Of a stretch of DNA of 64,000 bases, positions 1-64,000 are shown piece after piece. The stretch is from an uncultured Synechococcaceae cyanobacterium. Its GTDB lineage: Bacteria; Cyanobacteriota; Cyanobacteriia; PCC-6307; Cyanobiaceae. A program made the translations under genes and the position numbers. The DNA lies in contig CACAVZ010000003.1 of assembly GCA_902536065.1 (NCBI GenBank), positions 62,001-126,000 on the forward strand, given 5' to 3'. The notes under the pieces were generated by a model. The model was not told the DNA's origin. It did not search any database and saw nothing but the letters and a program-made list of their open reading frames with translations. Every line of letters begins with the position of its first letter. Within the stretch, counting starts at the first letter, position 1.

Positions 1-681
1 TCAATGGTTGATTCATCTGTGGGAGGGAAAACAGGAGTAAATCATCCAAAAGGTAAGAATTTAATTGGAGCGTTCAATCAACCTAAAGCAGTTTTTATTG
101 ATCCAGAAACTTTAAAAAGTTTGCCCAAAAGAGAATTTAGTGCCGGCATGGCTGAAGTAATAAAATACGGAATAATAAGAGATAAAGAACTATTCGAATA
201 CTTAGAAATTGAAAAAAACAAGAATGAACTTATAAATCTCAAGAATGAATATCTAATAAAAATAATTGATAGTTCAATAAAAACGAAGTCTCATATTGTT
301 TCTCAAGACGAGCATGAAAATGATGTTAGAGCAATATTGAATTATGGTCATTCTTTTGGTCACGTTATTGAAAATTTATGTGGATACGGCAAATTTCTAC
401 ATGGTGAGGCAATATCAATTGGAATGAATATTGCGGGGAAAATAGCAATTGAGAAAGGGTTATGGTCTAAAGAAGAATTAGAAAGACAGCAAATTCTATT
501 AGAGAGTTACAATCTTCCTACCGAGATCCCCAAAATAAATAGAGAAGACGTTCTTACAATACTTATGGGGGATAAAAAAGTTCGAGATGGCAAAATGAGA
601 TTTATATTACCGAAAGAAATTGGTGCTGTTGATATATATGATGACGTAGAAGATTCATTATTTTTAAAATTTTTTTCTTAA
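1..681 (+). CDS. aroB: 3-dehydroquinate synthase, C-terminal part (cut by window edge)
   Basis: This enzyme converts DAHP to 3-dehydroquinate in the shikimate pathway, using NAD+ and a divalent metal. The reading frame is open to the left edge, so about the first third of the usual ~360-residue protein is missing. The visible part has the [12 protein letters not shown] segment, AEVIKYG with the metal-binding Glu (about fragment residue 51), GHSFGH (His near 116) and [10 protein letters not shown] (His near 133). These are the three AroB metal ligands. It is convergent with the MidA-like gene; the stop codons overlap by 4 bases. The family is clear; only the 5' end is unknown. Confidence 0.96.
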
Positions 682-1868
682 CGCAAACAGATAGAATTTA
701 TATTCATTTTCTTCTCATTAAACTTTTTAAAAACAATCCACTTAAAATCACCTAAACAAACAGGATCAACGAGTCTAAGTAATGCCTCTCTTCTTAAAAG
801 GGCATTAGATAAATCCTCCTTTAATTCTTTCTGAATCCCATAAAGTTTCTCTGCTAATCCAAGTGCCAACAAAGCCTCCCCTTGTTTAGTTATTCCAACA
901 GTATCAAATCCAAGAGTCTCAGCATCATTAATTAAAGTTTCTATGCACACATGAGATGTTAAATCGCAATTTCCAGGAGAATCTAGGACATTATTCGTCA
1001 TTTTTTGATTTTCATAAGAAACTATCGTCCCATCAGAATTCTTAGAGGTATAGTATTTTTTGGCTTCTTTAGCGTAATCTATTATCAATAAAATACCATT
1101 ATTAATTTTTTGATAAATAGCTTTTAACCATTTTGAGTTATCAATATGCCATTCTGTCGTCCATCCTTCAAGAGCATATTCAGGCGGGATAGTTATCTCC
1201 AACTCACTTTTAGCAAGTTCAATACTTTTTTCCAATTCTCTTGTAATTGGCATTTTATCAAAAAATAATTTATGAGATTTTTTGTCTATAGAAACTGCTT
1301 GTCGAATTAATTTTCCCTTTGAAAAGGTTATTCTCTCTACTGGCAAAGCATCCAAAACCTCATTTGCTAGAACTATTCCGTTTATATTATTTCCCTTCAC
1401 ATCTTCCAAACCTTTCCACAAAATATCAATACCTAAGTTCAAAAATTCTTCCAATTTATTTTTTTGTTTTTCTACCATCCCTTTATTAGGTTCAATAATT
1501 ACAAAAGAAACTCCTTCTAAAAGATTCTTGTTGTTTTCAAAAAAATATTTAATTAATCCACTCATAAAGCTTCCATCTCCAGCTCCAAATTCAGTTACAG
1601 ATAATTTCTGATTAGATAAAAAACTACTTTTGAACTGAATCAACCAATCTTCTATTTGTTTACCAACCAAAAAAGCAAAATCATCCGATAGAGAGGGTGA
1701 TGTGACAAAATCTCCTCGAACACCTAACTCAGCTTTACCACTGCCGTAATAACCATTAATAGGATCATTTAATGCAAAATTCATAAAGTCATAAAAACTT
1801 ATAGTCCCTCCCATTTTTATTATTTTTTTTACTAACCAATCTGGATTATTCGCGGGTAAGCTATTCAT
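678..1868 (-). CDS. MidA-type class I SAM-dependent methyltransferase (DUF185)
   Basis: This is a 396-residue member of the DUF185/COG1565 family, whose mitochondrial homologue NDUFAF7/MidA methylates an arginine of a complex I subunit. The sequence has the SAM-binding GAGDGS motif at residues 95-100, an IIEPN acidic motif near 125 and [10 protein letters not shown] at 169-178, all family hallmarks. The N-terminus carries the typical [20 protein letters not shown] stretch. A role in NDH-1 maturation would fit by analogy but is inference. The start lies only 31 bases from the divergent TPM-domain gene, so the two promoters must overlap. No disruption is seen. Confidence 0.88.
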
Positions 1869-1899
1869 CGGCGAAAATATAAGGAGACAAAATTTATTT

Positions 1900-2697
1900 A
1901 TGCCTTCAAAGATTAACTATTTATTTGGAATATTACTATCAATATTAGTTTTAATTTCACATAAACCGGTTTTCGCTATAAATAATCCAAATCTCTTACC
2001 AGAAGAAAAAACACCAGTAATTGATTTAGCTAAAACATTAAGCCCTTATCAGAAAAAATCTTTAGAGGAAAAGCTCAACAACCTAGAAATTGAAAGTGGG
2101 TGGAAAATCAAATATTTATCTCAGTTTGAGAGTTCTCCTGGTAGTGCAATAAAGGACTATTGGGATTTAGATGAGACAAGTTTGCTTATAGTTGCGGATC
2201 CTAGAGGGGGGAATTTACTGAACTTTAATGTCGGAGAGGCTTATTTTAATTTTATGCCAAGATTATTTTGGGTTGAACTTCAAACAAGATTTGGTAACCA
2301 ATATTATGTTAAAGATCACGGTGAGGATGGTGCAGTATTAGACGCAATTGATTCAGTAAAGATTTGCCTCGAAAGAGGAGGATGCCAAGTTGTCCCTGGC
2401 CTACCCAAAGAGCAATATATATGGACTTTATGTACATCAATTCTTGGAGGTTTAGTAGCTGGTTTTGCATCTGCTCCAAGAAAAAAAGGTCAAGTCATAT
2501 CAATTGGATTTCTAGCTCTTCTTTCTCCTTTATGGGGAATGTTATTTGGAATTTTCGGTTTGGCACCGATAATATCCAGAACAAATGATTTATTACCTTT
2601 ATTTAAAAATGGTTTAGCTTTTACAGCCGCTGGAATTGTAGGTTATATCTTGTCTCAAACATTATTTTCAAGATATGAAAAGCCCAAAAATATTTAA
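1900..2697 (+). CDS. TPM-domain (TLP18.3/Psb32-like) thylakoid protein
   Basis: The 265-residue protein has an N-terminal signal peptide (hydrophobic residues 8-26 ending PVFA), then a TPM domain at about 35-155 and two or three C-terminal membrane segments (about 172-192, 200-220, 232-250). TPM proteins of this type (Psb32, plant TLP18.3) act in photosystem II repair in the thylakoid lumen. The linker has two cysteines (KICLERGGCQ). The ATG is preceded by AAGGAG, but with a long spacing of about 13 bases. Family membership is well supported; a Psb32 function is by homology only. Confidence 0.8.
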   Translation: MPSKINYLFGILLSILVLISHKPVFAINNPNLLPEEKTPVIDLAKTLSPYQKKSLEEKLNNLEIESGWKIKYLSQFESSPGSAIKDYWDLDETSLLIVADPRGGNLLNFNVGEAYFNFMPRLFWVELQTRFGNQYYVKDHGEDGAVLDAIDSVKICLERGGCQVVPGLPKEQYIWTLCTSILGGLVAGFASAPRKKGQVISIGFLALLSPLWGMLFGIFGLAPIISRTNDLLPLFKNGLAFTAAGIVGYILSQTLFSRYEKPKNI

Positions 2698-2720
2698 AAC
2701 ATGAACAAAAATATCTAGTC

Positions 2721-3554
2721 CTAAAAAAATTTATCTTCTTCACGGATTTCACCAGACTCTGAATACCATCGATGAGAAACATGACTTAATCCCTTTTTTT
2801 CAAACTCAATCCATGAAAAGTTAATTAGCAATTTCCCATCTTCATCAGTTTTATATCTTGGCACCACAGCAGTGTTGAAATAAATTGTTCCTTTGCTATC
2901 AATTTTAAGCATCTCTCTTAAACCAAGATTTCTTTTAAGCCGGTTGTGCATATGACCAAAAATTACAAGATCAACTTTTCTTCTCTTTTGTATTTGAGAA
3001 ATAGCCACAGACAAATCTCTATCTCCCCAATCTAATGAGGGTAATTTCCAGTCTTTCCCACAAATACTTTTAGGTTCTGAACCTAAACCCGAAGGGCCTG
3101 CATGAGACATAATTATTAAAGGTATATCTTCGATACTTTCTTCTGAAGATTTGATGATTTTATTTATTGAATCTTGTTCGGTAATGGGACCATAAACGCC
3201 TTTAACTTCTTTAGAAAGATAATAGCCGCCGCCAGAACTGCATGGTCTTGCAGACAATAAATTTATTTGATTATTAAAAACTTTCAAATCCCATGCACAA
3301 TATTTTTCACCAAGAACACGTATCTGCTTTGAGAGAGTTTCGCCTGTAGCATCGTTGCCTCTATCATGATTTCCTAAAATCACAAAAGTAGGAATTTTGA
3401 TCTCATTGATTTTTTTAATTATTTTGACACTCCCATCAGAAATATCCCCAACAAATAAAACAATATTTGGTTTGATAATCGATAAGACTTTTAAGTCTAA
3501 TTCAGACCATTGACCATGACAGTCACCAACAATAGCAATTTTTAAATTTGTCAG
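2721..3554 (-). CDS. Calcineurin-like metallophosphoesterase with non-ATG start
   Basis: This is a metal-dependent phosphoesterase of about 277 residues. Read from CTG at 3554, it carries the full set of family motifs: GDCHG close to the N-terminus, GDISDG, GNHDRG, then SHAG and the late GHMH. The first in-frame ATG (3383) would remove the GDCHG metal-binding motif and the GDISDG motif, so translation must begin upstream. An in-frame stop lies a few codons before, leaving only CTG (3554) or ATT (3557) as starts. Alternatively, an ATG in the neighbouring frame joins through a one-base loss in an A6 run. The substrate is unknown; cyanobacterial homologues are usually annotated only as phosphohydrolases. 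Confidence 0.85.
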   Translation of the reverse strand: MTNLKIAIVGDCHGQWSELDLKVLSIIKPNIVLFVGDISDGSVKIIKKINEIKIPTFVILGNHDRGNDATGETLSKQIRVLGEKYCAWDLKVFNNQINLLSARPCSSGGGYYLSKEVKGVYGPITEQDSINKIIKSSEESIEDIPLIIMSHAGPSGLGSEPKSICGKDWKLPSLDWGDRDLSVAISQIQKRRKVDLVIFGHMHNRLKRNLGLREMLKIDSKGTIYFNTAVVPRYKTDEDGKLLINFSWIEFEKKGLSHVSHRWYSESGEIREEDKFF

Positions 3555-3603
3555 AATTTTTTCTGTTTAAAGGCATATAATCTATTTAGAGATATTCTAA
3601 ATC

Positions 3604-4572
3604 CTGACCAGTATAACTTCTACTGCAAAACAGAAATCAGTTCAAAACGAAGAGGATTTGATTTCTGAAATAAAGGAACGTTGCGAAAAAGCTAATGCAA
3701 TTATTCTTGCGCACTATTATCAAGCTCCAGAGATTCAGGAAATTGCAGATTTCATTGGCGATTCATTAGATCTATCTAGGAAAGCTGCAAATAATGATGC
3801 TGATATAATAATCTTTTGCGGTGTGCACTTTATGGCCGAAACCGCAAAAATACTAAGCCCAAATAAAACAGTCCTATTACCAGATATAAACGCAGGATGC
3901 TCATTAGCAGATGATTGTCCCTCAGATAAATTTCAAAAGTTCAGGGATGAAAATCCTGATCACTATGTAGTAAGTTATATAAATTGTACTGCAGAAGTAA
4001 AAGCTCAAAGTGATCTGATATGTACAAGCAGTAATGCAGTCTCATTAATTGAAAAGATACCTCAAGATAAAAAGATAATATTTGCACCAGATCAAAACCT
4101 TGGGAGGTGGGTACAGAAAAATTCAGGAAGAGATCTTAAATTATGGCCTGGCAGCTGCATTGTTCATGAATCGTTTAGTGAAGAAGCACTTCTAAAATTA
4201 AAATATCAAAATCCAGGATCAAAAGTCATTGCTCATCCTGAATGTAGTCAAAATTTACTAATTCTCTCAGACTTTATTGGATCAACAAGTAAGCTGCTTG
4301 ATTTCGTAAGTAAAGATCCATCTAAAACTTACATGGTTCTAACTGAACCTGGAATAATTCATCAAATGAAAAAGAAAGAACCTAACAAAATTTTTATTGA
4401 AGTCCCAGATGTAGAAGGTTGTAAATGTAACGAGTGTCCATATATGAAATTAAATACTTTAGAAAAAATTCTAGATTGTTTGAGAAACAATTCCCCGTCT
4501 ATCGAACTAGACCCAGAAATAATAAGAAGAGCCTATGTGCCAATAAAGAGAATGCTGGATATGAGTAATTAA
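3604..4572 (+). CDS. nadA: Quinolinate synthase A
   Basis: NadA condenses iminoaspartate with dihydroxyacetone phosphate to quinolinate for NAD synthesis, using a [4Fe-4S] cluster. Visible motifs include ILAHYYQ and the cluster cysteines in NAGCSLAD, WPGSCIVHE and the C-terminal CKCNEC. The first standard start is TTG at 3658, but GAGG sits only about 3 bases before it, and cyanobacterial NadA proteins are usually longer at the N-terminus. The frame stays open back to a stop at 3598, giving CTG at 3604 as a candidate that adds 18 residues; TTG 3658 is the fallback. It is divergent from the metallophosphoesterase and convergent with ctpA (stops overlap). Confidence 0.93.
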   Translation: MTSITSTAKQKSVQNEEDLISEIKERCEKANAIILAHYYQAPEIQEIADFIGDSLDLSRKAANNDADIIIFCGVHFMAETAKILSPNKTVLLPDINAGCSLADDCPSDKFQKFRDENPDHYVVSYINCTAEVKAQSDLICTSSNAVSLIEKIPQDKKIIFAPDQNLGRWVQKNSGRDLKLWPGSCIVHESFSEEALLKLKYQNPGSKVIAHPECSQNLLILSDFIGSTSKLLDFVSKDPSKTYMVLTEPGIIHQMKKKEPNKIFIEVPDVEGCKCNECPYMKLNTLEKILDCLRNNSPSIELDPEIIRRAYVPIKRMLDMSN

Positions 4573-5903
4573 TTTAATGAAAATACTTTATCTTCCTTAT
4601 TAATTTTTAGGAATGCATTAAGGTTTGTAGTGTCGGGCTTAAATTCGCTTATCTGATTCTTTCTATTAATTAAATTTATTAGCTCTTTTTCACCAGCTCT
4701 ATATTGTTTATCTTTTCTAGTTCCTATCTCTCTTTGGAGTATAGGGTCTATATTCATTTTTACTTCTATGTCTGGAATAATTCCAGATTTGTTTATATCA
4801 GTACCGTTCGGAGTTAAATACTTAGCGACAGTAACAGTTAGACCTGAACCATCAACCAATGTTCTCATAGATTGAACTAAACCTTTACCAAACGTTTTCT
4901 TACCAACTAATTTTCCTCTTTTGTTATCTTTAATTGCACCAGAGACTATTTCACTAGCACTAGCAGAACCCTCATTAACTAATACAACTAAGGGCTTTTT
5001 TGTTAGAGCTTGACCGTTTCCTTTTTTTGTTTCTTTTAAACCATCTTTACTTACCGTACTTACTATTACTCCTTTGTTAATGAAGTGCCTTGAGATATCA
5101 ATGCTTGATTCTAATAAACCTCCAGGATTACTTCTCAAGTCAAGAACATACCCTGAAACTTTTTTTGTTTCTAAATCCTTAATAGCATCTCTAGTCTCTT
5201 TTGATGCATTTGCATTAAATTGTTTAATTCTTACATAGCCAATTGATAAGCCGTTTTTGGTTTGATTGACTTTACTTGATACAGATTTTATTTCAATTTT
5301 TTCTCTTGATAAAATCTTAAAAAAGGATTTAGAATCTCTAAGAATTTCAAGTTTTACTTTAGTACCTCTTTGTCCTCTTATTAATTTCACAGCATCCTCA
5401 ATATTCATACCTTCAGTAGAAATGTCATCTATGGATAATATTTTATCTCTAGCTTTAATTCCAGCATCAAATGCAGGGGTGCCCTCTATGGGAGAAATAA
5501 TTATTAAATCATCAGATTCTTTATCTTTAACTATTTGGATACCAACTCCAGTTAATTCACCAGAGGTATCGATTCTCATCTGATTAAATTCTTTTGGTTC
5601 TAAAAATCTAGTATAGGAATCATCTAAGTTTGAAAGCATATCTCTAATCGCATCATATGCTTCGTTGCTATCTGAATATGTTTTTGATAAAACTTCTTTT
5701 CTTAGATTAATCCACTTGGACTTTTGAAATTTGCCGCTTGAATCAAGAAAATCTCTATATACAATTTGCCAAACATGATCAATTACTTCTTTATAACTGT
5801 TATTTAAAACTGTTGCCTCTGCAAAATTATTTAAAAATAGTCCACAAAAGGATGTCGCAAACAGAAATATATATTTTTTTTTAAGCAATTTTCTTATCTT
5901 CAA
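4569..5903 (-). CDS. ctpA: Carboxyl-terminal processing protease CtpA-like (S41)
   Basis: This is a 444-residue serine protease of the S41 family, secreted to the lumen or periplasm. A signal peptide covers residues 8-30 (ending AEA), a PDZ domain lies at about 112-195, and the catalytic core follows. The catalytic Ser is expected at 315 in GSASASE and the catalytic Lys at 340 in KKTFGKG, with the 25-residue spacing seen in E. coli Tsp. LRSNPGG at 257-262 is also typical. CtpA trims the C-terminus of the photosystem II D1 precursor; cyanobacteria have several paralogues, so D1 processing by this copy is likely but unproven. Confidence 0.92.
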   Translation of the reverse strand: MKIRKLLKKKYIFLFATSFCGLFLNNFAEATVLNNSYKEVIDHVWQIVYRDFLDSSGKFQKSKWINLRKEVLSKTYSDSNEAYDAIRDMLSNLDDSYTRFLEPKEFNQMRIDTSGELTGVGIQIVKDKESDDLIIISPIEGTPAFDAGIKARDKILSIDDISTEGMNIEDAVKLIRGQRGTKVKLEILRDSKSFFKILSREKIEIKSVSSKVNQTKNGLSIGYVRIKQFNANASKETRDAIKDLETKKVSGYVLDLRSNPGGLLESSIDISRHFINKGVIVSTVSKDGLKETKKGNGQALTKKPLVVLVNEGSASASEIVSGAIKDNKRGKLVGKKTFGKGLVQSMRTLVDGSGLTVTVAKYLTPNGTDINKSGIIPDIEVKMNIDPILQREIGTRKDKQYRAGEKELINLINRKNQISEFKPDTTNLNAFLKINKEDKVFSLN

Positions 5904-5966
5904 ATAATTACGATATTTTTTATTATAAAAAGATTTTATTTATAATTCAAAAAATTTGACAAATCC

Positions 5967-7184
5967 TTAAGGATCAATCCACTTCCCATCATCCTTAATA
6001 AGTTGAATTAAAGCATTAACCCCCTCATCTTCAGGTACTCTTTTTATCTCTTCTTTTCTTCTATATAAGGCAATAGTTCCTTTACCTTTCCCAACATACC
6101 CATAGTCAGCATCTGCCATTTCTCCTGGCCCATTAACAATACATCCCATTATTGCTATATCAAGACCCGTTAAATGTGAGGTGGCGTTCCTAACTTTATC
6201 TACAACTTCTTCTAGATTGAACAGTGTTCTACCACAACTAGGACAACTGATGTATTCAACCATTGTTTTTCTTAATCCTAAAGATTGCAAAATGGAATAG
6301 CATACTGGTATTTCCTTTTCTGGAGCTTCTGTTAAGGAAACCCTGATGGTATCTCCTAATCCCTCTGCTAAAAGCGTTCCAATTCCAGCAGTACTTTTAA
6401 TCCTTCCATAATCACCATCACCAGCTTCGGTCACTCCTAAATGTAAGGGATAGTTATATCCTTCTGAGTCAAGCCTATCTGCAATCATTCTGTAAGCTGC
6501 CATCATGACCGGAGCCCTAGAAGCTTTCATAGAAATAATTATGTTATGAAAATCAAGCTCATCACAAATTTTGACGAACTCCATCGCAGATTCTGTCATT
6601 CCTAATGGCGTATCTCCATAAGTAAAAAGCATCCTCTCAGATAAAGACCCATGATTAACTCCAATCCTTAGAGCTTTGTTTTCAGCCTTTAAAACTTCAA
6701 CTAAAGGAGTAAATCTTTTAAGTATAGTTTGCTTAATAGTTTCAAATTCTTCATCTGTATATTCAGTTCTTGTAGGGTCTGATTTTTCAAAAACAAACAA
6801 TCCAGGATTAATTCTTACTTTATCAACATGTTTTGCAACTTCCATTGCAATTTTCATACCATTATGGTGAACATCAGCCACCAAGGGGGTGTTGATATTA
6901 TTTTCTAATAATTTTGCCTTTATATCTCCTACTGCTTTGGCATGTGCTAGGGAAGGAACAGTTAACCTTACTATTTCACAACCAACATCATGAAGTCTTT
7001 TGATAGCTAAATAAGCATTTTCGACATCCATTGTATCTTCATTTATCATCGATTGAACTCTTACTGGATAATCACTTCCAATAGCTACATCACCCACCAT
7101 TACTGTTCTTGTTATCCTTCTCTCAATATGAGTTGAATATCTTTTGGAGAGACTATTAACCTCTTTTGATTGAGTTAATGACAT
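5967..7184 (-). CDS. ispG: 4-hydroxy-3-methylbut-2-enyl diphosphate synthase (GcpE)
   Basis: IspG carries out the reductive ring opening of MEcPP to HMBPP in the MEP isoprenoid pathway. The 405-residue protein begins the TIM-barrel domain with [12 protein letters not shown]. The C-terminal iron-sulfur domain has CPSCG (Cys 314 and 317) and [10 protein letters not shown] (Cys 348, Glu 355), the three Cys and one Glu that hold the [4Fe-4S] cluster. The same pathway supplies carotenoid precursors used by the lycopene cyclase at 60.7 kb. It lies downstream of the uracil-DNA glycosylase gene (35-base gap) and may be co-transcribed with it. Confidence 0.97.
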
Positions 7185-7219
7185 TAAAATTTTTGATATT
7201 CAAAAAGGATTTCACTAAA

Positions 7220-7723
7220 TTATACGGCATATAGTTTACCACTTACATTCTTTAGATCTTTCAAAGTTAGATGGTAAGGTTTATTGATTTCTTTTGAAGG
7301 AAATCTCAACAAATAAGATGGATGAAAAATTACCATAATTTCTCTCCCATCTTTTTTGATCCATTGACCTCTTAAATTACTTATAGGATCTTTAACTTCT
7401 AAAATAGCTCTCATGGCAGTAGAACCAGTAAGTAATATGAATTTTGGATCAACTAGCTTTATTTGCTGTAACAACCAAGGTTTATGAATATTAATTTCTC
7501 TGGCAGTGGGTTTTCTATTATTTGGTGGACGACATTTAATTACATTACAAAAATAAACATCCTTCTTATAGTCAATCCCTGCTTGTATTAATAATTCGTT
7601 TAATAACTTACCTGATTTACCTACATATGGTTTTCCTTCCAAATCTTCCTGTGCTCCAGGTGCCTCACCAATTATTAACAAATCTGCAAATACACTTCCT
7701 CTCCCAATTACTAACCTTTTCAC
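7220..7723 (-). CDS. Family 4-like uracil-DNA glycosylase lacking the usual Fe-S cysteines
   Basis: This 167-residue protein matches family 4 uracil-DNA glycosylases, which remove uracil from DNA in base-excision repair. Motif 1 reads GEAPGAQED, followed by KPYVGKSG, CNVIKCRPPNNR and the late HPSYLLR. Family 4 enzymes normally hold a [4Fe-4S] cluster through CxxC near the N-terminus, the Cys of KCRPP and a fourth Cys 16 residues later. Here the start is a GTG, an in-frame stop lies upstream, there is no N-terminal CxxC, and the fourth position is His (about residue 79). Only the CNVIKC cysteines remain. The fold call is firm; activity without a cluster is uncertain. Confidence 0.85.
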   Translation of the reverse strand: MKRLVIGRGSVFADLLIIGEAPGAQEDLEGKPYVGKSGKLLNELLIQAGIDYKKDVYFCNVIKCRPPNNRKPTAREINIHKPWLLQQIKLVDPKFILLTGSTAMRAILEVKDPISNLRGQWIKKDGREIMVIFHPSYLLRFPSKEINKPYHLTLKDLKNVSGKLYAV

Positions 7724-7883
7724 CGAAAATAAAACTTTAAATATTTTTATCTTAAGAACTTAAGTCATGAAAATAAAATAGATTAAGAAAATGAACTAAA
7801 TTAAACCATAGTGTGATAGTTTTATTTATTCTTAATTTATGCATTTGTCATTATTAAAGTCATATTAGAAAAGTCATAAGTCA

Positions 7884-9062
7884 ATGAGTCAAGTTAATTT
7901 ATCTGATCGGGCACTTTCAATTGAGCCTTCTCTTACATTGCAGATAAGTGCTAAAGCAAATCAATTATCTGAAGAAGGAGTAGATATTTGCAATTTAAGT
8001 GCAGGAGAACCTGATTTTGATGCACCAAAGGAAGTTATAGAGGCCACAAGTAAAGCTATATTTGATGGATTCACAAAGTACGGCCCCGCAGCGGGGAATC
8101 TAGATCTCCGAAAAGCAATTGCAAATAAACTTCAAATTCAAAACGATTTAAATTATGAATTTGAAAATGTAATGGTCACAAATGGTGCTAAGCAAGCAAT
8201 ATATAATCTTTTCCAAGTTTTAATAAATACTGGAGACGAAGTTATTATTCCTTCTCCATATTGGTTAAGTTATCCCCAGATGGTTAGATTGGCGGGTGGG
8301 AAGCCAATTTTTACAAATTCTTCTGCAGAAGATGGATTCAAAATAAACATAGAAGACTTGAAGTCTAAAATCTCTTCAAAAACTAAATTTATAATTATCA
8401 ATTCTCCTAATAATCCTACTGGAAGAGTTATGTCAAAGGAAGAATTATTACAAATTGCCGATTTAACTAGAGAAAATCCAAATATCAATATTCTTTCTGA
8501 TGAGATTTACGAACTAATCCTTAAAAAAGAATTTAAACACTACAGTTTATCTTCATTAGCAAATGACTTAAAAGATAGAATCTTTATAATAAATGGGTTT
8601 GCGAAAGGATGGGCTATGACTGGCTGGAGGATAGGTTATTTAGTAGGCCCCAAAGAAGTAATCAAAGCATCCTCAGCATTACAAAGTCAAAGTACAAGTA
8701 ATGTTTGCTCTTTTGTTCAAAAAGGTGCTTTAGAGGCTTTAAAAATCAATAATGAGTTTTTCTCAATGATGAATAGCCATTATGATCAAAGAAGAAGACT
8801 TCTCTATGAGGGCCTTAATAATATAAATGGTATTTATATTGAAGAACCTAACGGAGCATTTTACGCATTTCCAAAATTACCTAACTCCTCAATTACTTCT
8901 GTTGATTTTTGTAATAAAGCTCTTCAAGATTACGGATTAGTTGTTGTACCTGGAAAAGCTTTTGGAGCTGATCAAGGTATAAGAATATCTTGTGCAGCTT
9001 CAGAAATTAAAATAAAAGATGGACTACAGAGGCTTGAAAAAGCAATCTCTGAATACTATTAA
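7884..9062 (+). CDS. aspC: PLP-dependent aspartate aminotransferase (class I)
   Basis: This is a 392-residue class I aminotransferase of the 1-beta/aspartate subgroup, which exchanges amino groups between aspartate and 2-oxoglutarate; relatives also act on prephenate. Motifs are LSAGEPDFDAP near residue 40, YGPAAGNLDLR, NSPNNPTG at 173-180, SDEIYE near 205, the PLP lysine at 241 in FAKGWAMTGWR and the substrate arginine at 249. The 160-base divergent spacer to the glycosylase gene holds its promoter. It is followed after 12 bases by phnD, although a shared function is not obvious. Confidence 0.9.
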   Translation: MSQVNLSDRALSIEPSLTLQISAKANQLSEEGVDICNLSAGEPDFDAPKEVIEATSKAIFDGFTKYGPAAGNLDLRKAIANKLQIQNDLNYEFENVMVTNGAKQAIYNLFQVLINTGDEVIIPSPYWLSYPQMVRLAGGKPIFTNSSAEDGFKINIEDLKSKISSKTKFIIINSPNNPTGRVMSKEELLQIADLTRENPNINILSDEIYELILKKEFKHYSLSSLANDLKDRIFIINGFAKGWAMTGWRIGYLVGPKEVIKASSALQSQSTSNVCSFVQKGALEALKINNEFFSMMNSHYDQRRRLLYEGLNNINGIYIEEPNGAFYAFPKLPNSSITSVDFCNKALQDYGLVVVPGKAFGADQGIRISCAASEIKIKDGLQRLEKAISEYY

Positions 9063-9074
9063 TTCAAATAAGTT

Positions 9075-9968
9075 ATGTGTAATTTAAAGAATTTCCTATT
9101 TAGTACATCTCTATTATTTTCTGTTTTTTCATCACCTGTATTTTCAAATCCCAAAGTTTTAAAAGTTGGAGCGATACCTGATCAAAACCAAGATGTTTTG
9201 GACAAAAGATTTAATTTATTTTCAAAAGAATTATCCAAACAACTTGATGTAGAAGTTAAATACATTCCTGTTATTAATTATGTTGCAGCAGTAACTGGAT
9301 TTAGAACTAAAGATTTAGATTTAGTATGGTTTGGCGGTTTATCAGGAGTTCAAGCAAGATTACAAACACCTAATTCAATTGTCATAGCTCAAAGAGATAT
9401 CGATAAGGAATTTAAAAGTGTTTTTATAGTAAATAAAAATTTAGAACTTAACTCAATTTCAAACATTAAAGGACTTAAAAAACTAAAGAATTTAAGATTT
9501 ACTTTTGGCTCTGAAAACTCAACTTCTGGAAGATTAATGCCAGAATATTTTTTAAATCAAGCAGGGGTAGAAATTAAACATTTTAAAGGGAAAAAAGCAG
9601 GTTTTAGTGGGAGTCATGATGCCACTATAGCTTTAGTTAATAGTGGGGCATTTGATGCTGGAGCTTTAAATAAACAGGTTTGGGAAAACAATCTTAAAAA
9701 TAATCCCAAAAGAACAAGTAATTTAGAATTATTCTGGATCACACCAGAATATGTTGACTATCATTGGTTAGCTCAAGGTGATCTTGAAAACAGATTCGGC
9801 GAAGGGTTTACAAAAGAACTTAAATCAGTAATTCTAAATTTAGATATAAAGCAAAAATCACATAAACATATATTAGATATGTTCAATGCAAAAAGATTTA
9901 TAAAGGCAGAATCAAAACAATATAAAAATATAGAGGAAATTGGGAGGAAATTAAATAAAATTAGATGA
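9075..9968 (+). CDS. phnD: Phosphonate/phosphite-type ABC transporter substrate-binding protein
   Basis: The 297-residue protein has a signal peptide (about residues 1-25, ending VFS) and the PhnD fold: the VGAIPDQN opening, WFGGLSGVQAR in the middle and GSENSTSGRLMP in the second lobe. PhnD-like proteins capture phosphonates or phosphite in the periplasm; studies of Prochlorococcus PhnD1/PtxB homologues reported phosphite binding. The stop overlaps the phnC start by 4 bases, so the genes are translationally coupled. No catabolic genes (C-P lyase or PtxD) are seen nearby. Family certain; ligand inferred. Confidence 0.88.
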   Translation: MCNLKNFLFSTSLLFSVFSSPVFSNPKVLKVGAIPDQNQDVLDKRFNLFSKELSKQLDVEVKYIPVINYVAAVTGFRTKDLDLVWFGGLSGVQARLQTPNSIVIAQRDIDKEFKSVFIVNKNLELNSISNIKGLKKLKNLRFTFGSENSTSGRLMPEYFLNQAGVEIKHFKGKKAGFSGSHDATIALVNSGAFDAGALNKQVWENNLKNNPKRTSNLELFWITPEYVDYHWLAQGDLENRFGEGFTKELKSVILNLDIKQKSHKHILDMFNAKRFIKAESKQYKNIEEIGRKLNKIR

Positions 9969-10705
9969 ATAATACTGTCTTAGAATTAGAAAATATATCT
10001 TATAAATATAAAAATGATCTGATCCTAAATAAAATAAATTTAAAAATAAATTCTGGGGAAAAAGTTGCACTTTTAGGTAAAAGCGGTTCAGGAAAAACTA
10101 CACTTATATCAGTACTTAATGGCACTATAAAGCCAACTCAAGGTGAGGTTAAATTATTCAATGAAAGTTTCGAGGAATTAGATAGAAAGCAGAAAAGTAA
10201 CATAACAACTATATGGCAAGATTTAAGATTAATAGAAGATCTCTCTGCAGAACAAAATGTTAATTGTGGACTACTAGCGGAAAACAATTTTTATTTCGCT
10301 TTTAAAAATTTACTAAATATAAGTTCTTTTAAAAAGGCGCATAAATATATGAAATTATGTAGACTTCATAACTCTATTTACGACAAAAAAATCAGAAAAC
10401 TATCTGGAGGACAAAAACAAAGGGTGGCTATAGCTAGATCATTAATTCAAGAATCAAATATATTACTTGCAGATGAGCCTTTTAATAATCTAGATCCCAA
10501 ATTGATAACAACAATTAAAAGCCTTCTGCTAGAAAATGTAGATAAAAATAATACAAAAAAATCCCCAAAGACGGCATTAGTTGCATTACATAGATTAGAT
10601 TTGCTGAATGATTTCGATAAAGTTATTGGAATAAGGGATGGTAAAATTTTTTTCAATATCAAAAGAAATAACTTAAAGAAGATTCATTTAGAGAAAATAT
10701 ATTAA
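9965..10705 (+). CDS. phnC: Phosphonate/phosphite-type ABC transporter ATPase
   Basis: This 246-residue ATPase energises uptake of the PhnD ligand. It has Walker A GKSGSGKTT near residue 38, the signature LSGGQKQR near 142, Walker B ILLADEP near 165 and the switch histidine in ALHRLD. Its length fits PhnC. The start overlaps the phnD stop, and phnE begins 4 bases after its stop, so phnD-phnC-phnE form one operon. The protein is unusually Lys/Asn-rich, in line with the AT-rich genome. Confidence 0.9.
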   Translation: MNNTVLELENISYKYKNDLILNKINLKINSGEKVALLGKSGSGKTTLISVLNGTIKPTQGEVKLFNESFEELDRKQKSNITTIWQDLRLIEDLSAEQNVNCGLLAENNFYFAFKNLLNISSFKKAHKYMKLCRLHNSIYDKKIRKLSGGQKQRVAIARSLIQESNILLADEPFNNLDPKLITTIKSLLLENVDKNNTKKSPKTALVALHRLDLLNDFDKVIGIRDGKIFFNIKRNNLKKIHLEKIY

Positions 10706-10709
10706 TTCG

Positions 10710-12212
10710 TTGAACAAATTAAAATTAAACTATACCTCATTATCTTTTCTTCCAATTTTGGTATGCATACCTCTATTTTATCAATTAATAAACAATATTC
10801 ATTTTGGAGGATTTAAATTATTCCAAGAATTCTTAATTTCTGCATTTAATCCCAAGATCGATAATGAAATTATTATTACCGTAATTAAGCGCTTAAATGA
10901 AACTATTTTAATTGGTTTTTTTAGTTGGTTAGTAAGTATTATTTTTGGAGCAATTTTTGGAATAATTTCCTCAAATATTTTTTATGAAATCTTTAATATT
11001 CCAAATTTTTTCTACCGCATAATAAGGTTTTTTCTAACAATAATTAGATCTATACACGAAGTGGTTTGGGGAATTATATTAATGCAAATATATGGAATAA
11101 ATTTTTCAATAGGAATAATAGCTATATGTATACCTTATATTGCTGTAAATTCAAAAGTTTTTGCTGAACAATTAGAAACTATTGACTACAAAAGTTTTGA
11201 ATCTATAAATCAAATAAATGCACCTAAATTTTCTTCTTTATTAACAATAGTATGGAATCCAATAATAAATACACTTAAAAACTTTGGTTTATATCGATTA
11301 GAGTGTTCAATAAGAAGCACAGTGATTTTAGGACTTTTTGGGATTGGCGGAATAGGTACGAGTATTTTTTTATCTTTCCAAACTTTGAATTTTAGAGAGT
11401 TATGGACTTATTTATGGTCATTAGCAATTTTGATAATTCTTTCTGGATTAATATTCAAAAAAATAAAATTTTATATTTCAAATAAAATCCTATCTATATT
11501 TTTTATTGCAGTTTTTTTCATAACAATTTTATTTTCTTTTTCATATTTTCTTTACTTTATTTTAAATAATAATTTTGAAAATTTTAATTCCGTTAGTTCT
11601 CTATTTAAATCAAGCTCAGATTTAGGATTATTTGATTTCTTAAAACTTATATTAGAAACAATAATTTTAAGTCTTCTATCAACAGGAATCGCAATTAGTT
11701 TACCCCCATTAGTAATAGGAATTTTTAACAATAATACTTCTAAAATTTTTATAAAAATTTTTGCATTTTTATTACGTTTAATACCTACACCTGTAATACT
11801 TTTAATTCTATTAACTTTTAATAATCCTTCTTTATCTTTAGCAGCTTTAACATTAGGTCTTCACAACACTGGCATTACAGCCAAATTACTTTTTACAAAT
11901 CTAGAAAGCCAAGACAGGAGAAATTACATTGCAATGAAATCTCTAGGGATCTCAAAAAAAACTAGTTGGCTCTTAGGTTTATTTTCTCAACAAGCAAAAA
12001 GTTACTTAGCATATTGCGCTTATAGATCTGACATTATTATTAGAGAAACTGCGATTGTTGGGGTTATTGGAAGTGTTGGTCTAGGTTGGCAATTACAAGA
12101 ATCACTCAGTTCATTCGCATGGCAAGAAGTTACCATAGTTTTGATAGCTTATAGCTCCATCGCAATAGTTGGTGAATTAATAAATGGTAAAATCAAAAAT
12201 AGTTTAACTTAA
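10710..12212 (+). CDS. phnE: Double-length (fused) phosphonate/phosphite-type ABC permease
   Basis: At 500 residues this is twice a normal PhnE. It contains two binding-protein-dependent permease domains in tandem. Each ends with a coupling region and a G-rich turn: LGLFGIGGIGTS in the first half and VGVIGSVGLGWQLQ in the second. About twelve membrane segments can be counted. It forms the membrane channel for the PhnD-PhnC system. It starts with TTG at 10710, 4 bases after phnC. A fused permease replaces the usual homo- or heterodimer; comparable fusions exist in other bacteria, so this is not a defect. Confidence 0.88.
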   Translation: MNKLKLNYTSLSFLPILVCIPLFYQLINNIHFGGFKLFQEFLISAFNPKIDNEIIITVIKRLNETILIGFFSWLVSIIFGAIFGIISSNIFYEIFNIPNFFYRIIRFFLTIIRSIHEVVWGIILMQIYGINFSIGIIAICIPYIAVNSKVFAEQLETIDYKSFESINQINAPKFSSLLTIVWNPIINTLKNFGLYRLECSIRSTVILGLFGIGGIGTSIFLSFQTLNFRELWTYLWSLAILIILSGLIFKKIKFYISNKILSIFFIAVFFITILFSFSYFLYFILNNNFENFNSVSSLFKSSSDLGLFDFLKLILETIILSLLSTGIAISLPPLVIGIFNNNTSKIFIKIFAFLLRLIPTPVILLILLTFNNPSLSLAALTLGLHNTGITAKLLFTNLESQDRRNYIAMKSLGISKKTSWLLGLFSQQAKSYLAYCAYRSDIIIRETAIVGVIGSVGLGWQLQESLSSFAWQEVTIVLIAYSSIAIVGELINGKIKNSLT

Positions 12213-12260
12213 TTTGTAAGAATAATTTGTTGAATCAAGTAATTATTTTTTCCAGTTATA

Positions 12261-12905
12261 GTGATTAGTTTACCAAAACAGCTAGTTGTAATTGGAGATA
12301 GCTCAGTTTATGGATGGGGAGATAATGAAGGTGGCGGATGGTGTGAGAGGCTTAGAAAAGATTGGTGCAACAACCAAAATGCGCCTGTAATTTATCAACT
12401 TGGCGTGAGGGGTGATGGGATAGAAAAAGTTTCATTTAGATGGGAAAAAGAATGGTCATCTAGAGGAGAAACCAGAAGAAATAAACCTAAAGCAATCTTG
12501 CTTAATGTTGGTCTTAACGACACTGCTGCAATTGGTCAGAAAAACGGAAGACATCAATTAGATATAGATGGATTTGAATATGGATTAGAGAGACTTATTA
12601 ATGAAATGAACTCTTTAACAAATGTCTTTGTTATTGGTCTAACACCAGTTGACGAAAGCAAAATGCCGTTCGCAGGATGTCTATGGTACTCAAATGATTT
12701 TTGCAATTCTTATGAAAGGAGAATGGAGGAAGTATGCCTCAATCAGAATGTCCCATTTCTTCCTACTTTTAGAGAAATGTACTCTGACAAAAGGAGTAAA
12801 AATTGGATTACGCATGATGGAATTCATCTAAATTCCGAAGGTCATTTCTGGCTTTTCCAAAGACTGAAGAGCTGGGAGATTCTTACAAAATGGAAGGAAT
12901 CCTAG
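12261..12905 (+). CDS. SGNH/GDSL-type hydrolase
   Basis: The 214-residue protein is a GDSL-type esterase or lipase. Block I reads IGDSSVYGWG with the catalytic Ser near residue 14, block II has GVRGDG, block III has NVGLND, and block V has THDGIHLNSEG with the Asp-His pair near the C-terminus. No signal peptide is seen, so it is probably cytosolic; substrate unknown. It starts with GTG at 12261, 48 bases after phnE, and could be the last gene of that operon or have its own promoter. It is convergent with the DUF92 gene. Confidence 0.85.
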   Translation: MISLPKQLVVIGDSSVYGWGDNEGGGWCERLRKDWCNNQNAPVIYQLGVRGDGIEKVSFRWEKEWSSRGETRRNKPKAILLNVGLNDTAAIGQKNGRHQLDIDGFEYGLERLINEMNSLTNVFVIGLTPVDESKMPFAGCLWYSNDFCNSYERRMEEVCLNQNVPFLPTFREMYSDKRSKNWITHDGIHLNSEGHFWLFQRLKSWEILTKWKES

Positions 12906-12920
12906 GTCTTTTCAAATATT

Positions 12921-13664
12921 TTAATTTAAAAAATATGAGTATAAAAAAAGAGCAAAGATAGAAAAAACAGAAGCAATACTTGTCTGAATAGCATTTACTA
13001 ATTCATTACTTAATTTATATTTATTTTGAAATTTTGCACCAATAATACTCTCAGAAAGTGTGGCTAAAAATCCCGAAACGGCAACAACTATAAAATGGGA
13101 TTTTGTAGAAATAAGTGATAAAAGAAGCATTATAAAAGCCATAAATATTGATCCCAAAAAACTAGCTAATGTCCCTTCTAGACTGACTCCTCCTTCAGTC
13201 CCTCTATCAACCTTTTTAAGTGAAGTAATTAAATATGTATTCTTCCCAAACCTTTTCCCAATTTCGCTACCAAAAGTATCCGCCAACTTTGCAGCAAAAC
13301 TTGCAGCAAATCCTATTTTAAAAATAACTACGTTGGCAGGATTAAATTTAGTCATAATTGCAAGAAATAATCCTGAAGCTGCAGATCCCCATACATTTTC
13401 AGGACCTCTTCTCCCATCTCTTTTTTCAGCTATTCCTTGTTCTTTTTTAAATTTAAAACCTATTTTGGTAACGAGAGATCCAAATATTAAATAAATTACA
13501 ACTGCCATCCATCCCTGCCAAGACAAACATCCCCACAAAATTGTTCCTAAAATACCTGCACTAATCCAACCACCTTTTGTCATCAAAGGAATCTTGGAAA
13601 ATATATAAATCAAAATAAAGTTGATTAAAAAACCTATAAAAAATTGATTTTTAATTAAATCCAT
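12921..13664 (-). CDS. DUF92 membrane protein, VTE6-like phytyl-phosphate kinase candidate
   Basis: The 247-residue integral membrane protein belongs to DUF92 (TIGR00297). Six or so membrane segments are visible, with the family motifs KRDGRRGPENVWGSA near residue 85, ADTFGSEIG near 130 and the GGVSLEGTLAS loop near 158. Plant VTE6, a DUF92 protein, is a phytyl-phosphate kinase that recycles phytol for tocopherol and phylloquinone. A similar prenyl-phosphate role is plausible here. It is 6 bases downstream of rsmE, in an rsmE-DUF92 pair. The family is clear; the enzymatic role rests on homology. Confidence 0.82.
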   Translation of the reverse strand: MDLIKNQFFIGFLINFILIYIFSKIPLMTKGGWISAGILGTILWGCLSWQGWMAVVIYLIFGSLVTKIGFKFKKEQGIAEKRDGRRGPENVWGSAASGLFLAIMTKFNPANVVIFKIGFAASFAAKLADTFGSEIGKRFGKNTYLITSLKKVDRGTEGGVSLEGTLASFLGSIFMAFIMLLLSLISTKSHFIVVAVSGFLATLSESIIGAKFQNKYKLSNELVNAIQTSIASVFSIFALFLYSYFLN

Positions 13665-13670
13665 ATTTAT

Positions 13671-14444
13671 CTAATTCCTTAATTTCAAATCAATTCTCCA
13701 TTGATTTAGAATTGATGATGCGTTAATACTAGCTGTTGAAGTTCTTAAGATAGTGTCAGAAAGTTTAACGAAGGTAATATTATTTTTATTAAAAATATCA
13801 ATTTCTTTAGCGGACCAACCTCCCTCAGGGCCAATTACATTCCAAAATATACCTCCTTTTTTATTCTCAAATTCTTGCTGTTTTCTTAACCATTGATTTA
13901 AGTCATATATTGATTCTTCTCTAGTTATGGAAATTGAAACTCTTTCTTGATTATTTCTACTTTTTAGCCATTCAATAATATCCACACCATTTAAAATAGA
14001 TGGTTTCCATAATCTCTCACTTTGCTCAACTGCTTCTTTGATAATTGAATTCCATCTCAAAAGTTTTTTCGAAAAATTTAAATTTTTGTTAACTTGTCTT
14101 TCTGAAAATAATGGCTGTATATAATCAATTCCGATTTCAGTACACATTTTTAAAATATCCTCAAAACCACTTTTTGGTATAACAACAGCTATTCCTAATA
14201 AGTAAATTTCTTGTTCTTGAAATAAGTAAGGTTTTTTTAATTTAATTATTTCTAAACAATCATTTTTTACTTTTATAGCTTTCCATAATGAACCCTCTCC
14301 GTTAGCTATAAATATTTCTTTACCATTTTTTATCCTCATTACTTTATTTAAATAATGAGCCTCTTCTTTGGAAAGTTCTAAATTATTGTTCTTAATATTT
14401 GCAATTCTTTCATGGGAAATAATTAATCTTGTTAAGTCTTCCAT
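13671..14444 (-). CDS. rsmE: 16S rRNA m3U1498 methyltransferase
   Basis: RsmE methylates N3 of U1498 in 16S rRNA. The 257-residue SPOUT-fold protein has an N-terminal PUA-like part (SKEEAHYLNKVMRIKNG near residue 25), VIPKSGFEDILKMCTEIGID near 92, then the knot-region motifs IGPEGGWSAKEID near 205 and ILRTSTASINAS near 238, which bind SAM. Length and motifs are normal. It lies between the DUF3531 gene and the DUF92 gene on the same strand with spacers of 9 and 6 bases, so the three are likely co-transcribed. Confidence 0.94.
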   Translation of the reverse strand: MEDLTRLIISHERIANIKNNNLELSKEEAHYLNKVMRIKNGKEIFIANGEGSLWKAIKVKNDCLEIIKLKKPYLFQEQEIYLLGIAVVIPKSGFEDILKMCTEIGIDYIQPLFSERQVNKNLNFSKKLLRWNSIIKEAVEQSERLWKPSILNGVDIIEWLKSRNNQERVSISITREESIYDLNQWLRKQQEFENKKGGIFWNVIGPEGGWSAKEIDIFNKNNITFVKLSDTILRTSTASINASSILNQWRIDLKLRN

Positions 14445-14453
14445 CTAAAACAC

Positions 14454-14897
14454 TTAATCTTTGAAAACTAAATCTTCATGTTGTTCAATTGCCCAATCAT
14501 TATTTTCACCCCCAATAATTAACTCTTCAATTTTTACATAATTATTTGATACCTCATTCAAAGAATTAATTAATATATCTATTGAAATGGAGTCTGAAGT
14601 TCCAAAATCAACCCAACATCTTCCCCACGAGTTTTGATATTCCATAATTCCTAAATTATGCATTAAGGCTGGAAGAGATGCGTTTTTTTGATCATTATCG
14701 TAGGACATCCAACTTAGATCGGAACCCTCTTCATGAGTTTGCAAATTTTCAGAGTTAAATCCACCTAACCTTCCAAGAACGTACCAACTATCAAAAACAC
14801 CATCTAAATAATTTTTTTCATCTTGAGTTGGTGATTCTGAAAACCTGATCCATATCCAACAATTAAAAGGATCAACTTCCCTAAAAATAATATTCAT
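14454..14897 (-). CDS. DUF3531 conserved cyanobacterial protein
   Basis: This is a 147-residue soluble acidic protein of the DUF3531 family, found in cyanobacteria and plastids. Recognisable pieces are the opening FREVDPFNCWIWIRF, SWYVLGRLGGFN near residue 38 and WGRCWVDFGTSD near 92. No signal peptide, membrane span or catalytic motif is seen. It is first of the DUF3531-rsmE-DUF92 gene group. Function unknown. Confidence 0.8.
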   Translation of the reverse strand: MNIIFREVDPFNCWIWIRFSESPTQDEKNYLDGVFDSWYVLGRLGGFNSENLQTHEEGSDLSWMSYDNDQKNASLPALMHNLGIMEYQNSWGRCWVDFGTSDSISIDILINSLNEVSNNYVKIEELIIGGENNDWAIEQHEDLVFKD

Positions 14898-14980
14898 ATT
14901 GACTAATAGCTTTTTAAATCTAAAGCTATTATAAGTAAGTTATTACTAGATTAAAATTCATACCTATAACTTAATTAATA

Positions 14981-15628
14981 ATGCTTGATTTAAAAAAGAT
15001 ATCTTATCAACCCCAAACTGGTGAAAGAAAAATAATAGACAGTTTAAATTTAAAAGTACATGAAAATGAAATCATTTTAATTTGCGGCAATAGTGGTTCT
15101 GGGAAAACAACACTACTCGAAATAATAAGCGGATTAACAAATCCACAAAAAGGAAAAATTACTTGGAAGAATAAAATTTTATCTTCTAGACAAAGAAGAT
15201 GGTTTTGTGGAGTGGTATTCCAATTTCCTGAAAGATACTTTATTGGTACAACCATTGGGAAAGAATTGAAAATAGGACATAAATCTTTAAGAGAAAAAAA
15301 TATAGAATTAGTTTTAAATAAAGTTGGTTTAAAAAAAATTAATCTGACCCAACCACCAGAGCAACTAAGTGGCGGACAACAAAGAAGATTAGCTGTAGCA
15401 GTTCAACTTCTTAGAAACCCCTCAATTCTTTTACTTGATGAACCAACTGCTGGATTAGACTATTCAATGAGAAATGATGTGAAGAATTTAATCCTTGATT
15501 TAAAAAATAAAAATACAATTATTATTGTTACTCATGAACCTGCCTTATTTGAGGGAATTCCTTCTAGGATATTATTCTTGGAAAAAGGTAAAATCAAAAA
15601 TTTTATGAAAGAAAATCATGCAGGATAG
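14981..15628 (+). CDS. ABC transporter ATP-binding protein, CbiO/ECF-like
   Basis: The 215-residue ATPase contains Walker [10 protein letters not shown] near residue 35, the Q-loop in VVFQFPE, the signature LSGGQQRR near 128, Walker [13 protein letters not shown] near 150 and the switch VTHEP near 184. The [14 protein letters not shown] spacing resembles energy-coupling-factor ATPases (CbiO/EcfA). No permease gene is next to it; the stop lies inside the start of hslO (11-base overlap), so the pair is translationally coupled. The cargo is unknown. Confidence 0.85.
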
Positions 15629-16526
15629 AATTGTTCGGGCTACTGCAGCAAATGGAGGAATAAGATTAGTTGCGGTCTTAACAACAGAATCTTCTTTAGA
15701 AGCAAAAAAAAGACACGGTCTTTCTTATTTGACCACCTGTATCTTAGGGAGAGCATTTAGTGCTTCACTGCTTTTAGCTAGCTCAATGAAAATAATGCAT
15801 GGGAGAGTTACTTTAAGAATTAGATCTGAGGGACCTTTAAAAGGATTACTAGTTGATGCAGGTAGAGACGGAAAAGTTAGGGGTTATGTAGGGAATCCTA
15901 ATTTAGAATTAGACCTACTCAAAATTGGCAATAATAAATATTCTTTTGATTTTACACAAGCGGTAGGTACAGGATATTTAAATGTAATTAGAGATAGTGG
16001 ATTTGGAGAACCCTTTACAAGCACTGTTGAATTAGTAAATGGCAATATTGCAGAAGACTTAGCTTCATATTTATATCATTCAGAGCAAACTCCCTCTGCT
16101 GTATTTATTGGAGAAAAAATTCAAAATAAAAGTGTAATTTGTAGTGGTGGATTATTAGCTCAAGTTCTACCTAAAAAAGATACTGACCCTCTACTTGTCT
16201 CACTACTTGAAGAAAGATGTAAAGAAATTAATTCTTTCAGCGAAGACCTTTTTAAGTCAAAAGATAATCTTCTTTCGTTAATTAGAAATATATTTCCCGA
16301 TATTGACGATAAATCAATCTCTGAAAAAGCTCGTTCCCAAGAAGTTAGTTTTAAATGCAAGTGTTCCAAACAAAGAAGTTTGAATGCGATGAAAATGCTT
16401 GATAAGAGCGAGTTGGAAGACATCCTCAAGAAAGATGGCAAAGCGGAGTTGGTTTGTGAATTTTGTAAGAATAAATATCTTATAAATTATGAAGAAATTA
16501 AATCGATGGTAGAAAATCCATCATAA
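15618..16526 (+). CDS. hslO: Hsp33 redox-regulated chaperone
   Basis: Hsp33 is a cytosolic holdase switched on by oxidation. The 302-residue protein has the N-terminal domain ([14 protein letters not shown]), then the zinc-binding redox switch: CKC near residue 244 and CEFC near 280. This is the CxC-CxxC motif that binds Zn2+ when reduced and forms disulfides under oxidative stress. It overlaps the upstream ABC ATPase gene by 11 bases. Its stop overlaps that of the convergent CPP1-like gene. Confidence 0.96.
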
Positions 16527-17195
16527 AAAAATTACGCCTAGCCATAAAATGACCATAGCTGGAATACTTTGAATTTTTTGTATTGACAAAGAGTTGTTTG
16601 ATACTTCCTGAATGAAAGAATTATTTTCAAGCAATCCACCAAATATTAATCCTATCGAGAGAAAGGTAACACTCCAACCCAGAGAACCTATAAATCTTTT
16701 ACCCGATTTAATTTGAGTATACGTAAGTATTAAGGTTGAGATAGATAGTAAAAGTCTATTATTAGAGTCTGGACTGATAAATAACAAAATTAAAAATAAT
16801 AGCCCAACAGATATTTTTATTGAAAGATTATCAAATGAGGGGGTGGTTATTTTTGGCAAACTATACTGACTTGAGTTCTGAGGGTTATTATTTAAATTTT
16901 TTATCTTAGAAAGCAGTGGGAAACTATTTTTGGTAAATTGATTAATTTGTTTTTCTTTTTTTGAGGCACTCACAGCTTCATAGCTTACATTTCCTGATTG
17001 CCTGGCTTTCAAACTCCCCATGAGTAATTGATCAAAGGAAGACTCTATTTTCGCTTTTAAAATTAAATCTTCACCAGCCTCTTTAACTTTAATATCTCTA
17101 GCTTTCTGAATATCCTCAAAAGGAGCACCTTCTTCTACACCTAAAATTTCATAAGGTGATTTTTCATTATTGTTTTTGCTACTGTTTGAATCCAA
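16521..17195 (-). CDS. CPP1-like / DUF3353 J-like membrane protein
   Basis: This 224-residue protein has a degenerate J-like N-terminus ([17 protein letters not shown] from residue 13) that lacks the HPD motif of true DnaJ proteins, followed by a polar linker and about four membrane segments from residue 127 to the end. This matches the DUF3353/CPP1 family; plant CPP1 is a chaperone-like protein that protects protochlorophyllide oxidoreductase. A similar job for chlorophyll enzymes in thylakoids is plausible. It is convergent with hslO with a 6-base overlap and lies downstream of prfC. Confidence 0.75.
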
Positions 17196-17246
17196 ATTTT
17201 TTTTCCAATACTAATAGATTAACCAATTTTATAATCCATTAAGGCT

Positions 17247-18884
17247 TTATAAAACAATTGGTTCGACTCCACTAACAACGGGAGCAACTTTGCTTAAAGT
17301 TAATTTATTATTATCTTCAACAAATTGATTTAGGTTCCACTCATTTTTAAAAAGAATAACTGGCCTATTCCAACAATCTTTAACTATTTTGCAATTGAAT
17401 ATTCTGCCTAATTTTTCAATGGCTGGCCATCCATCAGAAACCCATCTTGCCAATTGATATGGCATCGATTCAAGATTTGCATCTACGCCATATTCACTTT
17501 TTAACCTGTGAGTTACTACTTCCAACTGTAGTTGACCAACAGCAGCAAGTATGGGATCTCTTTTGCTCTCATCAGAATCATAAAGAATCTGAACAGCACC
17601 TTCTTCACGAAGTTCATTCACCCCTTTTCTAAAGTTTTTAAATGCTGAGGGATTTGGATTTCTTAGCCAACTGAATATTTCAGGACTAAAGGATGGTATA
17701 CCTTCGTACTCTAAATGAGCACCTGTGTATAAAGTATCTCCAATAGAAAACATTCCTGGATTATTTAAACCAATTACATCCCCCGGATAGGCGTCATCCA
17801 CTACTTCTCTTTCTTGTCCAAAAAGTTTTTGGGGTCTTGATAATCTTATTGTTTTCCCAGTTCTAGAATGTTTTACTGACATATCTTTTTCAAATTTTCC
17901 ACTACAAACTCTTATAAAAGCAACTCTATCTCTATGCTTTGGATCCATGTTTGCTTGAAGCTTAAAAACAAATCCACTAAATTCGTCGCTTGCAGGTTCA
18001 ATATCCCCTTTATTACTATTTCTTGAAGTTGGCTTTTGAGCCATTTTTAAAAAACTATCTAAAAACGGTCTCACACCAAAATTAGTCATGGCAGATCCAA
18101 AGAAAACTGGGGTTAAAGAGCCATTAAAAACTTTTTCTTTTTCAAATTTCGATCCTGCCTCATCAAGAACCTCCAATTCTTCAAGTGAGATCTCAAGTAA
18201 CTCTCTCTCTACATATTTTGATAGCTCTTTATCTTCAAGACTTAATCTTTTCTCATTTGATTGTTTACCTCTAACAGCTTTATCAAATAAAATCACTTCT
18301 CTTGAAATCCTATCAATAACTCCCCTAAATTCCTCGCCACTCCCAATTGGCCAATTAATAGGTAAAGTACTTAATCCAAGTTCTGATTCAATTTCATCAA
18401 GTAGAGAAAATGGCTCTCTTCCTGGTCTATCCATTTTATTTATGAAAGTAAATATTGGTATTTTTCGCATTTTGCAAACTTCAAACAATTTTCTAGTTTG
18501 AGGTTCTAGCCCTTTAGCAGCATCTTCCAACATGACTGCATTATCAGCAGCAGCTAATGTTCTATAAGTATCCTCAGAGAAATCTTGGTGTCCTGGTGTA
18601 TCTAATAGATTGATTACTGATCTTTCATATTCAAATTGCAATACGGTCGATGTAATAGAAATCCCTCTTTGCTTCTCAAGTTCCATCCAGTCTGACGTAG
18701 CTTTTCTCTGATTACCCCTAGCCTTTACAGCGCCTGCTTGTTGAATAGCACCTCCATATAAAAGAAGCTTCTCAGTAAGAGTCGTTTTCCCAGCATCTGG
18801 ATGTGAAATGATGGCAAAATTTCTTCTTTTATTTACCGCATCCAGTATGTCTTTATTATTTATAATTTTGGTACCTAAGCTCAT
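17247..18884 (-). CDS. prfC: Peptide chain release factor 3
   Basis: RF3 is a GTPase that recycles RF1 and RF2 from the ribosome after termination. The 545-residue protein shows G1 [13 protein letters not shown] near residue 27, the G2 region QRGISITST near 70, [12 protein letters not shown] near 97, [10 protein letters not shown] near 148 and the RF3-specific C-terminal domain. Length and motifs are normal. It has the same orientation as the following CPP1-like gene. Confidence 0.97.
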
Positions 18885-18915
18885 CTATATAATATAAGGG
18901 CCTTCCACTTAGTTC

Positions 18916-19611
18916 TTAAACATTACCATAGACTATTAAATAATTATCACCGTCTTCAAACACATCTAAAGAAGATAAATCATTCTCTAAAGTAAAATTT
19001 TTTAACTCTTTAAAGGTATAAGAAGCTCTTAAAGAGGCATAATAATCATTAGTCAAAATCTCATTATATTTTGTAGAGCATTGTGCTTTGAGTTCTAGAG
19101 CAGACTTTTCATCTAATGGCCTTTTTAAGTCCTTGTGAAAATTTACAGTGATATTACTAGACAAAATTCTTATGGTGTTGAAGAAATCTCCAAGATTAGT
19201 AATGTGATGGATCAAACTGTTACTTACAAGTAAACTAATTTTTTTTTTGAGTGTAAAATTATTTGATTTAATGTTTTTAATATCAGAACAAATGTAGCGC
19301 AGATTTCTTAATTTTTTTTGATTTTTAGAAATACTTTTATTAAATTCTGCTCTCAAAATCATCTCTTTAGAACCATCTATTCCAACTACTTCAGTATTAG
19401 GCCATTTTATTGCTAACTTCTCAGAAATATTTCCTGGGCCGCATCCTAGATCAACTATTAAATCTTTTTCACCTAGAAAAATATTTTTTTTCGAAAGATA
19501 ATGATTTATTTGCTTAATTAGATTAACTTCCCCTTCTGAAAAATCGGCTTCGTCATAAGAGATGACCTGCTCTTTTTTATTCATTAATTCAGGTTCGGGG
19601 ATTCTTTCCAT
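18916..19611 (-). CDS. Class I SAM-dependent methyltransferase, substrate unknown
   Basis: The 231-residue protein has the SAM-binding motif VDLGCGPGNIS at residues 53-63, an acidic post-motif (VVGIDGSKEM near 76), YICSDIKN near 106 and a hydrophobic SLLVSNSLIHH strand near 128. It fits the methyltransferase fold without features that reveal the substrate. It is divergent from nrdJ; the 134-base gap is taken up mostly by the nrdJ leader. Not an ArsM: the characteristic cysteines are missing. Confidence 0.8.
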   Translation of the reverse strand: MERIPEPELMNKKEQVISYDEADFSEGEVNLIKQINHYLSKKNIFLGEKDLIVDLGCGPGNISEKLAIKWPNTEVVGIDGSKEMILRAEFNKSISKNQKKLRNLRYICSDIKNIKSNNFTLKKKISLLVSNSLIHHITNLGDFFNTIRILSSNITVNFHKDLKRPLDEKSALELKAQCSTKYNEILTNDYYASLRASYTFKELKNFTLENDLSSLDVFEDGDNYLIVYGNV

Positions 19612-19642
19612 ATTCTTTCTTAAACAAAAATTTCATATTAAA

Positions 19643-19745
19643 CATAATTCTACACAAACCGTTAAATAGTGGTAAGAATAGTTGCAGACGCCACAGGTAG
19701 AGTTATTCTTCCAGTACGGGTTATTTACATACGTTTTTTTTTATC
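19643..19745 (+). promoter_or_regulatory. Structured nrdJ 5' leader; possible cobalamin-responsive element
   Basis: A likely -10 hexamer CATAAT lies at 19643-19648, giving a leader of about 90 bases. GG-(T bulge)-AAGAATA at 19671-19680 pairs with TATTCTTCC at 19704-19712, closing a 23-base loop that contains GACGCCACAGG. A T-run follows directly upstream of the GTG start, and no Shine-Dalgarno is visible. Since nrdJ makes an adenosylcobalamin enzyme, a short cobalamin riboswitch variant is an attractive idea, but the standard B12 box was not found. The hairpin is seen; the ligand is speculation. Confidence 0.35.
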
Positions 19746-22079
19746 GTGACTGTTGCACCAAATAAAGCTTCTTCAGAGAGCAATTCTAATAATCTTAAAA
19801 AAGATGATTTTCCAAGGACTGCCCCAGCTGCTTATCCTGTTTTTTTTAGATCTTACAGCAGGAAAACTTCTTCTGGTAAAAGGGAGAACTGGAGCGAAGT
19901 TGGTGAAAGAAATTTATCAGGCTTAAAAGAATTAGGAAAACTTTCTGAGGAAGAATTACTCCTAATGAGAGAGATGCAGAGTAACCAAAAAGCCCAACCC
20001 TCTGGGAGATGGTTATGGATTGGCGGAACTCCTTGGATAAATAAGAACCAGAATTTCTCAGGTGCATATAATTGTACTTCAACAAACTTAATTGATTGGG
20101 AAGCTTTTGCTTTGATGATGGACTTAGCAATGATGGGATGTGGAACAGGTGCAATAATTGAACCCCATTTTATAAAAAATCTACCTACGGTAATTAACAA
20201 AATAAATATTAAATCAGTCAGTGAAGTTGGAATAACTCCTAAAGATCAAAGAGAAGAAAAGTCATCAATAGAGATCAAAGGAAAAGATCTTCACATCAAA
20301 GTTGGAGATAGCAGAAGAGGCTGGGTAGATAGCTATAAATATCTTCTTGAGGCATCAAGTAATGAAAATCTTGAAAGAGAAATTAATGTTTATATAAATT
20401 TGGAAGATATTAGACCTGCTGGAGAATCATTAAAAGGTTTTGGTGGGATGGCAAATCCTATTAAATTGAAAGATCTCTACTCCAGAGTTGCATCACTTCT
20501 CGGAAAAGCAATAGGAAGAAAATTAAGTACAGTAGAGTGTTGTTTATTAATTGATGAAGCTGCGGTAACTATAGTTGCTGGGAATATAAGAAGAAGTGCT
20601 GGGATGAGACAATTTGCTTCAGATGATAAGGAAGCAGCATCGGCAAAAGAAAATTTATGGAGTCAAGATGAGAATGGTAATTGGAGAATAGATCCAGAAA
20701 AAGATGCCCTCAGGATGGCTAATCATACTAGGGTCTACCATACAAAACCAACTTACCAAACTGTTTTGGATGCTGTAACAAAACAATTCCACTCAGGTGA
20801 GGGAGCTATTCAATTTGCTCCAGAAGCAATCGCAAGGTCAAATGCAGATATTCTCAAAGATGACGAATTGAGAAAGGAATTTATTGAAATCTACTCAGAG
20901 CAAGGTAAGGACGAAGCGAGAAATTGGATAAATAGTAGTTATGGTCCATTCTCTGAAGAAGAGCTAGATCACAGGATGAGCCGATATGGACTTAACCCTT
21001 GTGGGGAGATCTTGGGAAATGATTTCCACTGCAATTTGGCTGAAGTTCATCTAAATCAGATAGATCCTGAAAATTTTGAAGAGCAAAAAAAAGCTTTTAA
21101 GGCTGCAGCTCTTTCTGTAGCATGCTTACTTAATCATGAATTTGAAGTTGAGCGTTACAGAAAAAGTAGGGAATATGACCCTATTGTTGGAGTAAGTTTC
21201 ACCGGATTATTTGATTTTTGTGTCCATGCCTTTGGGACTCCATGGTTGAAATGGTGGGAAGCCGGAAGGCCAAATAGTGAAGAAGGAAAGGTTTTTAAGG
21301 AGAAGGAAGCTAAATTCCTAGATTCTTGGAGAAAAATAGTAAAAGAAACTGTCTGGGAATATTGTGATAAACATAATCTAAGAAGACCAAATCGATGTAC
21401 AACTGTTCAGCCAGCTGGAACTAAAAGTCTTCTAACAGGAGCAGCTCCAGGATGGCATCCGCCAAAAGCTCAAAGATTTATTAGGAGAATAACTTTCAGG
21501 AAAAATGACCCAATAGCTTTAGCTTGCATGGATTATGGATACTCAGTTGTTCCATCTCAATCTGATAAAGATGAAAATGGCTGCTTGCTCGATAATCCAT
21601 TTGATCCAAGATGTACCGAATGGTTAGTTGAAATCCCTACAGAAGTTAGTTGGGCAAATATAGAAGGCGCAGACCGAATAGACATCAATAATTTCTCAGC
21701 ATTGGCTCAATTTGATTTTTACATGCAAGTGCAAAAATTTTACACAGAGCATAATACCTCGGCAACCGTAGAATTTAGAGAAAATGAAATCGAGGATTTA
21801 GCTAAGGCTATTCATAACGCAATAGAAAATAATGAGGGATATATTTCAGCGGCATTGCTAGCTCGATTTAGTGCCAATGCTACTTTCCCAAGATTACCCT
21901 TTGAACCAATAAGTAAAGAGGAATATATATCATTGCAAAATAAAGTTATAGAAAGGAAAGTCAATAACGATTTCTTTGACGCTCTTAATAAATATGATGT
22001 TGGAGAACTATCTGAAGCAGGACCAGCAGGTTGTGATTCAGATAAGTGCCTACTTCCTCTTGCTAAACCAAAAGATTAA
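19746..22079 (+). CDS. nrdJ: Adenosylcobalamin-dependent (class II) ribonucleotide reductase
   Basis: This 777-residue enzyme reduces ribonucleotides to deoxyribonucleotides using an adenosylcobalamin-generated thiyl radical; it is a monomeric RTPR type. Motifs include the early YNCTSTN, NIRRSAGMRQFASDD near residue 280, the catalytic loop GLNPCGEILG near 415-425, QPAGTKSLLTGAAPG near 558 and the C-terminal redox pair CDSDKC (CxxxxC). It starts with GTG and no clear ribosome-binding site. As the main dNTP source it makes the cell depend on B12, fitting the CbiX gene in the same window. Confidence 0.96.
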   Translation: MTVAPNKASSESNSNNLKKDDFPRTAPAAYPVFFRSYSRKTSSGKRENWSEVGERNLSGLKELGKLSEEELLLMREMQSNQKAQPSGRWLWIGGTPWINKNQNFSGAYNCTSTNLIDWEAFALMMDLAMMGCGTGAIIEPHFIKNLPTVINKINIKSVSEVGITPKDQREEKSSIEIKGKDLHIKVGDSRRGWVDSYKYLLEASSNENLEREINVYINLEDIRPAGESLKGFGGMANPIKLKDLYSRVASLLGKAIGRKLSTVECCLLIDEAAVTIVAGNIRRSAGMRQFASDDKEAASAKENLWSQDENGNWRIDPEKDALRMANHTRVYHTKPTYQTVLDAVTKQFHSGEGAIQFAPEAIARSNADILKDDELRKEFIEIYSEQGKDEARNWINSSYGPFSEEELDHRMSRYGLNPCGEILGNDFHCNLAEVHLNQIDPENFEEQKKAFKAAALSVACLLNHEFEVERYRKSREYDPIVGVSFTGLFDFCVHAFGTPWLKWWEAGRPNSEEGKVFKEKEAKFLDSWRKIVKETVWEYCDKHNLRRPNRCTTVQPAGTKSLLTGAAPGWHPPKAQRFIRRITFRKNDPIALACMDYGYSVVPSQSDKDENGCLLDNPFDPRCTEWLVEIPTEVSWANIEGADRIDINNFSALAQFDFYMQVQKFYTEHNTSATVEFRENEIEDLAKAIHNAIENNEGYISAALLARFSANATFPRLPFEPISKEEYISLQNKVIERKVNNDFFDALNKYDVGELSEAGPAGCDSDKCLLPLAKPKD

Positions 22080-22167
22080 ATTTTGAATTATTTGTAAATA
22101 AAAAATATAAATTAGTTTTTAAAAATTTATTTTATGGCTACCTCTTAAATAGGGACATAAATTTTTT

Positions 22168-22434
22168 ATGACATTAAGCTTAAATATTGGGAACTTATTT
22201 AATGATTCCTCTAGTCATGCATTAGTAGATGAGCTAAGAAAAAGAACCTCAGAAGAAGACATCTTAGATTTTGAGGAAAAATTTAACTCCAAAAACGAAA
22301 AAAATCTACACATTTATATATGTAGATTTCTTAAAAATAGATCAATATCCAGAGGGCTAGCCTCCAAATGGTTAATAACCATAATCAAAAGCAAAGAATC
22401 TAAAATTGATGCTTTGCAAGAATCAAATAATTAG
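22168..22434 (+). CDS. Small conserved hypothetical protein, 88 aa
   Basis: The 88-residue protein is soluble and charged, with predicted helices, an acidic middle (EEDILDFEEKF near residue 30) and a basic second half (FLKNRSISRGLASKWL). No known domain is recognised. It follows nrdJ by 88 bases on the same strand and meets the convergent 64-aa membrane protein with a 4-base overlap of stops. The clean end and good codon use suggest a real gene. Confidence 0.6.
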   Translation: MTLSLNIGNLFNDSSSHALVDELRKRTSEEDILDFEEKFNSKNEKNLHIYICRFLKNRSISRGLASKWLITIIKSKESKIDALQESNN

Positions 22435-22625
22435 GTCAGTCCAGATAGTTTCCATAGAGCAATTCCAAAAATTGAGAATCCCATAATAAAAGTAAAAGCC
22501 AAAGCATTTACCAATTGAACCTTATCATTCATTCTGTTTGCGAATGGTAGCAATTGAGCAAATAATGGAGTCTCTTCAACTATTGCAGATTTTTTTACCG
22601 TAGGTTTTTTGCCTCTAGAAAACAT
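22431..22625 (-). CDS. Small single-span membrane protein, 64 aa
   Basis: The protein has a basic N-terminus (FSRGKKPTVKK), a short amphipathic part and one membrane segment at about residues 39-60. The stretch before it, ANRMNDKVQLVNALAF, faintly recalls the ExxNGRxAM helix of high-light-inducible (Hli) proteins, but the key E, G and A-M residues are missing, so an Hli assignment is not supported. It is likely a small thylakoid or plasma-membrane protein of unknown role. Confidence 0.6.
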   Translation of the reverse strand: MFSRGKKPTVKKSAIVEETPLFAQLLPFANRMNDKVQLVNALAFTFIMGFSIFGIALWKLSGLT

Positions 22626-22835
22626 AAAACAAATTTTATAATCTTAAGAATTTTACATTTAAAAGTTCATTAAATAAAAAATACTTCTCAAAAACGAACA
22701 AAATGTAACCTGTAGAAAATTAAACAAGCATAAGCATAAATATTTTTGATTAGAAGCTTGCACAATTAATTAAATTATTAAATTTTATTATTAAAGACCT
22801 AGACAAATAATTTTCTTCGATGTTAATATAAAATT

Positions 22836-22849
22836 GTAGCAACCGCTAC
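22836..22849 (+). promoter_or_regulatory. Perfect NtcA-type palindrome GTA-N8-TAC (or 5' RNA hairpin)
   Basis: GTAGCAACCGCTAC matches the nitrogen regulator NtcA consensus GTAN8TAC exactly. It lies just after an AT-rich -10-like TAATATAAAAT (22825-22834), so it would sit around the transcription start instead of near -41. The same bases can form a 5-bp RNA hairpin (GTAGC/GCTAC). Either it binds NtcA at the start site, or it is the first stem of the riboswitch transcript. Confidence 0.4.
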
Positions 22850-22854
22850 CAAAA

Positions 22855-22931
22855 CGTTCGACTTGCATTTAGCAAGCCGCAAATCGACTTAAGCCATGGA
22901 ACGGGGACTTAAGCGAAATCGGAGCTTCAAA
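22855..22931 (+). promoter_or_regulatory. Candidate glutamine-II (downstream-peptide) riboswitch
   Basis: CGTTC at 22855-22859 pairs with GAACG at 22899-22903. Inside, CTTGC (22862-22866) pairs with GCAAG (22872-22876), and CTTAAG at 22888-22893 can pair with CTTAAG at 22908-22913 beyond the closing stem. This makes an H-type pseudoknot, the layout of glutamine-II/downstream-peptide RNAs, which occur in marine cyanobacteria upstream of very short genes. The pseudoknot 3' strand lies close to the GGAG ribosome-binding site of the next ORF, so ligand binding could block translation. The pairing is read directly; class assignment is by architecture and context. Confidence 0.6.
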
Positions 22932-23033
22932 ATGACTCTAATTTACAGAGGACAAAAGTACGTCCAGAACAAAGAAGTTGCTAAAAAGCAACATAATGAA
23001 CTCACTTACAGAGGAAAAGCATATACAAGTTAG
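22932..23033 (+). CDS. 33-aa DUF4278-type peptide under riboswitch control
   Basis: This short ORF encodes two copies of a YRG-x-x-Y motif: IYRGQKY near the N-terminus and TYRGKAY at the C-terminus, joined by a Lys/Gln-rich link. That is the DUF4278 pattern of small cyanobacterial proteins. The ATG has GGAG 7-10 bases upstream, and a strong terminator follows 26 bases after the stop. Such peptides are the usual product behind downstream-peptide RNAs; their biochemical role is not known to me. Confidence 0.8.
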   Translation: MTLIYRGQKYVQNKEVAKKQHNELTYRGKAYTS

Positions 23034-23058
23034 GTAAAAAAAGCCACTTGAATGATTC

Positions 23059-23088
23059 AAAAACTGCTTTATTAGCAGTTTTTTTTTG
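23059..23088 (+). terminator. Rho-independent terminator after the DUF4278 peptide
   Basis: AAACTGCT pairs with AGCAGTTT around a TTAT loop and is followed by a run of T. It closes the riboswitch-peptide transcription unit, giving a transcript of about 240 bases. Confidence 0.88.
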
Positions 23089-23303
23089 CATTAAATAAAA
23101 TTAAATCCGTCACCATAAAATTAGAAATAGTTTATTGAGATTTAAGCTATTGAATTTAATTTTTATTCAAATTATTTCCTTTTAATTTAAAAATTTATTA
23201 TGAGAATTTCCTCTGACTATACAATCAAAGTTAAAGTGAAATGAAATTTCTAAATATTTTCTATTATTATTAAAATAATAATTATTTGTTAAAGAATAAA
23301 ATC

Positions 23304-23453
23304 ATGACCGACCAAAAACCCTTATTTAAATCGCCTTATGATATTAAAGATGTGAGTGCTCTTTTTATAATCGTTGCATTTATTCTTATTTTTACTGCAA
23401 TTTTAGGAAACAATTTATTTGGTATTTTTCAAGAAAATGTAAATTTTGGCTAA
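23304..23453 (+). CDS. 49-aa single-span membrane peptide
   Basis: The ORF gives a polar N-terminus (TDQKPLFKSPYDIKD), one membrane span from about residue 18 to 40 and a short tail. The ordered layout and clean ATG suggest a genuine small membrane protein, but no ribosome-binding site stands out and no family was recognised. It lies alone between the DUF4278 unit and the Rieske pair. The following 287 bases (23454-23740) are extremely AT-rich and nothing else was found in them. Confidence 0.5.
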   Translation: MTDQKPLFKSPYDIKDVSALFIIVAFILIFTAILGNNLFGIFQENVNFG

Positions 23454-23740
23454 ATCTTATTTTACAAAAATAAATCTATCAAGTTTATTAATTTAGAAAG
23501 TTTTAGACCAACTAATTATATTATTTTTATATAATATTTATGAAAAAAAAAATTTGAATTAATTAATTTGATATTTTGAGACAAAAATATAATCAACTAC
23601 ATATAAGCTAAATAGTTAATATTTAAATTAAAAAAAAATATAAAAAACCTGATTAGAGTATTTCTTCTCTAAAAAAGTTATGATAAAATTTTTACTAAGA
23701 AAAGGAAAACTAAATAAAATATTTTTTATAAAAAATCGCG

Positions 23741-24058
23741 ATGCAAAAAAAATTAATAGGAACTTTGAATGAATTAAACAAACATAAACAATTTTCTAGA
23801 TGGGTAAATGATCACGATATATTAGTCTTCTTGAATAAAAATAAAGTAAAAGCAATATCTAATATTTGTCCTCACTTTGGGGGACCTGTTGGATACCATG
23901 AAATTACGGAAGTTAATGGAGAAAAAGTTTTCACTTGTTTATGGCATAACTTGCAATTTAATGTGGATAATGGTGTTTGTACATTACACAAAAATCTTAA
24001 ACTTCGAGAATATGAAGTCATTATTGATAGTGATAATATATTTGTGTATGTAAATTAA
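23741..24058 (+). CDS. Rieske [2Fe-2S] protein, separate N-terminal half of a Rieske oxygenase
   Basis: The 105-residue protein is a stand-alone Rieske ferredoxin-like domain. The cluster ligands are Cys43-x-His45 in CPHFGG and Cys66-x2-His69 in CLWHN. The chain ends right after the last Rieske beta-strand (IFVYVN). One base after its stop, a second gene begins that carries a Rieske-oxygenase catalytic domain, so this is most likely the electron-transfer half of a split oxygenase. It could also be a free ferredoxin feeding the partner. It is in a different frame from the partner and both ORFs look complete. Confidence 0.85.
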   Translation: MQKKLIGTLNELNKHKQFSRWVNDHDILVFLNKNKVKAISNICPHFGGPVGYHEITEVNGEKVFTCLWHNLQFNVDNGVCTLHKNLKLREYEVIIDSDNIFVYVN

Positions 24059-24059
24059 T

Positions 24060-24722
24060 ATGAAATATTTTTTGAAGTCTAAATCAAGTCTCAAAACTAA
24101 TTTTCCAAAAAAATTACTCTTATGGAATTATTGGGATCATGAACATATAGTAGGTACCCATTTTAAACATTATAAAAAAGTAAATATAATTTATGAAGAT
24201 AATAAAACCTGTTTATCAGAAAGATTGGCAAAGCTTCCATATATACCTTTTTACATAAAGACTACTGATTTTGCCATTCTTTTGAATGGAAGCCAAATGG
24301 TTGTATATCACTATGCCTTATTTAACTTATTATTTTGTAAGCAAACATTCTATTTTGAAGAGGATAATAAGGGATATTGCAAAGTAACAAGAATTGACTA
24401 TTTAGAAGTGCCTAGGTTTTTGACTATTCTTCAACCTTTCTTCGACAAAATCATGAGGAAATGGTTTATTGATGTTTGGAAAGAAGATATGCCCATGCGG
24501 AAAAGAAGACTCAGAGTTTGGAAGCTTGGATTCAATGATTTTAGAGGTATTGATTATGTGAATAATCCAGCAGAAAAAAAATTTACTAAACCTATGAGGC
24601 CTTACAAGTTGGAACTCCCAATTGCAAAAATAACTCACGAAAAAAATACAAAATCAGGAAAGGTTTTTTTGAGAAAAATAGAAAAAAGTAAGCATATTGG
24701 TTATGGTTTGCCAAAACTATAA
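24060..24722 (+). CDS. Non-heme iron catalytic domain of a split Rieske oxygenase
   Basis: The 220-residue protein has no Rieske motif but contains Asn23-x2-Asp26-x2-His29-x4-His34 (in WNYWDHEHIVGTH). This matches the D-x2-H-x4-H mononuclear iron site of Rieske oxygenases, where the Asp bridges to the Rieske centre. The third iron ligand would be Asp143 in KEDMP, the usual late acidic position. The remainder fits the SRPBCC/START-like fold of these enzymes. The usual Glu before the Asp is replaced. With the upstream 105-aa protein it adds up to about 325 residues, near the size of a whole small Rieske oxygenase. Substrate unknown; an oxygenase or demethylase role is inferred. Confidence 0.75.
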   Translation: MKYFLKSKSSLKTNFPKKLLLWNYWDHEHIVGTHFKHYKKVNIIYEDNKTCLSERLAKLPYIPFYIKTTDFAILLNGSQMVVYHYALFNLLFCKQTFYFEEDNKGYCKVTRIDYLEVPRFLTILQPFFDKIMRKWFIDVWKEDMPMRKRRLRVWKLGFNDFRGIDYVNNPAEKKFTKPMRPYKLELPIAKITHEKNTKSGKVFLRKIEKSKHIGYGLPKL

Positions 24723-24851
24723 AAATAAAAAATTATTATAAAGTTAAACTTAAAAATCAATTTTATTTTTGAAAAATATATTTAATACACAAAAATTCTA
24801 CGCAAATTTTAATTAATTTATAAAATTATTTATACCTAATATTGCAATTAA

Positions 24852-26318
24852 TTAATTCAAAATTGATCTTTTTGGATATATTAATCTCAAAAATACCATT
24901 ATTTCTATAAATGGTATAAATGCATAAAAATATCTATGTTGCATAGTTCCAAAAATATTTACATAAAGAACAAAATTAGCAAGAAAAGTTAAAAAACCAG
25001 CTACAAATATAGAGTTTTCCCTAATTAAATTTAGATTTTTTTTTGAAAAGATTTTGATGAGATTCAATTCTCTCAAAAATAAAAAAACATCTTTAAAGTA
25101 AAACCAAAAAATCACAGCCCTATATACAAAAAACAATCCCTTAAGAAATAATTTTGCTATTAAAGAAATATCTAAAAAAGATAATTTTGAGTTCACACCT
25201 ACAGAAATAGGCAACCCCCAAGAAGTCAAAGGGTTTAATAATAAAGAAAGATACTTAAAGGTAAACAAAAAGATATTCCCAATTAGTCCATTTTTTTTGA
25301 ATCTTGTTTTTGCAAAATTATTTATTATTTCTTGTTCATCATCTGTAAATCCTTTTTCGTATTCTGGATTTTCTTTCTGCAAAATCTTATTTACTTCTTT
25401 TAAATCTAAATCACTTTTTGAAATAAAGGGATTGTATTTAGTTGAAATTTTGGCGTTTTTCCTATTGCCACTTTCTCTATCATAGATAGGATACATGATT
25501 GATGCATATTCATATTCAGTCAAAACAAAACTAGTTACCCAATTATTTAATGAGCAAACATTGTTCCCCAACTGATTTCCACAACTCTTAAATGGTCTAT
25601 CAGCTCCTAATTTAATATCTCTTAATCCCCAGGGCAAAATTGATATTGTGATAATTAATAAAAACAAGATGGAAAATTTAATTAATTTTTGCATCCCAAA
25701 ATGGACAATTGTAATGAATAAATAAGGAATGACTAAAATTATGGAAGTTGGTTTAATGTAAATATCTAATATTAAATAAGCTAAAATTCTTAATGATATT
25801 GATTTAAAAAATATTGGATTTTTTTTTAATTTAATTAATTCTGTAATTATAAGTATGGTAAATATATATAAAATTGGATCCATGTTTATAAATCTTGAGT
25901 AGCCAATAGATAGTGGTGATAATGAAATAAGTAAACTTAAAATATAAAATTTTTTACCTTTTAAACCCGCCCTATAAAGTACATTTAGTAAATTTACAAA
26001 TGAAAAAGTTGTTAATAATGAAACAAATATAGGTATGAATTTATTACTAAAGCCAATGGACTTTAGAAAATAAATAAAAATATGATAACCAGGAAATGCT
26101 GAACCTATATACGTCTCACATTCTCCAAATGAATTAGTAAATGCAAATCCACATCCTTTACTAATATTATCTACAACCCTAAGGTAATTATAAGAATCAG
26201 TAGTAAAATTTTCAAATAAGAAAATATAAATTAAACGTGGGATAAAAAATATTAAAAATATAATAAAAATCTGTCTTTTTAATTGATAAGATGTTTTAAG
26301 GTTAATTATATTTTTCAT
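24852..26318 (-). CDS. GT-C/PMT-like membrane glycosyltransferase (ArnT/GT39 type)
   Basis: This 488-residue integral membrane protein has about ten to twelve hydrophobic segments. The first loop has TTDSYNYLRV, with an acidic residue typical of the catalytic loop in GT-C enzymes, followed by a large Cys- and Asn-containing periplasmic part (about residues 235-330). Such enzymes move a sugar from a lipid carrier to a surface acceptor. The start codon lies inside a 13-base tandem repeat (see the repeat feature). No neighbour shares its operon; it is divergent from asparagine synthase. The exact sugar and acceptor are unknown. Confidence 0.75.
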   Translation of the reverse strand: MKNIINLKTSYQLKRQIFIIFLIFFIPRLIYIFLFENFTTDSYNYLRVVDNISKGCGFAFTNSFGECETYIGSAFPGYHIFIYFLKSIGFSNKFIPIFVSLLTTFSFVNLLNVLYRAGLKGKKFYILSLLISLSPLSIGYSRFINMDPILYIFTILIITELIKLKKNPIFFKSISLRILAYLILDIYIKPTSIILVIPYLFITIVHFGMQKLIKFSILFLLIITISILPWGLRDIKLGADRPFKSCGNQLGNNVCSLNNWVTSFVLTEYEYASIMYPIYDRESGNRKNAKISTKYNPFISKSDLDLKEVNKILQKENPEYEKGFTDDEQEIINNFAKTRFKKNGLIGNIFLFTFKYLSLLLNPLTSWGLPISVGVNSKLSFLDISLIAKLFLKGLFFVYRAVIFWFYFKDVFLFLRELNLIKIFSKKNLNLIRENSIFVAGFLTFLANFVLYVNIFGTMQHRYFYAFIPFIEIMVFLRLIYPKRSILN

Positions 26319-26354
26319 TATATTTTTTCATTATATTTTTTCATTATATTTTTC
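26304..26354. repeat. 13-bp tandem repeat across a glycosyltransferase start codon
   Basis: The unit CATTATATTTTTT occurs in about three to four copies; CAT (an ATG on the minus strand) recurs at 26316, 26329 and 26342. Because 13 is not a multiple of 3, each added or lost copy changes which ATG is in frame with the gene and moves the upstream spacing. Only the ATG at 26318 opens the long frame. Confidence 0.85.
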
Positions 26355-26437
26355 TTATCTGGAAATAATTTGTTTTCTTTAACATTAAATTATAATGAAA
26401 TAAAATCTATAACATTAATAGAAACAATCTTTGAATC

Positions 26438-28375
26438 ATGTGTGGATTGGCAGGAATAGTTTCAAGTGAAATAAGTGAGGAAAAAAGACATATCATTGTC
26501 TCAAGAATGATGCAATTTATTGAAAATAGAGGCCCTGATGAAAAAATAATTTCTTCATATAAAGATAGTACTTTTGGATTTGCCAGATTATCAATAAGAG
26601 AAATTAATAATGGCAGTCAGCCATTTCTACACAGAAAGAAATCTACATTCTCCATGACAAATGGAGAGGTATATAATTTTGATTATTTAAGAAATAGATA
26701 TTCAAATGAAGAGTGGGTAACAAAATCTGATTGTGAAAGTATCCATAGCGCATATGATAATGGCGATTTCGAAAATGAAATAAAACTTTTTTCTGGAATG
26801 TTTGCCTCTTCTATTTATGATGCGAATGAAAACTCGGTGACACTCCTAAGAGATAGAGTAGGGCAGAAACCTCTTTTTTATTCATTAATAAATAAAAATA
26901 CCTTAATATTTTCAAGTAGTTTAAAAGCAATAATTAGTTCTGGTTTAGTTGAGGTATCATTCGACGAAGAAAATTTAAAATTTATATTGTTTAATGAATA
27001 CGCACCTATTGGATATTCAGGTATAAAAAAAGTTTTTGCAGTTAAGCCTTCCGAAATTATTAATTGGAGAATTGGGACAAGAAAAATTGAAAAAAATGAA
27101 TATTGGAAGTGGATTCTGGGGACAATCGAATTAGAAACAAAGCCGACTTATGCTCCACTAAAAAATCAAATCCATGAAGATCTAATTGAGACAGTTAAAG
27201 AGGAGTTAGTTGCAGATGTGCCAATAAGTATTTTTTTAAGCGGTGGTATAGACTCATCAATAATTGCTGCTTTAGCAGTTGAACAATCCAAATTCGATGT
27301 TGAGACATTCACAATAGGTTTTGAGGATAAAAGTTTAGATGAAACAAAATACTCAAATGAGATAGCAAAAAAGCTTGGCACAAACCATAAATTAATAAAT
27401 TTTGATTCAGAAGACTTTAAAGAGCTAAGCTACAGAGCATTTAAGAATTTAGACATCCCTCTCGGAGATTCTTCCTACATTCCAACATTCTTATTATGCG
27501 AAAAAGTTAGTAAGATTTATAAATGTGCTTTAAGTGGGGATGGCGGCGATGAATTATTAGGAGGATATCCAACCTATAGAGCTCATAAATTTTTAAGTCT
27601 TTATGAAAATTATATCCCTCAAAAAATGAGGGGTTACTTATTGCACAATGTTGTAAAACTATTACCTAAATCAGATATAAATATAAGTTTAGAAATGAAA
27701 CTTTCTAGATTTCTAGCAGGCAAAACTATGCCATTGGTAAAAAGACATTTTACTTGGATGTCTACAACTTATGACAAGTCTGTAATTGATAGAATCATGA
27801 AAAATAAAGTAATAAGTAAAGTTGATTCTTATGATGCCTTGGAAGATTTACTATCTTCGGTGGGGATAAAAGATAAAATTAATGCAGCTCAATTTATTGA
27901 TTTAAATAGTTATCTACCTGGCAGTATTTTGTCAAAACTTGATAATGCATCTATGTCTAATGGTCTAGAAGTTAGATCACCTTTTGTAAATAAAAGAATG
28001 TTAAATGGAACAGGAATGATTCCAAGTTCCTACAAAGTCAGTCTTTTGAGAAGTAAAAAAATCCTTAGAGATATAGCTAAAGATATATATGGGAAAAGAA
28101 TATCAAAACTACCTAAAAAAGGATTAAACTTTTCAGTTGGAAAAACTTTATCTAAAGAATTAGAAAAAAATATAAGGTCATCCCTTTTTTGGTTAGAAGA
28201 TTATATTGATATTGAATACACAAACCAAATAATTGATGAACATTTAACTTGCAAAAAAAACCATAGAAAACTTTTATGGACAATATATTCAGTTGCAAAC
28301 TGGTGGTCAGAAGTTAAAAAAATAGATAAAAAAATTGATAATAGAAACTTATATGAATATAAAAAATACGATTAA
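26438..28375 (+). CDS. asnB: Glutamine-hydrolysing asparagine synthase family protein
   Basis: The 645-residue protein begins MCGLAG, so Cys2 is the class II glutaminase nucleophile, followed by ENRGPDE near residue 30 and NGEVYN near 74. The synthetase domain has the ATP pyrophosphatase loop SGGIDSS near 268 and SGDGGDELLGGYP near 375. It forms amide bonds from glutamine-derived ammonia. Members in polysaccharide clusters often amidate sugar or sugar acid groups instead of making free asparagine, which fits this surface-sugar neighbourhood. Which applies here is not decided. It is convergent with the GtrA gene, with stops overlapping. Confidence 0.9.
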   Translation: MCGLAGIVSSEISEEKRHIIVSRMMQFIENRGPDEKIISSYKDSTFGFARLSIREINNGSQPFLHRKKSTFSMTNGEVYNFDYLRNRYSNEEWVTKSDCESIHSAYDNGDFENEIKLFSGMFASSIYDANENSVTLLRDRVGQKPLFYSLINKNTLIFSSSLKAIISSGLVEVSFDEENLKFILFNEYAPIGYSGIKKVFAVKPSEIINWRIGTRKIEKNEYWKWILGTIELETKPTYAPLKNQIHEDLIETVKEELVADVPISIFLSGGIDSSIIAALAVEQSKFDVETFTIGFEDKSLDETKYSNEIAKKLGTNHKLINFDSEDFKELSYRAFKNLDIPLGDSSYIPTFLLCEKVSKIYKCALSGDGGDELLGGYPTYRAHKFLSLYENYIPQKMRGYLLHNVVKLLPKSDINISLEMKLSRFLAGKTMPLVKRHFTWMSTTYDKSVIDRIMKNKVISKVDSYDALEDLLSSVGIKDKINAAQFIDLNSYLPGSILSKLDNASMSNGLEVRSPFVNKRMLNGTGMIPSSYKVSLLRSKKILRDIAKDIYGKRISKLPKKGLNFSVGKTLSKELEKNIRSSLFWLEDYIDIEYTNQIIDEHLTCKKNHRKLLWTIYSVANWWSEVKKIDKKIDNRNLYEYKKYD

Positions 28376-28767
28376 TTCTTATCCTTTTGATAAATAAATT
28401 GTCCCCATATATAACCACTCAAGCCAGACACTATTAATAAGAAAATTGCGACAACTCTAACTTCATATATCCAATAAGTTAATCGAGTCATAATTAAAGC
28501 TACCAGAAAAATTGGTATTACATGAAAAAGAAATTTCTTAAAACTTACTGAATCATTATTAAAAACCCACTTCTTGTAAAGAAAATATTTAAGCAAATAT
28601 CCAGTTGGATAAATTATAATTATTGCATTAGTTCTTGAAACATACTGAGACAAAAATATAAAAATCAAAGGAGTAGCAAGAGTATATATTGAACCTACAA
28701 AACTGTATCTAACGAGTGATCTGTTGACCAATAATTTCTTCAAATAAAATAATTTATTTCTCCTCAT
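28372..28767 (-). CDS. GtrA-family membrane protein
   Basis: The 131-residue protein has four membrane segments and the GtrA pattern: RYSFVGSIYTLATPL at the N-terminus (residues 20-35) and YFLYKKWVF near 62. GtrA-like proteins are thought to flip or present undecaprenyl-linked sugars to membrane glycosyltransferases. The nearby GT-C and GT2 enzymes fit that role. The C-terminal GYIWGQFIY matches the family end. Confident family call; partner not known. Confidence 0.85.
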   Translation of the reverse strand: MRRNKLFYLKKLLVNRSLVRYSFVGSIYTLATPLIFIFLSQYVSRTNAIIIIYPTGYLLKYFLYKKWVFNNDSVSFKKFLFHVIPIFLVALIMTRLTYWIYEVRVVAIFLLIVSGLSGYIWGQFIYQKDKN

Positions 28768-29103
28768 AAGGATTAGTAAAAAAGATAAATTTTTGAATAG
28801 TATTAATGTGGGATTAATAAAAATATTATCTCCGACAATAAAAACAAATCAATATTAGAAGATTAATATATTTTTTTAAATATCTTATTAGAAACTATCT
28901 TAATTTATGAATATAGTAAGTTCAAATAACTCCATCTGTTTACATGATCTAACAAAAGTAATTAGATCATGAAAAAGCCCTTAATAGCAATAGATTATAG
29001 GGTCTAGCGTATTTCATCTTTTTAACTATTTTTGTTGATAACAATATCTGATGATGTTAAAGTAAGCTAAGTTTTTAAGTTTTTACCCAACAAATTAAAA
29101 TCT
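28768..29103. other. AT-rich divergent intergenic stretch with an inverted repeat
   Basis: This gap separates the GtrA gene from the divergent radical SAM gene and must hold both promoters. The visible structure is CATGATCTAA at 28943-28952 and TTAGATCATG at 28962-28971, a perfect 10-base inverted repeat with a 9-base spacer. No T-run follows on either strand, so it is more likely an operator than a terminator. No ORF of note is present. Confidence 0.5.
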
Positions 29104-30192
29104 ATGAGCTTTGGAGAAATAAAAAATTCACTTAATTTTTTTCGCTCATATTTTTCAAAATACCCTTCATATTTAATACTATTTGTAACTGCTAGATGTA
29201 ATGCGAGATGCAAGCATTGTTTTTACTGGGAAGAGATTGAATCTTCAAAGGCTCAATTAGAAATGAAAATAGCCGATTTTAATAAAATTGCAAAAAGCTT
29301 AAATTTGATTTACCTCTCAATTGGTGGTGGAGAGCCATTTATAAGGAATGACTTACCAGAAATTATTAAGTGTTTTTACGATAAGTCGAATTTACAATAT
29401 TGCAATATAGTAACTAATGGTTTTTATACCGAACGAACAATCCGCGATGTAAAAGAAATAAGAAAACTCTGTCCAAGTATAAAACTTAAGATCCAAATAT
29501 CAATTGATGATTTTGAAGAAGAACATGATGAAAATAGAAAAGTTGAAGGAATTTATATGAATGCTATTAATACATTAAAACAACTTTCAAAAATCAGAGA
29601 ATCAGATAATTACCTTAATATAGATATTGCAACTTGTATGACAAAAACAAATAAAGAAAGAATTACCCAACTTTACGACCACCTAAGGGGTGGCAATAAC
29701 TTCGATGACTACCAAATTTTATATCCTAGGGGAAATGCTAAAGATGAGCATGAAAAAGAAGTTGATGCAGATGAATGGTGGGAATCTCTACAACATATAC
29801 AGAAGCGGTCTTTTCAAAAGAATCACAATCCAATCATTCCTGCTGTAAATCGAATAGCTAAGCAAGGTATTTATAAGTTTCTTAAAAGTGGAGTTCAATC
29901 ATGGGATTGTCTGGCAGGAAGAAAGTTTATCTCAATCACAGAACAAGGCGTTCTCCAACCTTGCGAGGTACTCAATCAAATAGAACCAGAGCTTGACTCT
30001 GATATGGCTATATTAAAAAATTACGATTTCAATGTTCGTAAAGCAATTGATTCGAAAAAAGCTCTCGAAACAACTAATTGGATCAAAAAGAACAAATGTA
30101 GTTGTTCCTTCGAGTGTGCAGCAAGCTGTAATGTTGCTTTCACGAAGAAAGAGGCTCTAAAGGCTTTAAAGTTAAGATTATTTAATGAATAA
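29104..30192 (+). CDS. Radical SAM protein with SPASM-like C-terminal cysteines
   Basis: The 362-residue protein has the radical SAM cluster motif CNARCKHC (Cys 32, 36, 39), then GGGEPF near residue 77 and NGFYT near 103. The C-terminal part has further cysteines (DCLAGRKF, PCEVL, KCSCSFECAASC), as in SPASM/Twitch domains that hold extra iron-sulfur clusters. Such enzymes modify peptides, sugars or cofactors. It overlaps the GT2 gene by 8 bases, so the two are coupled. Island location and coupling favour a sugar-modifying or small-peptide role. Substrate unknown. Confidence 0.85.
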   Translation: MSFGEIKNSLNFFRSYFSKYPSYLILFVTARCNARCKHCFYWEEIESSKAQLEMKIADFNKIAKSLNLIYLSIGGGEPFIRNDLPEIIKCFYDKSNLQYCNIVTNGFYTERTIRDVKEIRKLCPSIKLKIQISIDDFEEEHDENRKVEGIYMNAINTLKQLSKIRESDNYLNIDIATCMTKTNKERITQLYDHLRGGNNFDDYQILYPRGNAKDEHEKEVDADEWWESLQHIQKRSFQKNHNPIIPAVNRIAKQGIYKFLKSGVQSWDCLAGRKFISITEQGVLQPCEVLNQIEPELDSDMAILKNYDFNVRKAIDSKKALETTNWIKKNKCSCSFECAASCNVAFTKKEALKALKLRLFNE

Positions 30193-31204
30193 ACTTAAGC
30201 TCAGCGTAGTAGTAATTTGCTGCAATGAAGAAAAGTATATTGAAGAATGTCTCTTCTCACTTGCTTCTCAAAATTACCCATCCTCTTTATTTGAAGTTCT
30301 AATCATAGAAAATGGCTCGACAGACAAAACTCAAGAGTTAGTTAAATCCTTCATAAAAAACTACTCAAATATGCATCTAATCATTTCAGATGTTTGTGGT
30401 ACTGCAGTAAATCGTAACAGAGGACTATTTGAAGCCAATTCTAATTTTGTAGCTTTTATTGATGGAGATTGCACTGCTGAAAAGGACTGGCTACTTTCAT
30501 TAGAAAAAGGTTTCCGGGAAGAAAATAATAAAAACGATCGAATTGCTGCAATTGGAGGGCCAAATATCATACCAAAAAACGCAAATTTTTTTAGAAAAGC
30601 TCTTTCAATAGCAGTATCAAATTACTGGGGTAATTCAGGATCTCTTCAAGCAGCTATCTTCAAATCAAAGCGGGTTTTAGTCGAACACATACCTACATTA
30701 AATGTTCTTTACGATAAAAATAAAATTTTAGAGATTGGTGGATTTGATGAGAGTACTGGAAATTGCGGGGAAGACTTTGATCTTAGCCATCGACTAAGGT
30801 GGGAAGGATATCTTTTAATCTATGACAGTAAGGCAGTTGTAAGGCATCAGTGGCGTAACACATTTCCTTCATGGGCAAAAAATATGAAGCTATATGGTAA
30901 ATCAACTATGTTATTAGTTTTTAAAAATCGACGTTTCATGAAAGTAAAGTACTTGGCCCCATTTGTTGTACTTCTTTCTGCACTCTTATCTCTATTTAAT
31001 TCAATAAATCATCTCTTGGCATTGCCATTTATCATTTATTTATTGGTCACAATATTAATTTCTTTTTATGCATGCTTTATTAAAAAAAAGCCAAAGTATC
31101 TCTTATTTGTTTTTTTAATATACTTAACGACACATATTTCCTATGGAGTCGGCCAAATTCATGCACTTATAGTTACTCTTAGTTCTAAAATAAGAACTAG
31201 TTGA
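30185..31204 (+). CDS. Family 2 glycosyltransferase with C-terminal membrane anchor
   Basis: The 339-residue protein has the GT-A fold of family 2: VVICCNEEKYIEECL at the N-terminus, IIENGSTDKT near residue 40, the metal-binding FIDGDC near 92, then GGFDEST near 180 and GEDFDLSHRLRWEG near 190. Two or three hydrophobic segments follow from residue 253 to 330. It probably adds a sugar on the cytosolic face of the membrane. It starts inside the end of the radical SAM gene. Confidence 0.9.
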   Translation: MNKLKLSVVVICCNEEKYIEECLFSLASQNYPSSLFEVLIIENGSTDKTQELVKSFIKNYSNMHLIISDVCGTAVNRNRGLFEANSNFVAFIDGDCTAEKDWLLSLEKGFREENNKNDRIAAIGGPNIIPKNANFFRKALSIAVSNYWGNSGSLQAAIFKSKRVLVEHIPTLNVLYDKNKILEIGGFDESTGNCGEDFDLSHRLRWEGYLLIYDSKAVVRHQWRNTFPSWAKNMKLYGKSTMLLVFKNRRFMKVKYLAPFVVLLSALLSLFNSINHLLALPFIIYLLVTILISFYACFIKKKPKYLLFVFLIYLTTHISYGVGQIHALIVTLSSKIRTS

Positions 31205-31220
31205 CATTTTTTTTAGATTA

Positions 31221-31481
31221 GTGGAATCTTCTAATAAAAATATTAGAACAAATAAAATATATTGGATCTTAGGAATAATGGCTATTAATATGGGAGGTAT
31301 ATATATTTTTGGAGCAGTTACTCTTTTAGGAAGGAATGAAGATTATAAGAATATAAAAAAAGCTAAATGTGAATCTGATTTTTATGCTCAATTAGCAATT
31401 AGAAAATATGGTAGCCATGACTCAAAATATAAAAATGCTTTAACAAAATGTATCAAAGAGGGGAATTTCTTGATGCCATAA
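31221..31481 (+). CDS. 86-aa small membrane protein
   Basis: The ORF starts with GTG at 31221, 16 bases after the GT2 stop. It has one membrane span at about residues 13-37 (WILGIMAINMGGIYIFGAV) and a polar basic C-terminal part with two cysteines (KAKCESDFY and LTKCIKEG). No family recognised. Being third in a radical SAM-GT2 group it could be an accessory or a substrate of those enzymes, but there is no direct sign of a leader-core peptide. Confidence 0.6.
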   Translation: MESSNKNIRTNKIYWILGIMAINMGGIYIFGAVTLLGRNEDYKNIKKAKCESDFYAQLAIRKYGSHDSKYKNALTKCIKEGNFLMP

Positions 31482-31876
31482 CAGTGGACCGAATCATTTG
31501 AACCAATTATCACAGCCCATGTACTGAATTATTAGACACTTGGGAAATCATTAAGACTTAATGATTCTCTCATAATTTTTTATTACCAATTTTCTATGTT
31601 TGATGTCAGTAAACTGTATGAATTTGCTTTGACTAAATCATCCTTAAGCTAAAACAAAATTTAGAGATGAGGTGTAAAAGTGTGAATTGTCAACGACCAA
31701 ATAAATATCTAGAGGGGAGGTAGGATGGTTTGAGGCTTTAGTCTTGAAAGCTAGATTTTGTTTTAGTTATACCAGCGTTTTGGAAAATAACTTGACGTGC
31801 AGTTCCGGATCAGTTCCGAAAAATTTAACCATCTTTTGATATAATTAAAAAGCTAAAAATTAAATATTTTTCGCCT
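31482..31876. other. Gene-free stretch before tRNA-Ser with inverted repeat and tRNA relic
   Basis: No intact gene is seen. Three items stand out: a perfect 10-base inverted repeat at 31546-31566 (AATCATTAAG / CTTAATGATT, one-base spacer) with a T-run about 7 bases on, a possible terminator of the upstream unit; a decayed copy of the tRNA-Ser 5' half (separate entry); and a TATAAT at 31840-31845, a likely -10 element for the intact tRNA gene. Confidence 0.5.
31712..31754 (+). pseudogene. Decayed partial copy of tRNA-Ser(UGA), 5' half
   Basis: The segment GAGGGGAGGTAGGATGGTTT and the next bases through TCTTGAAAGCTAG follow the intact tRNA-Ser at 31877 base by base, with scattered changes, covering the acceptor 5' strand, D arm and anticodon arm. 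Similarity stops after the anticodon stem, with no variable arm, T arm or acceptor 3' strand. This looks like a remnant of a duplicated tRNA gene, as left by integration at a tRNA site. Confidence 0.7.
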
Positions 31877-31963
31877 GGAGGGGTGGTCGAGTGGTTTAAG
31901 GCTCTAGTCTTGAAAACTAGCGTGTCTGCAAGGGCACCGTGGGTTCGAATCCCACCCCCTCCG
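31877..31963 (+). tRNA. tRNA-Ser (anticodon TGA)
   Basis: This is an 87-base class II tRNA. The acceptor stem GGAGGGG pairs with CCCCTCC; the anticodon loop CTTGAAA sits in a CTAGT/ACTAG stem, giving anticodon TGA; a long variable arm follows (GTGTCTGCAAGGGCAC), then the T arm with GGTTCGAATCC. The discriminator base is G. CCA is not encoded. TATAAT lies about 32 bases upstream. It marks a point of genome variability: a degenerate copy lies just upstream and accessory genes sit on both sides. Confidence 0.97.
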
Positions 31964-32053
31964 TTCTAATTACGAATCAGGAAAATTAATTGATTCAGAG
32001 AAATGCTTTACTGTTAAATTGATGAAATCCTTAGGGCTAGCAAAATAGATATT

Positions 32054-32869
32054 ATGCTTTCAAAAAACGAATTTATTCACTTATCAAAGAAACTTCGGAG
32101 AAGAATAATTGAAGTATCTGCAAATGCAAAAATACCTCATCTAGGTTCATGTTTGTCGTGTATTGATATTCTTGTTTATCTTTATTGGTCTGTTTTGAAA
32201 ATCGATCCCGCAGATCCTTTAGATCTAAATAGAGATAGATTTATATTAAGCAAAGGTCATGGAGCTCCTGCCTTATTTCAAGTTTTAGCTGAAAAAGGGT
32301 TTTTTCCCTTAAAAGATTTAAATGAATTTGGCAAATCAGGTAGTTTTTTTCATGAGCATCCGCCAAAGCCTGGATATATAAATGGGATAGAAGCTGCTAC
32401 TGGTTCATTAGGCCATGGTTTACCTATGGGTTTAGGAATGGCTATTTCAGCAAAGATTCAAGGGAAGGGTTTTAAGACCATTGCATTATTAAGTGATGGA
32501 GAATGTAATGAAGGAAGTATATGGGAGGCAGCCTTATTGGCTCCTTGTTTAAAAGCAGATAATTTAATTGCGATAATTGATTACAACAAATGGCAAGCCA
32601 CTGGAAAGAGTAAAGAAATTATGGCTTTAGAACCATTTTTTTCAAAGTGGGAATCTTTTGGATGGCATTGTCAAGAAATTAACGGCCATGATTTTTTTGA
32701 AATTGAAAATGCATTTAAACGCATTAAAGATATAAAAGATAAACCTCATATGATTATCGCTCACACAATCAAGGGGAAAGGTATTAGTTTTATGGAGGAT
32801 AATAACAATTGGCACTATAGGACTCCTAATAAGGAAGAATTAGAGAGTGCTTTAAAAGAAATAGAATAA
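32054..32869 (+). CDS. Transketolase-like enzyme, N-terminal (TPP-binding) subunit
   Basis: The 271-residue protein is the first half of a split transketolase. It contains SKGHGAPALF near residue 72, GSLGHGLPMGLGMA near 117 and the TPP/metal motif SDGECNEGSIWEAA near 150. The partner subunit starts 20 bases after its stop. Two-subunit transketolases are common in secondary and surface-sugar pathways, transferring a two-carbon unit. The housekeeping cyanobacterial transketolase is a single ~670-residue chain, so this pair is likely specialised. It begins about 90 bases after tRNA-Ser. Confidence 0.9.
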   Translation: MLSKNEFIHLSKKLRRRIIEVSANAKIPHLGSCLSCIDILVYLYWSVLKIDPADPLDLNRDRFILSKGHGAPALFQVLAEKGFFPLKDLNEFGKSGSFFHEHPPKPGYINGIEAATGSLGHGLPMGLGMAISAKIQGKGFKTIALLSDGECNEGSIWEAALLAPCLKADNLIAIIDYNKWQATGKSKEIMALEPFFSKWESFGWHCQEINGHDFFEIENAFKRIKDIKDKPHMIIAHTIKGKGISFMEDNNNWHYRTPNKEELESALKEIE

Positions 32870-32889
32870 CATTATGTATCAATTTTAAA

Positions 32890-33813
32890 ATGAGAAACAC
32901 ATTTGCCAAAGTAATAACTGAACTAGCTGAAATAGATGAAAAAATAGTCTTACTTTCTGGAGATATTGGTAATAGAATGTTTGATGACTTTAAAAAAGTT
33001 GCAAAAAAAAGATTTATAAACTGCGGAATAGCAGAAGCAAATATGATGTCAGTTGCATCAGGATTAGCACTAACTGGAATGAAACCTTTCATATATACAA
33101 TAGCTCCTTTTACAACTTCAAGATGTTTAGAACAGATAAAAATTGGAGCTGCTTACCATAATACTAATATCACAATAATTGGGACAGGTTCTGGCTTATC
33201 CTATGCTGAATTAGGACCAACTCATCATTCACTTGAAGATATAGGTATTATTAGCTCTATACCAAATATGAGAGTTCTTGCTCCTTGCGACTCAATAGAA
33301 TTAGAAAATCAAATTAGAGAAATTATTAATTTAGACGGACCCTCATATATTCGAATTGGAAAAAAAGGAGAACCAAATTTGCTTGATCATAATAAAGTTA
33401 CAAAAATTGGTAAGGCTGAAATAATTAGGGATGGTAGGGATTATTTAATACTTGGAGTTGGACCTATCCTTGCAGAGGCATTAAAAGCAAGAGAGTTTTT
33501 AGAGAAGAATCATGATATAAGTATTTGTATCGCAAGTTTGGGTAGTGTATGTCCTTTAGATTTATCGTTTTTAGAAGAAATGACCAAAAGAAATTTCAGG
33601 CACTGGTTTACATTAGAAGAGCATTATTTGAAAGGTGGATTAGGTTCAGGAATTAACAACTGGTTGATAAAATCTCAAAACATTTACAATATAAAAATTA
33701 AAAATATATGCGCTCCTAATGAATTTATACATAGACTTGGAAATCAATCCTTCACTAGAGATATCCTGAAATTAAATTCTAAAGGCATAGTTGAAATGAT
33801 TATTAAGCAATGA
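32890..33813 (+). CDS. Transketolase-like enzyme, C-terminal subunit
   Basis: The 307-residue subunit holds the pyrimidine-binding and C-terminal domains: LLSGDIGNRMFDD near residue 20, GIAEANMMSVASGLA near 43 with the catalytic Glu that activates TPP, GPTHHSLEDI near 108 and LEEHYLKGGLGSGI near 240. With the previous gene it forms one thiamine-diphosphate enzyme. Its stop overlaps the start of the HAD gene (ATGA), so the cassette is translationally coupled. Confidence 0.9.
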   Translation: MRNTFAKVITELAEIDEKIVLLSGDIGNRMFDDFKKVAKKRFINCGIAEANMMSVASGLALTGMKPFIYTIAPFTTSRCLEQIKIGAAYHNTNITIIGTGSGLSYAELGPTHHSLEDIGIISSIPNMRVLAPCDSIELENQIREIINLDGPSYIRIGKKGEPNLLDHNKVTKIGKAEIIRDGRDYLILGVGPILAEALKAREFLEKNHDISICIASLGSVCPLDLSFLEEMTKRNFRHWFTLEEHYLKGGLGSGINNWLIKSQNIYNIKIKNICAPNEFIHRLGNQSFTRDILKLNSKGIVEMIIKQ

Positions 33814-34409
33814 CTAAAATTGGAATTGATTTTGATAATACAATTGTTTTTTATGATGATTTATTTCACAAAATTGCTACAGAGGAAAAACTTATTCCTT
33901 CTAATTTCCCAAGTTCTAAGTTACTTATAAGAGATTATTTAAGAAAAAGAAATAAAGACGAATTGTTTACTTTATTGCAAGCAGAAGTATATGGCAAAAG
34001 AATTCTAGAGGCTTCTCCAGCGCCAAATGTAGATTTAGTTATAAAAAAAATAATTGATATTGGTTTTGATGTAAGCATAATTAGTCATAAAAGTCTAAAT
34101 CCATACAAAGGTCCTAAGTATAATCTTCACGAAGCGGCAATGTTATGGCTTGAAAAAAATGAATTTTTTGAAGATAAAAAGGTAGGATTATCTAAAAAAA
34201 ATGTCTTTTTTAATTTAACTAAAGAAGAAAAGGTTAACAAAATTGAGGAAATTGGATGTGATTATTTTATTGATGATTTACCTGAAATATTAAACCTTAT
34301 AAATAAAAGAACAATAAAAATTTTATATAGTCCTATAAATAATTACAACCAAAATGATTTTATTATTTTAAAAAAGTGGGATGACTTAATTAAAGTTCTA
34401 GATTCGTAA
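33810..34409 (+). CDS. HAD-superfamily phosphatase-like protein
   Basis: The 199-residue protein opens with GIDFDNTIVFYDD, the HAD motif I with the nucleophilic Asp and the +2 Asp (DxD). It continues with ISHKS (motif II) near residue 90 and the DYFIDDLPE motif IV near 150. It probably removes a phosphate from a small metabolite, perhaps the transketolase product. It overlaps the transketolase subunit gene by 4 bases and is 1 base from the kinase gene. Substrate unknown. Confidence 0.8.
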   Translation: MTKIGIDFDNTIVFYDDLFHKIATEEKLIPSNFPSSKLLIRDYLRKRNKDELFTLLQAEVYGKRILEASPAPNVDLVIKKIIDIGFDVSIISHKSLNPYKGPKYNLHEAAMLWLEKNEFFEDKKVGLSKKNVFFNLTKEEKVNKIEEIGCDYFIDDLPEILNLINKRTIKILYSPINNYNQNDFIILKKWDDLIKVLDS

Positions 34410-34410
34410 A

Positions 34411-35376
34411 ATGATAGAAAAAAAAAATTTATCTAAAGCGGAAAAACATTTAAATAGTTTTGGTTATAAAAATATAATTTTTAAAAAAATAAACTATGGA
34501 ATTAATAGTTCCTCATGGAAGGTATTATCTGAAAAAAAGAAATTCTTTCTTAAATTTTACTTAAATTCAAACAATGATAAAAGAGATCGTATAGGGGCAG
34601 AATTAAAATTTATAGAACTACTTGAAGAGGGGGGTTTTAGAAATTTTCCTAAAGTAATCCTAACTAATAAAAAAGATAATTGGACTTTATTTGAATGGTT
34701 AGAGGGCACCAAAGTTAGCCGACCAACTTTGAAAGATTATGAGGCTTTAATCTTTTTTTTAAAAAACATACAAAACTTAAAGAGTTTTGAAAAAGCAAAA
34801 TATATTGGCTATGCATCTGAAGCTTGTTTTGATTTAATTGATCATAAAAACCTTATTATTAAAAGGTTAGAAAATATTATTAAATTTTCTAGCGGCGAAG
34901 AAAAAACATGGTTAAAAATTGAGGTATTAGAGTCTATAAAGAAATGTGAAAAAACTTTTGAAAAATATTTTTCCTTAAGTTCAACAAATTCCTTTTATAA
35001 AGGGGTAAAAATTTTATCTCCCTCTGATATTGGTTTTCATAATATTTTGAAAATAAAAGATAAATATTATTTTCATGATTTTGAATATGCTGGTTGGGAT
35101 GATCCTTATAAATTAATTGTTGATATACTTATTCAACCTGAAAATGTCTTGAATAAAGATATATCTATGAAGGTATTTAAATCACTTGAATCTTGCTTTA
35201 AGATTAATAACAATTTTGAATTTTTGAAAGTATATTTAATTCTCTATAGAGCTAAATGGGTAAGTATAATTTCAAAAAAAATTATTGAAAGGGATTTAAA
35301 TCCATTGGAGAAGAAATCTTTAATACAAAAAAGTTTTGAATATTTTAATCTAGTTGGGGAAATATGGAAGATCTAG
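34411..35376 (+). CDS. APH/choline kinase-like small-molecule phosphotransferase
   Basis: The 321-residue protein shows the aminoglycoside phosphotransferase-like kinase fold: the nucleotide lysine in FFLKFY near residue 47, the hinge FEWLEG near 94, the catalytic loop SPSDIGFHN near 205 (Asp and Asn of the usual HxDxxxxN, with Ser in the His place) and the metal-binding HDFEYAGWDDP near 222. It likely phosphorylates a sugar or polyol hydroxyl. Its close spacing to the HAD gene suggests one pathway. Substrate unknown. Confidence 0.78.
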   Translation: MIEKKNLSKAEKHLNSFGYKNIIFKKINYGINSSSWKVLSEKKKFFLKFYLNSNNDKRDRIGAELKFIELLEEGGFRNFPKVILTNKKDNWTLFEWLEGTKVSRPTLKDYEALIFFLKNIQNLKSFEKAKYIGYASEACFDLIDHKNLIIKRLENIIKFSSGEEKTWLKIEVLESIKKCEKTFEKYFSLSSTNSFYKGVKILSPSDIGFHNILKIKDKYYFHDFEYAGWDDPYKLIVDILIQPENVLNKDISMKVFKSLESCFKINNNFEFLKVYLILYRAKWVSIISKKIIERDLNPLEKKSLIQKSFEYFNLVGEIWKI

Positions 35377-35510
35377 ATATAAGGTTTTCAGAAGTATTAA
35401 TAAAATTTTATTCCAAATTAATTGGAATTATTCAAATCTTTTTTATAATTTTATGTAGTAAGAATAAATGCAACTTATTAATATTAAAACTGAATTAGTC
35501 CTATGTATTT

Positions 35511-35912
35511 ATGAATATAAGTAATCTGAATCAAGAAGATTTTAATCAGCTCATGAATGAGGCTGTATTATCTCCAAAAAAAATATCAAGAAAGATATTA
35601 CATTCAAAAAATTCAGAAAAAATGCAATGTATGTTGATAGCTTTTGCTCCAAATAATTATTATGATTTTATAGCCGATAATCTAGAGGGCAATATTATAT
35701 TCTGCTGTATTAAAGGAAATATGGAAATAAACTATTTTGATCAAAAAATTAATTCGATTAAAAAATGCTCTAAATTAAATTCTGGTGATTTATTAGTAAT
35801 TCCAAGAAATTATTTTCGCTCCACAAAAGTTTTTCAGGAGGGCGCAGTTTTCTTAGAATCTATAGAAGGGCCATACTTAAAAGAAAAAAGAATTAAATTT
35901 AAACAAAAATAA
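35511..35912 (+). CDS. WbuC-like cupin protein
   Basis: The 133-residue protein resembles the WbuC cupin family found in O-antigen clusters: the N-terminal LMNEAVLSPKKISRKILH segment, a beta-rich middle with IKGNMEINYFDQ near residue 70 and SGDLLVIPRNYFRS near 93. The usual metal-binding HxH is replaced (NNYYDF), so it may not bind metal. WbuC proteins have unclear roles in surface polysaccharide production. It follows the kinase by 134 bases and could belong to the same unit. Confidence 0.6.
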   Translation: MNISNLNQEDFNQLMNEAVLSPKKISRKILHSKNSEKMQCMLIAFAPNNYYDFIADNLEGNIIFCCIKGNMEINYFDQKINSIKKCSKLNSGDLLVIPRNYFRSTKVFQEGAVFLESIEGPYLKEKRIKFKQK

Positions 35913-36436
35913 ATTTTGAATTAGATATTTATTTTATAACTTAATTTATTCTCTTAAATATAAATTTTTCCATTCAAGCTTTTTTTGAAATACATTAAAA
36001 TTATTAGAAGTGATTAAAAATTAAAAACCTGAAATGACTAGGAATTAGTCTAAAATCAGAAAATTTTGAAAAGACTAAAAATTAAGCCTAATTTTTAATA
36101 TCAAATGTAATAAAAGAGAAATAAATGAACTGGATAATAATATTTATCGACATATTGCAAATCTAATAATTAAAGGGTAGTGATATTCTCTTATATAATA
36201 TTAGGAGTTGATGAAATTATTTAATAACTATAAAATTGCTTTTTATTTAAAAGTTAAATTAGATTAGGAATGGAAAAACAATAATAAAAACAAGAATATT
36301 TTTTATAAGTTTTAATAGTTTTAATAGTCTCAAAAATTATCTAAGGAAATATTTGTAAATTTCTTTAAATAAAGTTTTTATTAAAAGATAACTTAATAAT
36401 GAGATATTAAACGCTTATGTTTCTTGAAATATAACT
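35913..36436. other. Long AT-rich gene-free stretch
   Basis: No convincing gene is found in these 524 bases. It holds short repeats such as ACTAAAAATTAA, TTTTAATAGTTTTAATAG (36311 region) and a small hairpin GACTA-GGAAT-TAGTC near 36036-36050. It separates the plus-strand cassette from the convergent minus-strand methyltransferase module. It may be decayed sequence, but nothing identifiable is left. Confidence 0.6.
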
Positions 36437-37642
36437 TCAGGGTAATATCGGTCTTATTATAGGCCCATTGAATCCAGAATTTATTAATTTTTCTCTAATC
36501 AAATCAAAGTATTGCCAAGCTAATATTAAAACCACAGTTTTTTCTTCATTAAAAAGAATATTTTTATCATATACTTTCAAAGATGTTCCAGGCATATAAA
36601 GTCCAAATTTATCTTGATTTTCGTCTACTAGATATTCTATATAATTTTCTAAATCAAAATTCTTAACTAAAATACCTGTACTATGAGAAGCTCCAAAACC
36701 AACTATCTTAAATTTTTTAATCCTGTAAAAATCTAATTTCTCTTTTAAAGAAGTTTTTGATACTTGAATTAATTTTTCAAGACCTTTAATCTCAATTTCT
36801 GTTGAAAATCTCTCTAGATTAAAGTTTATACTGGATTTATTCTCACAACCTTTTTCTAAATAAAATCTAATAGTACCTCCCCTTAATTCAGAAATTATAT
36901 ATTTTGATATTTTTAGGCCTGATCTTTTACATAATCTTTTCATTGAATTTATGTTAAAATATGAATAATGTTCATGATAAATGTAATCAAATAAACCTTT
37001 AGAAAATTGAAGAGGATGATATCCAGTTTGTATAATAATCCGAGAATCTGAATCCTTCATCATTAACTTAGCTGTCTGGAGTGCTTTCAAAGGGTTATTC
37101 ATATTAGCTAAAACATTATTAAAGGAAATAAAATCAAATTTCTGACAAATTTCACTCTCTTTTAATAACTGAGTCAAATTCTCGTCAAAATATGCATTTA
37201 TTGTTCGCCTACCTATTTTATTTGCATATTTTGCTACTGAATCCGCTGGTTCTACCCCTATTGCATTAAAACCTAAACTTGAACAAGCCTCTAAAAATGA
37301 ACCATCATTGCTACCAACATCTAAAATATCTATACTTTTTTGATCTTTACGAATAGATAATAATGATCTTGCATATTCTAAAAATGAACTTGTTAGTCCA
37401 GGAGTAACTTTAGAGTTATATAAATATTTTGTGTAAGACTCCTGAGGAGGGACTTGAATACCTAATTGAAGATGACTACATTCACTGCAGTAATAAAGTT
37501 CTAAAGGGTAATTTTTCTTTTTTAAACTAATATCTAATGAAGGAGAATATAAATCAGTGAGAGGTGAATCAACCAACTTCAATATTTTATTAATATTTTC
37601 AGAATTGCAGCATAAACATTTAATTTTTAAGTTTTCATTCAT
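36437..37642 (-). CDS. Sugar C-methyltransferase-like SAM enzyme with zinc-binding N-terminus
   Basis: From the ATG at 37642 the protein has 401 residues. An N-terminal zinc-binding part has CLCCNSENI near residue 8 and CSECSHLQLG near 50; a SAM domain has DVGSNDGSFLEA near 105; and a C-terminal GFGASHSTG domain near 310 completes the layout of NDP-sugar C-methyltransferases (TylC3 type). These add a methyl to a keto-deoxysugar on its nucleotide. An upstream ATG at 37690 would add 16 hydrophobic residues and is less likely, since family members start just before the CxxC. It is in a module with another methyltransferase and an epimerase. Confidence 0.82.
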   Translation of the reverse strand: MNENLKIKCLCCNSENINKILKLVDSPLTDLYSPSLDISLKKKNYPLELYYCSECSHLQLGIQVPPQESYTKYLYNSKVTPGLTSSFLEYARSLLSIRKDQKSIDILDVGSNDGSFLEACSSLGFNAIGVEPADSVAKYANKIGRRTINAYFDENLTQLLKESEICQKFDFISFNNVLANMNNPLKALQTAKLMMKDSDSRIIIQTGYHPLQFSKGLFDYIYHEHYSYFNINSMKRLCKRSGLKISKYIISELRGGTIRFYLEKGCENKSSINFNLERFSTEIEIKGLEKLIQVSKTSLKEKLDFYRIKKFKIVGFGASHSTGILVKNFDLENYIEYLVDENQDKFGLYMPGTSLKVYDKNILFNEEKTVVLILAWQYFDLIREKLINSGFNGPIIRPILP

Positions 37643-37845
37643 GGAGAAATTTAAGGCTATCTTTTTTCTGATGAGCAAAAGAACTATCAAGAAAGGCAGA
37701 AATAATAATATCTTTTAGGAGATGAAAGCTTTTATTTACCTTCAAAAGTATATCATTTTCTTAAATAATATTACTTTATAGTGAATAAGAATTATCCTCA
37801 AATTAGTTAGTAAACTAATGTTAACTTTTTATGTTTTATACTATT

Positions 37846-38949
37846 TCATAATTTAGGAGCATTATTAAAAATTGAGTAAACATTCTTAAAATTATATTCA
37901 CTAATTAAAGAATTCTTAAATTTTTCACTGTATCGAGGATGAACTCCCAATAGAATTACAGTTTTTAAGGGATCAATATTTTTTTTATTGCTTGAAATTC
38001 TAATATCACAATTGGCAATAAATTTACCTTTTTTATTAGGGGAATCATCAAATAAGAAATGAATCTGATCTTTTGTATTTGTTAATTGTAAAAAACGGTC
38101 ACTATTATGGCCAATACCAAATATTGCAATTTTATAAACTGAATTTCTTATATACTTCTTCCAAGAATTAAGGTATTCGTCAAAAATCTCAAAATTGAAG
38201 TTTTGCTTTTTTTTATTAGTATTAGCGCTTAATTTCTTAATATTATCATCAACTAAATCAGATTTTTTAAGTATAAAACATAAGCTTGGTTCCATTAAAT
38301 ATTTTTCAGAATAAGTTTCAATACTATTCCAACCTTTATTAAGAAGCCAATCTGATAGGCTACTAAATGTAAAATACCATCTGTGTTGTTCCCATAAAAA
38401 AAGAGGGTTTTTATTACTTATAAATTGACTACAATCTGGTACTTCTAAAAATAAAATTCCTTGATCATTTAAATTTTGATTTAGTTTTCTCATGAGTTGA
38501 TCTATATTCTCAAAGTGTTCTAAATAATGCCTAATTATTATTAAGTCATATTTAATTTTTAATTCTTTTAAACTCTCGAAAATTATTTCTTCAGTTTTAT
38601 TTTCTACATGATCTCCAATCAATCCCCTTGTAATAGAAAATAAACAATCTATATTTGAGTTTTTTTCTTTTAATCTATTTGCTAAAGAAATATCTTTATA
38701 TGAAAAGCATAAAATATTTTTTACTGATTTAATACTTTTTGTTATTTTAATTGCAACCATATCTAAATGATCTTCTGGTTCGTTTGACTCAGACCATCCA
38801 GTTTCTGGTTTTAAAAGAGTAAAGGGTATTATGTTTTTTTGCCTAAGCAAACCATTTTCCTCAGATAGTTCTAATTCAAATGTTTCAGCTGAAAATGAGT
38901 CTTTATTATCCTCATAAAGGTTGCCAGTAGGACTATAGAAAAACTTCAT
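37846..38949 (-). CDS. SAM-dependent methyltransferase-like protein, two-domain
   Basis: This 367-residue protein has a class I methyltransferase-like middle: NILCFSYKDISL near residue 80, YDLIIIRHYLEHFENI near 135 and GILFLEVPDCSQF near 165. The SAM glycine loop is poorly kept (no GxGxG), so activity is uncertain. The C-terminal part has IAIFGIGHNSDRF near 273, a nucleotide-binding-like segment similar to the end of sugar C-methyltransferases. It overlaps the epimerase gene by 4 bases (coupled). A role in sugar decoration is inferred from the neighbours. Confidence 0.65.
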   Translation of the reverse strand: MKFFYSPTGNLYEDNKDSFSAETFELELSEENGLLRQKNIIPFTLLKPETGWSESNEPEDHLDMVAIKITKSIKSVKNILCFSYKDISLANRLKEKNSNIDCLFSITRGLIGDHVENKTEEIIFESLKELKIKYDLIIIRHYLEHFENIDQLMRKLNQNLNDQGILFLEVPDCSQFISNKNPLFLWEQHRWYFTFSSLSDWLLNKGWNSIETYSEKYLMEPSLCFILKKSDLVDDNIKKLSANTNKKKQNFNFEIFDEYLNSWKKYIRNSVYKIAIFGIGHNSDRFLQLTNTKDQIHFLFDDSPNKKGKFIANCDIRISSNKKNIDPLKTVILLGVHPRYSEKFKNSLISEYNFKNVYSIFNNAPKL

Positions 38950-39794
38950 AAACTTTCATTCAAATAATTATCTATTGCTTTATGGGGAGAAGTAAAACTA
39001 AAGTCTTTAATTATAGTTTTTAATTTAGCATTATCATATGAATGATTCACAGGAATGCCTGTTCTATCTAACTCTATAATTTTACATTCAATTATTTTAG
39101 AAATATATTCTGCAATACTTCGGTAAGAAAAACTTTTGCCACTAGCAATATTGAAAATCCCGAAATAATCACTTATACATAATTTAATTATAATATTTGC
39201 AGCATCTTCTAATAGGATAAATTCTCTTTTTTCATTTCCAGCACCCCATAATTTTATAATCTTATTTTTCTGTGCTGAATAGACAAACCCCCCAGGATGA
39301 TAACCATTTATGTCTTTGATATCATAAATAAGTGGGGGTCTAATAATCAATAATCTTTGCTTATCAATTAACTGGGTATATAAGATTTCACTTTGAAGTT
39401 TATGTTCACCATATTTACTAGTAGGTATAAGATTACTATTTTCATTAAATTTATATTGATTATTTTTCTCTCCATAAACAGCACATGAAGATAGGTAAAC
39501 TACTTTTGATATTTGATCACATAAACAATAAGATAAATTTTTAGTTATTAAATCGTTATATTTTTTTATTTCATCACTATCTCCTTGCTGTCTTTTTATT
39601 GAAGCCAGAATAATGATAATATTTGGATTTATATCTTTTATTCTTTTTTTTATTGAAGATATATTGGCCTCCCTTGATAAGTCAATATCATTTTTATCTA
39701 AATTAAAAACATTAAATTTTCTACTTTCTTTTAATATTTCTGATATTTTGCTCCCAATAAGACCATTTCCTCCTAATAGTAGAATTGTATACAT
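38946..39794 (-). CDS. NAD-dependent nucleotide-sugar epimerase/dehydratase (extended SDR)
   Basis: The 282-residue protein has the Rossmann start LLLGGNGLIGSKI (GxxGxxG) at residues 5-17, LSSCAVYG near 100, the active-site Tyr and Lys in SKYGEHK near 125, and the IRPPLIY segment near 150. It would oxidise, epimerise or reduce an NDP-sugar; substrate unknown. Its stop overlaps the next gene, and it is the first of the three-gene module with the two methyltransferases. Confidence 0.88.
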   Translation of the reverse strand: MYTILLLGGNGLIGSKISEILKESRKFNVFNLDKNDIDLSREANISSIKKRIKDINPNIIIILASIKRQQGDSDEIKKYNDLITKNLSYCLCDQISKVVYLSSCAVYGEKNNQYKFNENSNLIPTSKYGEHKLQSEILYTQLIDKQRLLIIRPPLIYDIKDINGYHPGGFVYSAQKNKIIKLWGAGNEKREFILLEDAANIIIKLCISDYFGIFNIASGKSFSYRSIAEYISKIIECKIIELDRTGIPVNHSYDNAKLKTIIKDFSFTSPHKAIDNYLNESL

Positions 39795-40091
39795 ATTTAT
39801 GTTTTTAAAATCGTACTAGTGTTTATAGTATTACACTTGTAAATTGTAAATACTTAATAAATATAATTCTTAAATTTGATACTTATAATGGTTATCTTTT
39901 ATGGAATAAAATATTTCCAGATATCAAAATTTCAAACATATTGTATGCTTTCAATACATTAGATCTAAATTGATTTCTTATAAAAAAAATTTTTATTTTC
40001 CTCTAAAGTTCCTAAAAGCATATAAAATTCAATCTATTAATTACAGACGCCCTTTTGATTCGTCTTTGTTAAAATAGATTTTATTTTGATT

Positions 40092-40292
40092 ATGAGTAAA
40101 GGATTTGCTACAGATAATATAATTTCCAAAAAATCGAAAAAAAAAGTAATTTTAAATGAACCTAAAGGTAGACTAATATCTTGGTCTCCATGGCCACCAG
40201 CTAACTTTCAGACAAGATATCCTGCTTTCCCTTTTGTTCTTACAATATTAATCATAGTAATTGGGCAATGGTATCTTTCTCTACTAAGATAA
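40092..40292 (+). CDS. 66-aa small membrane protein
   Basis: The ATG at 40092 is the likely start; a TTG two codons upstream is also in frame. The N-terminal half is basic and polar (SKKSKKKV), followed by SWSPWPPANFQTRYPAFP and one membrane span at about residues 46-64. This looks like a single-span membrane protein of the type kept in picocyanobacteria. Family unknown. The preceding 297-base spacer (39795-40091) shows only AT-rich sequence with possible promoters. Confidence 0.65.
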   Translation: MSKGFATDNIISKKSKKKVILNEPKGRLISWSPWPPANFQTRYPAFPFVLTILIIVIGQWYLSLLR

Positions 40293-40346
40293 CCTGAAAC
40301 TGGTTTTTTATTCAAATTTTTGATGAATTGAGTCTAAGAATTTATT

Positions 40347-40931
40347 TTGTTTTTTTCAATTTTATTATTTGCCCATTTACAGGCTGCGATCATACCAATA
40401 TTTTTAGGAATTAGATCGTCCAATAAATTTAAACATCTTAGCAATAATAAATTCATACCTTTCGGTTTTATTTTTTTAGGATTAGCATCAATTTCTGAAA
40501 TGATAGATCATACCCAAACATCTTGGATTTATGTAGATCATTCCTCTTTTTTTAATTGGTTATTTTATTCTTTCCTATCTTTAGGCCTAACATGTTTATC
40601 AATATCAGTAATAAAAAATAAATTAAATCAAGCAACTACCTTTTGTATTTCTTTATTTTCAATATTCTCATATTTTTTATTTGATAAAACTATTTCTCTT
40701 CTTTTTCAAGTAATAATAAGTATCTTTCTTATAATAAATTGGCAGAGAATTTTTAAAGATTGGCTTTTTATCTTGTACCCAATATTTGGTATTTTTTTTA
40801 CTACTTTATTTGGAACAAAACTCTCAATTAGTGGGGATCAATTTTGGCATATTTTAATAGGACCATCTGGAACAATCAGCGTTATTACCTTTTATTTAGT
40901 GCTAAAGAGATCGGACAAAAAATTTACTTAA
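40347..40931 (+). CDS. Integral membrane protein of unknown function, 194 aa
   Basis: This is almost entirely hydrophobic, with about six membrane spans. A short polar part has EMIDHTQTSWIYVDHSS near residue 51, with His and Asp residues that could bind a metal. It starts with TTG at 40347. The next gene (a secreted 109-aa protein) begins 7 bases after its stop. No family was recognised. It is part of the small-gene group between the island and the Tic20-like gene. Confidence 0.7.
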   Translation: MFFSILLFAHLQAAIIPIFLGIRSSNKFKHLSNNKFIPFGFIFLGLASISEMIDHTQTSWIYVDHSSFFNWLFYSFLSLGLTCLSISVIKNKLNQATTFCISLFSIFSYFLFDKTISLLFQVIISIFLIINWQRIFKDWLFILYPIFGIFFTTLFGTKLSISGDQFWHILIGPSGTISVITFYLVLKRSDKKFT

Positions 40932-40938
40932 GATAATT

Positions 40939-41268
40939 ATGAAAATATTTGTATTTACGATTTTTATAGCGTGTTTAGTCATAACAATCTCCCCAATTGA
41001 AATTTTTGCTGATACGGCACTTGATATTTATATGAATGATTTTTATTCTAAATCGAATGAAGCAAGCCAGATACTTGAAGAAATCGAAAATAGTTTAAAA
41101 GAGGGCTCAAGGAAAAAAGTATGCTCTAGACAAAGAGAAGCCGCAAGACTAGGCTTATTAGCTAATAAATCATTAATCAAAGCCTTTGAAATACAAGGGG
41201 CTAATCCACCAATGCAAGCAATAAAGGCAAGTCAACAAAGATGGGAATCTATTCTGAATGAGTGTTGA
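40939..41268 (+). CDS. Secreted small helical protein, 109 aa
   Basis: A signal peptide spans residues 1-25 (ending IFAD). The mature part is helical and charged (SNEASQILEEIENSLKEG) with VCSRQREAARLG near residue 60 and one Cys at the very end. It is likely exported to the lumen or periplasm. No function is recognised. It follows the 194-aa membrane protein by 7 bases, so co-transcription is likely. Confidence 0.7.
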   Translation: MKIFVFTIFIACLVITISPIEIFADTALDIYMNDFYSKSNEASQILEEIENSLKEGSRKKVCSRQREAARLGLLANKSLIKAFEIQGANPPMQAIKASQQRWESILNEC

Positions 41269-41295
41269 AGAAAGTCAGTAAATCTATAAATCTTT

Positions 41296-41730
41296 TTAAA
41301 TTTGCATTCTTACAGATTTACTAATTAAGGGGATTTCAGGTTCAACTCCATATAAACATTGAGAAATCGAATAGATAAAAATACATAGTGTAAACACAAA
41401 AATAATTGAGCCTAATTCAACTATGGGAAATATTCTCAAGAGATACGAAATTATTATCAAAGCGATATCAATAAGTAATGCCTGGCATGCGTTATATCTA
41501 ACGAAATAGGGAACTTTTGGATTTCTTGCTAATCCAGCAAACAAAATTATAAATAATAAAAAGCTACCAAAAGGCAAAGATTTTTCAATTATTGCTATTG
41601 GAAAAGTTAGAAATAATAGTATTTTTAAAAAAGAATATTTATAAAACAAATAATATCCAAAAGGTATTGATGCCTTTAACGGTAAAGTATATAAAAATAC
41701 TGATGAGAGTCTCTGGAATATCTGATTCAA
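41296..41730 (-). CDS. Tic20-family membrane protein
   Basis: The 144-residue protein has four membrane spans and the Tic20 pattern: RNPKVPYFVRYNACQALLIDI near residue 70, the conserved loop between spans 2 and 3, and SISQCLYG near 122. Tic20 is the channel protein of the plastid inner envelope; cyanobacterial homologues are of uncertain function. It is convergent with the 109-aa secreted protein gene. Confidence 0.85.
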   Translation of the reverse strand: MNQIFQRLSSVFLYTLPLKASIPFGYYLFYKYSFLKILLFLTFPIAIIEKSLPFGSFLLFIILFAGLARNPKVPYFVRYNACQALLIDIALIIISYLLRIFPIVELGSIIFVFTLCIFIYSISQCLYGVEPEIPLISKSVRMQI

Positions 41731-41862
41731 TATGTTGTTAAAATTTAATACTAATACTTTAACCTAATTTTTCTAAACTTAATTAAAGAACCAGCCTCGA
41801 AAATCTCAAATTTTGCAGATGGTTATTAAATATTAGATAATTGATTAAGGTTCATAATTAAA

Positions 41863-42252
41863 ATGCGTATCCTACATACAATGTTGAGAGTTGGAGATCT
41901 AGATAAATCTATAGATTTCTATGTCAATAGATTAGGTATGAATTTATTAAGAAAAAAGGATTACCCTAATGGAAAGTTCACTTTGGCATTTGTTGGTTAT
42001 GGCTCTGAAAAAGAAAACTCAGTAATTGAATTAACCTATAATTGGGGCAAAAAGTCTGAAGACTATAAGCTTGGAGATAAATATGGTCATATAGCTATTG
42101 GAGTAAAAGATATTCATCTTATTTGCCAAGGATTAGAAAATAATGGTTGTAAAATAACTACCAAACCTAAAACAATGAAAAACAGTACTACTGTCTTAGC
42201 CTTTGTGGAGGATCCAGATGGATATAAAATAGAACTTATTGAAAGAGATTAA
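41863..42252 (+). CDS. gloA: Lactoylglutathione lyase (glyoxalase I)
   Basis: GloA isomerises the hemithioacetal of methylglyoxal and glutathione to S-lactoylglutathione, detoxifying methylglyoxal. The 129-residue protein has the expected metal ligands: His5 ([10 protein letters not shown]), Glu56 (VIELTY), His74 (YGHIAIGV) and Glu122 (KIELIE), with [11 protein letters not shown] near 20. Length is typical. The 263 bases after it contain no gene that I can support. Confidence 0.94.
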
Positions 42253-42515
42253 AAGTTAGGGCGTTTTAACTAAATAAACAAATAAATAAATTCTAAAAAG
42301 ATTGCATCAAATATATCGTTTTCAATTATCTGGGAAAATACCAATAAAACTATATTGGATATATTCTGCAGTTTCAATTGCTGTAAAAGATTATTCCTAA
42401 GACGAGGAATTATTAAAAATAAAATAAAAACATTAAACAATCTATATTAAATCTATTTAGGTTCTGTAGACAATCCATATAGATTTATATATCATAGAAT
42501 TATCTTATAAAGCTT

Positions 42516-43013
42516 ATGCCTAGTAATTGGTCAAAAATAAGAGATGAATGGCTTGATAGAACCGCAGTTGCGAAAGATGATGCTAAATGGGCATTAGAAG
42601 CTTTAATTAATTCTGAAGAAGAGTTATTTGAAATAGAACAAAAAATAAAGAATAAAGAGGACGCTATAAGCCAAGTAAAATTTTTGAAGAAAAAGGTTAA
42701 AGAAACTATTTCCTCTAAAGAAATTAGTCTCGATGATATTGCATTAAATACTTCAAATTCAAACAAAGTACAGATCTCAGTACCATCAAATCTTACTTAT
42801 CTTTTGAAAGTTTGGGCCGCAGCAGAAGGAAGAGATCTATCAAGTGTTGCTTTTCAATGTTTAGAAACTGGTATAAGGGAAATGAAAAGCAAAGGTTCAA
42901 TACCTTCAATAGCAGTAAATAGATATGACTCGGCCTGTCAAAAGAGGATTGCATTAGCAGAAGTTAACAATCTATTGGAGAAATACGAATTAGCTCAGGA
43001 TGAAATCAAATAA
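42516..43013 (+). CDS. Coiled-coil protein with possible ribbon-helix-helix segment
   Basis: The 165-residue protein has an N-terminal acidic helical or coiled-coil half (about residues 20-75) and a second half, VQISVPSNLTYLLKVWAAAEGRDLSSVAFQCLETGI at 87-122, which resembles the strand-helix-helix of ribbon-helix-helix DNA-binding domains. It begins a two-gene set with the GIY-YIG-like gene 2 bases downstream. DNA binding is inferred from the pattern only; no known family was recognised. Confidence 0.6.
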   Translation: MPSNWSKIRDEWLDRTAVAKDDAKWALEALINSEEELFEIEQKIKNKEDAISQVKFLKKKVKETISSKEISLDDIALNTSNSNKVQISVPSNLTYLLKVWAAAEGRDLSSVAFQCLETGIREMKSKGSIPSIAVNRYDSACQKRIALAEVNNLLEKYELAQDEIK

Positions 43014-43015
43014 TT

Positions 43016-43408
43016 ATGAATAACAGAAAAATCATTAAAGGATACAAAACATTAATATCATCAAGATTTAGAGTAGATACTTCTGTAGATAAATCTAAAG
43101 ATGGAATAATTTATACTCTTTATTCTGATGCATTTAATTCACTTAAAGTTGGTTTTGCTGAAAATGATAAGGTACTAGAAAAAAAATTATCAAGTGAAGC
43201 ATTGATATTATTGGATATGAAAAAAGGCAAAAAGAAAGATCTATGTTTATTAATAACCACTCTAAAAGAACTTGGCATCAAATATTCAGACAATTTTTAT
43301 TTCAAATACTCAGGTTCTTTAATGAGACACTTATCTACTTTAGGTTGGCCTGTTGGAAGATCACTTTATAAACAAAGAAAGATTAAAAAAGAACTTGTAT
43401 GTGCATAA
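43016..43408 (+). CDS. GIY-YIG-like small protein
   Basis: The 130-residue protein has GIIYTLYSDAFNSLKVGFAEN at 30-50, which matches the two short strands of GIY-YIG/MUG113-type domains (YTLY as GIY, KVGF as YIG). A basic C-terminal part follows, with KGKKKDLCLL and WPVGRSLYKQRK. Whether it has nuclease activity is unclear. It is 2 bases after the coiled-coil/RHH-like gene, so both are likely one operon. It is convergent with the pentapeptide-repeat gene. Confidence 0.55.
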   Translation: MNNRKIIKGYKTLISSRFRVDTSVDKSKDGIIYTLYSDAFNSLKVGFAENDKVLEKKLSSEALILLDMKKGKKKDLCLLITTLKELGIKYSDNFYFKYSGSLMRHLSTLGWPVGRSLYKQRKIKKELVCA

Positions 43409-43410
43409 AT

Positions 43411-43884
43411 TTAAATGTAATCGCACTCTAAAGTTTCTCTGGTTTCTCTATTTGTAATTGGATTAGTTCCAGTGGCACTTTCACAAAATTTCCTAATAAT
43501 ATCTTTTGGCAAAAAAACATTTGTAAAGTCTGCGCCTTGTATTTTTACATTTTCAAACTGGGTACTATAAGCAAAAGAATCTTCCAAGTTAGTATTTGAT
43601 AAATCTGTTCCATCTAAAACAGCCGAGTCTAAAGTTACTTCTCTTAAGTTGGAGTTACTTAAATTAGTATCTTTCAATTTTGCTCCATAAAGAGTTGCAT
43701 TTTGGAGCTCACAACCTGACAAATTTGCGTCTTGTAAATCAGTCAAATAGAAAGTTGCTCCTTTTAAATCAGATCCAGAAAAATCAGCCCCTACCAAAGA
43801 TTGTTTACCATAATCCAACGCAGCGAAGCTTCTAGAAGGGAGGGTTAAAACAACTATTAAAAAAGTTAAAATTATAAATCTCAT
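43411..43884 (-). CDS. Exported pentapeptide-repeat protein
   Basis: A signal peptide covers residues 1-21 (ending SFA). The mature part, about residues 28-120, is a run of A(D/N)LXX pentapeptide repeats (ADFSGS, ANLSGC, TNLSNS, TDLSNT, ADFTNV), which fold into a right-handed beta-helix. A short C-terminal part has two cysteines (KFCESAT, TLECDYI). Lumenal pentapeptide proteins are common in cyanobacteria, but their function is not established. It is convergent with the GIY-YIG-like gene. Confidence 0.88.
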   Translation of the reverse strand: MRFIILTFLIVVLTLPSRSFAALDYGKQSLVGADFSGSDLKGATFYLTDLQDANLSGCELQNATLYGAKLKDTNLSNSNLREVTLDSAVLDGTDLSNTNLEDSFAYSTQFENVKIQGADFTNVFLPKDIIRKFCESATGTNPITNRETRETLECDYI

Positions 43885-43991
43885 TTGTTTGAGGAGTATT
43901 TCAATAAATTCTAACTTCTTAAGCTGAAATCTAAAAACTAATTATTTACTGAATGCTATATTTATTGAAATAACGAATCACTTAATAGGTT

Positions 43992-45641
43992 TTGGATATA
44001 AGTCCTTATGATGCAATTGTTGTTGGTTCTGGAGCTACAGGAGGAATAGCAGCACTTACATTAGCAGAACAGGGGATCAAAGTTTTAGTAATAGAAGCAG
44101 GGCCTCAAGTTAAAAGACATGAAGCTAGTAATCATGAGCCAAGAAGTACATTTAAAAGATTTTCAGGAGTTTTAACAAAAAAACATACCAATCAATGCCA
44201 ACATCCTGGTTATTGGAAAAATAATCCTGATTTATATTCAAATGAATTGAAGCATCCTTATGACTTCCCCAAAAATAAGCCTTTCCTTTGGACTCAAGGT
44301 AAACAGTATGGGGGCAGATCATTAACTTGGGGAGGTATAACGTTAAGACTTTCCTCAGAAGATTTTCATCCAGCTAAAAAAGACGGATTCGGACCTAACT
44401 GGCCTATCTCATACGAAGAACTTTATCCTCACTATGATTTTATTGAAAACCTTTGCGGAATTTATGGACGAAAAGATGATATTAAGGAAGTCCCGAACGG
44501 TAAATATATTGGTGAAGTTCCTCTAACAGAAAACGAAAATATTTTTGGCAACAAAGTTAAATCAAAATTAAACTATCCATTTATCCAATCAAGAGGATTT
44601 GACCGTAATTCATCAGTAAAAGATAAAAAATGGCCCAATTCCTCTAGCGTAGGAAGCTCCTTAAAAAAAGCTTTAGATACTGGAAATGTACAAATAATTT
44701 CTAATTACTTAGTAAAGTCTTTTGAGATTAACAAGATAACAGAGCTTGCCTCAAAACTAACGATCGTACACCTAGAAAATGGGCACGAAGAAGTATTGAA
44801 TTGTGACTTAATTCTTCTTTGCGCATCTACAATTTCAACTCTGAGAATACTACTGAACTCAGAATACAAATCAAATTCCCTAGGTTTTAAAGATAATTCT
44901 GGGAAATTAGGCAAATACCTCATGGATCACATATCTATTTGTAGATTTTTTTCAGTCCCAAAAACAAAAAACTCAGATAAAACATTGGATAATCCTCCCG
45001 ATCTTTCTGGAGCAGGCAGCTTCTTTATTCCATTTGGTTCAAATTTACCAGAAATTGACGACATAAATTTCCATAGAGGTTATGGAATCTGGGGGGCAAT
45101 TGATAGATTAGGAATACCTAAATTTTTGCAAAAAGACAAAAATACATCAATTGGCTTTCTTATCGCCCATGGAGAGGTCCTTCCAAGAGAAACAAACTCA
45201 GTTTCTCTCTCCAAAAAAACAGATGAATGGGATATCCCAATTCCCTACATTGAATTCGAATGGGGCGAAAATGAGTTAAACATGGCAAAACATATGGAAA
45301 ATACAATACGAAAATCAATAAATGCTGCAAATGGAGAAATAAAAACTATTGACGAACTAATAAAAATCCCATTAGGGAGTTTATTTACAAAAAATTTGAT
45401 CGCACTTTCAGATAGTCCCCCTCCCCCAGGATATTACATACATGAAGTAGGAGGCGCACCTATGGGTACTAATGAAGAAAATAGCGTGGTTGATAAATTT
45501 AATAGAATATGGAGGTGTAAAAATGTATTTGTGCTAGATGGAGCTTGCTGGCCAACTTCATCTTGGCAAAGCCCAACACTTACAATGATGGCTGTGTGTA
45601 GAAGAGCGTGCTTAAATATTAAAAAGATTCAGAAGGAGTAA
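43992..45641 (+). CDS. GMC-family FAD-dependent oxidoreductase
   Basis: The 549-residue protein has the FAD dinucleotide motif VVGSGATGG at residues 11-19, GGRSLTWGG near 107, and the C-terminal GMC signature HEVGGAPMGT near 492, followed by VFVLDGACWPTSSWQSPT near 516. GMC enzymes oxidise alcohols or sugars. There is no signal peptide, so it is probably cytoplasmic or peripheral. It starts with TTG at 43992. Substrate unknown. It is convergent with the DUF2811 gene, overlapping its end by 23 bases. Confidence 0.9.
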   Translation: MDISPYDAIVVGSGATGGIAALTLAEQGIKVLVIEAGPQVKRHEASNHEPRSTFKRFSGVLTKKHTNQCQHPGYWKNNPDLYSNELKHPYDFPKNKPFLWTQGKQYGGRSLTWGGITLRLSSEDFHPAKKDGFGPNWPISYEELYPHYDFIENLCGIYGRKDDIKEVPNGKYIGEVPLTENENIFGNKVKSKLNYPFIQSRGFDRNSSVKDKKWPNSSSVGSSLKKALDTGNVQIISNYLVKSFEINKITELASKLTIVHLENGHEEVLNCDLILLCASTISTLRILLNSEYKSNSLGFKDNSGKLGKYLMDHISICRFFSVPKTKNSDKTLDNPPDLSGAGSFFIPFGSNLPEIDDINFHRGYGIWGAIDRLGIPKFLQKDKNTSIGFLIAHGEVLPRETNSVSLSKKTDEWDIPIPYIEFEWGENELNMAKHMENTIRKSINAANGEIKTIDELIKIPLGSLFTKNLIALSDSPPPPGYYIHEVGGAPMGTNEENSVVDKFNRIWRCKNVFVLDGACWPTSSWQSPTLTMMAVCRRACLNIKKIQKE

Positions 45642-45843
45642 ATAGTTGATTTAAATAAATCTCTGAGACAGAATTATCATTACATCCGTTTTGAACCAGA
45701 AAAGTAGCTAAAGCTGAATTTATAAGTTTATATTGATCCCAAGTTGGGTTACTTAAAACGAAATCTTTCATGGTGTTATAGAGGGTTTCAGAAAGCTCTG
45801 TTTCTAAAGAAATTTTATTTGAAGATAATTCCACGGGTTTCAT
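45619..45843 (-). CDS. DUF2811 small cyanobacterial protein
   Basis: The 74-residue protein matches DUF2811: an acidic SLETELSETLYNTM segment, then NPTWDQYKLINSALATFLVQNG at 32-53, and an IYLNQLF end. No catalytic residues or membrane parts are seen. It overlaps the end of the GMC gene on the opposite strand by 23 bases. Function unknown. Confidence 0.75.
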   Translation of the reverse strand: MKPVELSSNKISLETELSETLYNTMKDFVLSNPTWDQYKLINSALATFLVQNGCNDNSVSEIYLNQLFTPSESF

Positions 45844-45983
45844 ATCAGTCAGAATTGGTTGGCAGATTTGGTCTATAGATTTATAAATTTTCTACATTAA
45901 ACATAATTATGTTTTTTCCAAAAAAAGTCAAAAAATATTTAAAAGTAAATTTATTGAATTATCAAATGAGACTCATGTTATAT

Positions 45984-46010
45984 GTTAGTTTTTTTAAAAA
46001 CTGACTTTTT
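45984..46010 (+). terminator. Terminator-like hairpin with no upstream plus-strand gene close by
   Basis: GTTAGTTTTT pairs with AAAAACTGAC over ten positions (one G-U pair) with a two-base gap, followed directly by five T. The nearest plus-strand gene upstream (GMC) ends at 45641, with a minus-strand gene in between, so this may end a small RNA or act as a late terminator of the GMC transcript. Confidence 0.55.
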
Positions 46011-46079
46011 AATTAAGGAAATTGAATAGTTCTTAAAGAAAAGTCAACAATAATGTTGAAGTCCTGTTTTTTTTAAAAA

Positions 46080-46211
46080 ATGCTGGTATTCCTAGTCCAA
46101 TGTGGATTTGGACGTGGAAAACAACCTGCAAATTGTGGAAAATCTAGCCCAAAATACTTTCAAGATTTTATATTAAGAATACTTATATATACTAAGTCTA
46201 TTAAGACTTAG
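46080..46211 (+). CDS. Possible 43-aa ORF
   Basis: An ATG-started frame gives a small protein with two cysteines (LVQCGFG, ANCGKS) and a basic end (ILIYTKSIKT). There is no ribosome-binding site upstream (only an A/T run) and no known family. It may be chance, although its composition (FGRGKQP, SSPKYFQD) is less AT-biased than random spacer. Treat as tentative. Confidence 0.25.
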   Translation: MLVFLVQCGFGRGKQPANCGKSSPKYFQDFILRILIYTKSIKT

Positions 46212-46231
46212 TTGAGAAAGAGACAGGTGAT

Positions 46232-47380
46232 TCATTGATTTTCAACGGATTTTCTTAAGATTTGGTCTTCATTAGGCAAGCGAAGCGTGACTGGTCCCAA
46301 GGGATGATTTGAATTTGGATAAACACTATGGTGATGGTGATTATGTTCATGTTGATGAGTCTCTACATGTTCATATTCCAAGGAATCTTTTTCTCCTGAG
46401 TTTAATTTTTCTTGGTTATGAGTTGGTATTTGATTTTGTATTTCACAAGCACCATTACATTCAGGATCACATAAATCACAACTGATACCTAAGCCTTCCA
46501 CATGGTCATGATGACTTTCTTGTACCATTCCAACTTCTTTTTCAAATCCAAATAAATTTGATCTATATTTACAAGTTGAGCAATTCATAAAATTATTACC
46601 TTCGTTATTAAGAATCTCTTCAATCCTTTCTGCAAAAGTGTCAACCACATAAGACTGTGACGAAAGATATTTTGCATGTATAAATGAAATATTTGGATTA
46701 TTAACCGCAACTAAATCACTCTGCCTTTTTATTCTGGTCACAAGGACACCTGAGAAAAGGAAATAAGGAAAAATAATTATATTTTTATAACCAAGTCTCA
46801 CAACATTTTTCAAGCCAGGTTCAACAAGAGGGAAAGTTACTCCAGAAAAGACTGTTTCCCCCCACCCTAAACCAATACCCTCAACGATCATTCTCGTAAT
46901 TTTTGAAACATTGGAATTCGCATCTGGGTCAGAAGAACCTCTACCAACAACAACTAATAATGATTCTTCAGGTTTGAGATTATTATTTTGTTTAAATGCA
47001 TCTTTAACTCTTTCACAAGCTGCACTAATCATTAAATTATTAATACCTAATTCTCTTCCATAAATTATTTCAATACCTGTTTTACTTGAATAATTCATAA
47101 GCAAGCTAGGGATATCATTTTTCACATGGCCAGCAGCGAAAAGCATTGCGGGTATTGCAATTACTTTTTTTATAGAAAGATCTCTTAACTTGTCTAGAGC
47201 ATCAACAAGTGAAGGTTTAGCGAATTCCAAGAAACCATATTCAACCAAAAAGTTTGGATATCTTTTTTGGATTAACTTAGTTAATTCTTGAAATTCAGTA
47301 ATGGCTAGTTTATTTCTACTCCCGTGTCCACAGATAAGTATCGCGACTTGATTATTTAACTTCGAATCTAAATTATCCAA
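46232..47380 (-). CDS. cbiX: CbiX-type chelatase (sirohydrochlorin cobalt/ferrochelatase), long form
   Basis: CbiX inserts Co2+ into sirohydrochlorin in the B12 route; relatives insert iron for siroheme. The 382-residue protein has two chelatase repeats: ICGHGSRN near residue 16 with the metal His and AMLFAAGHVKND near 77, then VVGRGSSDP near 143 and PYFLFSGVLVTRIK near 210. The C-terminus has CSTC near 272 and CDLCDPECNGAC near 303, which may hold an iron-sulfur cluster, and a His-rich run HEHNHHHH near 350, which likely stores metal. It supplies the B12 that NrdJ needs. It is divergent from the FAD oxidase gene. Confidence 0.88.
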   Translation of the reverse strand: MDNLDSKLNNQVAILICGHGSRNKLAITEFQELTKLIQKRYPNFLVEYGFLEFAKPSLVDALDKLRDLSIKKVIAIPAMLFAAGHVKNDIPSLLMNYSSKTGIEIIYGRELGINNLMISAACERVKDAFKQNNNLKPEESLLVVVGRGSSDPDANSNVSKITRMIVEGIGLGWGETVFSGVTFPLVEPGLKNVVRLGYKNIIIFPYFLFSGVLVTRIKRQSDLVAVNNPNISFIHAKYLSSQSYVVDTFAERIEEILNNEGNNFMNCSTCKYRSNLFGFEKEVGMVQESHHDHVEGLGISCDLCDPECNGACEIQNQIPTHNQEKLNSGEKDSLEYEHVETHQHEHNHHHHSVYPNSNHPLGPVTLRLPNEDQILRKSVENQ

Positions 47381-47427
47381 AATCTAGTTATTACTTATAC
47401 CATAATAGTAAAGAACATTATCATGTA

Positions 47428-48702
47428 GTGAAAAATAATAGTTTGCTTGAAGTTCCAAATATCAACTCAAAGGATGCAAAAGTAGAGAAATTAATTTATG
47501 ACGTTGATGACTCCATATTTAATAAGGGTAATTCTTCTAATGAAAAATTCGAGCATCTTTGTGTATGTAGTGGAGGTACAACCTCTAGTTGCGCAAAAAA
47601 TGGTTTTACAACTCTGGATCTTAGAAAAAATTACAGCAAAATCCACCTAGATAGAAAAACCAATTTAGTAACAATTGGAGGTGGAGTAATAATGGGGGAT
47701 CTAATAAATCATTTACAAAAACATAATCGAAGTTTTCCAATCGGACTTTCTAAACTTCCTGGAGCAGGCTATATACTTACTGGTGGAGTAAGCCCGCTTA
47801 GTAGAGCCTACGGATTAGCTATTGATAATATTGAATCAATTAAAGGTTTCTTGGGAAATGGTACATTTATCTCTTTAAAAAAAAATGAGATAAATCCAGA
47901 TGAACAATTGATTTGGGAAGCAATTAAAGGAGCAGCACCCTTCTTTTCAATTATTACCGAAATAGAACTTAAGACTATCAAATCTAATCCAATAAAGGTT
48001 ATTGAAGGATTTGTAAATCCAAATGAACTTTCAGAAATAATTAAACTATCAGAGGAATTTCCAGAAAATATTAGTCTTCAATGGATTTATGCCCAAAAAA
48101 TTTATATATATATTTTTGCTGAACTCAATAATTTAGAGGATAAAAGAACAGAAGATCACTTAATGCGTCTAGACAAATTTCCCGCCCTAGAAAAAAAATT
48201 GCATGAGAACTTTAACAAAATTAATTTTTTTCCAAAGGAATTGAATTTATATGAGCTGAATGCAAATAACCATTCTGAGGTAATTAGTCTACTTGGAGAA
48301 GATTTAAAAAATGATATCCCAATTTTCATAAAATGTTTGAGTGAAATAATGGATAATAAACCTAATAATTCCTGTTATGTTGCTTCTCAACAATTAGGTG
48401 GCAAAACTAAAAAGTTAAATCATGGCTCAAGCTTTTTTGTTCATAGAAAAAGTACTTGGAAACCATGGATATATGCATCATGGAAAAAAAATGATCTTCA
48501 AGAAAAAAAAGTCGCTCTGGAATGGATTTATAAATCATGGAGCATGCTAAAAAGGTTTTATCCAAATATTCACTTAGCTCAATTGCATAATCATTTGAAT
48601 TCTCATGAAGAAGAAATTACATTAGCCTTCGCAGATAGAATGAATGAATTAAAAACTTTAAAGAATATTTTTGACCCACGAGGAATTTTGCCTCCTTTAT
48701 AA
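47428..48702 (+). CDS. FAD-linked oxidase/dehydrogenase (PCMH-type FAD-binding)
   Basis: The 424-residue protein has the PCMH FAD-binding fold: CVCSGGTTSS near residue 48, TIGGGVIMGDLINHL near 86 and LPGAGYILTGGVSPLSRAYGLAID near 110. The C-terminal end AFADRMNELKTLKNIFDPRGILPP is the substrate domain end seen in GlcD/VAO-like enzymes. It would oxidise a hydroxy acid or alcohol. It starts with GTG at 47428. The sulP gene follows after 30 bases in the same direction. Substrate unknown. Confidence 0.85.
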   Translation: MKNNSLLEVPNINSKDAKVEKLIYDVDDSIFNKGNSSNEKFEHLCVCSGGTTSSCAKNGFTTLDLRKNYSKIHLDRKTNLVTIGGGVIMGDLINHLQKHNRSFPIGLSKLPGAGYILTGGVSPLSRAYGLAIDNIESIKGFLGNGTFISLKKNEINPDEQLIWEAIKGAAPFFSIITEIELKTIKSNPIKVIEGFVNPNELSEIIKLSEEFPENISLQWIYAQKIYIYIFAELNNLEDKRTEDHLMRLDKFPALEKKLHENFNKINFFPKELNLYELNANNHSEVISLLGEDLKNDIPIFIKCLSEIMDNKPNNSCYVASQQLGGKTKKLNHGSSFFVHRKSTWKPWIYASWKKNDLQEKKVALEWIYKSWSMLKRFYPNIHLAQLHNHLNSHEEEITLAFADRMNELKTLKNIFDPRGILPPL

Positions 48703-48732
48703 GGTAACTTCTTAATTATAAAGAAACTTAAA

Positions 48733-50298
48733 ATGTCAAATTTCTCAAGATATTTATCTAAAAATTGGTTAGATGATCCAAAGTCAAATATTCTCTCTGG
48801 CTTAGTTGTTGCTTTTGCAATGATTCCAGAAGCGATTGCTTTTTCAGGTATAGCCGGTGTAGATCCTAAAGTTGGCCTTTTTGGTGCATTTTGCTTATCA
48901 ATAACAATTGCGATTGTGGGAGGAAGAAGGGGAATGATCACTTCCGCTACAGGTTCAACAGCTCTTTTAATGACTGGACTTGTTGCTTATGGAGAATCAC
49001 AAGCTCCTGGATTAGGAGTCCCTTATCTTATCGCAGCTGGAATATTAACTGGAATACTCCAAATTCTTTGGGGATATTTAAGACTTGCCTACCAAATGCG
49101 ATTCGTGCCAACAGGAGTATTAAGTGGATTTGTAAATGCACTAGCACTTTTAATTTTTCAAGCACAACTACCTCAGTTAGGAATAGGTATTAAAGAATCA
49201 AAAGGATTAGTTGAACAAACTATAAGTCAATATCCAGTTAACTCTCAGATTCCAGTAGTTTGGATTCTTGTAATCCTAGGATTAGTAATTATCTATGGGC
49301 TTCCAAAAATCACAAAAGTAGTCCCATCTCAACTTATCGCAATAGTAGTAATTACTCTTATAAGCATATTCTTTAATCTAGATGTCCCAACAGTTAGCGA
49401 TTTGGGTAAATTACCTGATGGATTACCAAGTATTTCTCTTCCTTTTGGATCAATAGAAAATGTGAAAGTACCTTTTAGTCTTGAAACATTAGGGATAATT
49501 TTACCGACTTCACTTGCAATATCTCTCGTGGGTTTAATGGAAACCTTTTTAACTCAAGACATCTTAGACGATGTAACTGATACAAGTTCTAATAAAAATA
49601 AAGAAGCAAGAGGACAGGGAATCGCAAATATTGTGGCATCCTTATTTGGCGGAATGGCAGGATGTGCCTTAGTTGGGCAATCTGTCATGAATACTGAAAA
49701 TGGTGGCAAATCTAGATTATCAACACTCTCCTCAGGTATATCTTTACTAATTATGATTATCCTCTTGAAGTCTTGGATTGGAGCAATACCAATGGCTGCT
49801 TTAGTAGCAATCATGATAACGATCGCAATAAGTACAGCAGATATTAATGGATTAAAAAATATTAGAAAGATTCCTAAAAGCGATACTGCAGTAATGCTTA
49901 TGACATTCGCAGTCACAATGCTTACAAAACCTCATAATCTTGCACTTGGAGTTATTGCAGGAGTTGCATTAGCTGCAATTCTTTTCAGCAGAAAAGTCGC
50001 AAAAGTTATAACTGTCTCAAGAGCTAAAGAAAATAATTTGATTACCTACAAAGTAAAAGGACAATTATTTTTTGTAAGTAAAATTTATTTTTTACAAGGA
50101 TTTGATATTTATGAACATCCTGAAAATATTGTAATTGATATGTCTTTAGCTCATATTTGGGATCAAAGTGGAGTTGTTGCTCTTGAACAAATTATTAGAA
50201 AATTCCAGAATGGTGGTTCTAAAGTTGAAATTGTAGGATTAAATAAAGAGAGTCTTAACTTATTTGAAAGACTAGGTGGCATTGAAAGCGCTCATTAA
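48733..50298 (+). CDS. SulP-family anion transporter with STAS domain
   Basis: The 521-residue protein has about ten to twelve membrane segments, with the SulP signature VVAFAMIPEAIAFSGIAGVDPKVG near residue 25, then GLVAYGESQ and GGMAGCALVGQSVMNTENGG near 305. A STAS domain covers the last 100 residues (IVIDMSLAHIWDQSGV near 473). SulP carriers in marine cyanobacteria include BicA, a Na+-dependent bicarbonate transporter; sulfate is the other candidate. Which anion is moved cannot be told here. It is convergent with metA. Confidence 0.9.
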   Translation: MSNFSRYLSKNWLDDPKSNILSGLVVAFAMIPEAIAFSGIAGVDPKVGLFGAFCLSITIAIVGGRRGMITSATGSTALLMTGLVAYGESQAPGLGVPYLIAAGILTGILQILWGYLRLAYQMRFVPTGVLSGFVNALALLIFQAQLPQLGIGIKESKGLVEQTISQYPVNSQIPVVWILVILGLVIIYGLPKITKVVPSQLIAIVVITLISIFFNLDVPTVSDLGKLPDGLPSISLPFGSIENVKVPFSLETLGIILPTSLAISLVGLMETFLTQDILDDVTDTSSNKNKEARGQGIANIVASLFGGMAGCALVGQSVMNTENGGKSRLSTLSSGISLLIMIILLKSWIGAIPMAALVAIMITIAISTADINGLKNIRKIPKSDTAVMLMTFAVTMLTKPHNLALGVIAGVALAAILFSRKVAKVITVSRAKENNLITYKVKGQLFFVSKIYFLQGFDIYEHPENIVIDMSLAHIWDQSGVVALEQIIRKFQNGGSKVEIVGLNKESLNLFERLGGIESAH

Positions 50299-50302
50299 AA
50301 AG

Positions 50303-51193
50303 TTAATTAAGACTAACTTGTTGATAACAAAACCAAAGCCATTGCTGAAAAAGCAAATTCCTATGAGATCTCCAAGCGGTTTTTGAACTATTTAGATCAA
50401 AATTTTCAGGAGGAGGAACATCTCCCTTTTCTTTGTCTCTTTCAATTTCACTAATAATTCTATGCACTGTATATTCAGGATGACCTAAATGCATAAGTTG
50501 TTTTTGATCATTAGATTCAAATATTGTATATCCAACGTTTTCTCCATAAGCCAACAAATTCAATTTCCCTTCTTTTTGGGCCTTCTCCATTTCCAAATCT
50601 GGTAATCCTGCAAATCTACTTTGAGGACATATAAATTCATCATCTTGTGTACCCATCAAAGGGTGACCAGGAACAAGACTTTTTAAAGGGAATACCCCAA
50701 ATAATTTCCTATCAAAAACTTGCTTATCAACCCCTGCCAAATAAGCCAGCGCAAAGCCCGCCCAACATAATCCAAGAGTACTCGCACAAGAATTTCTGGC
50801 TTCATTTACAATTTTTACAAATTCATCCCAATACTTAACCTCCTCAAATGCTAGGTGTTCAATAGGTGCTCCAGTAATAATGATTCCATCTAACGGTTCT
50901 GGATTATTTGCCTCTTCCCAAGTTATGTATAGATTATTTAGATGATTAAGATCCCACGTTTTATAAGAGTGAGTTTCAAGCTTTATCCAAACTGGCTCAA
51001 TTTGAAGAGGAGATAAACCAAGTGGATGTAATAAGTTAAATTCATACTGCTTGCCTAGAGGCATGATATTTAAAATACCAATCCTAAGAGGACGTATATC
51101 CTGTCTTTTCGCCAATTCTGGTTCGATCCAAGATATATGATTTTTCTCAACATCACTAATTTTGTGATAGTTACTAGGAATTATTAAAGCCAA
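50303..51193 (-). CDS. metA: Homoserine O-acyltransferase (MetA type)
   Basis: MetA acylates homoserine (succinyl or acetyl) as the first step to methionine. The 296-residue protein has LNIMPLGKQYEFNLLHPLG near residue 41, ITGAPIEHLAFEEVKYW near 109, the catalytic Cys in TLGLCWAGFA near 143 and the His in HLGHPEYTVHR near 237. It lies 13 bases after metY on the same strand, so the two form a methionine operon. Since the partner is MetY (an O-acetylhomoserine enzyme), acetyl transfer is more likely than succinyl; this is inference. Confidence 0.93.
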   Translation of the reverse strand: MALIIPSNYHKISDVEKNHISWIEPELAKRQDIRPLRIGILNIMPLGKQYEFNLLHPLGLSPLQIEPVWIKLETHSYKTWDLNHLNNLYITWEEANNPEPLDGIIITGAPIEHLAFEEVKYWDEFVKIVNEARNSCASTLGLCWAGFALAYLAGVDKQVFDRKLFGVFPLKSLVPGHPLMGTQDDEFICPQSRFAGLPDLEMEKAQKEGKLNLLAYGENVGYTIFESNDQKQLMHLGHPEYTVHRIISEIERDKEKGDVPPPENFDLNSSKTAWRSHRNLLFQQWLWFCYQQVSLN

Positions 51194-51206
51194 TAAATCT
51201 CCTTTC

Positions 51207-52541
<1,335 letters not shown>

Positions 52542-52607
52542 TTAAATAATCCTATTATCTATTTAACTTAAAAAAGTTCAAAAAAAAAACAAAAAAAAGA
52601 TAAATAT

Positions 52608-53309
52608 TTATAAATCCTTTTTTAATGAGGGGTAATTATCTTTAATATACGAACTCAAATCCTCTTTTATCGCAGATCTGAGTTTCTCAATATTTGCAGA
52701 ATCAATTATTGGGAAAGTTTGATTAGCCTCAGGATCTTTTTCAGTAATTGATTTCCAATTTTTACCTACATCTTTTTCAGAGTTGTTAAGAACCTCATCA
52801 AAATTGAAACACTTATCATTGTTCTTAGCATCAAATTCGCTAAAAGCTTTATTTATAAGCTCTTTTCTATTTTCGAATAGATTCTTAGCTTTTAAAGTAT
52901 CTGGAAGACCCATAACTGGTTGTAATTCCTTAAGAAGTTTTATTTCCTCTTCAATTAAGAGTGTCCAAACACCATATTTATTTTTTGGAAGATTAGAATT
53001 ACTAAAAATATTAATTTCATCGAGGTAAAAATTTAACCATAGATAATAAGATTTTTCTTCAATAGTTTTTTTAACGGATATCTTTTTATTTTGGATCTTT
53101 GGGAGTAACTTTTCTGCCTTCTTTAAAAACTGTCTGTCTTCTCTTTCTAAATTTATTAATCCCCATCTTTGACTGTAGTCCCATAAATCTTCGTATCTTG
53201 TTAAGTCTTCTTGATTCCAACCAAGAGCTTTAAGTTCATGAGAACGATGAGTTAATTCCTTTTTCAAAAAAAACCTTTTAAACCATAATAATTCTAACCC
53301 TGCAATCAA
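52608..53309 (-). CDS. Conserved hypothetical protein with N-terminal hydrophobic segment
   Basis: The 233-residue protein is mostly helical and charged, with Lys/Glu-rich repeats and several Trp residues. A hydrophobic start precedes a basic part (WFKRFFLKKELTHRSHELK). The assigned start is TTG at 53309. The frame stays open for eleven more codons upstream, all hydrophobic, before a stop, so the true N-terminus may include a longer membrane anchor with a non-standard start. No known family. It lies downstream of the 515-aa gene on the same strand, 50 bases away. Confidence 0.65.
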   Translation of the reverse strand: MIAGLELLWFKRFFLKKELTHRSHELKALGWNQEDLTRYEDLWDYSQRWGLINLEREDRQFLKKAEKLLPKIQNKKISVKKTIEEKSYYLWLNFYLDEINIFSNSNLPKNKYGVWTLLIEEEIKLLKELQPVMGLPDTLKAKNLFENRKELINKAFSEFDAKNNDKCFNFDEVLNNSEKDVGKNWKSITEKDPEANQTFPIIDSANIEKLRSAIKEDLSSYIKDNYPSLKKDL

Positions 53310-53359
53310 GATTAGTAAATAAATTAAGAACTTTACTTTCTAGTAAATTAGAAAAATTA

Positions 53360-54907
53360 TCAATTATTAAAATATTTATTAATAATTTTCAATACATTGA
53401 TATAACTAGGATTCTTTTTAGAAATTTGATTAGTATATTTATCTGTTTTAAGGGCGTTTTGCTCTTTGTCAATAAATAATTTCTCATAAAATTTTTCAAT
53501 ATCATCAAAAAGATAATCTCCTTTTAATTTTTCATTTAGTTCGAAAGATAATTCAGATTTCACAGATTCTTGGCAAAAATTAGTGATTTCTTCTGAACTA
53601 ATTAAAACCTTGTAAATTTCTTTTTTTTCTTCTGAATTGGCATTAAAGCATAAATAAGTCAGATTTATCATTGAACAATTATTATTCTTGATTTTGAATT
53701 CTTTATATATGTCTGGCCAAAATTTTAAAGATTTTAGACCTTCTAAAGCTCCTTGACTGAGAGAGTATCTATTACACCAATTTACAAATTCTGAGACATC
53801 TTTTGGACATCTTTTGAGTTGCAAAAGCATATCTGATAAAACTTGTCCTGCTTGAAAATTCCGTGTTGGTTTTCCTTCAGTTGGTAGAGTCATACTCCCT
53901 AAGACATCAGCCTTGACAGCATTTAACTGAGAAAAAGTATAATCTCCTTTTTCACAAAATTTATCATTAATTATTTCCCTTGCACTAATTATTTCTTCAC
54001 CATAACCAAGTTCTTTTAATGAAAGATATTGATTCTCTAATTTATTTTCTTTTCTAACTTTTATTGATACTGATGCGGCCTGATCTAAACATTGAGTTAA
54101 CAAAATCGTATTAATGGTAGGCAGCATTCCTGGCTTATCGGAATGAAAGTTATTTACAAAACCTGCAAATATTGATGAGATATTTTTTATTGATTTTATA
54201 TATTGACATTCAATATTGTGAACTCCAGGAGAAACTTGTATTTTCGGTGACAATTGATTCAAAATGCGTGCTCCTATTAATGCTGTTAGCGCATCAGGAT
54301 GGCAGAAATTTGCAGTAAAACTATCATTAGGATTTCGTAAAGCTCCGTGACGATGAAATCCTGTAAAAAAAGCTAAATTTGGATATTTATTACAAAGAAT
54401 AAAAGGGTTTTTATTTTTATTATCAATACAAAAAGAACCGACTAGACAGCCAAGAACCACATTTTCTCTTTTTAAATTTTTTCTGAGTTCTAAAGCATTT
54501 TTAACATCATCTTGTATGTGATTACTATTTGAAGCAAGAATAACTATCTCACATTTCAAGAGAAGATCTTTTAGATCAAAAGACTTTATTTTTCCCTCTG
54601 AAGAATCATTTCCCATTCTCTTGATCTTTTCAATAATCTCATTATCCATATCAGAAATAACATCATTTGAGAAAGCACCTAACAAATCTCTATCTTCCCT
54701 AGGAGCCAGGAGAATATTATTTGATTTTCCATGCATCGCACAGTTGTATGCTAGTGATGCAGGATATAAACCAACACTGTAAAATCCAACTTTGCTATTC
54801 TCTATATCTTCAATCAATGAATAAAAATATTTTTCATCTTTGATGTTTTCTACGAAATTATTCTTCATTTTTGGAAACTTTTGATAATTTTTTAATTTCT
54901 TACCCAT
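53360..54907 (-). CDS. Uncharacterised 515-aa Rossmann-like dehydrogenase-type protein
   Basis: The protein begins with a nucleotide-binding-like stretch VGFYSVGLYPASLAYNCAMHG near residue 39, and EIVILASNSNHIQDDV near 122, as in glycerol-3-phosphate dehydrogenase-like NAD(P) enzymes, though the GxGxxG is replaced by GLYPAS. A conserved-looking centre reads GFHRHGALRNPNDSFTANFCHPDALTA near 190. The C-terminal half is helical. It is divergent from stpA (glucosylglycerol phosphatase), about 120 bases apart, so it may act in compatible-solute metabolism, perhaps on glycerol-3-phosphate. Function unproven. Confidence 0.6.
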   Translation of the reverse strand: MGKKLKNYQKFPKMKNNFVENIKDEKYFYSLIEDIENSKVGFYSVGLYPASLAYNCAMHGKSNNILLAPREDRDLLGAFSNDVISDMDNEIIEKIKRMGNDSSEGKIKSFDLKDLLLKCEIVILASNSNHIQDDVKNALELRKNLKRENVVLGCLVGSFCIDNKNKNPFILCNKYPNLAFFTGFHRHGALRNPNDSFTANFCHPDALTALIGARILNQLSPKIQVSPGVHNIECQYIKSIKNISSIFAGFVNNFHSDKPGMLPTINTILLTQCLDQAASVSIKVRKENKLENQYLSLKELGYGEEIISAREIINDKFCEKGDYTFSQLNAVKADVLGSMTLPTEGKPTRNFQAGQVLSDMLLQLKRCPKDVSEFVNWCNRYSLSQGALEGLKSLKFWPDIYKEFKIKNNNCSMINLTYLCFNANSEEKKEIYKVLISSEEITNFCQESVKSELSFELNEKLKGDYLFDDIEKFYEKLFIDKEQNALKTDKYTNQISKKNPSYINVLKIINKYFNN

Positions 54908-55027
54908 ACCAACATTTTTCTACATTAAAGCAATTTTTGACCATAGCAAATTATTTATTGAAAATATTGAGTTTTTTAATTTATAATTTTTGAAAAAGTG
55001 GAAATTTAAAGAAAAATAATTATAAAT

Positions 55028-56248
55028 ATGGAATATATGACAAGTAATTTAAATGAACAAAAACAATTAATTTCTTCTAAAAATATCTTATTTATTCAAG
55101 ACATTGACGGAGTTTGTATCCCTTTAGTTAAAGATCCAATGACTAGAGAATTAGAATCAAAATATATCTATGCAGTAAAAGAATTTGCCAAGGAATTCTT
55201 TGTGTTAACTTGCGGGGAACATGAAGGTCCAAGAGGAGTTAACAGAATAATAGAGCGGAGTTTAAGGAGCACTACTGAGCCTAAAAATAAAGAACTATAT
55301 TTAAGAGGTTTAGCTGCCTGTGGAGTAGAGTATCAAGAAAGTAATGGTGAAACAAGTTTTGAAGGGATCTCAGAAAAAGAACTAAGTTTTTTATCTAAAG
55401 TACCTAGTTTAATAAGACCAAAATTTAATTATATAGTTAAGAATATTTTTCCTGAACTTAGCCAAGAGGATATCAATTTTCACGCAGTAAAATCAATCTG
55501 TGAAACACGCTTCTCGCCAACGATTAATTTCAATAGTCTATTTGATTTAGTTCATGAAGATTCTGATAAAAGAAAGCTTATTCAAATTAGTTTTGAAAAA
55601 ATGATGAATGAAATCATTTTAAAAGCTGAATCCGAAGGCCTCAAAAACTCATTTTTCCTTCATATTTCACCAAATTTAGGTAGTAAAAATGGAAGAGAAA
55701 CAATTAAACTTTCTTCTCAAGATGATATCGGATCAACAGACATACAATTACTTATTAAAGGAGCAGTTAAAGATTCTGGAGTTTTATTTCTTTTAAATAA
55801 ATTTATTGCGGATAAAACTGGTAAAGCTCCTTTTGGAAGAAATTTTAATTTTAGAAACTCTCCAAATTCTGTTACGGAAAAAATTGATTTATGCAAAAGA
55901 ACTATTCAAAAAGAAGATATGCCTTTAATTGTAGGAGTTGGTGACACAGTCACATCAAAAAAAAATAATGATGAAAAAAGTTATTCGAGAGGAGGAAGTG
56001 ACAGGTCTTTTCTAGAATTAATACAAATATTAGGTAATGAATTTGGGATAAAGAATAAAATAATTTTTGTAGATAGTAGCTATGGTGAAGTTGAAAGACC
56101 CTCGACAAAAAAAACTGGTTTAATAGGGATCAGTGATGTTCATGACAACTTAAAATTTGACATAGTTTTTAAAAATGGTCCCAAAGAATATATAAGTTGG
56201 TTTATTGAACTTGCTAATGAGAGATCAAACTTTAAAAAAAATACTTGA
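55028..56248 (+). CDS. stpA: Glucosylglycerol-3-phosphatase (StpA-like, HAD type)
   Basis: StpA removes phosphate from glucosylglycerol-phosphate to give the compatible solute glucosylglycerol. The 406-residue protein has the HAD motif I IQDIDGVCIPL near residue 27, VLTCGEHEGPRGVNR near 64 and VGVGDTVTSKKNN near 305 with the late acidic residues, close in length and layout to Synechocystis StpA. No ggpS synthase is seen in the window, so substrate supply in this cell is unclear. The family call is good. Confidence 0.82.
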   Translation: MEYMTSNLNEQKQLISSKNILFIQDIDGVCIPLVKDPMTRELESKYIYAVKEFAKEFFVLTCGEHEGPRGVNRIIERSLRSTTEPKNKELYLRGLAACGVEYQESNGETSFEGISEKELSFLSKVPSLIRPKFNYIVKNIFPELSQEDINFHAVKSICETRFSPTINFNSLFDLVHEDSDKRKLIQISFEKMMNEIILKAESEGLKNSFFLHISPNLGSKNGRETIKLSSQDDIGSTDIQLLIKGAVKDSGVLFLLNKFIADKTGKAPFGRNFNFRNSPNSVTEKIDLCKRTIQKEDMPLIVGVGDTVTSKKNNDEKSYSRGGSDRSFLELIQILGNEFGIKNKIIFVDSSYGEVERPSTKKTGLIGISDVHDNLKFDIVFKNGPKEYISWFIELANERSNFKKNT

Positions 56249-56288
56249 CTTTTTTATTTTCGAATGACAATTTATAAATAATAGATTC

Positions 56289-57221
56289 ATGAAAGAAAAA
56301 TTTCCTTCAATATATAAAGAACCTATAGAAACATTGCAAATTAACATAGGTTATAAATGCAATCAGGCTTGTAAGCATTGTCATGTCAATTCAAGTCCCC
56401 TAAGGACTGAAAAAATGTCCAATGAAATGATATCTCTTATTCCAAAGATAATTGAAAAATATAAAATCAAGACTTTAGATATTACAGGTGGTGCGCCAGA
56501 ACTTCACCCAGAATTTAAAAACCTAATAACTAGCTTAAGCACAACACAAGTTGATATTATTGATAGGTGCAATTTGACAATTTTTTTTGAAGAGGGTTAT
56601 GAAGATCTTCCTCAATTTCTTGCAAAAAATAAAGTGATAGTTACTGCTTCGCTACCGTGTTATGAAAAAAATAATGTTGATTTTCAAAGGGGTTTTGGAG
56701 TTTTTGAAAAAAGTATTAATGCCATTAAAATTCTTAATGATTTAGGCTATGGAAAGAAAGAAAATGGATTACAATTAAATCTTGTTTACAACCCTGTAAG
56801 CCCTATTCTCCCTCCTTCTCAAAAAACATTGGAGAAGGATTATAAAAAAATTCTATTCGAAAAATTCAATATCGTTTTTAATAATTTATACACAATAACT
56901 AATATGCCAATCAATAGATATGAAGAATCTCTTAGAAGAGAAGGGAAACTAAATACTTATTACAAATTACTAAAAGAAAATTTTAATGAAAAAAATTTAG
57001 AAAATCTTATGTGTAAAAAGACAATTAGCGTAAATTGGCTAGGAGAAATTTATGACTGTGACTTTAACCAACAGATAAATTTCCGAGAGAATAAAGGACC
57101 AAAGACACTTTTTGATCTATTGGATGAATCATTTACTTTTGACTACGGGGTAGCTGTAAAAGAACATTGTTTTGCTTGCACTGCAGGTGCAGGGTCAAGT
57201 TGTGGAGGGACTTTAAGTTAA
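56289..57221 (+). CDS. arsS: ArsS-like radical SAM protein (DUF3641 C-terminus)
   Basis: The 310-residue protein has the radical SAM motif CNQACKHC (Cys 24, 28, 31), the DITGGAPELHP segment near residue 62, and a Cys-rich C-terminus CFACTAGAGSSCGG near 297 of the DUF3641 type. ArsS proteins join adenosyl to dimethylarsenite in arsenosugar biosynthesis. The usual neighbour ArsM (arsenite methyltransferase) is not seen, so it may have another substrate. It lies 41 bases after stpA and is convergent with the fur-like gene. Confidence 0.85.
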   Translation: MKEKFPSIYKEPIETLQINIGYKCNQACKHCHVNSSPLRTEKMSNEMISLIPKIIEKYKIKTLDITGGAPELHPEFKNLITSLSTTQVDIIDRCNLTIFFEEGYEDLPQFLAKNKVIVTASLPCYEKNNVDFQRGFGVFEKSINAIKILNDLGYGKKENGLQLNLVYNPVSPILPPSQKTLEKDYKKILFEKFNIVFNNLYTITNMPINRYEESLRREGKLNTYYKLLKENFNEKNLENLMCKKTISVNWLGEIYDCDFNQQINFRENKGPKTLFDLLDESFTFDYGVAVKEHCFACTAGAGSSCGGTLS

Positions 57222-57227
57222 AATTTG

Positions 57228-57680
57228 CTAAATGCAATTAGGACAAATAGCTCTTACATTTAAAGAGGATTCAATTAGTTTAAAACCATTAACTTTTGCT
57301 GCAACTTTGCCTGCCTCTAAAACCTCGTCATTTTCGAATTCTTCTGTTCTTCCACACCTAATGCAAATCAAATGATGATGATCAGGTGTGTCGTTACTAA
57401 GCAATTCATATCTGTGTCCGCCCTCACTGAGTTCTAATTCATGAAGCAACCCCATTTGTACTAAAAGTCTTAAAGTTCTATAAATTGTTGCTAGTGAAAC
57501 TTTGGAGCTTGTTTTAACTAAATTTTCATGAACCTCTTCAGCACTAAGATGCTTTCCAGAGCCAATATTTTCAAATAAATTAAGAACTTTTAGTCTCTGA
57601 GGAGTTAATCTCTTCCCATCTTTATGTAATCCATCACCAAGAGGAGATGTGATGACTTTGTATTGAGAGGATAATGACAA
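57228..57680 (-). CDS. fur: Fur-family metal-dependent repressor
   Basis: The 150-residue protein has a winged-helix domain (LTPQRLKVLNLFE near residue 25, SLATIYRTLRLL near 63) and a C-terminal metal domain with DHHHLICIRCG near 97 and CPNC near 146, the two CxxC pairs of the structural zinc site. It represses genes when its metal (Fe2+ or Zn2+) is abundant. Fur and Zur cannot be separated by motifs alone here. It is divergent from the isochorismatase gene and convergent with arsS. Confidence 0.9.
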   Translation of the reverse strand: MSLSSQYKVITSPLGDGLHKDGKRLTPQRLKVLNLFENIGSGKHLSAEEVHENLVKTSSKVSLATIYRTLRLLVQMGLLHELELSEGGHRYELLSNDTPDHHHLICIRCGRTEEFENDEVLEAGKVAAKVNGFKLIESSLNVRAICPNCI

Positions 57681-57796
57681 AATTAACCCATAGCTATTCT
57701 CAATAATAACTCTAGATGAGAGTAAAACAACTTGTTGATTTAAAATGTTTACTAAAGTTCTTCAAAATATTATGTTGAATGTATCTTTATATATAA

Positions 57797-58366
57797 ATGA
57801 TGAATGATAAAGAAATCTCTTCTGATAAATTATCATCGAAAGTTAACGCCTTGATAATTATTGATATTCAGGAAAAAATAATAAGACCAATTTTTAATAA
57901 GGATTCAATAATCAAAAACATTAAAAAGCTAATAAATGCTTACCAAATTTTAGAAGAAAACATATATATATCTGAACAGAACCCACTCAAATTAGGAGTA
58001 ACGATACCTGAATTATCACCTATAGCAGAATTTAGAAAATTTGAAAAAATGGAATTCAGCCTAGCTAAATTAGAAGATTTTTTAAAAGAACTTAAAGATA
58101 AGAAAATTAATAATTTGATAGTTTGTGGGATCGAAACGCATATTTGTATTCAACAAACTGTCTTAGATTGTTTACAAAAAGGATTTGAAGTTATTCTCAT
58201 ATCAGATTCCATGGGAAGTCGAAATAGGGTAGATCATGAAATAGCATTACAAAGAATGACTCAGAGTGGAGCGATCTTAGCAACAACTGAATCAATAATT
58301 TTTGAATTATGCAAAACTGCGGATAGAAAAGAATTTAAAGAAATTAGAAATATAATAATTAGTTAA
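57797..58366 (+). CDS. Isochorismatase-family cysteine hydrolase
   Basis: The 189-residue protein has the family layout: IIDIQEKII near residue 21 with the catalytic Asp, then the Lys region SLAKLEDF near 88, and the nucleophile Cys in VCGIETHICIQQTVLDCL near 113-121. Members hydrolyse amides or isochorismate; substrate unknown here. It is divergent from the fur gene, with a 116-base spacer that may hold a Fur-controlled promoter (no clear box found). Confidence 0.85.
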   Translation: MMNDKEISSDKLSSKVNALIIIDIQEKIIRPIFNKDSIIKNIKKLINAYQILEENIYISEQNPLKLGVTIPELSPIAEFRKFEKMEFSLAKLEDFLKELKDKKINNLIVCGIETHICIQQTVLDCLQKGFEVILISDSMGSRNRVDHEIALQRMTQSGAILATTESIIFELCKTADRKEFKEIRNIIIS

Positions 58367-58443
58367 AGAAAAAAAAGACTGGTTTGTTGTTTTGAGATAA
58401 TTTAAAATTTTATTAGAGATAAATTTTAAGGGTTTATTTGAAT

Positions 58444-59475
58444 ATGAAATTATTTACTGAAAACTTTCTTCTGGCAATATCTATTTTTTTTATTGGAACT
58501 TTATTGTCGATAATAATTTCAAAAGTTTCAAAAATATTTTTTAAAAAGGTTTCCAAAAGAACAAAAACAAATTTCGATGATTTTATTTTTGAGGTGATCT
58601 CTGGAATTATAAAACCTATAGGTTTCCTACTATCATTTTATTTTTCAATTGACTATTTTTTTGCTGATGAAATAACTTTCATCTCTGTCTTATTGAATAT
58701 TTTGAAATTATTTATATTAATAATCATCATAAAAGCTCTCAACAAAGTTTTAATAAGATCTTTAACAGAATCGACCTCGAAAATTAATGATTCCTCAATT
58801 AGTTCGATGGTATCTTCACTAACTCCATTGATAAAAGCATTAACATGGACTATTGGCTCAATTTTTTTCTTACAAAATATAGGTGTTCAAATGACTGCTA
58901 TTTGGGCTTTACTAAGTGCAGGAGGTATTGGAGCAGGATTAGCCTTGAAAGATCCAGTTCAGGAGTTTTTTGAATATATAACAATTTTGCTTGATAAACC
59001 CTTTCAAAAAGGTGAGTTTATAAAATCTGACGGAGTCCTCGGAATGGTTGAGAGAGTGGGAGTAAGATCATCAAGGATAAGAAGTATTAATGGAGAAGTA
59101 ATAGTAATGAGCAATAGCGCCCTAACAAATGGAATAATTTCAAATTACGCACAAATGGAAAAAAGAAGGTTAGTGCATAAATTGGGAGTAGTTTATGAAA
59201 CCTCTCCAAAACTTATGAAATTGATTCCAATAATAATTAAAAAAATAGTTGAAGAGACAAAAGATGCGTCTTTTGATAGATGTCATTTCACAGATTTCGG
59301 CGACTTCAGTCTTAATTTCGAACTTGTTTATTACATTCCAACAAATAATTATCTCGCCGCAATGGAAGCTCAACAATCTATAAATTTAAAAATTATTGAG
59401 GAATTTGCTGTTAATAATATAGAGTTTGCATTCCCAACACAAACCTTAAATATTGAAAGTAACAAAGCCAAATGA
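58444..59475 (+). CDS. mscS: MscS-type small mechanosensitive channel
   Basis: The protein (about 343 residues from the ATG at 58444; TTG two codons earlier is also possible) has four hydrophobic segments, the pore-lining helix WALLSAGGIGAGLALKDPVQEFFE near residue 155, and the cytosolic beta domain GVLGMVERVGVRSSRIRSINGE near 195. MscS channels open under osmotic downshock, fitting the glucosylglycerol phosphatase nearby. The 3' end overlaps the convergent SDR gene by 30 bases. Confidence 0.9.
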   Translation: MKLFTENFLLAISIFFIGTLLSIIISKVSKIFFKKVSKRTKTNFDDFIFEVISGIIKPIGFLLSFYFSIDYFFADEITFISVLLNILKLFILIIIIKALNKVLIRSLTESTSKINDSSISSMVSSLTPLIKALTWTIGSIFFLQNIGVQMTAIWALLSAGGIGAGLALKDPVQEFFEYITILLDKPFQKGEFIKSDGVLGMVERVGVRSSRIRSINGEVIVMSNSALTNGIISNYAQMEKRRLVHKLGVVYETSPKLMKLIPIIIKKIVEETKDASFDRCHFTDFGDFSLNFELVYYIPTNNYLAAMEAQQSINLKIIEEFAVNNIEFAFPTQTLNIESNKAK

Positions 59476-60447
59476 TCTACAAATCTCTTCACTTAAAATC
59501 CAGAGTTTTGAAGCCAACTCAGAATTATTTGCCTCATTACTAACCTTACTTTCAACTAATTTATGTTTTTTAAAAGATATAAGTTTATTACTTAAATGAA
59601 CATAACCAATATTATTTAAATTTGAATCAAAAACAATTTCAGAAAGTATCCTACCAGCATTTTCTATACTTTCAGAAATTCCTAAAATATTTTTTGCAGC
59701 TTTAGAAAAAATTAAATATCCAAAGAGATTAAAACGCTTACTGTATCTAAAAAAACCAAGATCATCATTTGGTATTACTAGACCAGGAGCCCAAGTAATT
59801 ACAGAAATTTTACTAGAGGAAATTTTTAATTTTTTTTCAAGTTCTTTTGCAAACAAAATATTACATAACTTACTATTTTTATAAGCTTCATCAGCATTAA
59901 AATTTAAAAATTGCCCAGTTACTTTTTTTCTTAAATTAACTAGGTTATTAAGTCCCGCTTTCTTTCCTATATTGCCACCTGAACTTTTGGGGTCGTGTAC
60001 ATCTGATGATGTAATAATGATTCTAGATTCTTCTTTATCTCTAATAAAATCTTTAAGGACATTTACCAAGTAAAAATGTGAAAGATGATTTACTGCAAAA
60101 GTTAGTTCTATACCTTGTTTTGATACTTTAGGGTAAAAAGAGCCTGTATATTGCAATCCTGCATTTAAAACAAGAACATCTAAAAAAATCTTTTTTCTAA
60201 TAAAGTAATCTTTAATTTTTTTAATATTCTCTAGATCTGAAAGATCACAATTCTCAATAATATTTAAAAATTTACTAAGGTAATTTTTATCAAAATGTTT
60301 TTCGATTTTCCTAAGAAATTCATCCTTTCTAAATTTGTTTTTTATTACAACATATAAAATATTTTTCGTCTTCAGTAAATTAATAATGGCAAAAAAACCT
60401 ATTCCTGAATTACCTCCAGTAATTAAAATATTTTTATTTTTAATCAT
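59446..60447 (-). CDS. Short-chain dehydrogenase/reductase, POR-like
   Basis: The 333-residue protein has the classical SDR motifs: TGGNSGIG at residues 10-17, LNAGLQYTG near 95, ITSSDVHDP near 147, and the active YKNSK near 189. Length and the LTFAVNHLSHFYL segment resemble the light-dependent protochlorophyllide reductase subgroup, but no specific POR signature was established, so substrate is open. It is convergent with mscS (30-base overlap). The spacer up to crtL (60448-60672) holds the two divergent promoters. Confidence 0.82.
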   Translation of the reverse strand: MIKNKNILITGGNSGIGFFAIINLLKTKNILYVVIKNKFRKDEFLRKIEKHFDKNYLSKFLNIIENCDLSDLENIKKIKDYFIRKKIFLDVLVLNAGLQYTGSFYPKVSKQGIELTFAVNHLSHFYLVNVLKDFIRDKEESRIIITSSDVHDPKSSGGNIGKKAGLNNLVNLRKKVTGQFLNFNADEAYKNSKLCNILFAKELEKKLKISSSKISVITWAPGLVIPNDDLGFFRYSKRFNLFGYLIFSKAAKNILGISESIENAGRILSEIVFDSNLNNIGYVHLSNKLISFKKHKLVESKVSNEANNSELASKLWILSEEICRSFGFVTFNI

Positions 60448-60672
60448 TTAAATTCTTATATTTTTTTTATGATAAAAAAATAAATAAAGTTTTTTTTTAT
60501 TTTGTAATCTTATAAATTATTGTTAAAACACTGAAAACTTAGTCACTAGTATTTGAGTAATTTGATTATTATTAATCTACTCTCATTATAAGTATTGGAT
60601 GAAAAATATAATTTCAGGCTCAGAAGTAATAATTTGTTCCATAAATTTCTTTAATCATAAGATTTATATTTA

Positions 60673-61956
60673 ATGTCAAAAGAAAATATGCCAGATGTTC
60701 TTGTTTTGGGTGCAGGGCCTGCAGGTATGGCTATTGCCTCAGCTTTAGGGAAGGAAAAATTAGATGTTGAAGTGCTTTCTCCAAATGGACCAGATGAAGC
60801 TTGGCCAAATACATATGGAATTTGGGGGAAAGAAGTTGATCAACTCGGGCTTCAGGATTTACTTGAATATAGATGGAAGAATACTGTAAGTTTTTTTGGG
60901 CATGGCGCTTTAGAAGAACAGGATGACGAGAATAAAGCAACGGAACATTCACTAGATTATGGACTATTTGATAAGAAGAAACTCCACAACTATTGGTTTA
61001 ATGAATGCAATAAGTCTTTTATTAAATGGCATCAAGGCTTTGCAAAAAATATACATTTTGAAAAATACAAAAGTACAGTAACTACAAAAGATGGCAAGAC
61101 TTACTCTGCAAGATTAGTAGTAGATGCAACAGGATATGATCCTGTTTTTCTTAAATTAAAATCGTGTGGTCCATTAGCAGTTCAAACTTGTTATGGAATA
61201 GTAGGTAATTTTAGTAAACCTCCACTTAAGCAAGGGCAGTTTGTATTAATGGACTATAGAAATGACCATCTTAACGATAATCAAAAAAAAGAACCGCCCA
61301 CTTTTCTTTATGCCATGGATATGGGGGATGGTAAATATTTTCTTGAAGAGACATCTCTTGGTTTAGTAAATCCACTAACTATGGAAAATTTAAAAGAGAG
61401 ACTAGAGAAGAGGCTTTCTTATCGAAATATATCAATCACAAGCATGCAGCACGAAGAGCTTGGCTTATTTCTACCTATGAATATGCCAATCCCGGATTTC
61501 AAACAACAAATACTTGGATATGGTGGTGCTGCTTCAATGGTACATCCTGCATCTGGATATCTAATTGGTAATGTTTTAAGAAGAGCTCCACTTGTTGCCA
61601 AGGCAGTCTCAGAAGCAATTAAAAACAAAAATTTAAGTACCTATCATATTGCTAGAAAAGGTTGGGAAACTTTATGGTCAAAAGAATTAATTAGAAAGAA
61701 ATCACTTTACCAATTTGGATTAGAAAAACTCATGAGGTTTGACGAAAAACTATTGAGAGAATTTTTTGGCAGTTTTTTCCAACTACCTAAAAATCAATGG
61801 TATGGATTTCTAACTGATACACTTTCTTTAAAAGAGATTGTATATGCGATGTGCGTAATGTTTATAAAGGCTCCATGGAGTGTAAAGAAAGGTCTTATGA
61901 TTATGCATGGAAGAGAATTTAAAATGTTACTTAGGATAATATTTCCAAACTTATAG
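60673..61956 (+). CDS. crtL: Lycopene cyclase (CrtL type)
   Basis: CrtL cyclases make the end rings of carotenoids from lycopene. The 427-residue protein has the dinucleotide motif VLGAGPAGMAIASAL at 11-25, WPNTYGIWG near 43, VVDATGYDP near 149, YAMDMGDGKYFLEETSL near 218 and GYGGAASMVHPASGYLIG near 280, all typical of plant-like cyclases. High-light Prochlorococcus has two such cyclases, beta and epsilon type, and this sequence alone does not tell which this is. It is followed 7 bases later by an SDR gene. Confidence 0.9.
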   Translation: MSKENMPDVLVLGAGPAGMAIASALGKEKLDVEVLSPNGPDEAWPNTYGIWGKEVDQLGLQDLLEYRWKNTVSFFGHGALEEQDDENKATEHSLDYGLFDKKKLHNYWFNECNKSFIKWHQGFAKNIHFEKYKSTVTTKDGKTYSARLVVDATGYDPVFLKLKSCGPLAVQTCYGIVGNFSKPPLKQGQFVLMDYRNDHLNDNQKKEPPTFLYAMDMGDGKYFLEETSLGLVNPLTMENLKERLEKRLSYRNISITSMQHEELGLFLPMNMPIPDFKQQILGYGGAASMVHPASGYLIGNVLRRAPLVAKAVSEAIKNKNLSTYHIARKGWETLWSKELIRKKSLYQFGLEKLMRFDEKLLREFFGSFFQLPKNQWYGFLTDTLSLKEIVYAMCVMFIKAPWSVKKGLMIMHGREFKMLLRIIFPNL

Positions 61957-61963
61957 TTAAAAA

Positions 61964-62671
61964 ATGAGAACCATATTAATAAGTGGAGCCAGTAGAGGTA
62001 TTGGACTAAATATTGCACATAAAGAATTAAAAGAAGGCAATAGAATTAGTGTTGGCATAAGAGATTTAGAATCATTAAAAGGAAGCGCTATTGATCCAAA
62101 AAAATGGCCAGAAGGAAAAATCATAATCAACCACTATGATGCTTTAAAAAAAATTACAGCCGAAAATTGGATTAAAAATACAGTAGATAAATTTGGAGGA
62201 TTTGATTCAGTAATAAATTGTTCTGGAGTATTATCGAAAGTTCCTTTCTTATACAAAGATGGTGATGAAGAAGATATTTTAAATACATTAAATATCAATT
62301 TTTTAGCAATTTGGCATTTATGTAGGCTTTCTTGGGGTCATTTATGTACCTCTGGAAGAGGAAGAATTATTGTTTTAGTTTCAATGAGTGGGAAAAGATC
62401 CAAAGGTGATTTAGCCGCTTATTCTTCTTCAAAGTTTGCTTTGATGGGATTATGTCAAACAATGAAAAATAAAGGTTGGGATAAAAATATAAGGATTACT
62501 GCAATTTGCCCAAGCTGGGTTAATACAAAAATGGCCCAAAATATCTCTTCTTTAGATAAACCATCCATGACACAACCTGAAGATATTGCTGAAATATGCT
62601 CAACTATTCTTAAGTTACCTACCCAATCAGTTCCATTTGAAATCGCCTTAAATTGTAACTATGAAATTTAA
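61964..62671 (+). CDS. Short-chain dehydrogenase/reductase
   Basis: The 235-residue protein is a classical SDR: ISGASRGIG at residues 6-14 (TGxxxGxG type), INCSGVLSK near 85, VLVSMSGKRSK near 138 and the catalytic YSSSK near 152. It starts 7 bases after the lycopene cyclase gene, so they are probably one transcript; the substrate could be a carotenoid or unrelated. It is convergent with the GIY-YIG membrane protein gene, whose stop overlaps by 4 bases. Confidence 0.85.
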   Translation: MRTILISGASRGIGLNIAHKELKEGNRISVGIRDLESLKGSAIDPKKWPEGKIIINHYDALKKITAENWIKNTVDKFGGFDSVINCSGVLSKVPFLYKDGDEEDILNTLNINFLAIWHLCRLSWGHLCTSGRGRIIVLVSMSGKRSKGDLAAYSSSKFALMGLCQTMKNKGWDKNIRITAICPSWVNTKMAQNISSLDKPSMTQPEDIAEICSTILKLPTQSVPFEIALNCNYEI

Positions 62672-63210
62672 CCTAAATTAAATATTAAGTAAGCCATTGA
62701 AAGCATTGCAATTGCAATAAATAAACCTTTTATTCGATTAGTTAACAATGAAAAAAGAGATAAATCTTCAGAAAAGTATCCGCCAAAACTACCGGTAATA
62801 AATAATATAACCATTGGTAGAGATGCTATTCCGAAAGAATAAGATATAGATCTTGCAAATCCAAAATTTAAATAATTAAAAATAAAAGAACCTAATGAAA
62901 ATAATAAAAAAGATGCAGATAGAGTTATTGAAACTTCAGCATCTAGAGTATGAGGTAAGCTACCCTTTAATTCAAATTGCTTTTTACATTCTCTAATTTG
63001 TCTTTTAGAAAGCTTTAAATAACCAGTTTCAGGAATTCTTTGCGACTTATATTTTCTTAGTAATCTTGCTTCAAGAGTTTCTGGCTCCTTTGTCATAATT
63101 GATGTTAATAATTCATCTGGTTTTAATTTCTTAATTTTCTTTTCAAGATTATCCGTTTTTCCAATTCTATAAAGGTCTCCCACTCTAATAAGGTAAACAT
63201 ATCCCGACAT
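62668..63210 (-). CDS. GIY-YIG-like domain fused to membrane segments
   Basis: The N-terminal 85 residues read GYVYLIRVGDLYRIGKTDN, which matches the GIY (VYL) and YIG (RIGKT) strands of the MUG113/T5orf172-like GIY-YIG group, with ETLEARLLRKY near residue 45 containing the expected Glu. From residue 92 to 180 there are three membrane spans. The combination of a possible nuclease-like domain with a membrane anchor is unusual. Activity is not proven. It is divergent from the GST gene. Confidence 0.65.
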   Translation of the reverse strand: MSGYVYLIRVGDLYRIGKTDNLEKKIKKLKPDELLTSIMTKEPETLEARLLRKYKSQRIPETGYLKLSKRQIRECKKQFELKGSLPHTLDAEVSITLSASFLLFSLGSFIFNYLNFGFARSISYSFGIASLPMVILFITGSFGGYFSEDLSLFSLLTNRIKGLFIAIAMLSMAYLIFNLG

Positions 63211-63284
63211 TTGCGTTGTAAAATTAATACTATTCTTATTTAGATAATACTAAAAGAATCAAGGAAATTAAAAGTTTTTACAAA

Positions 63285-63944
63285 ATGACAAACGATATTT
63301 TATATTCATTTCGAAGGTGTCCATATGCAATACGTGCTAGATGGGCTCTATTAATTTGTGAAATAAAAGTAGAGATAAGAGAAATTGATTTAAAAAATAA
63401 ACCTCAAGATTTTCTAAATAAATCAAAAACAAAAACGGTTCCAATACTGATAAAAAAAAATAATGAAGTTATTGAAGAAAGTTTTGAAATAATGCTTTGG
63501 GCACTCTCAGAATCAAAAAAGGAAAACATTAAATTAATTTATTTTCCTGATAATAAAAAGGAAGATATTTATGAAATAATTAATGAAAACGATAAAGAAT
63601 TCAAATATCATTTAGATCGATTTAAATATGCCACAAGATATCAGAATGCTAATGAAGAATTTCATTTCACAAATGCGATTAAGTTTATCAAGAGATGGAA
63701 CGAACTACTTGCAGAAAACAAATACTTTTTTGGAGATAGCCCCACAATAGCTGATTGGTCTATCTGGCCCTTCGTAAGACAATTTAGAATCGCTTGTGAA
63801 AGTCAAAAAAGAACAAATTATTTTGAGCCCTCAATAAAAAACTGGTTAGATTCATTTGAGAAAAATAGAGAATTTAAATCTTTAATGTATAAATACGAAT
63901 TATGGGAACCATACTCTAAAAAGAATTATTTTCCATCTAATTAA
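63285..63944 (+). CDS. Glutathione S-transferase-like protein
   Basis: The 219-residue protein begins with a thioredoxin-like domain: RRCPYAIRARWALLICEI at residues 8-25 with a Cys-Pro-Tyr-Ala motif, KTVPILI near 49 and EESFEIMLWAL near 63. A helical C-terminal domain with DSPTIADWSIWPFVRQF near 150 follows, as in GSTs. It is likely a thiol transferase or detoxifying enzyme. Its stop overlaps that of the next, convergent gene. Confidence 0.85.
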   Translation: MTNDILYSFRRCPYAIRARWALLICEIKVEIREIDLKNKPQDFLNKSKTKTVPILIKKNNEVIEESFEIMLWALSESKKENIKLIYFPDNKKEDIYEIINENDKEFKYHLDRFKYATRYQNANEEFHFTNAIKFIKRWNELLAENKYFFGDSPTIADWSIWPFVRQFRIACESQKRTNYFEPSIKNWLDSFEKNREFKSLMYKYELWEPYSKKNYFPSN

Positions 63945-64000
63945 CTTTCTAACAACTTCCTTTTCTCAATTATTCTTGCTAACTCCAAAAAATATCCTGC
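63941..64000 (-). CDS. 3' end of an unidentified gene (cut by window edge)
   Basis: On the minus strand a frame is open from the right edge to a stop at 63941, giving only about 19 residues with a basic helical end (ARIIEKRKLLES). It is convergent with the GST gene. Too short to identify. Confidence 0.5.
   Translation of the reverse strand, partial: AGYFLELARIIEKRKLLES

Follow-up and report, generated by a model that had tools for sequence, protein, structure and literature searches.

We found a pair of adjacent genes in the window, i.e., the whole 64,000-nucleotide stretch of DNA from an ocean cyanobacterium analyzed here, that is likely to encode a Rieske-type non-heme iron oxygenase divided between two proteins. 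The gene structure, its conservation, the invariant ligand set, the predicted fold, the genomic setting, and the horizontal acquisition of the pair are supported by the present analysis; metal binding, the complex, the electron path, the activity, and the substrate class are inferred. The two-gene Rieske oxygenase is apparently a design that has not been described so far, as no divided or reverse-order Rieske oxygenase was found reported in the open-access literature, with subscription papers not covered.

The Rieske gene, ORF1, is followed directly at its 3′ side by the catalytic-type gene, ORF2, with a single base (24059) between the ORF1 stop and the ORF2 start and the ORF2 frame shifted by +1. 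This confirmed the description in the original prediction, made from the sequence alone, of two genes of 105 and 220 codons lying one base apart in different frames. The Rieske signature CxH...CxxH assigned to ORF1 was likewise present (C43-P-H45 and C66-L-W-H69) and supported by a Pfam Rieske match (E 6e-12; score 45.7 bits, cut-off 20.3), so that ORF1 qualifies as a Rieske domain with CxH and CxxH, the ligands being invariant in 13 homologues. The iron-site motif assigned to ORF2 reads N23-Y-W-D26-H-E-H29-I-V-G-T-H34, plus the late D143 in VWKED143MP.

Table 1. Positions of the gene pair, its putative ligands, and the surrounding island in the window, and of the single-chain relatives in their own loci
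Feature	Position	Strand	Basis or remark
Insertion of 8.4 kb directly upstream of tRNA-Ser, with the pair as its first genes	23464..31874		Absent in near relatives
Rieske [2Fe-2S] subunit gene (ORF1), compact, soluble-ferredoxin-like, 105 aa	23741..24058	+	Pfam matches; upstream partner at all loci
Rieske ligands C43-x-H45	23867..23875	+	CPHFGG invariant, 13 homologues
Rieske ligands C66-x2-H69	23936..23947	+	C66, W68, and H69 invariant, 13 homologues
Stand-alone mononuclear-iron catalytic subunit gene (ORF2; predicted, helix-grip, SRPBCC-type), 220 aa	24060..24722	+	Model, homologues
D26-x2-H29-x4-H34, putative bridging Asp and two iron-ligand His	24135..24161	+	Invariant in 17/17 catalytic domains
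D143, putative third iron ligand, in long C-terminal helix	24486..24488	+	Invariant in 17/17; helix 119-155 in model
Multi-pass membrane protein without a Pfam match, resembling a glycosyltransferase by eye	24852..26318	-	Homologue beside pair in Pelagibacterales L001-L004
Asparagine-synthase-like amidotransferase	26438..28375	+	Homologue beside pair in L001-L004 and L015
Radical SAM protein	29104..30192	+	Homologue beside pair in L002-L004
Family 2 glycosyltransferase	30185..31204	+	Homologue beside pair in L002 and L003
tRNA-Ser(TGA), island anchor	31876..31964	+	
Reversed single-chain Rieske-oxygenase-like proteins, SAR11	L031:1393-2358; L032:1390-2388; L033:1357-2376		

Relatives of ORF2 were sought across 84,980 species, each represented by one genome, and were found at 15 loci (27-69% identity by blastp), 11 of them in Pelagibacterales, two in Bacteroidetes, and one each in Myxococcales and Nitrospina. 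In all 15, a separate Rieske gene lies immediately upstream of the catalytic gene on the same strand, the order always being Rieske and then catalytic (the Rieske start of L009 is lost at a contig end, and L004 contains some ambiguous bases). Because the two-gene set also occurs in four other bacterial groups, we regard it as a stable design and not as a broken gene. The original prediction had named as its refutation the case in which all relatives are fused and this copy alone is interrupted; the outcome was the opposite. Purifying selection acts strongly on both genes (pN 0.20-0.28 versus pS 0.61-0.81 against the Pelagibacterales homologues), and the two co-diverge, the Rieske and catalytic protein distances being correlated at r = 0.946 (Mantel p 5e-5, 13 loci).

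These observations bear on two trivial explanations of the division. One base of spacing and different frames are what would be left if this genome had once encoded an ordinary fused Rieske oxygenase that was recently broken by a frameshift or stop. However, the loci in the four other groups are divided too, with varied spacing and a start of its own for each half, selection acts on both genes, and no fused relative in the canonical order was found among the genomes sampled. A frameshift or pseudogene was therefore rejected, practically without reservation, as the original prediction had anticipated in calling the pair no recent frameshift. Alternatively, programmed frameshifting or read-through might join both frames into a conventional fused enzyme, for which the very short spacing in the window and at L001, L002, and L003 would be suitable. 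Across the loci, however, the spacing runs from a 17-base overlap (-17) to an 11-base gap (+11), including overlaps of 14 and 17 bases at some loci, and the relative frames of the two genes are +0, +1, or +2 depending on the locus. Since frames and spacing differ in this way, no common slippery element is possible, and the division is explained neither by a frameshift common to the loci nor by programmed slippage; we see hardly any room for the latter explanation either, and rejected it.

A profile built from the ORF2 homologues (A1) detected three further SAR11 proteins of ~320-340 aa, L031 at E 4.5e-13 and L032 and L033 at ~1e-6, in which the catalytic domain is N-terminal and the Rieske domain C-terminal in one chain. 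The two weaker matches were kept because both combine the iron motif, in alignment, with a Rieske domain in a single chain. In the reciprocal search, a profile of the three reversed proteins found the divided catalytic gene of G063 at E 7.9e-9. The joining of homologous domains in three SAR11 genomes provides a Rosetta-stone argument that both parts work together. The only single-chain relatives found thus carry the domain order opposite to that of the textbook; searches that took in 1,993 genome slots turned up no Rieske-first homologue, but these searches were samples, and the absence is no proof. Canonical Rieske oxygenases are present in many alphaproteobacterial genomes. Matches of A4 to L092 and L093 (Bacteroidetes; E 5e-5 and 5e-4) were dismissed as chance, with the motif absent and the ORFs unrelated.

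The catalytic proteins of the divided type, 14 in number, share without exception the block W22-N-Y-W-D-H-E-H29, H34, W140, E142, D143, R149, R150, and a few other residues. Adding the three reversed relatives, which are only 19-21% identical, reduced the invariant set of the resulting 17 domains (mean identity 33%, minimum 15%) to N23, D26, H29, H34, F64, D143, R149, and R150, and five of these eight (N, D, H, H, and D) make up the Rieske-oxygenase iron site. GxtA/SxtT uses D161 as the bridging aspartate and H164, H169, and D280 as ligands (PMC7293229); the Asp-to-Asp distance of 119 residues (D161-D280) compares with 117 in ORF2 (D26-D143). The pattern of a 2-His-1-carboxylate site with a bridging aspartate is accordingly fulfilled in 17/17 domains, as a pattern of sequence only, with metal binding being inferred. 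The invariance, the GxtA/SxtT-like spacing, and the predicted fold together support the original reading of D26, H29, H34, and D143 as an iron site.

The family of ORF2 could not be assigned by sequence. ORF2 has no match in Pfam, NCBIfam, or the PDB sequences, none of the 17 members of the catalytic family belongs to a Pfam family, and an hmmsearch of the PDB with A1 gave nothing. A profile-profile comparison with VanA-type catalytic domains aligned only the motif and was not significant, so a sequence-profile link to these domains was rejected, and ORF2 cannot be placed by sequence in Ring_hydroxyl_A, VanA_C, or another known family of catalytic domains. An AF2 model of ORF2 from 14 sequences (core pLDDT mostly 76-94, pTM 0.70) adopted a helix-grip fold in which the motif occupies the helices that follow strand 1 and D143 lies within the long helix at the C terminus. 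Within the core, confidence was lowest for residues 21-40, around the motif (pLDDT 58-67). The model matched dicamba monooxygenase (3gke) with a VIA Z of 14.7 and an rmsd of 3.4 over 164 aligned residues, placing model residues 3-189 on 134-326 of the chain. As far as a predicted model allows, ORF2 thus has the helix-grip fold both of an oxygenase catalytic domain and of the SRPBCC superfamily.

The model also matched GxtA and, at equal Z, START, PR-10, and aromatase/cyclase proteins, which share the helix-grip fold and bind no iron; the fold alone is therefore no proof of an oxygenase. This leaves the possibility that a soluble Rieske ferredoxin and a non-oxygenase SRPBCC protein, ligand-binding or cofactor-free (e.g., a cyclase, carrier, or sensor), merely share an operon, with the histidines and aspartates serving otherwise. 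The equally good structural matches, the lack of an oxygenase family match for ORF2, and the soluble-ferredoxin character of the Rieske half would all agree with it. However, the exact oxygenase ligand set plus the conserved asparagine is retained throughout at identities of 15-33%, its spacing agrees with that of the oxygenases, and the partner is always a Rieske protein, never another redox protein, and is fused in three relatives. We consider this possibility unlikely. The case for a divided oxygenase is made by the fold, the ligand set, and the Rieske partner taken together.

Judged from its sequence, ORF1 is at least as similar to the soluble Rieske ferredoxins as to the Rieske domains of oxygenases. 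It matched Rieske_4, the soluble Rieske ferredoxin family, at E 9.7e-10 (39.2 bits, cut-off 28.4), as did 9 of the 13 Rieske family members at E <= 0.01, and its PDB matches were 3d89 and dioxygenase ferredoxins. With its 105 aa and a Rieske_4 score above the cut-off, it also meets the definition of a small single-domain soluble Rieske ferredoxin. The Rieske domain of oxygenases is thought to be derived from a ferredoxin and to have acquired an insertion through which it touches the neighboring subunit (PMC12445004). Both a pre-fusion relic and an independently assembled enzyme would be compatible with a compact ferredoxin-like partner, which does not decide between them. The Rieske partners at L007:5558-5959 and L013:5564-5953 carry ~26 extra residues after CxxH that are absent from the compact versions and may correspond to the oxygenase-type insertion.

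The original proposal of a Rieske oxygenase divided into two working proteins was supported, with the activity and association of the proteins being inferred only, and is refined in two respects. The single-chain relatives that were found have the opposite domain order, and "split" is perhaps the wrong word. Since the Rieske half is as ferredoxin-like as oxygenase-like and the catalytic half has no derivation from a known fused family that is detectable by sequence, the two may never have been one chain.

To model the two proteins together, ORF1 and ORF2 were joined as one chain with the stop plus one base read as Gly, purely as a modeling device. The top 50 Foldseek matches of this joined model were all Rieske oxygenases (~280-350 columns, best E 2.4e-11), with both domains matched. 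Each domain was confident and their mutual placement was not: with a pTM of 0.60 and an rmsd of 15-17 Å to known oxygenases over both domains, the relative placement is not modeled and gives no support for an interface. It is thus also conceivable that ORF2 is a true Rieske-type iron oxygenase forming its own oligomer, with ORF1 acting only as an upstream ferredoxin that docks transiently without a stable complex. The compactness of ORF1, its closeness to the soluble Rieske ferredoxins, and the missing interface speak for this, whereas the co-divergence, the constant adjacency, and the one-chain relatives favor a dedicated partner, although they do not demonstrate a stable complex. We give this reading a small chance.

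In the divided oxygenase that we favor, both proteins would be made together from one short operon. ORF2 would hold a mononuclear Fe(II) via H29, H34, and D143, and ORF1 would dock on it with a cluster histidine against D26, the putative bridging aspartate providing the electron path from the Rieske histidine to the iron. Docking of this kind would place the Rieske cluster ~12 Å from the iron, like the contact between neighboring subunits of the classical trimer. In the classical enzymes, the cluster-to-iron distance is 44-45 Å within a subunit and ~12 Å to the neighbor, so that electrons pass between chains (CntA, PMC7948474; PMC7293229). With classical transfer already running from one chain to another, no covalent link is required. 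ORF1 would then pass one electron to the iron, and activation of O2 would lead to oxidation of a glycan or lipid precursor, the substrate probably being a sugar nucleotide, a lipid-linked sugar, or another surface-polysaccharide precursor that is hydroxylated or otherwise oxidized. In Pelagibacterales, the product may be methylated subsequently by the methyltransferase encoded just downstream. No dedicated reductase gene was found near any copy; the cellular ferredoxin-NADP reductase is a plausible electron source.

The substrate class is suggested by the genomic neighborhood. Most copies have glycosyltransferases, nucleotide-sugar enzymes, NeuB, or methyltransferases in their vicinity. In L001-L004 and L006, the gene after the pair is of the Methyltransf_23 type, as is the one after the reversed fusion L031. 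Few such neighbors were present at L010-L012 and L014 within the stretch read, so the assignment to surface glycans is an inference of moderate strength. The neighbors shared with Pelagibacterales (Table 1) are 24-32% identical to their homologues, versus 60-69% for the pair itself. Elsewhere in the window (32054-33813), a transketolase-like enzyme is specified by two genes (products of 271 and 307 aa) within a surface-polysaccharide island and followed downstream by HAD-like, APH-like kinase, cupin-like, and C-methyltransferase genes, a set that may build an unusual branched sugar.

The 8.4-kb tRNA-Ser island with the pair was acquired horizontally. Near relatives whose nrdJ protein is 97-98% identical lack ~23464-31874, which bears out the placement of the pair at the edge of an accessory island, and also lack ~31971-40046 downstream of tRNA-Ser; the pair forms the first transcription unit of the upstream insertion. 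With insertions flanking tRNA-Ser(TGA), the locus looks like a tRNA-anchored integrative island. A decayed copy of the 5′ part of this tRNA lies at 31708-31754, ~120 bases upstream of the intact one. Near the same tRNA-Ser site, another genome of the genus (L090; G009 C7:36500-55100) has a different island with, by eye, a tyrosine-integrase-like gene and a large replication-type protein. A phage, viral, or plasmid origin of the pair was rejected, as no relatives were found in IMG/VR or the phage and plasmid collections, PHROGs giving at best E 0.006. Of the 251 genomes of the family, one carries the pair; in addition, there is a single decayed remnant. The latter, in a complete genome of the same genus (L035, G015; ~1620-1692, minus strand, with stops, WLEDLPIKIRRQKVLNMNFKD), resembles the other, L011-like subfamily and adjoins an O-antigen-polymerase-like gene. 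An intact pair together with a decayed L011-like remnant points to at least two acquisitions, that of L035 being a second, lost one.

We further propose, tentatively and with somewhat less than even confidence, that the pair represents a separate Rieske-type oxygenase lineage made of a free ferredoxin and a free iron helix-grip protein, which became fused independently and in reverse in some SAR11. If this is true, neither a covalent link nor a Rieske-first order is required for this chemistry, and the oxygenase was assembled more than once or its pre-fusion state survives here. The divided pair is a candidate for the pre-fusion state of Rieske oxygenases, and the natural division together with the reversed fusion offers a direct test of whether link and order matter for electron transfer. 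Ecologically, the distribution points to an oxidative tailoring of surface glycans common to SAR11 and Prochlorococcus, both of which are under heavy phage pressure. A separable iron subunit of ~200 aa with an exchangeable electron donor would also aid engineering, for which the matching of redox partners has been named as a limit (PMC12445004).

Characterized Rieske oxygenases have both domains in one alpha subunit with the Rieske domain N-terminal (PMC7293229; reviewed in PMC12445004). By this one-chain definition the pair does not belong to them, the domains being separate in the window and the 15 relatives and reversed in the other three. It nevertheless shares with the alpha3 oxygenases (GxtA/SxtT, dicamba monooxygenase DdmC, and KshA) the Rieske CxH/CxxH, a helix-grip catalytic domain, and N-x2-D-x2-H-x4-H with a late Asp at nearly the spacing of GxtA, and these enzymes are its best full-length structural matches; unlike them, it consists of two proteins, or of one reversed chain in distant relatives, and its catalytic part has no sequence-family match. 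ORF1 is compact and free like the soluble Rieske ferredoxins (BphF/CarAc/T4moC type, Rieske_4, and human RFESD, 3d89), but ferredoxins of the BphF/CarAc/T4moC type feed oxygenases that have a Rieske domain of their own, and ORF2 has no second one. ORF2 in turn shares its predicted helix-grip fold with SRPBCC/START proteins such as the aromatase/cyclases and PR-10, which, unlike ORF2, have neither the invariant iron-ligand set nor a linked Rieske gene. The pair thus works, as inferred, like a Rieske oxygenase, yet it is not a classical member of that family.
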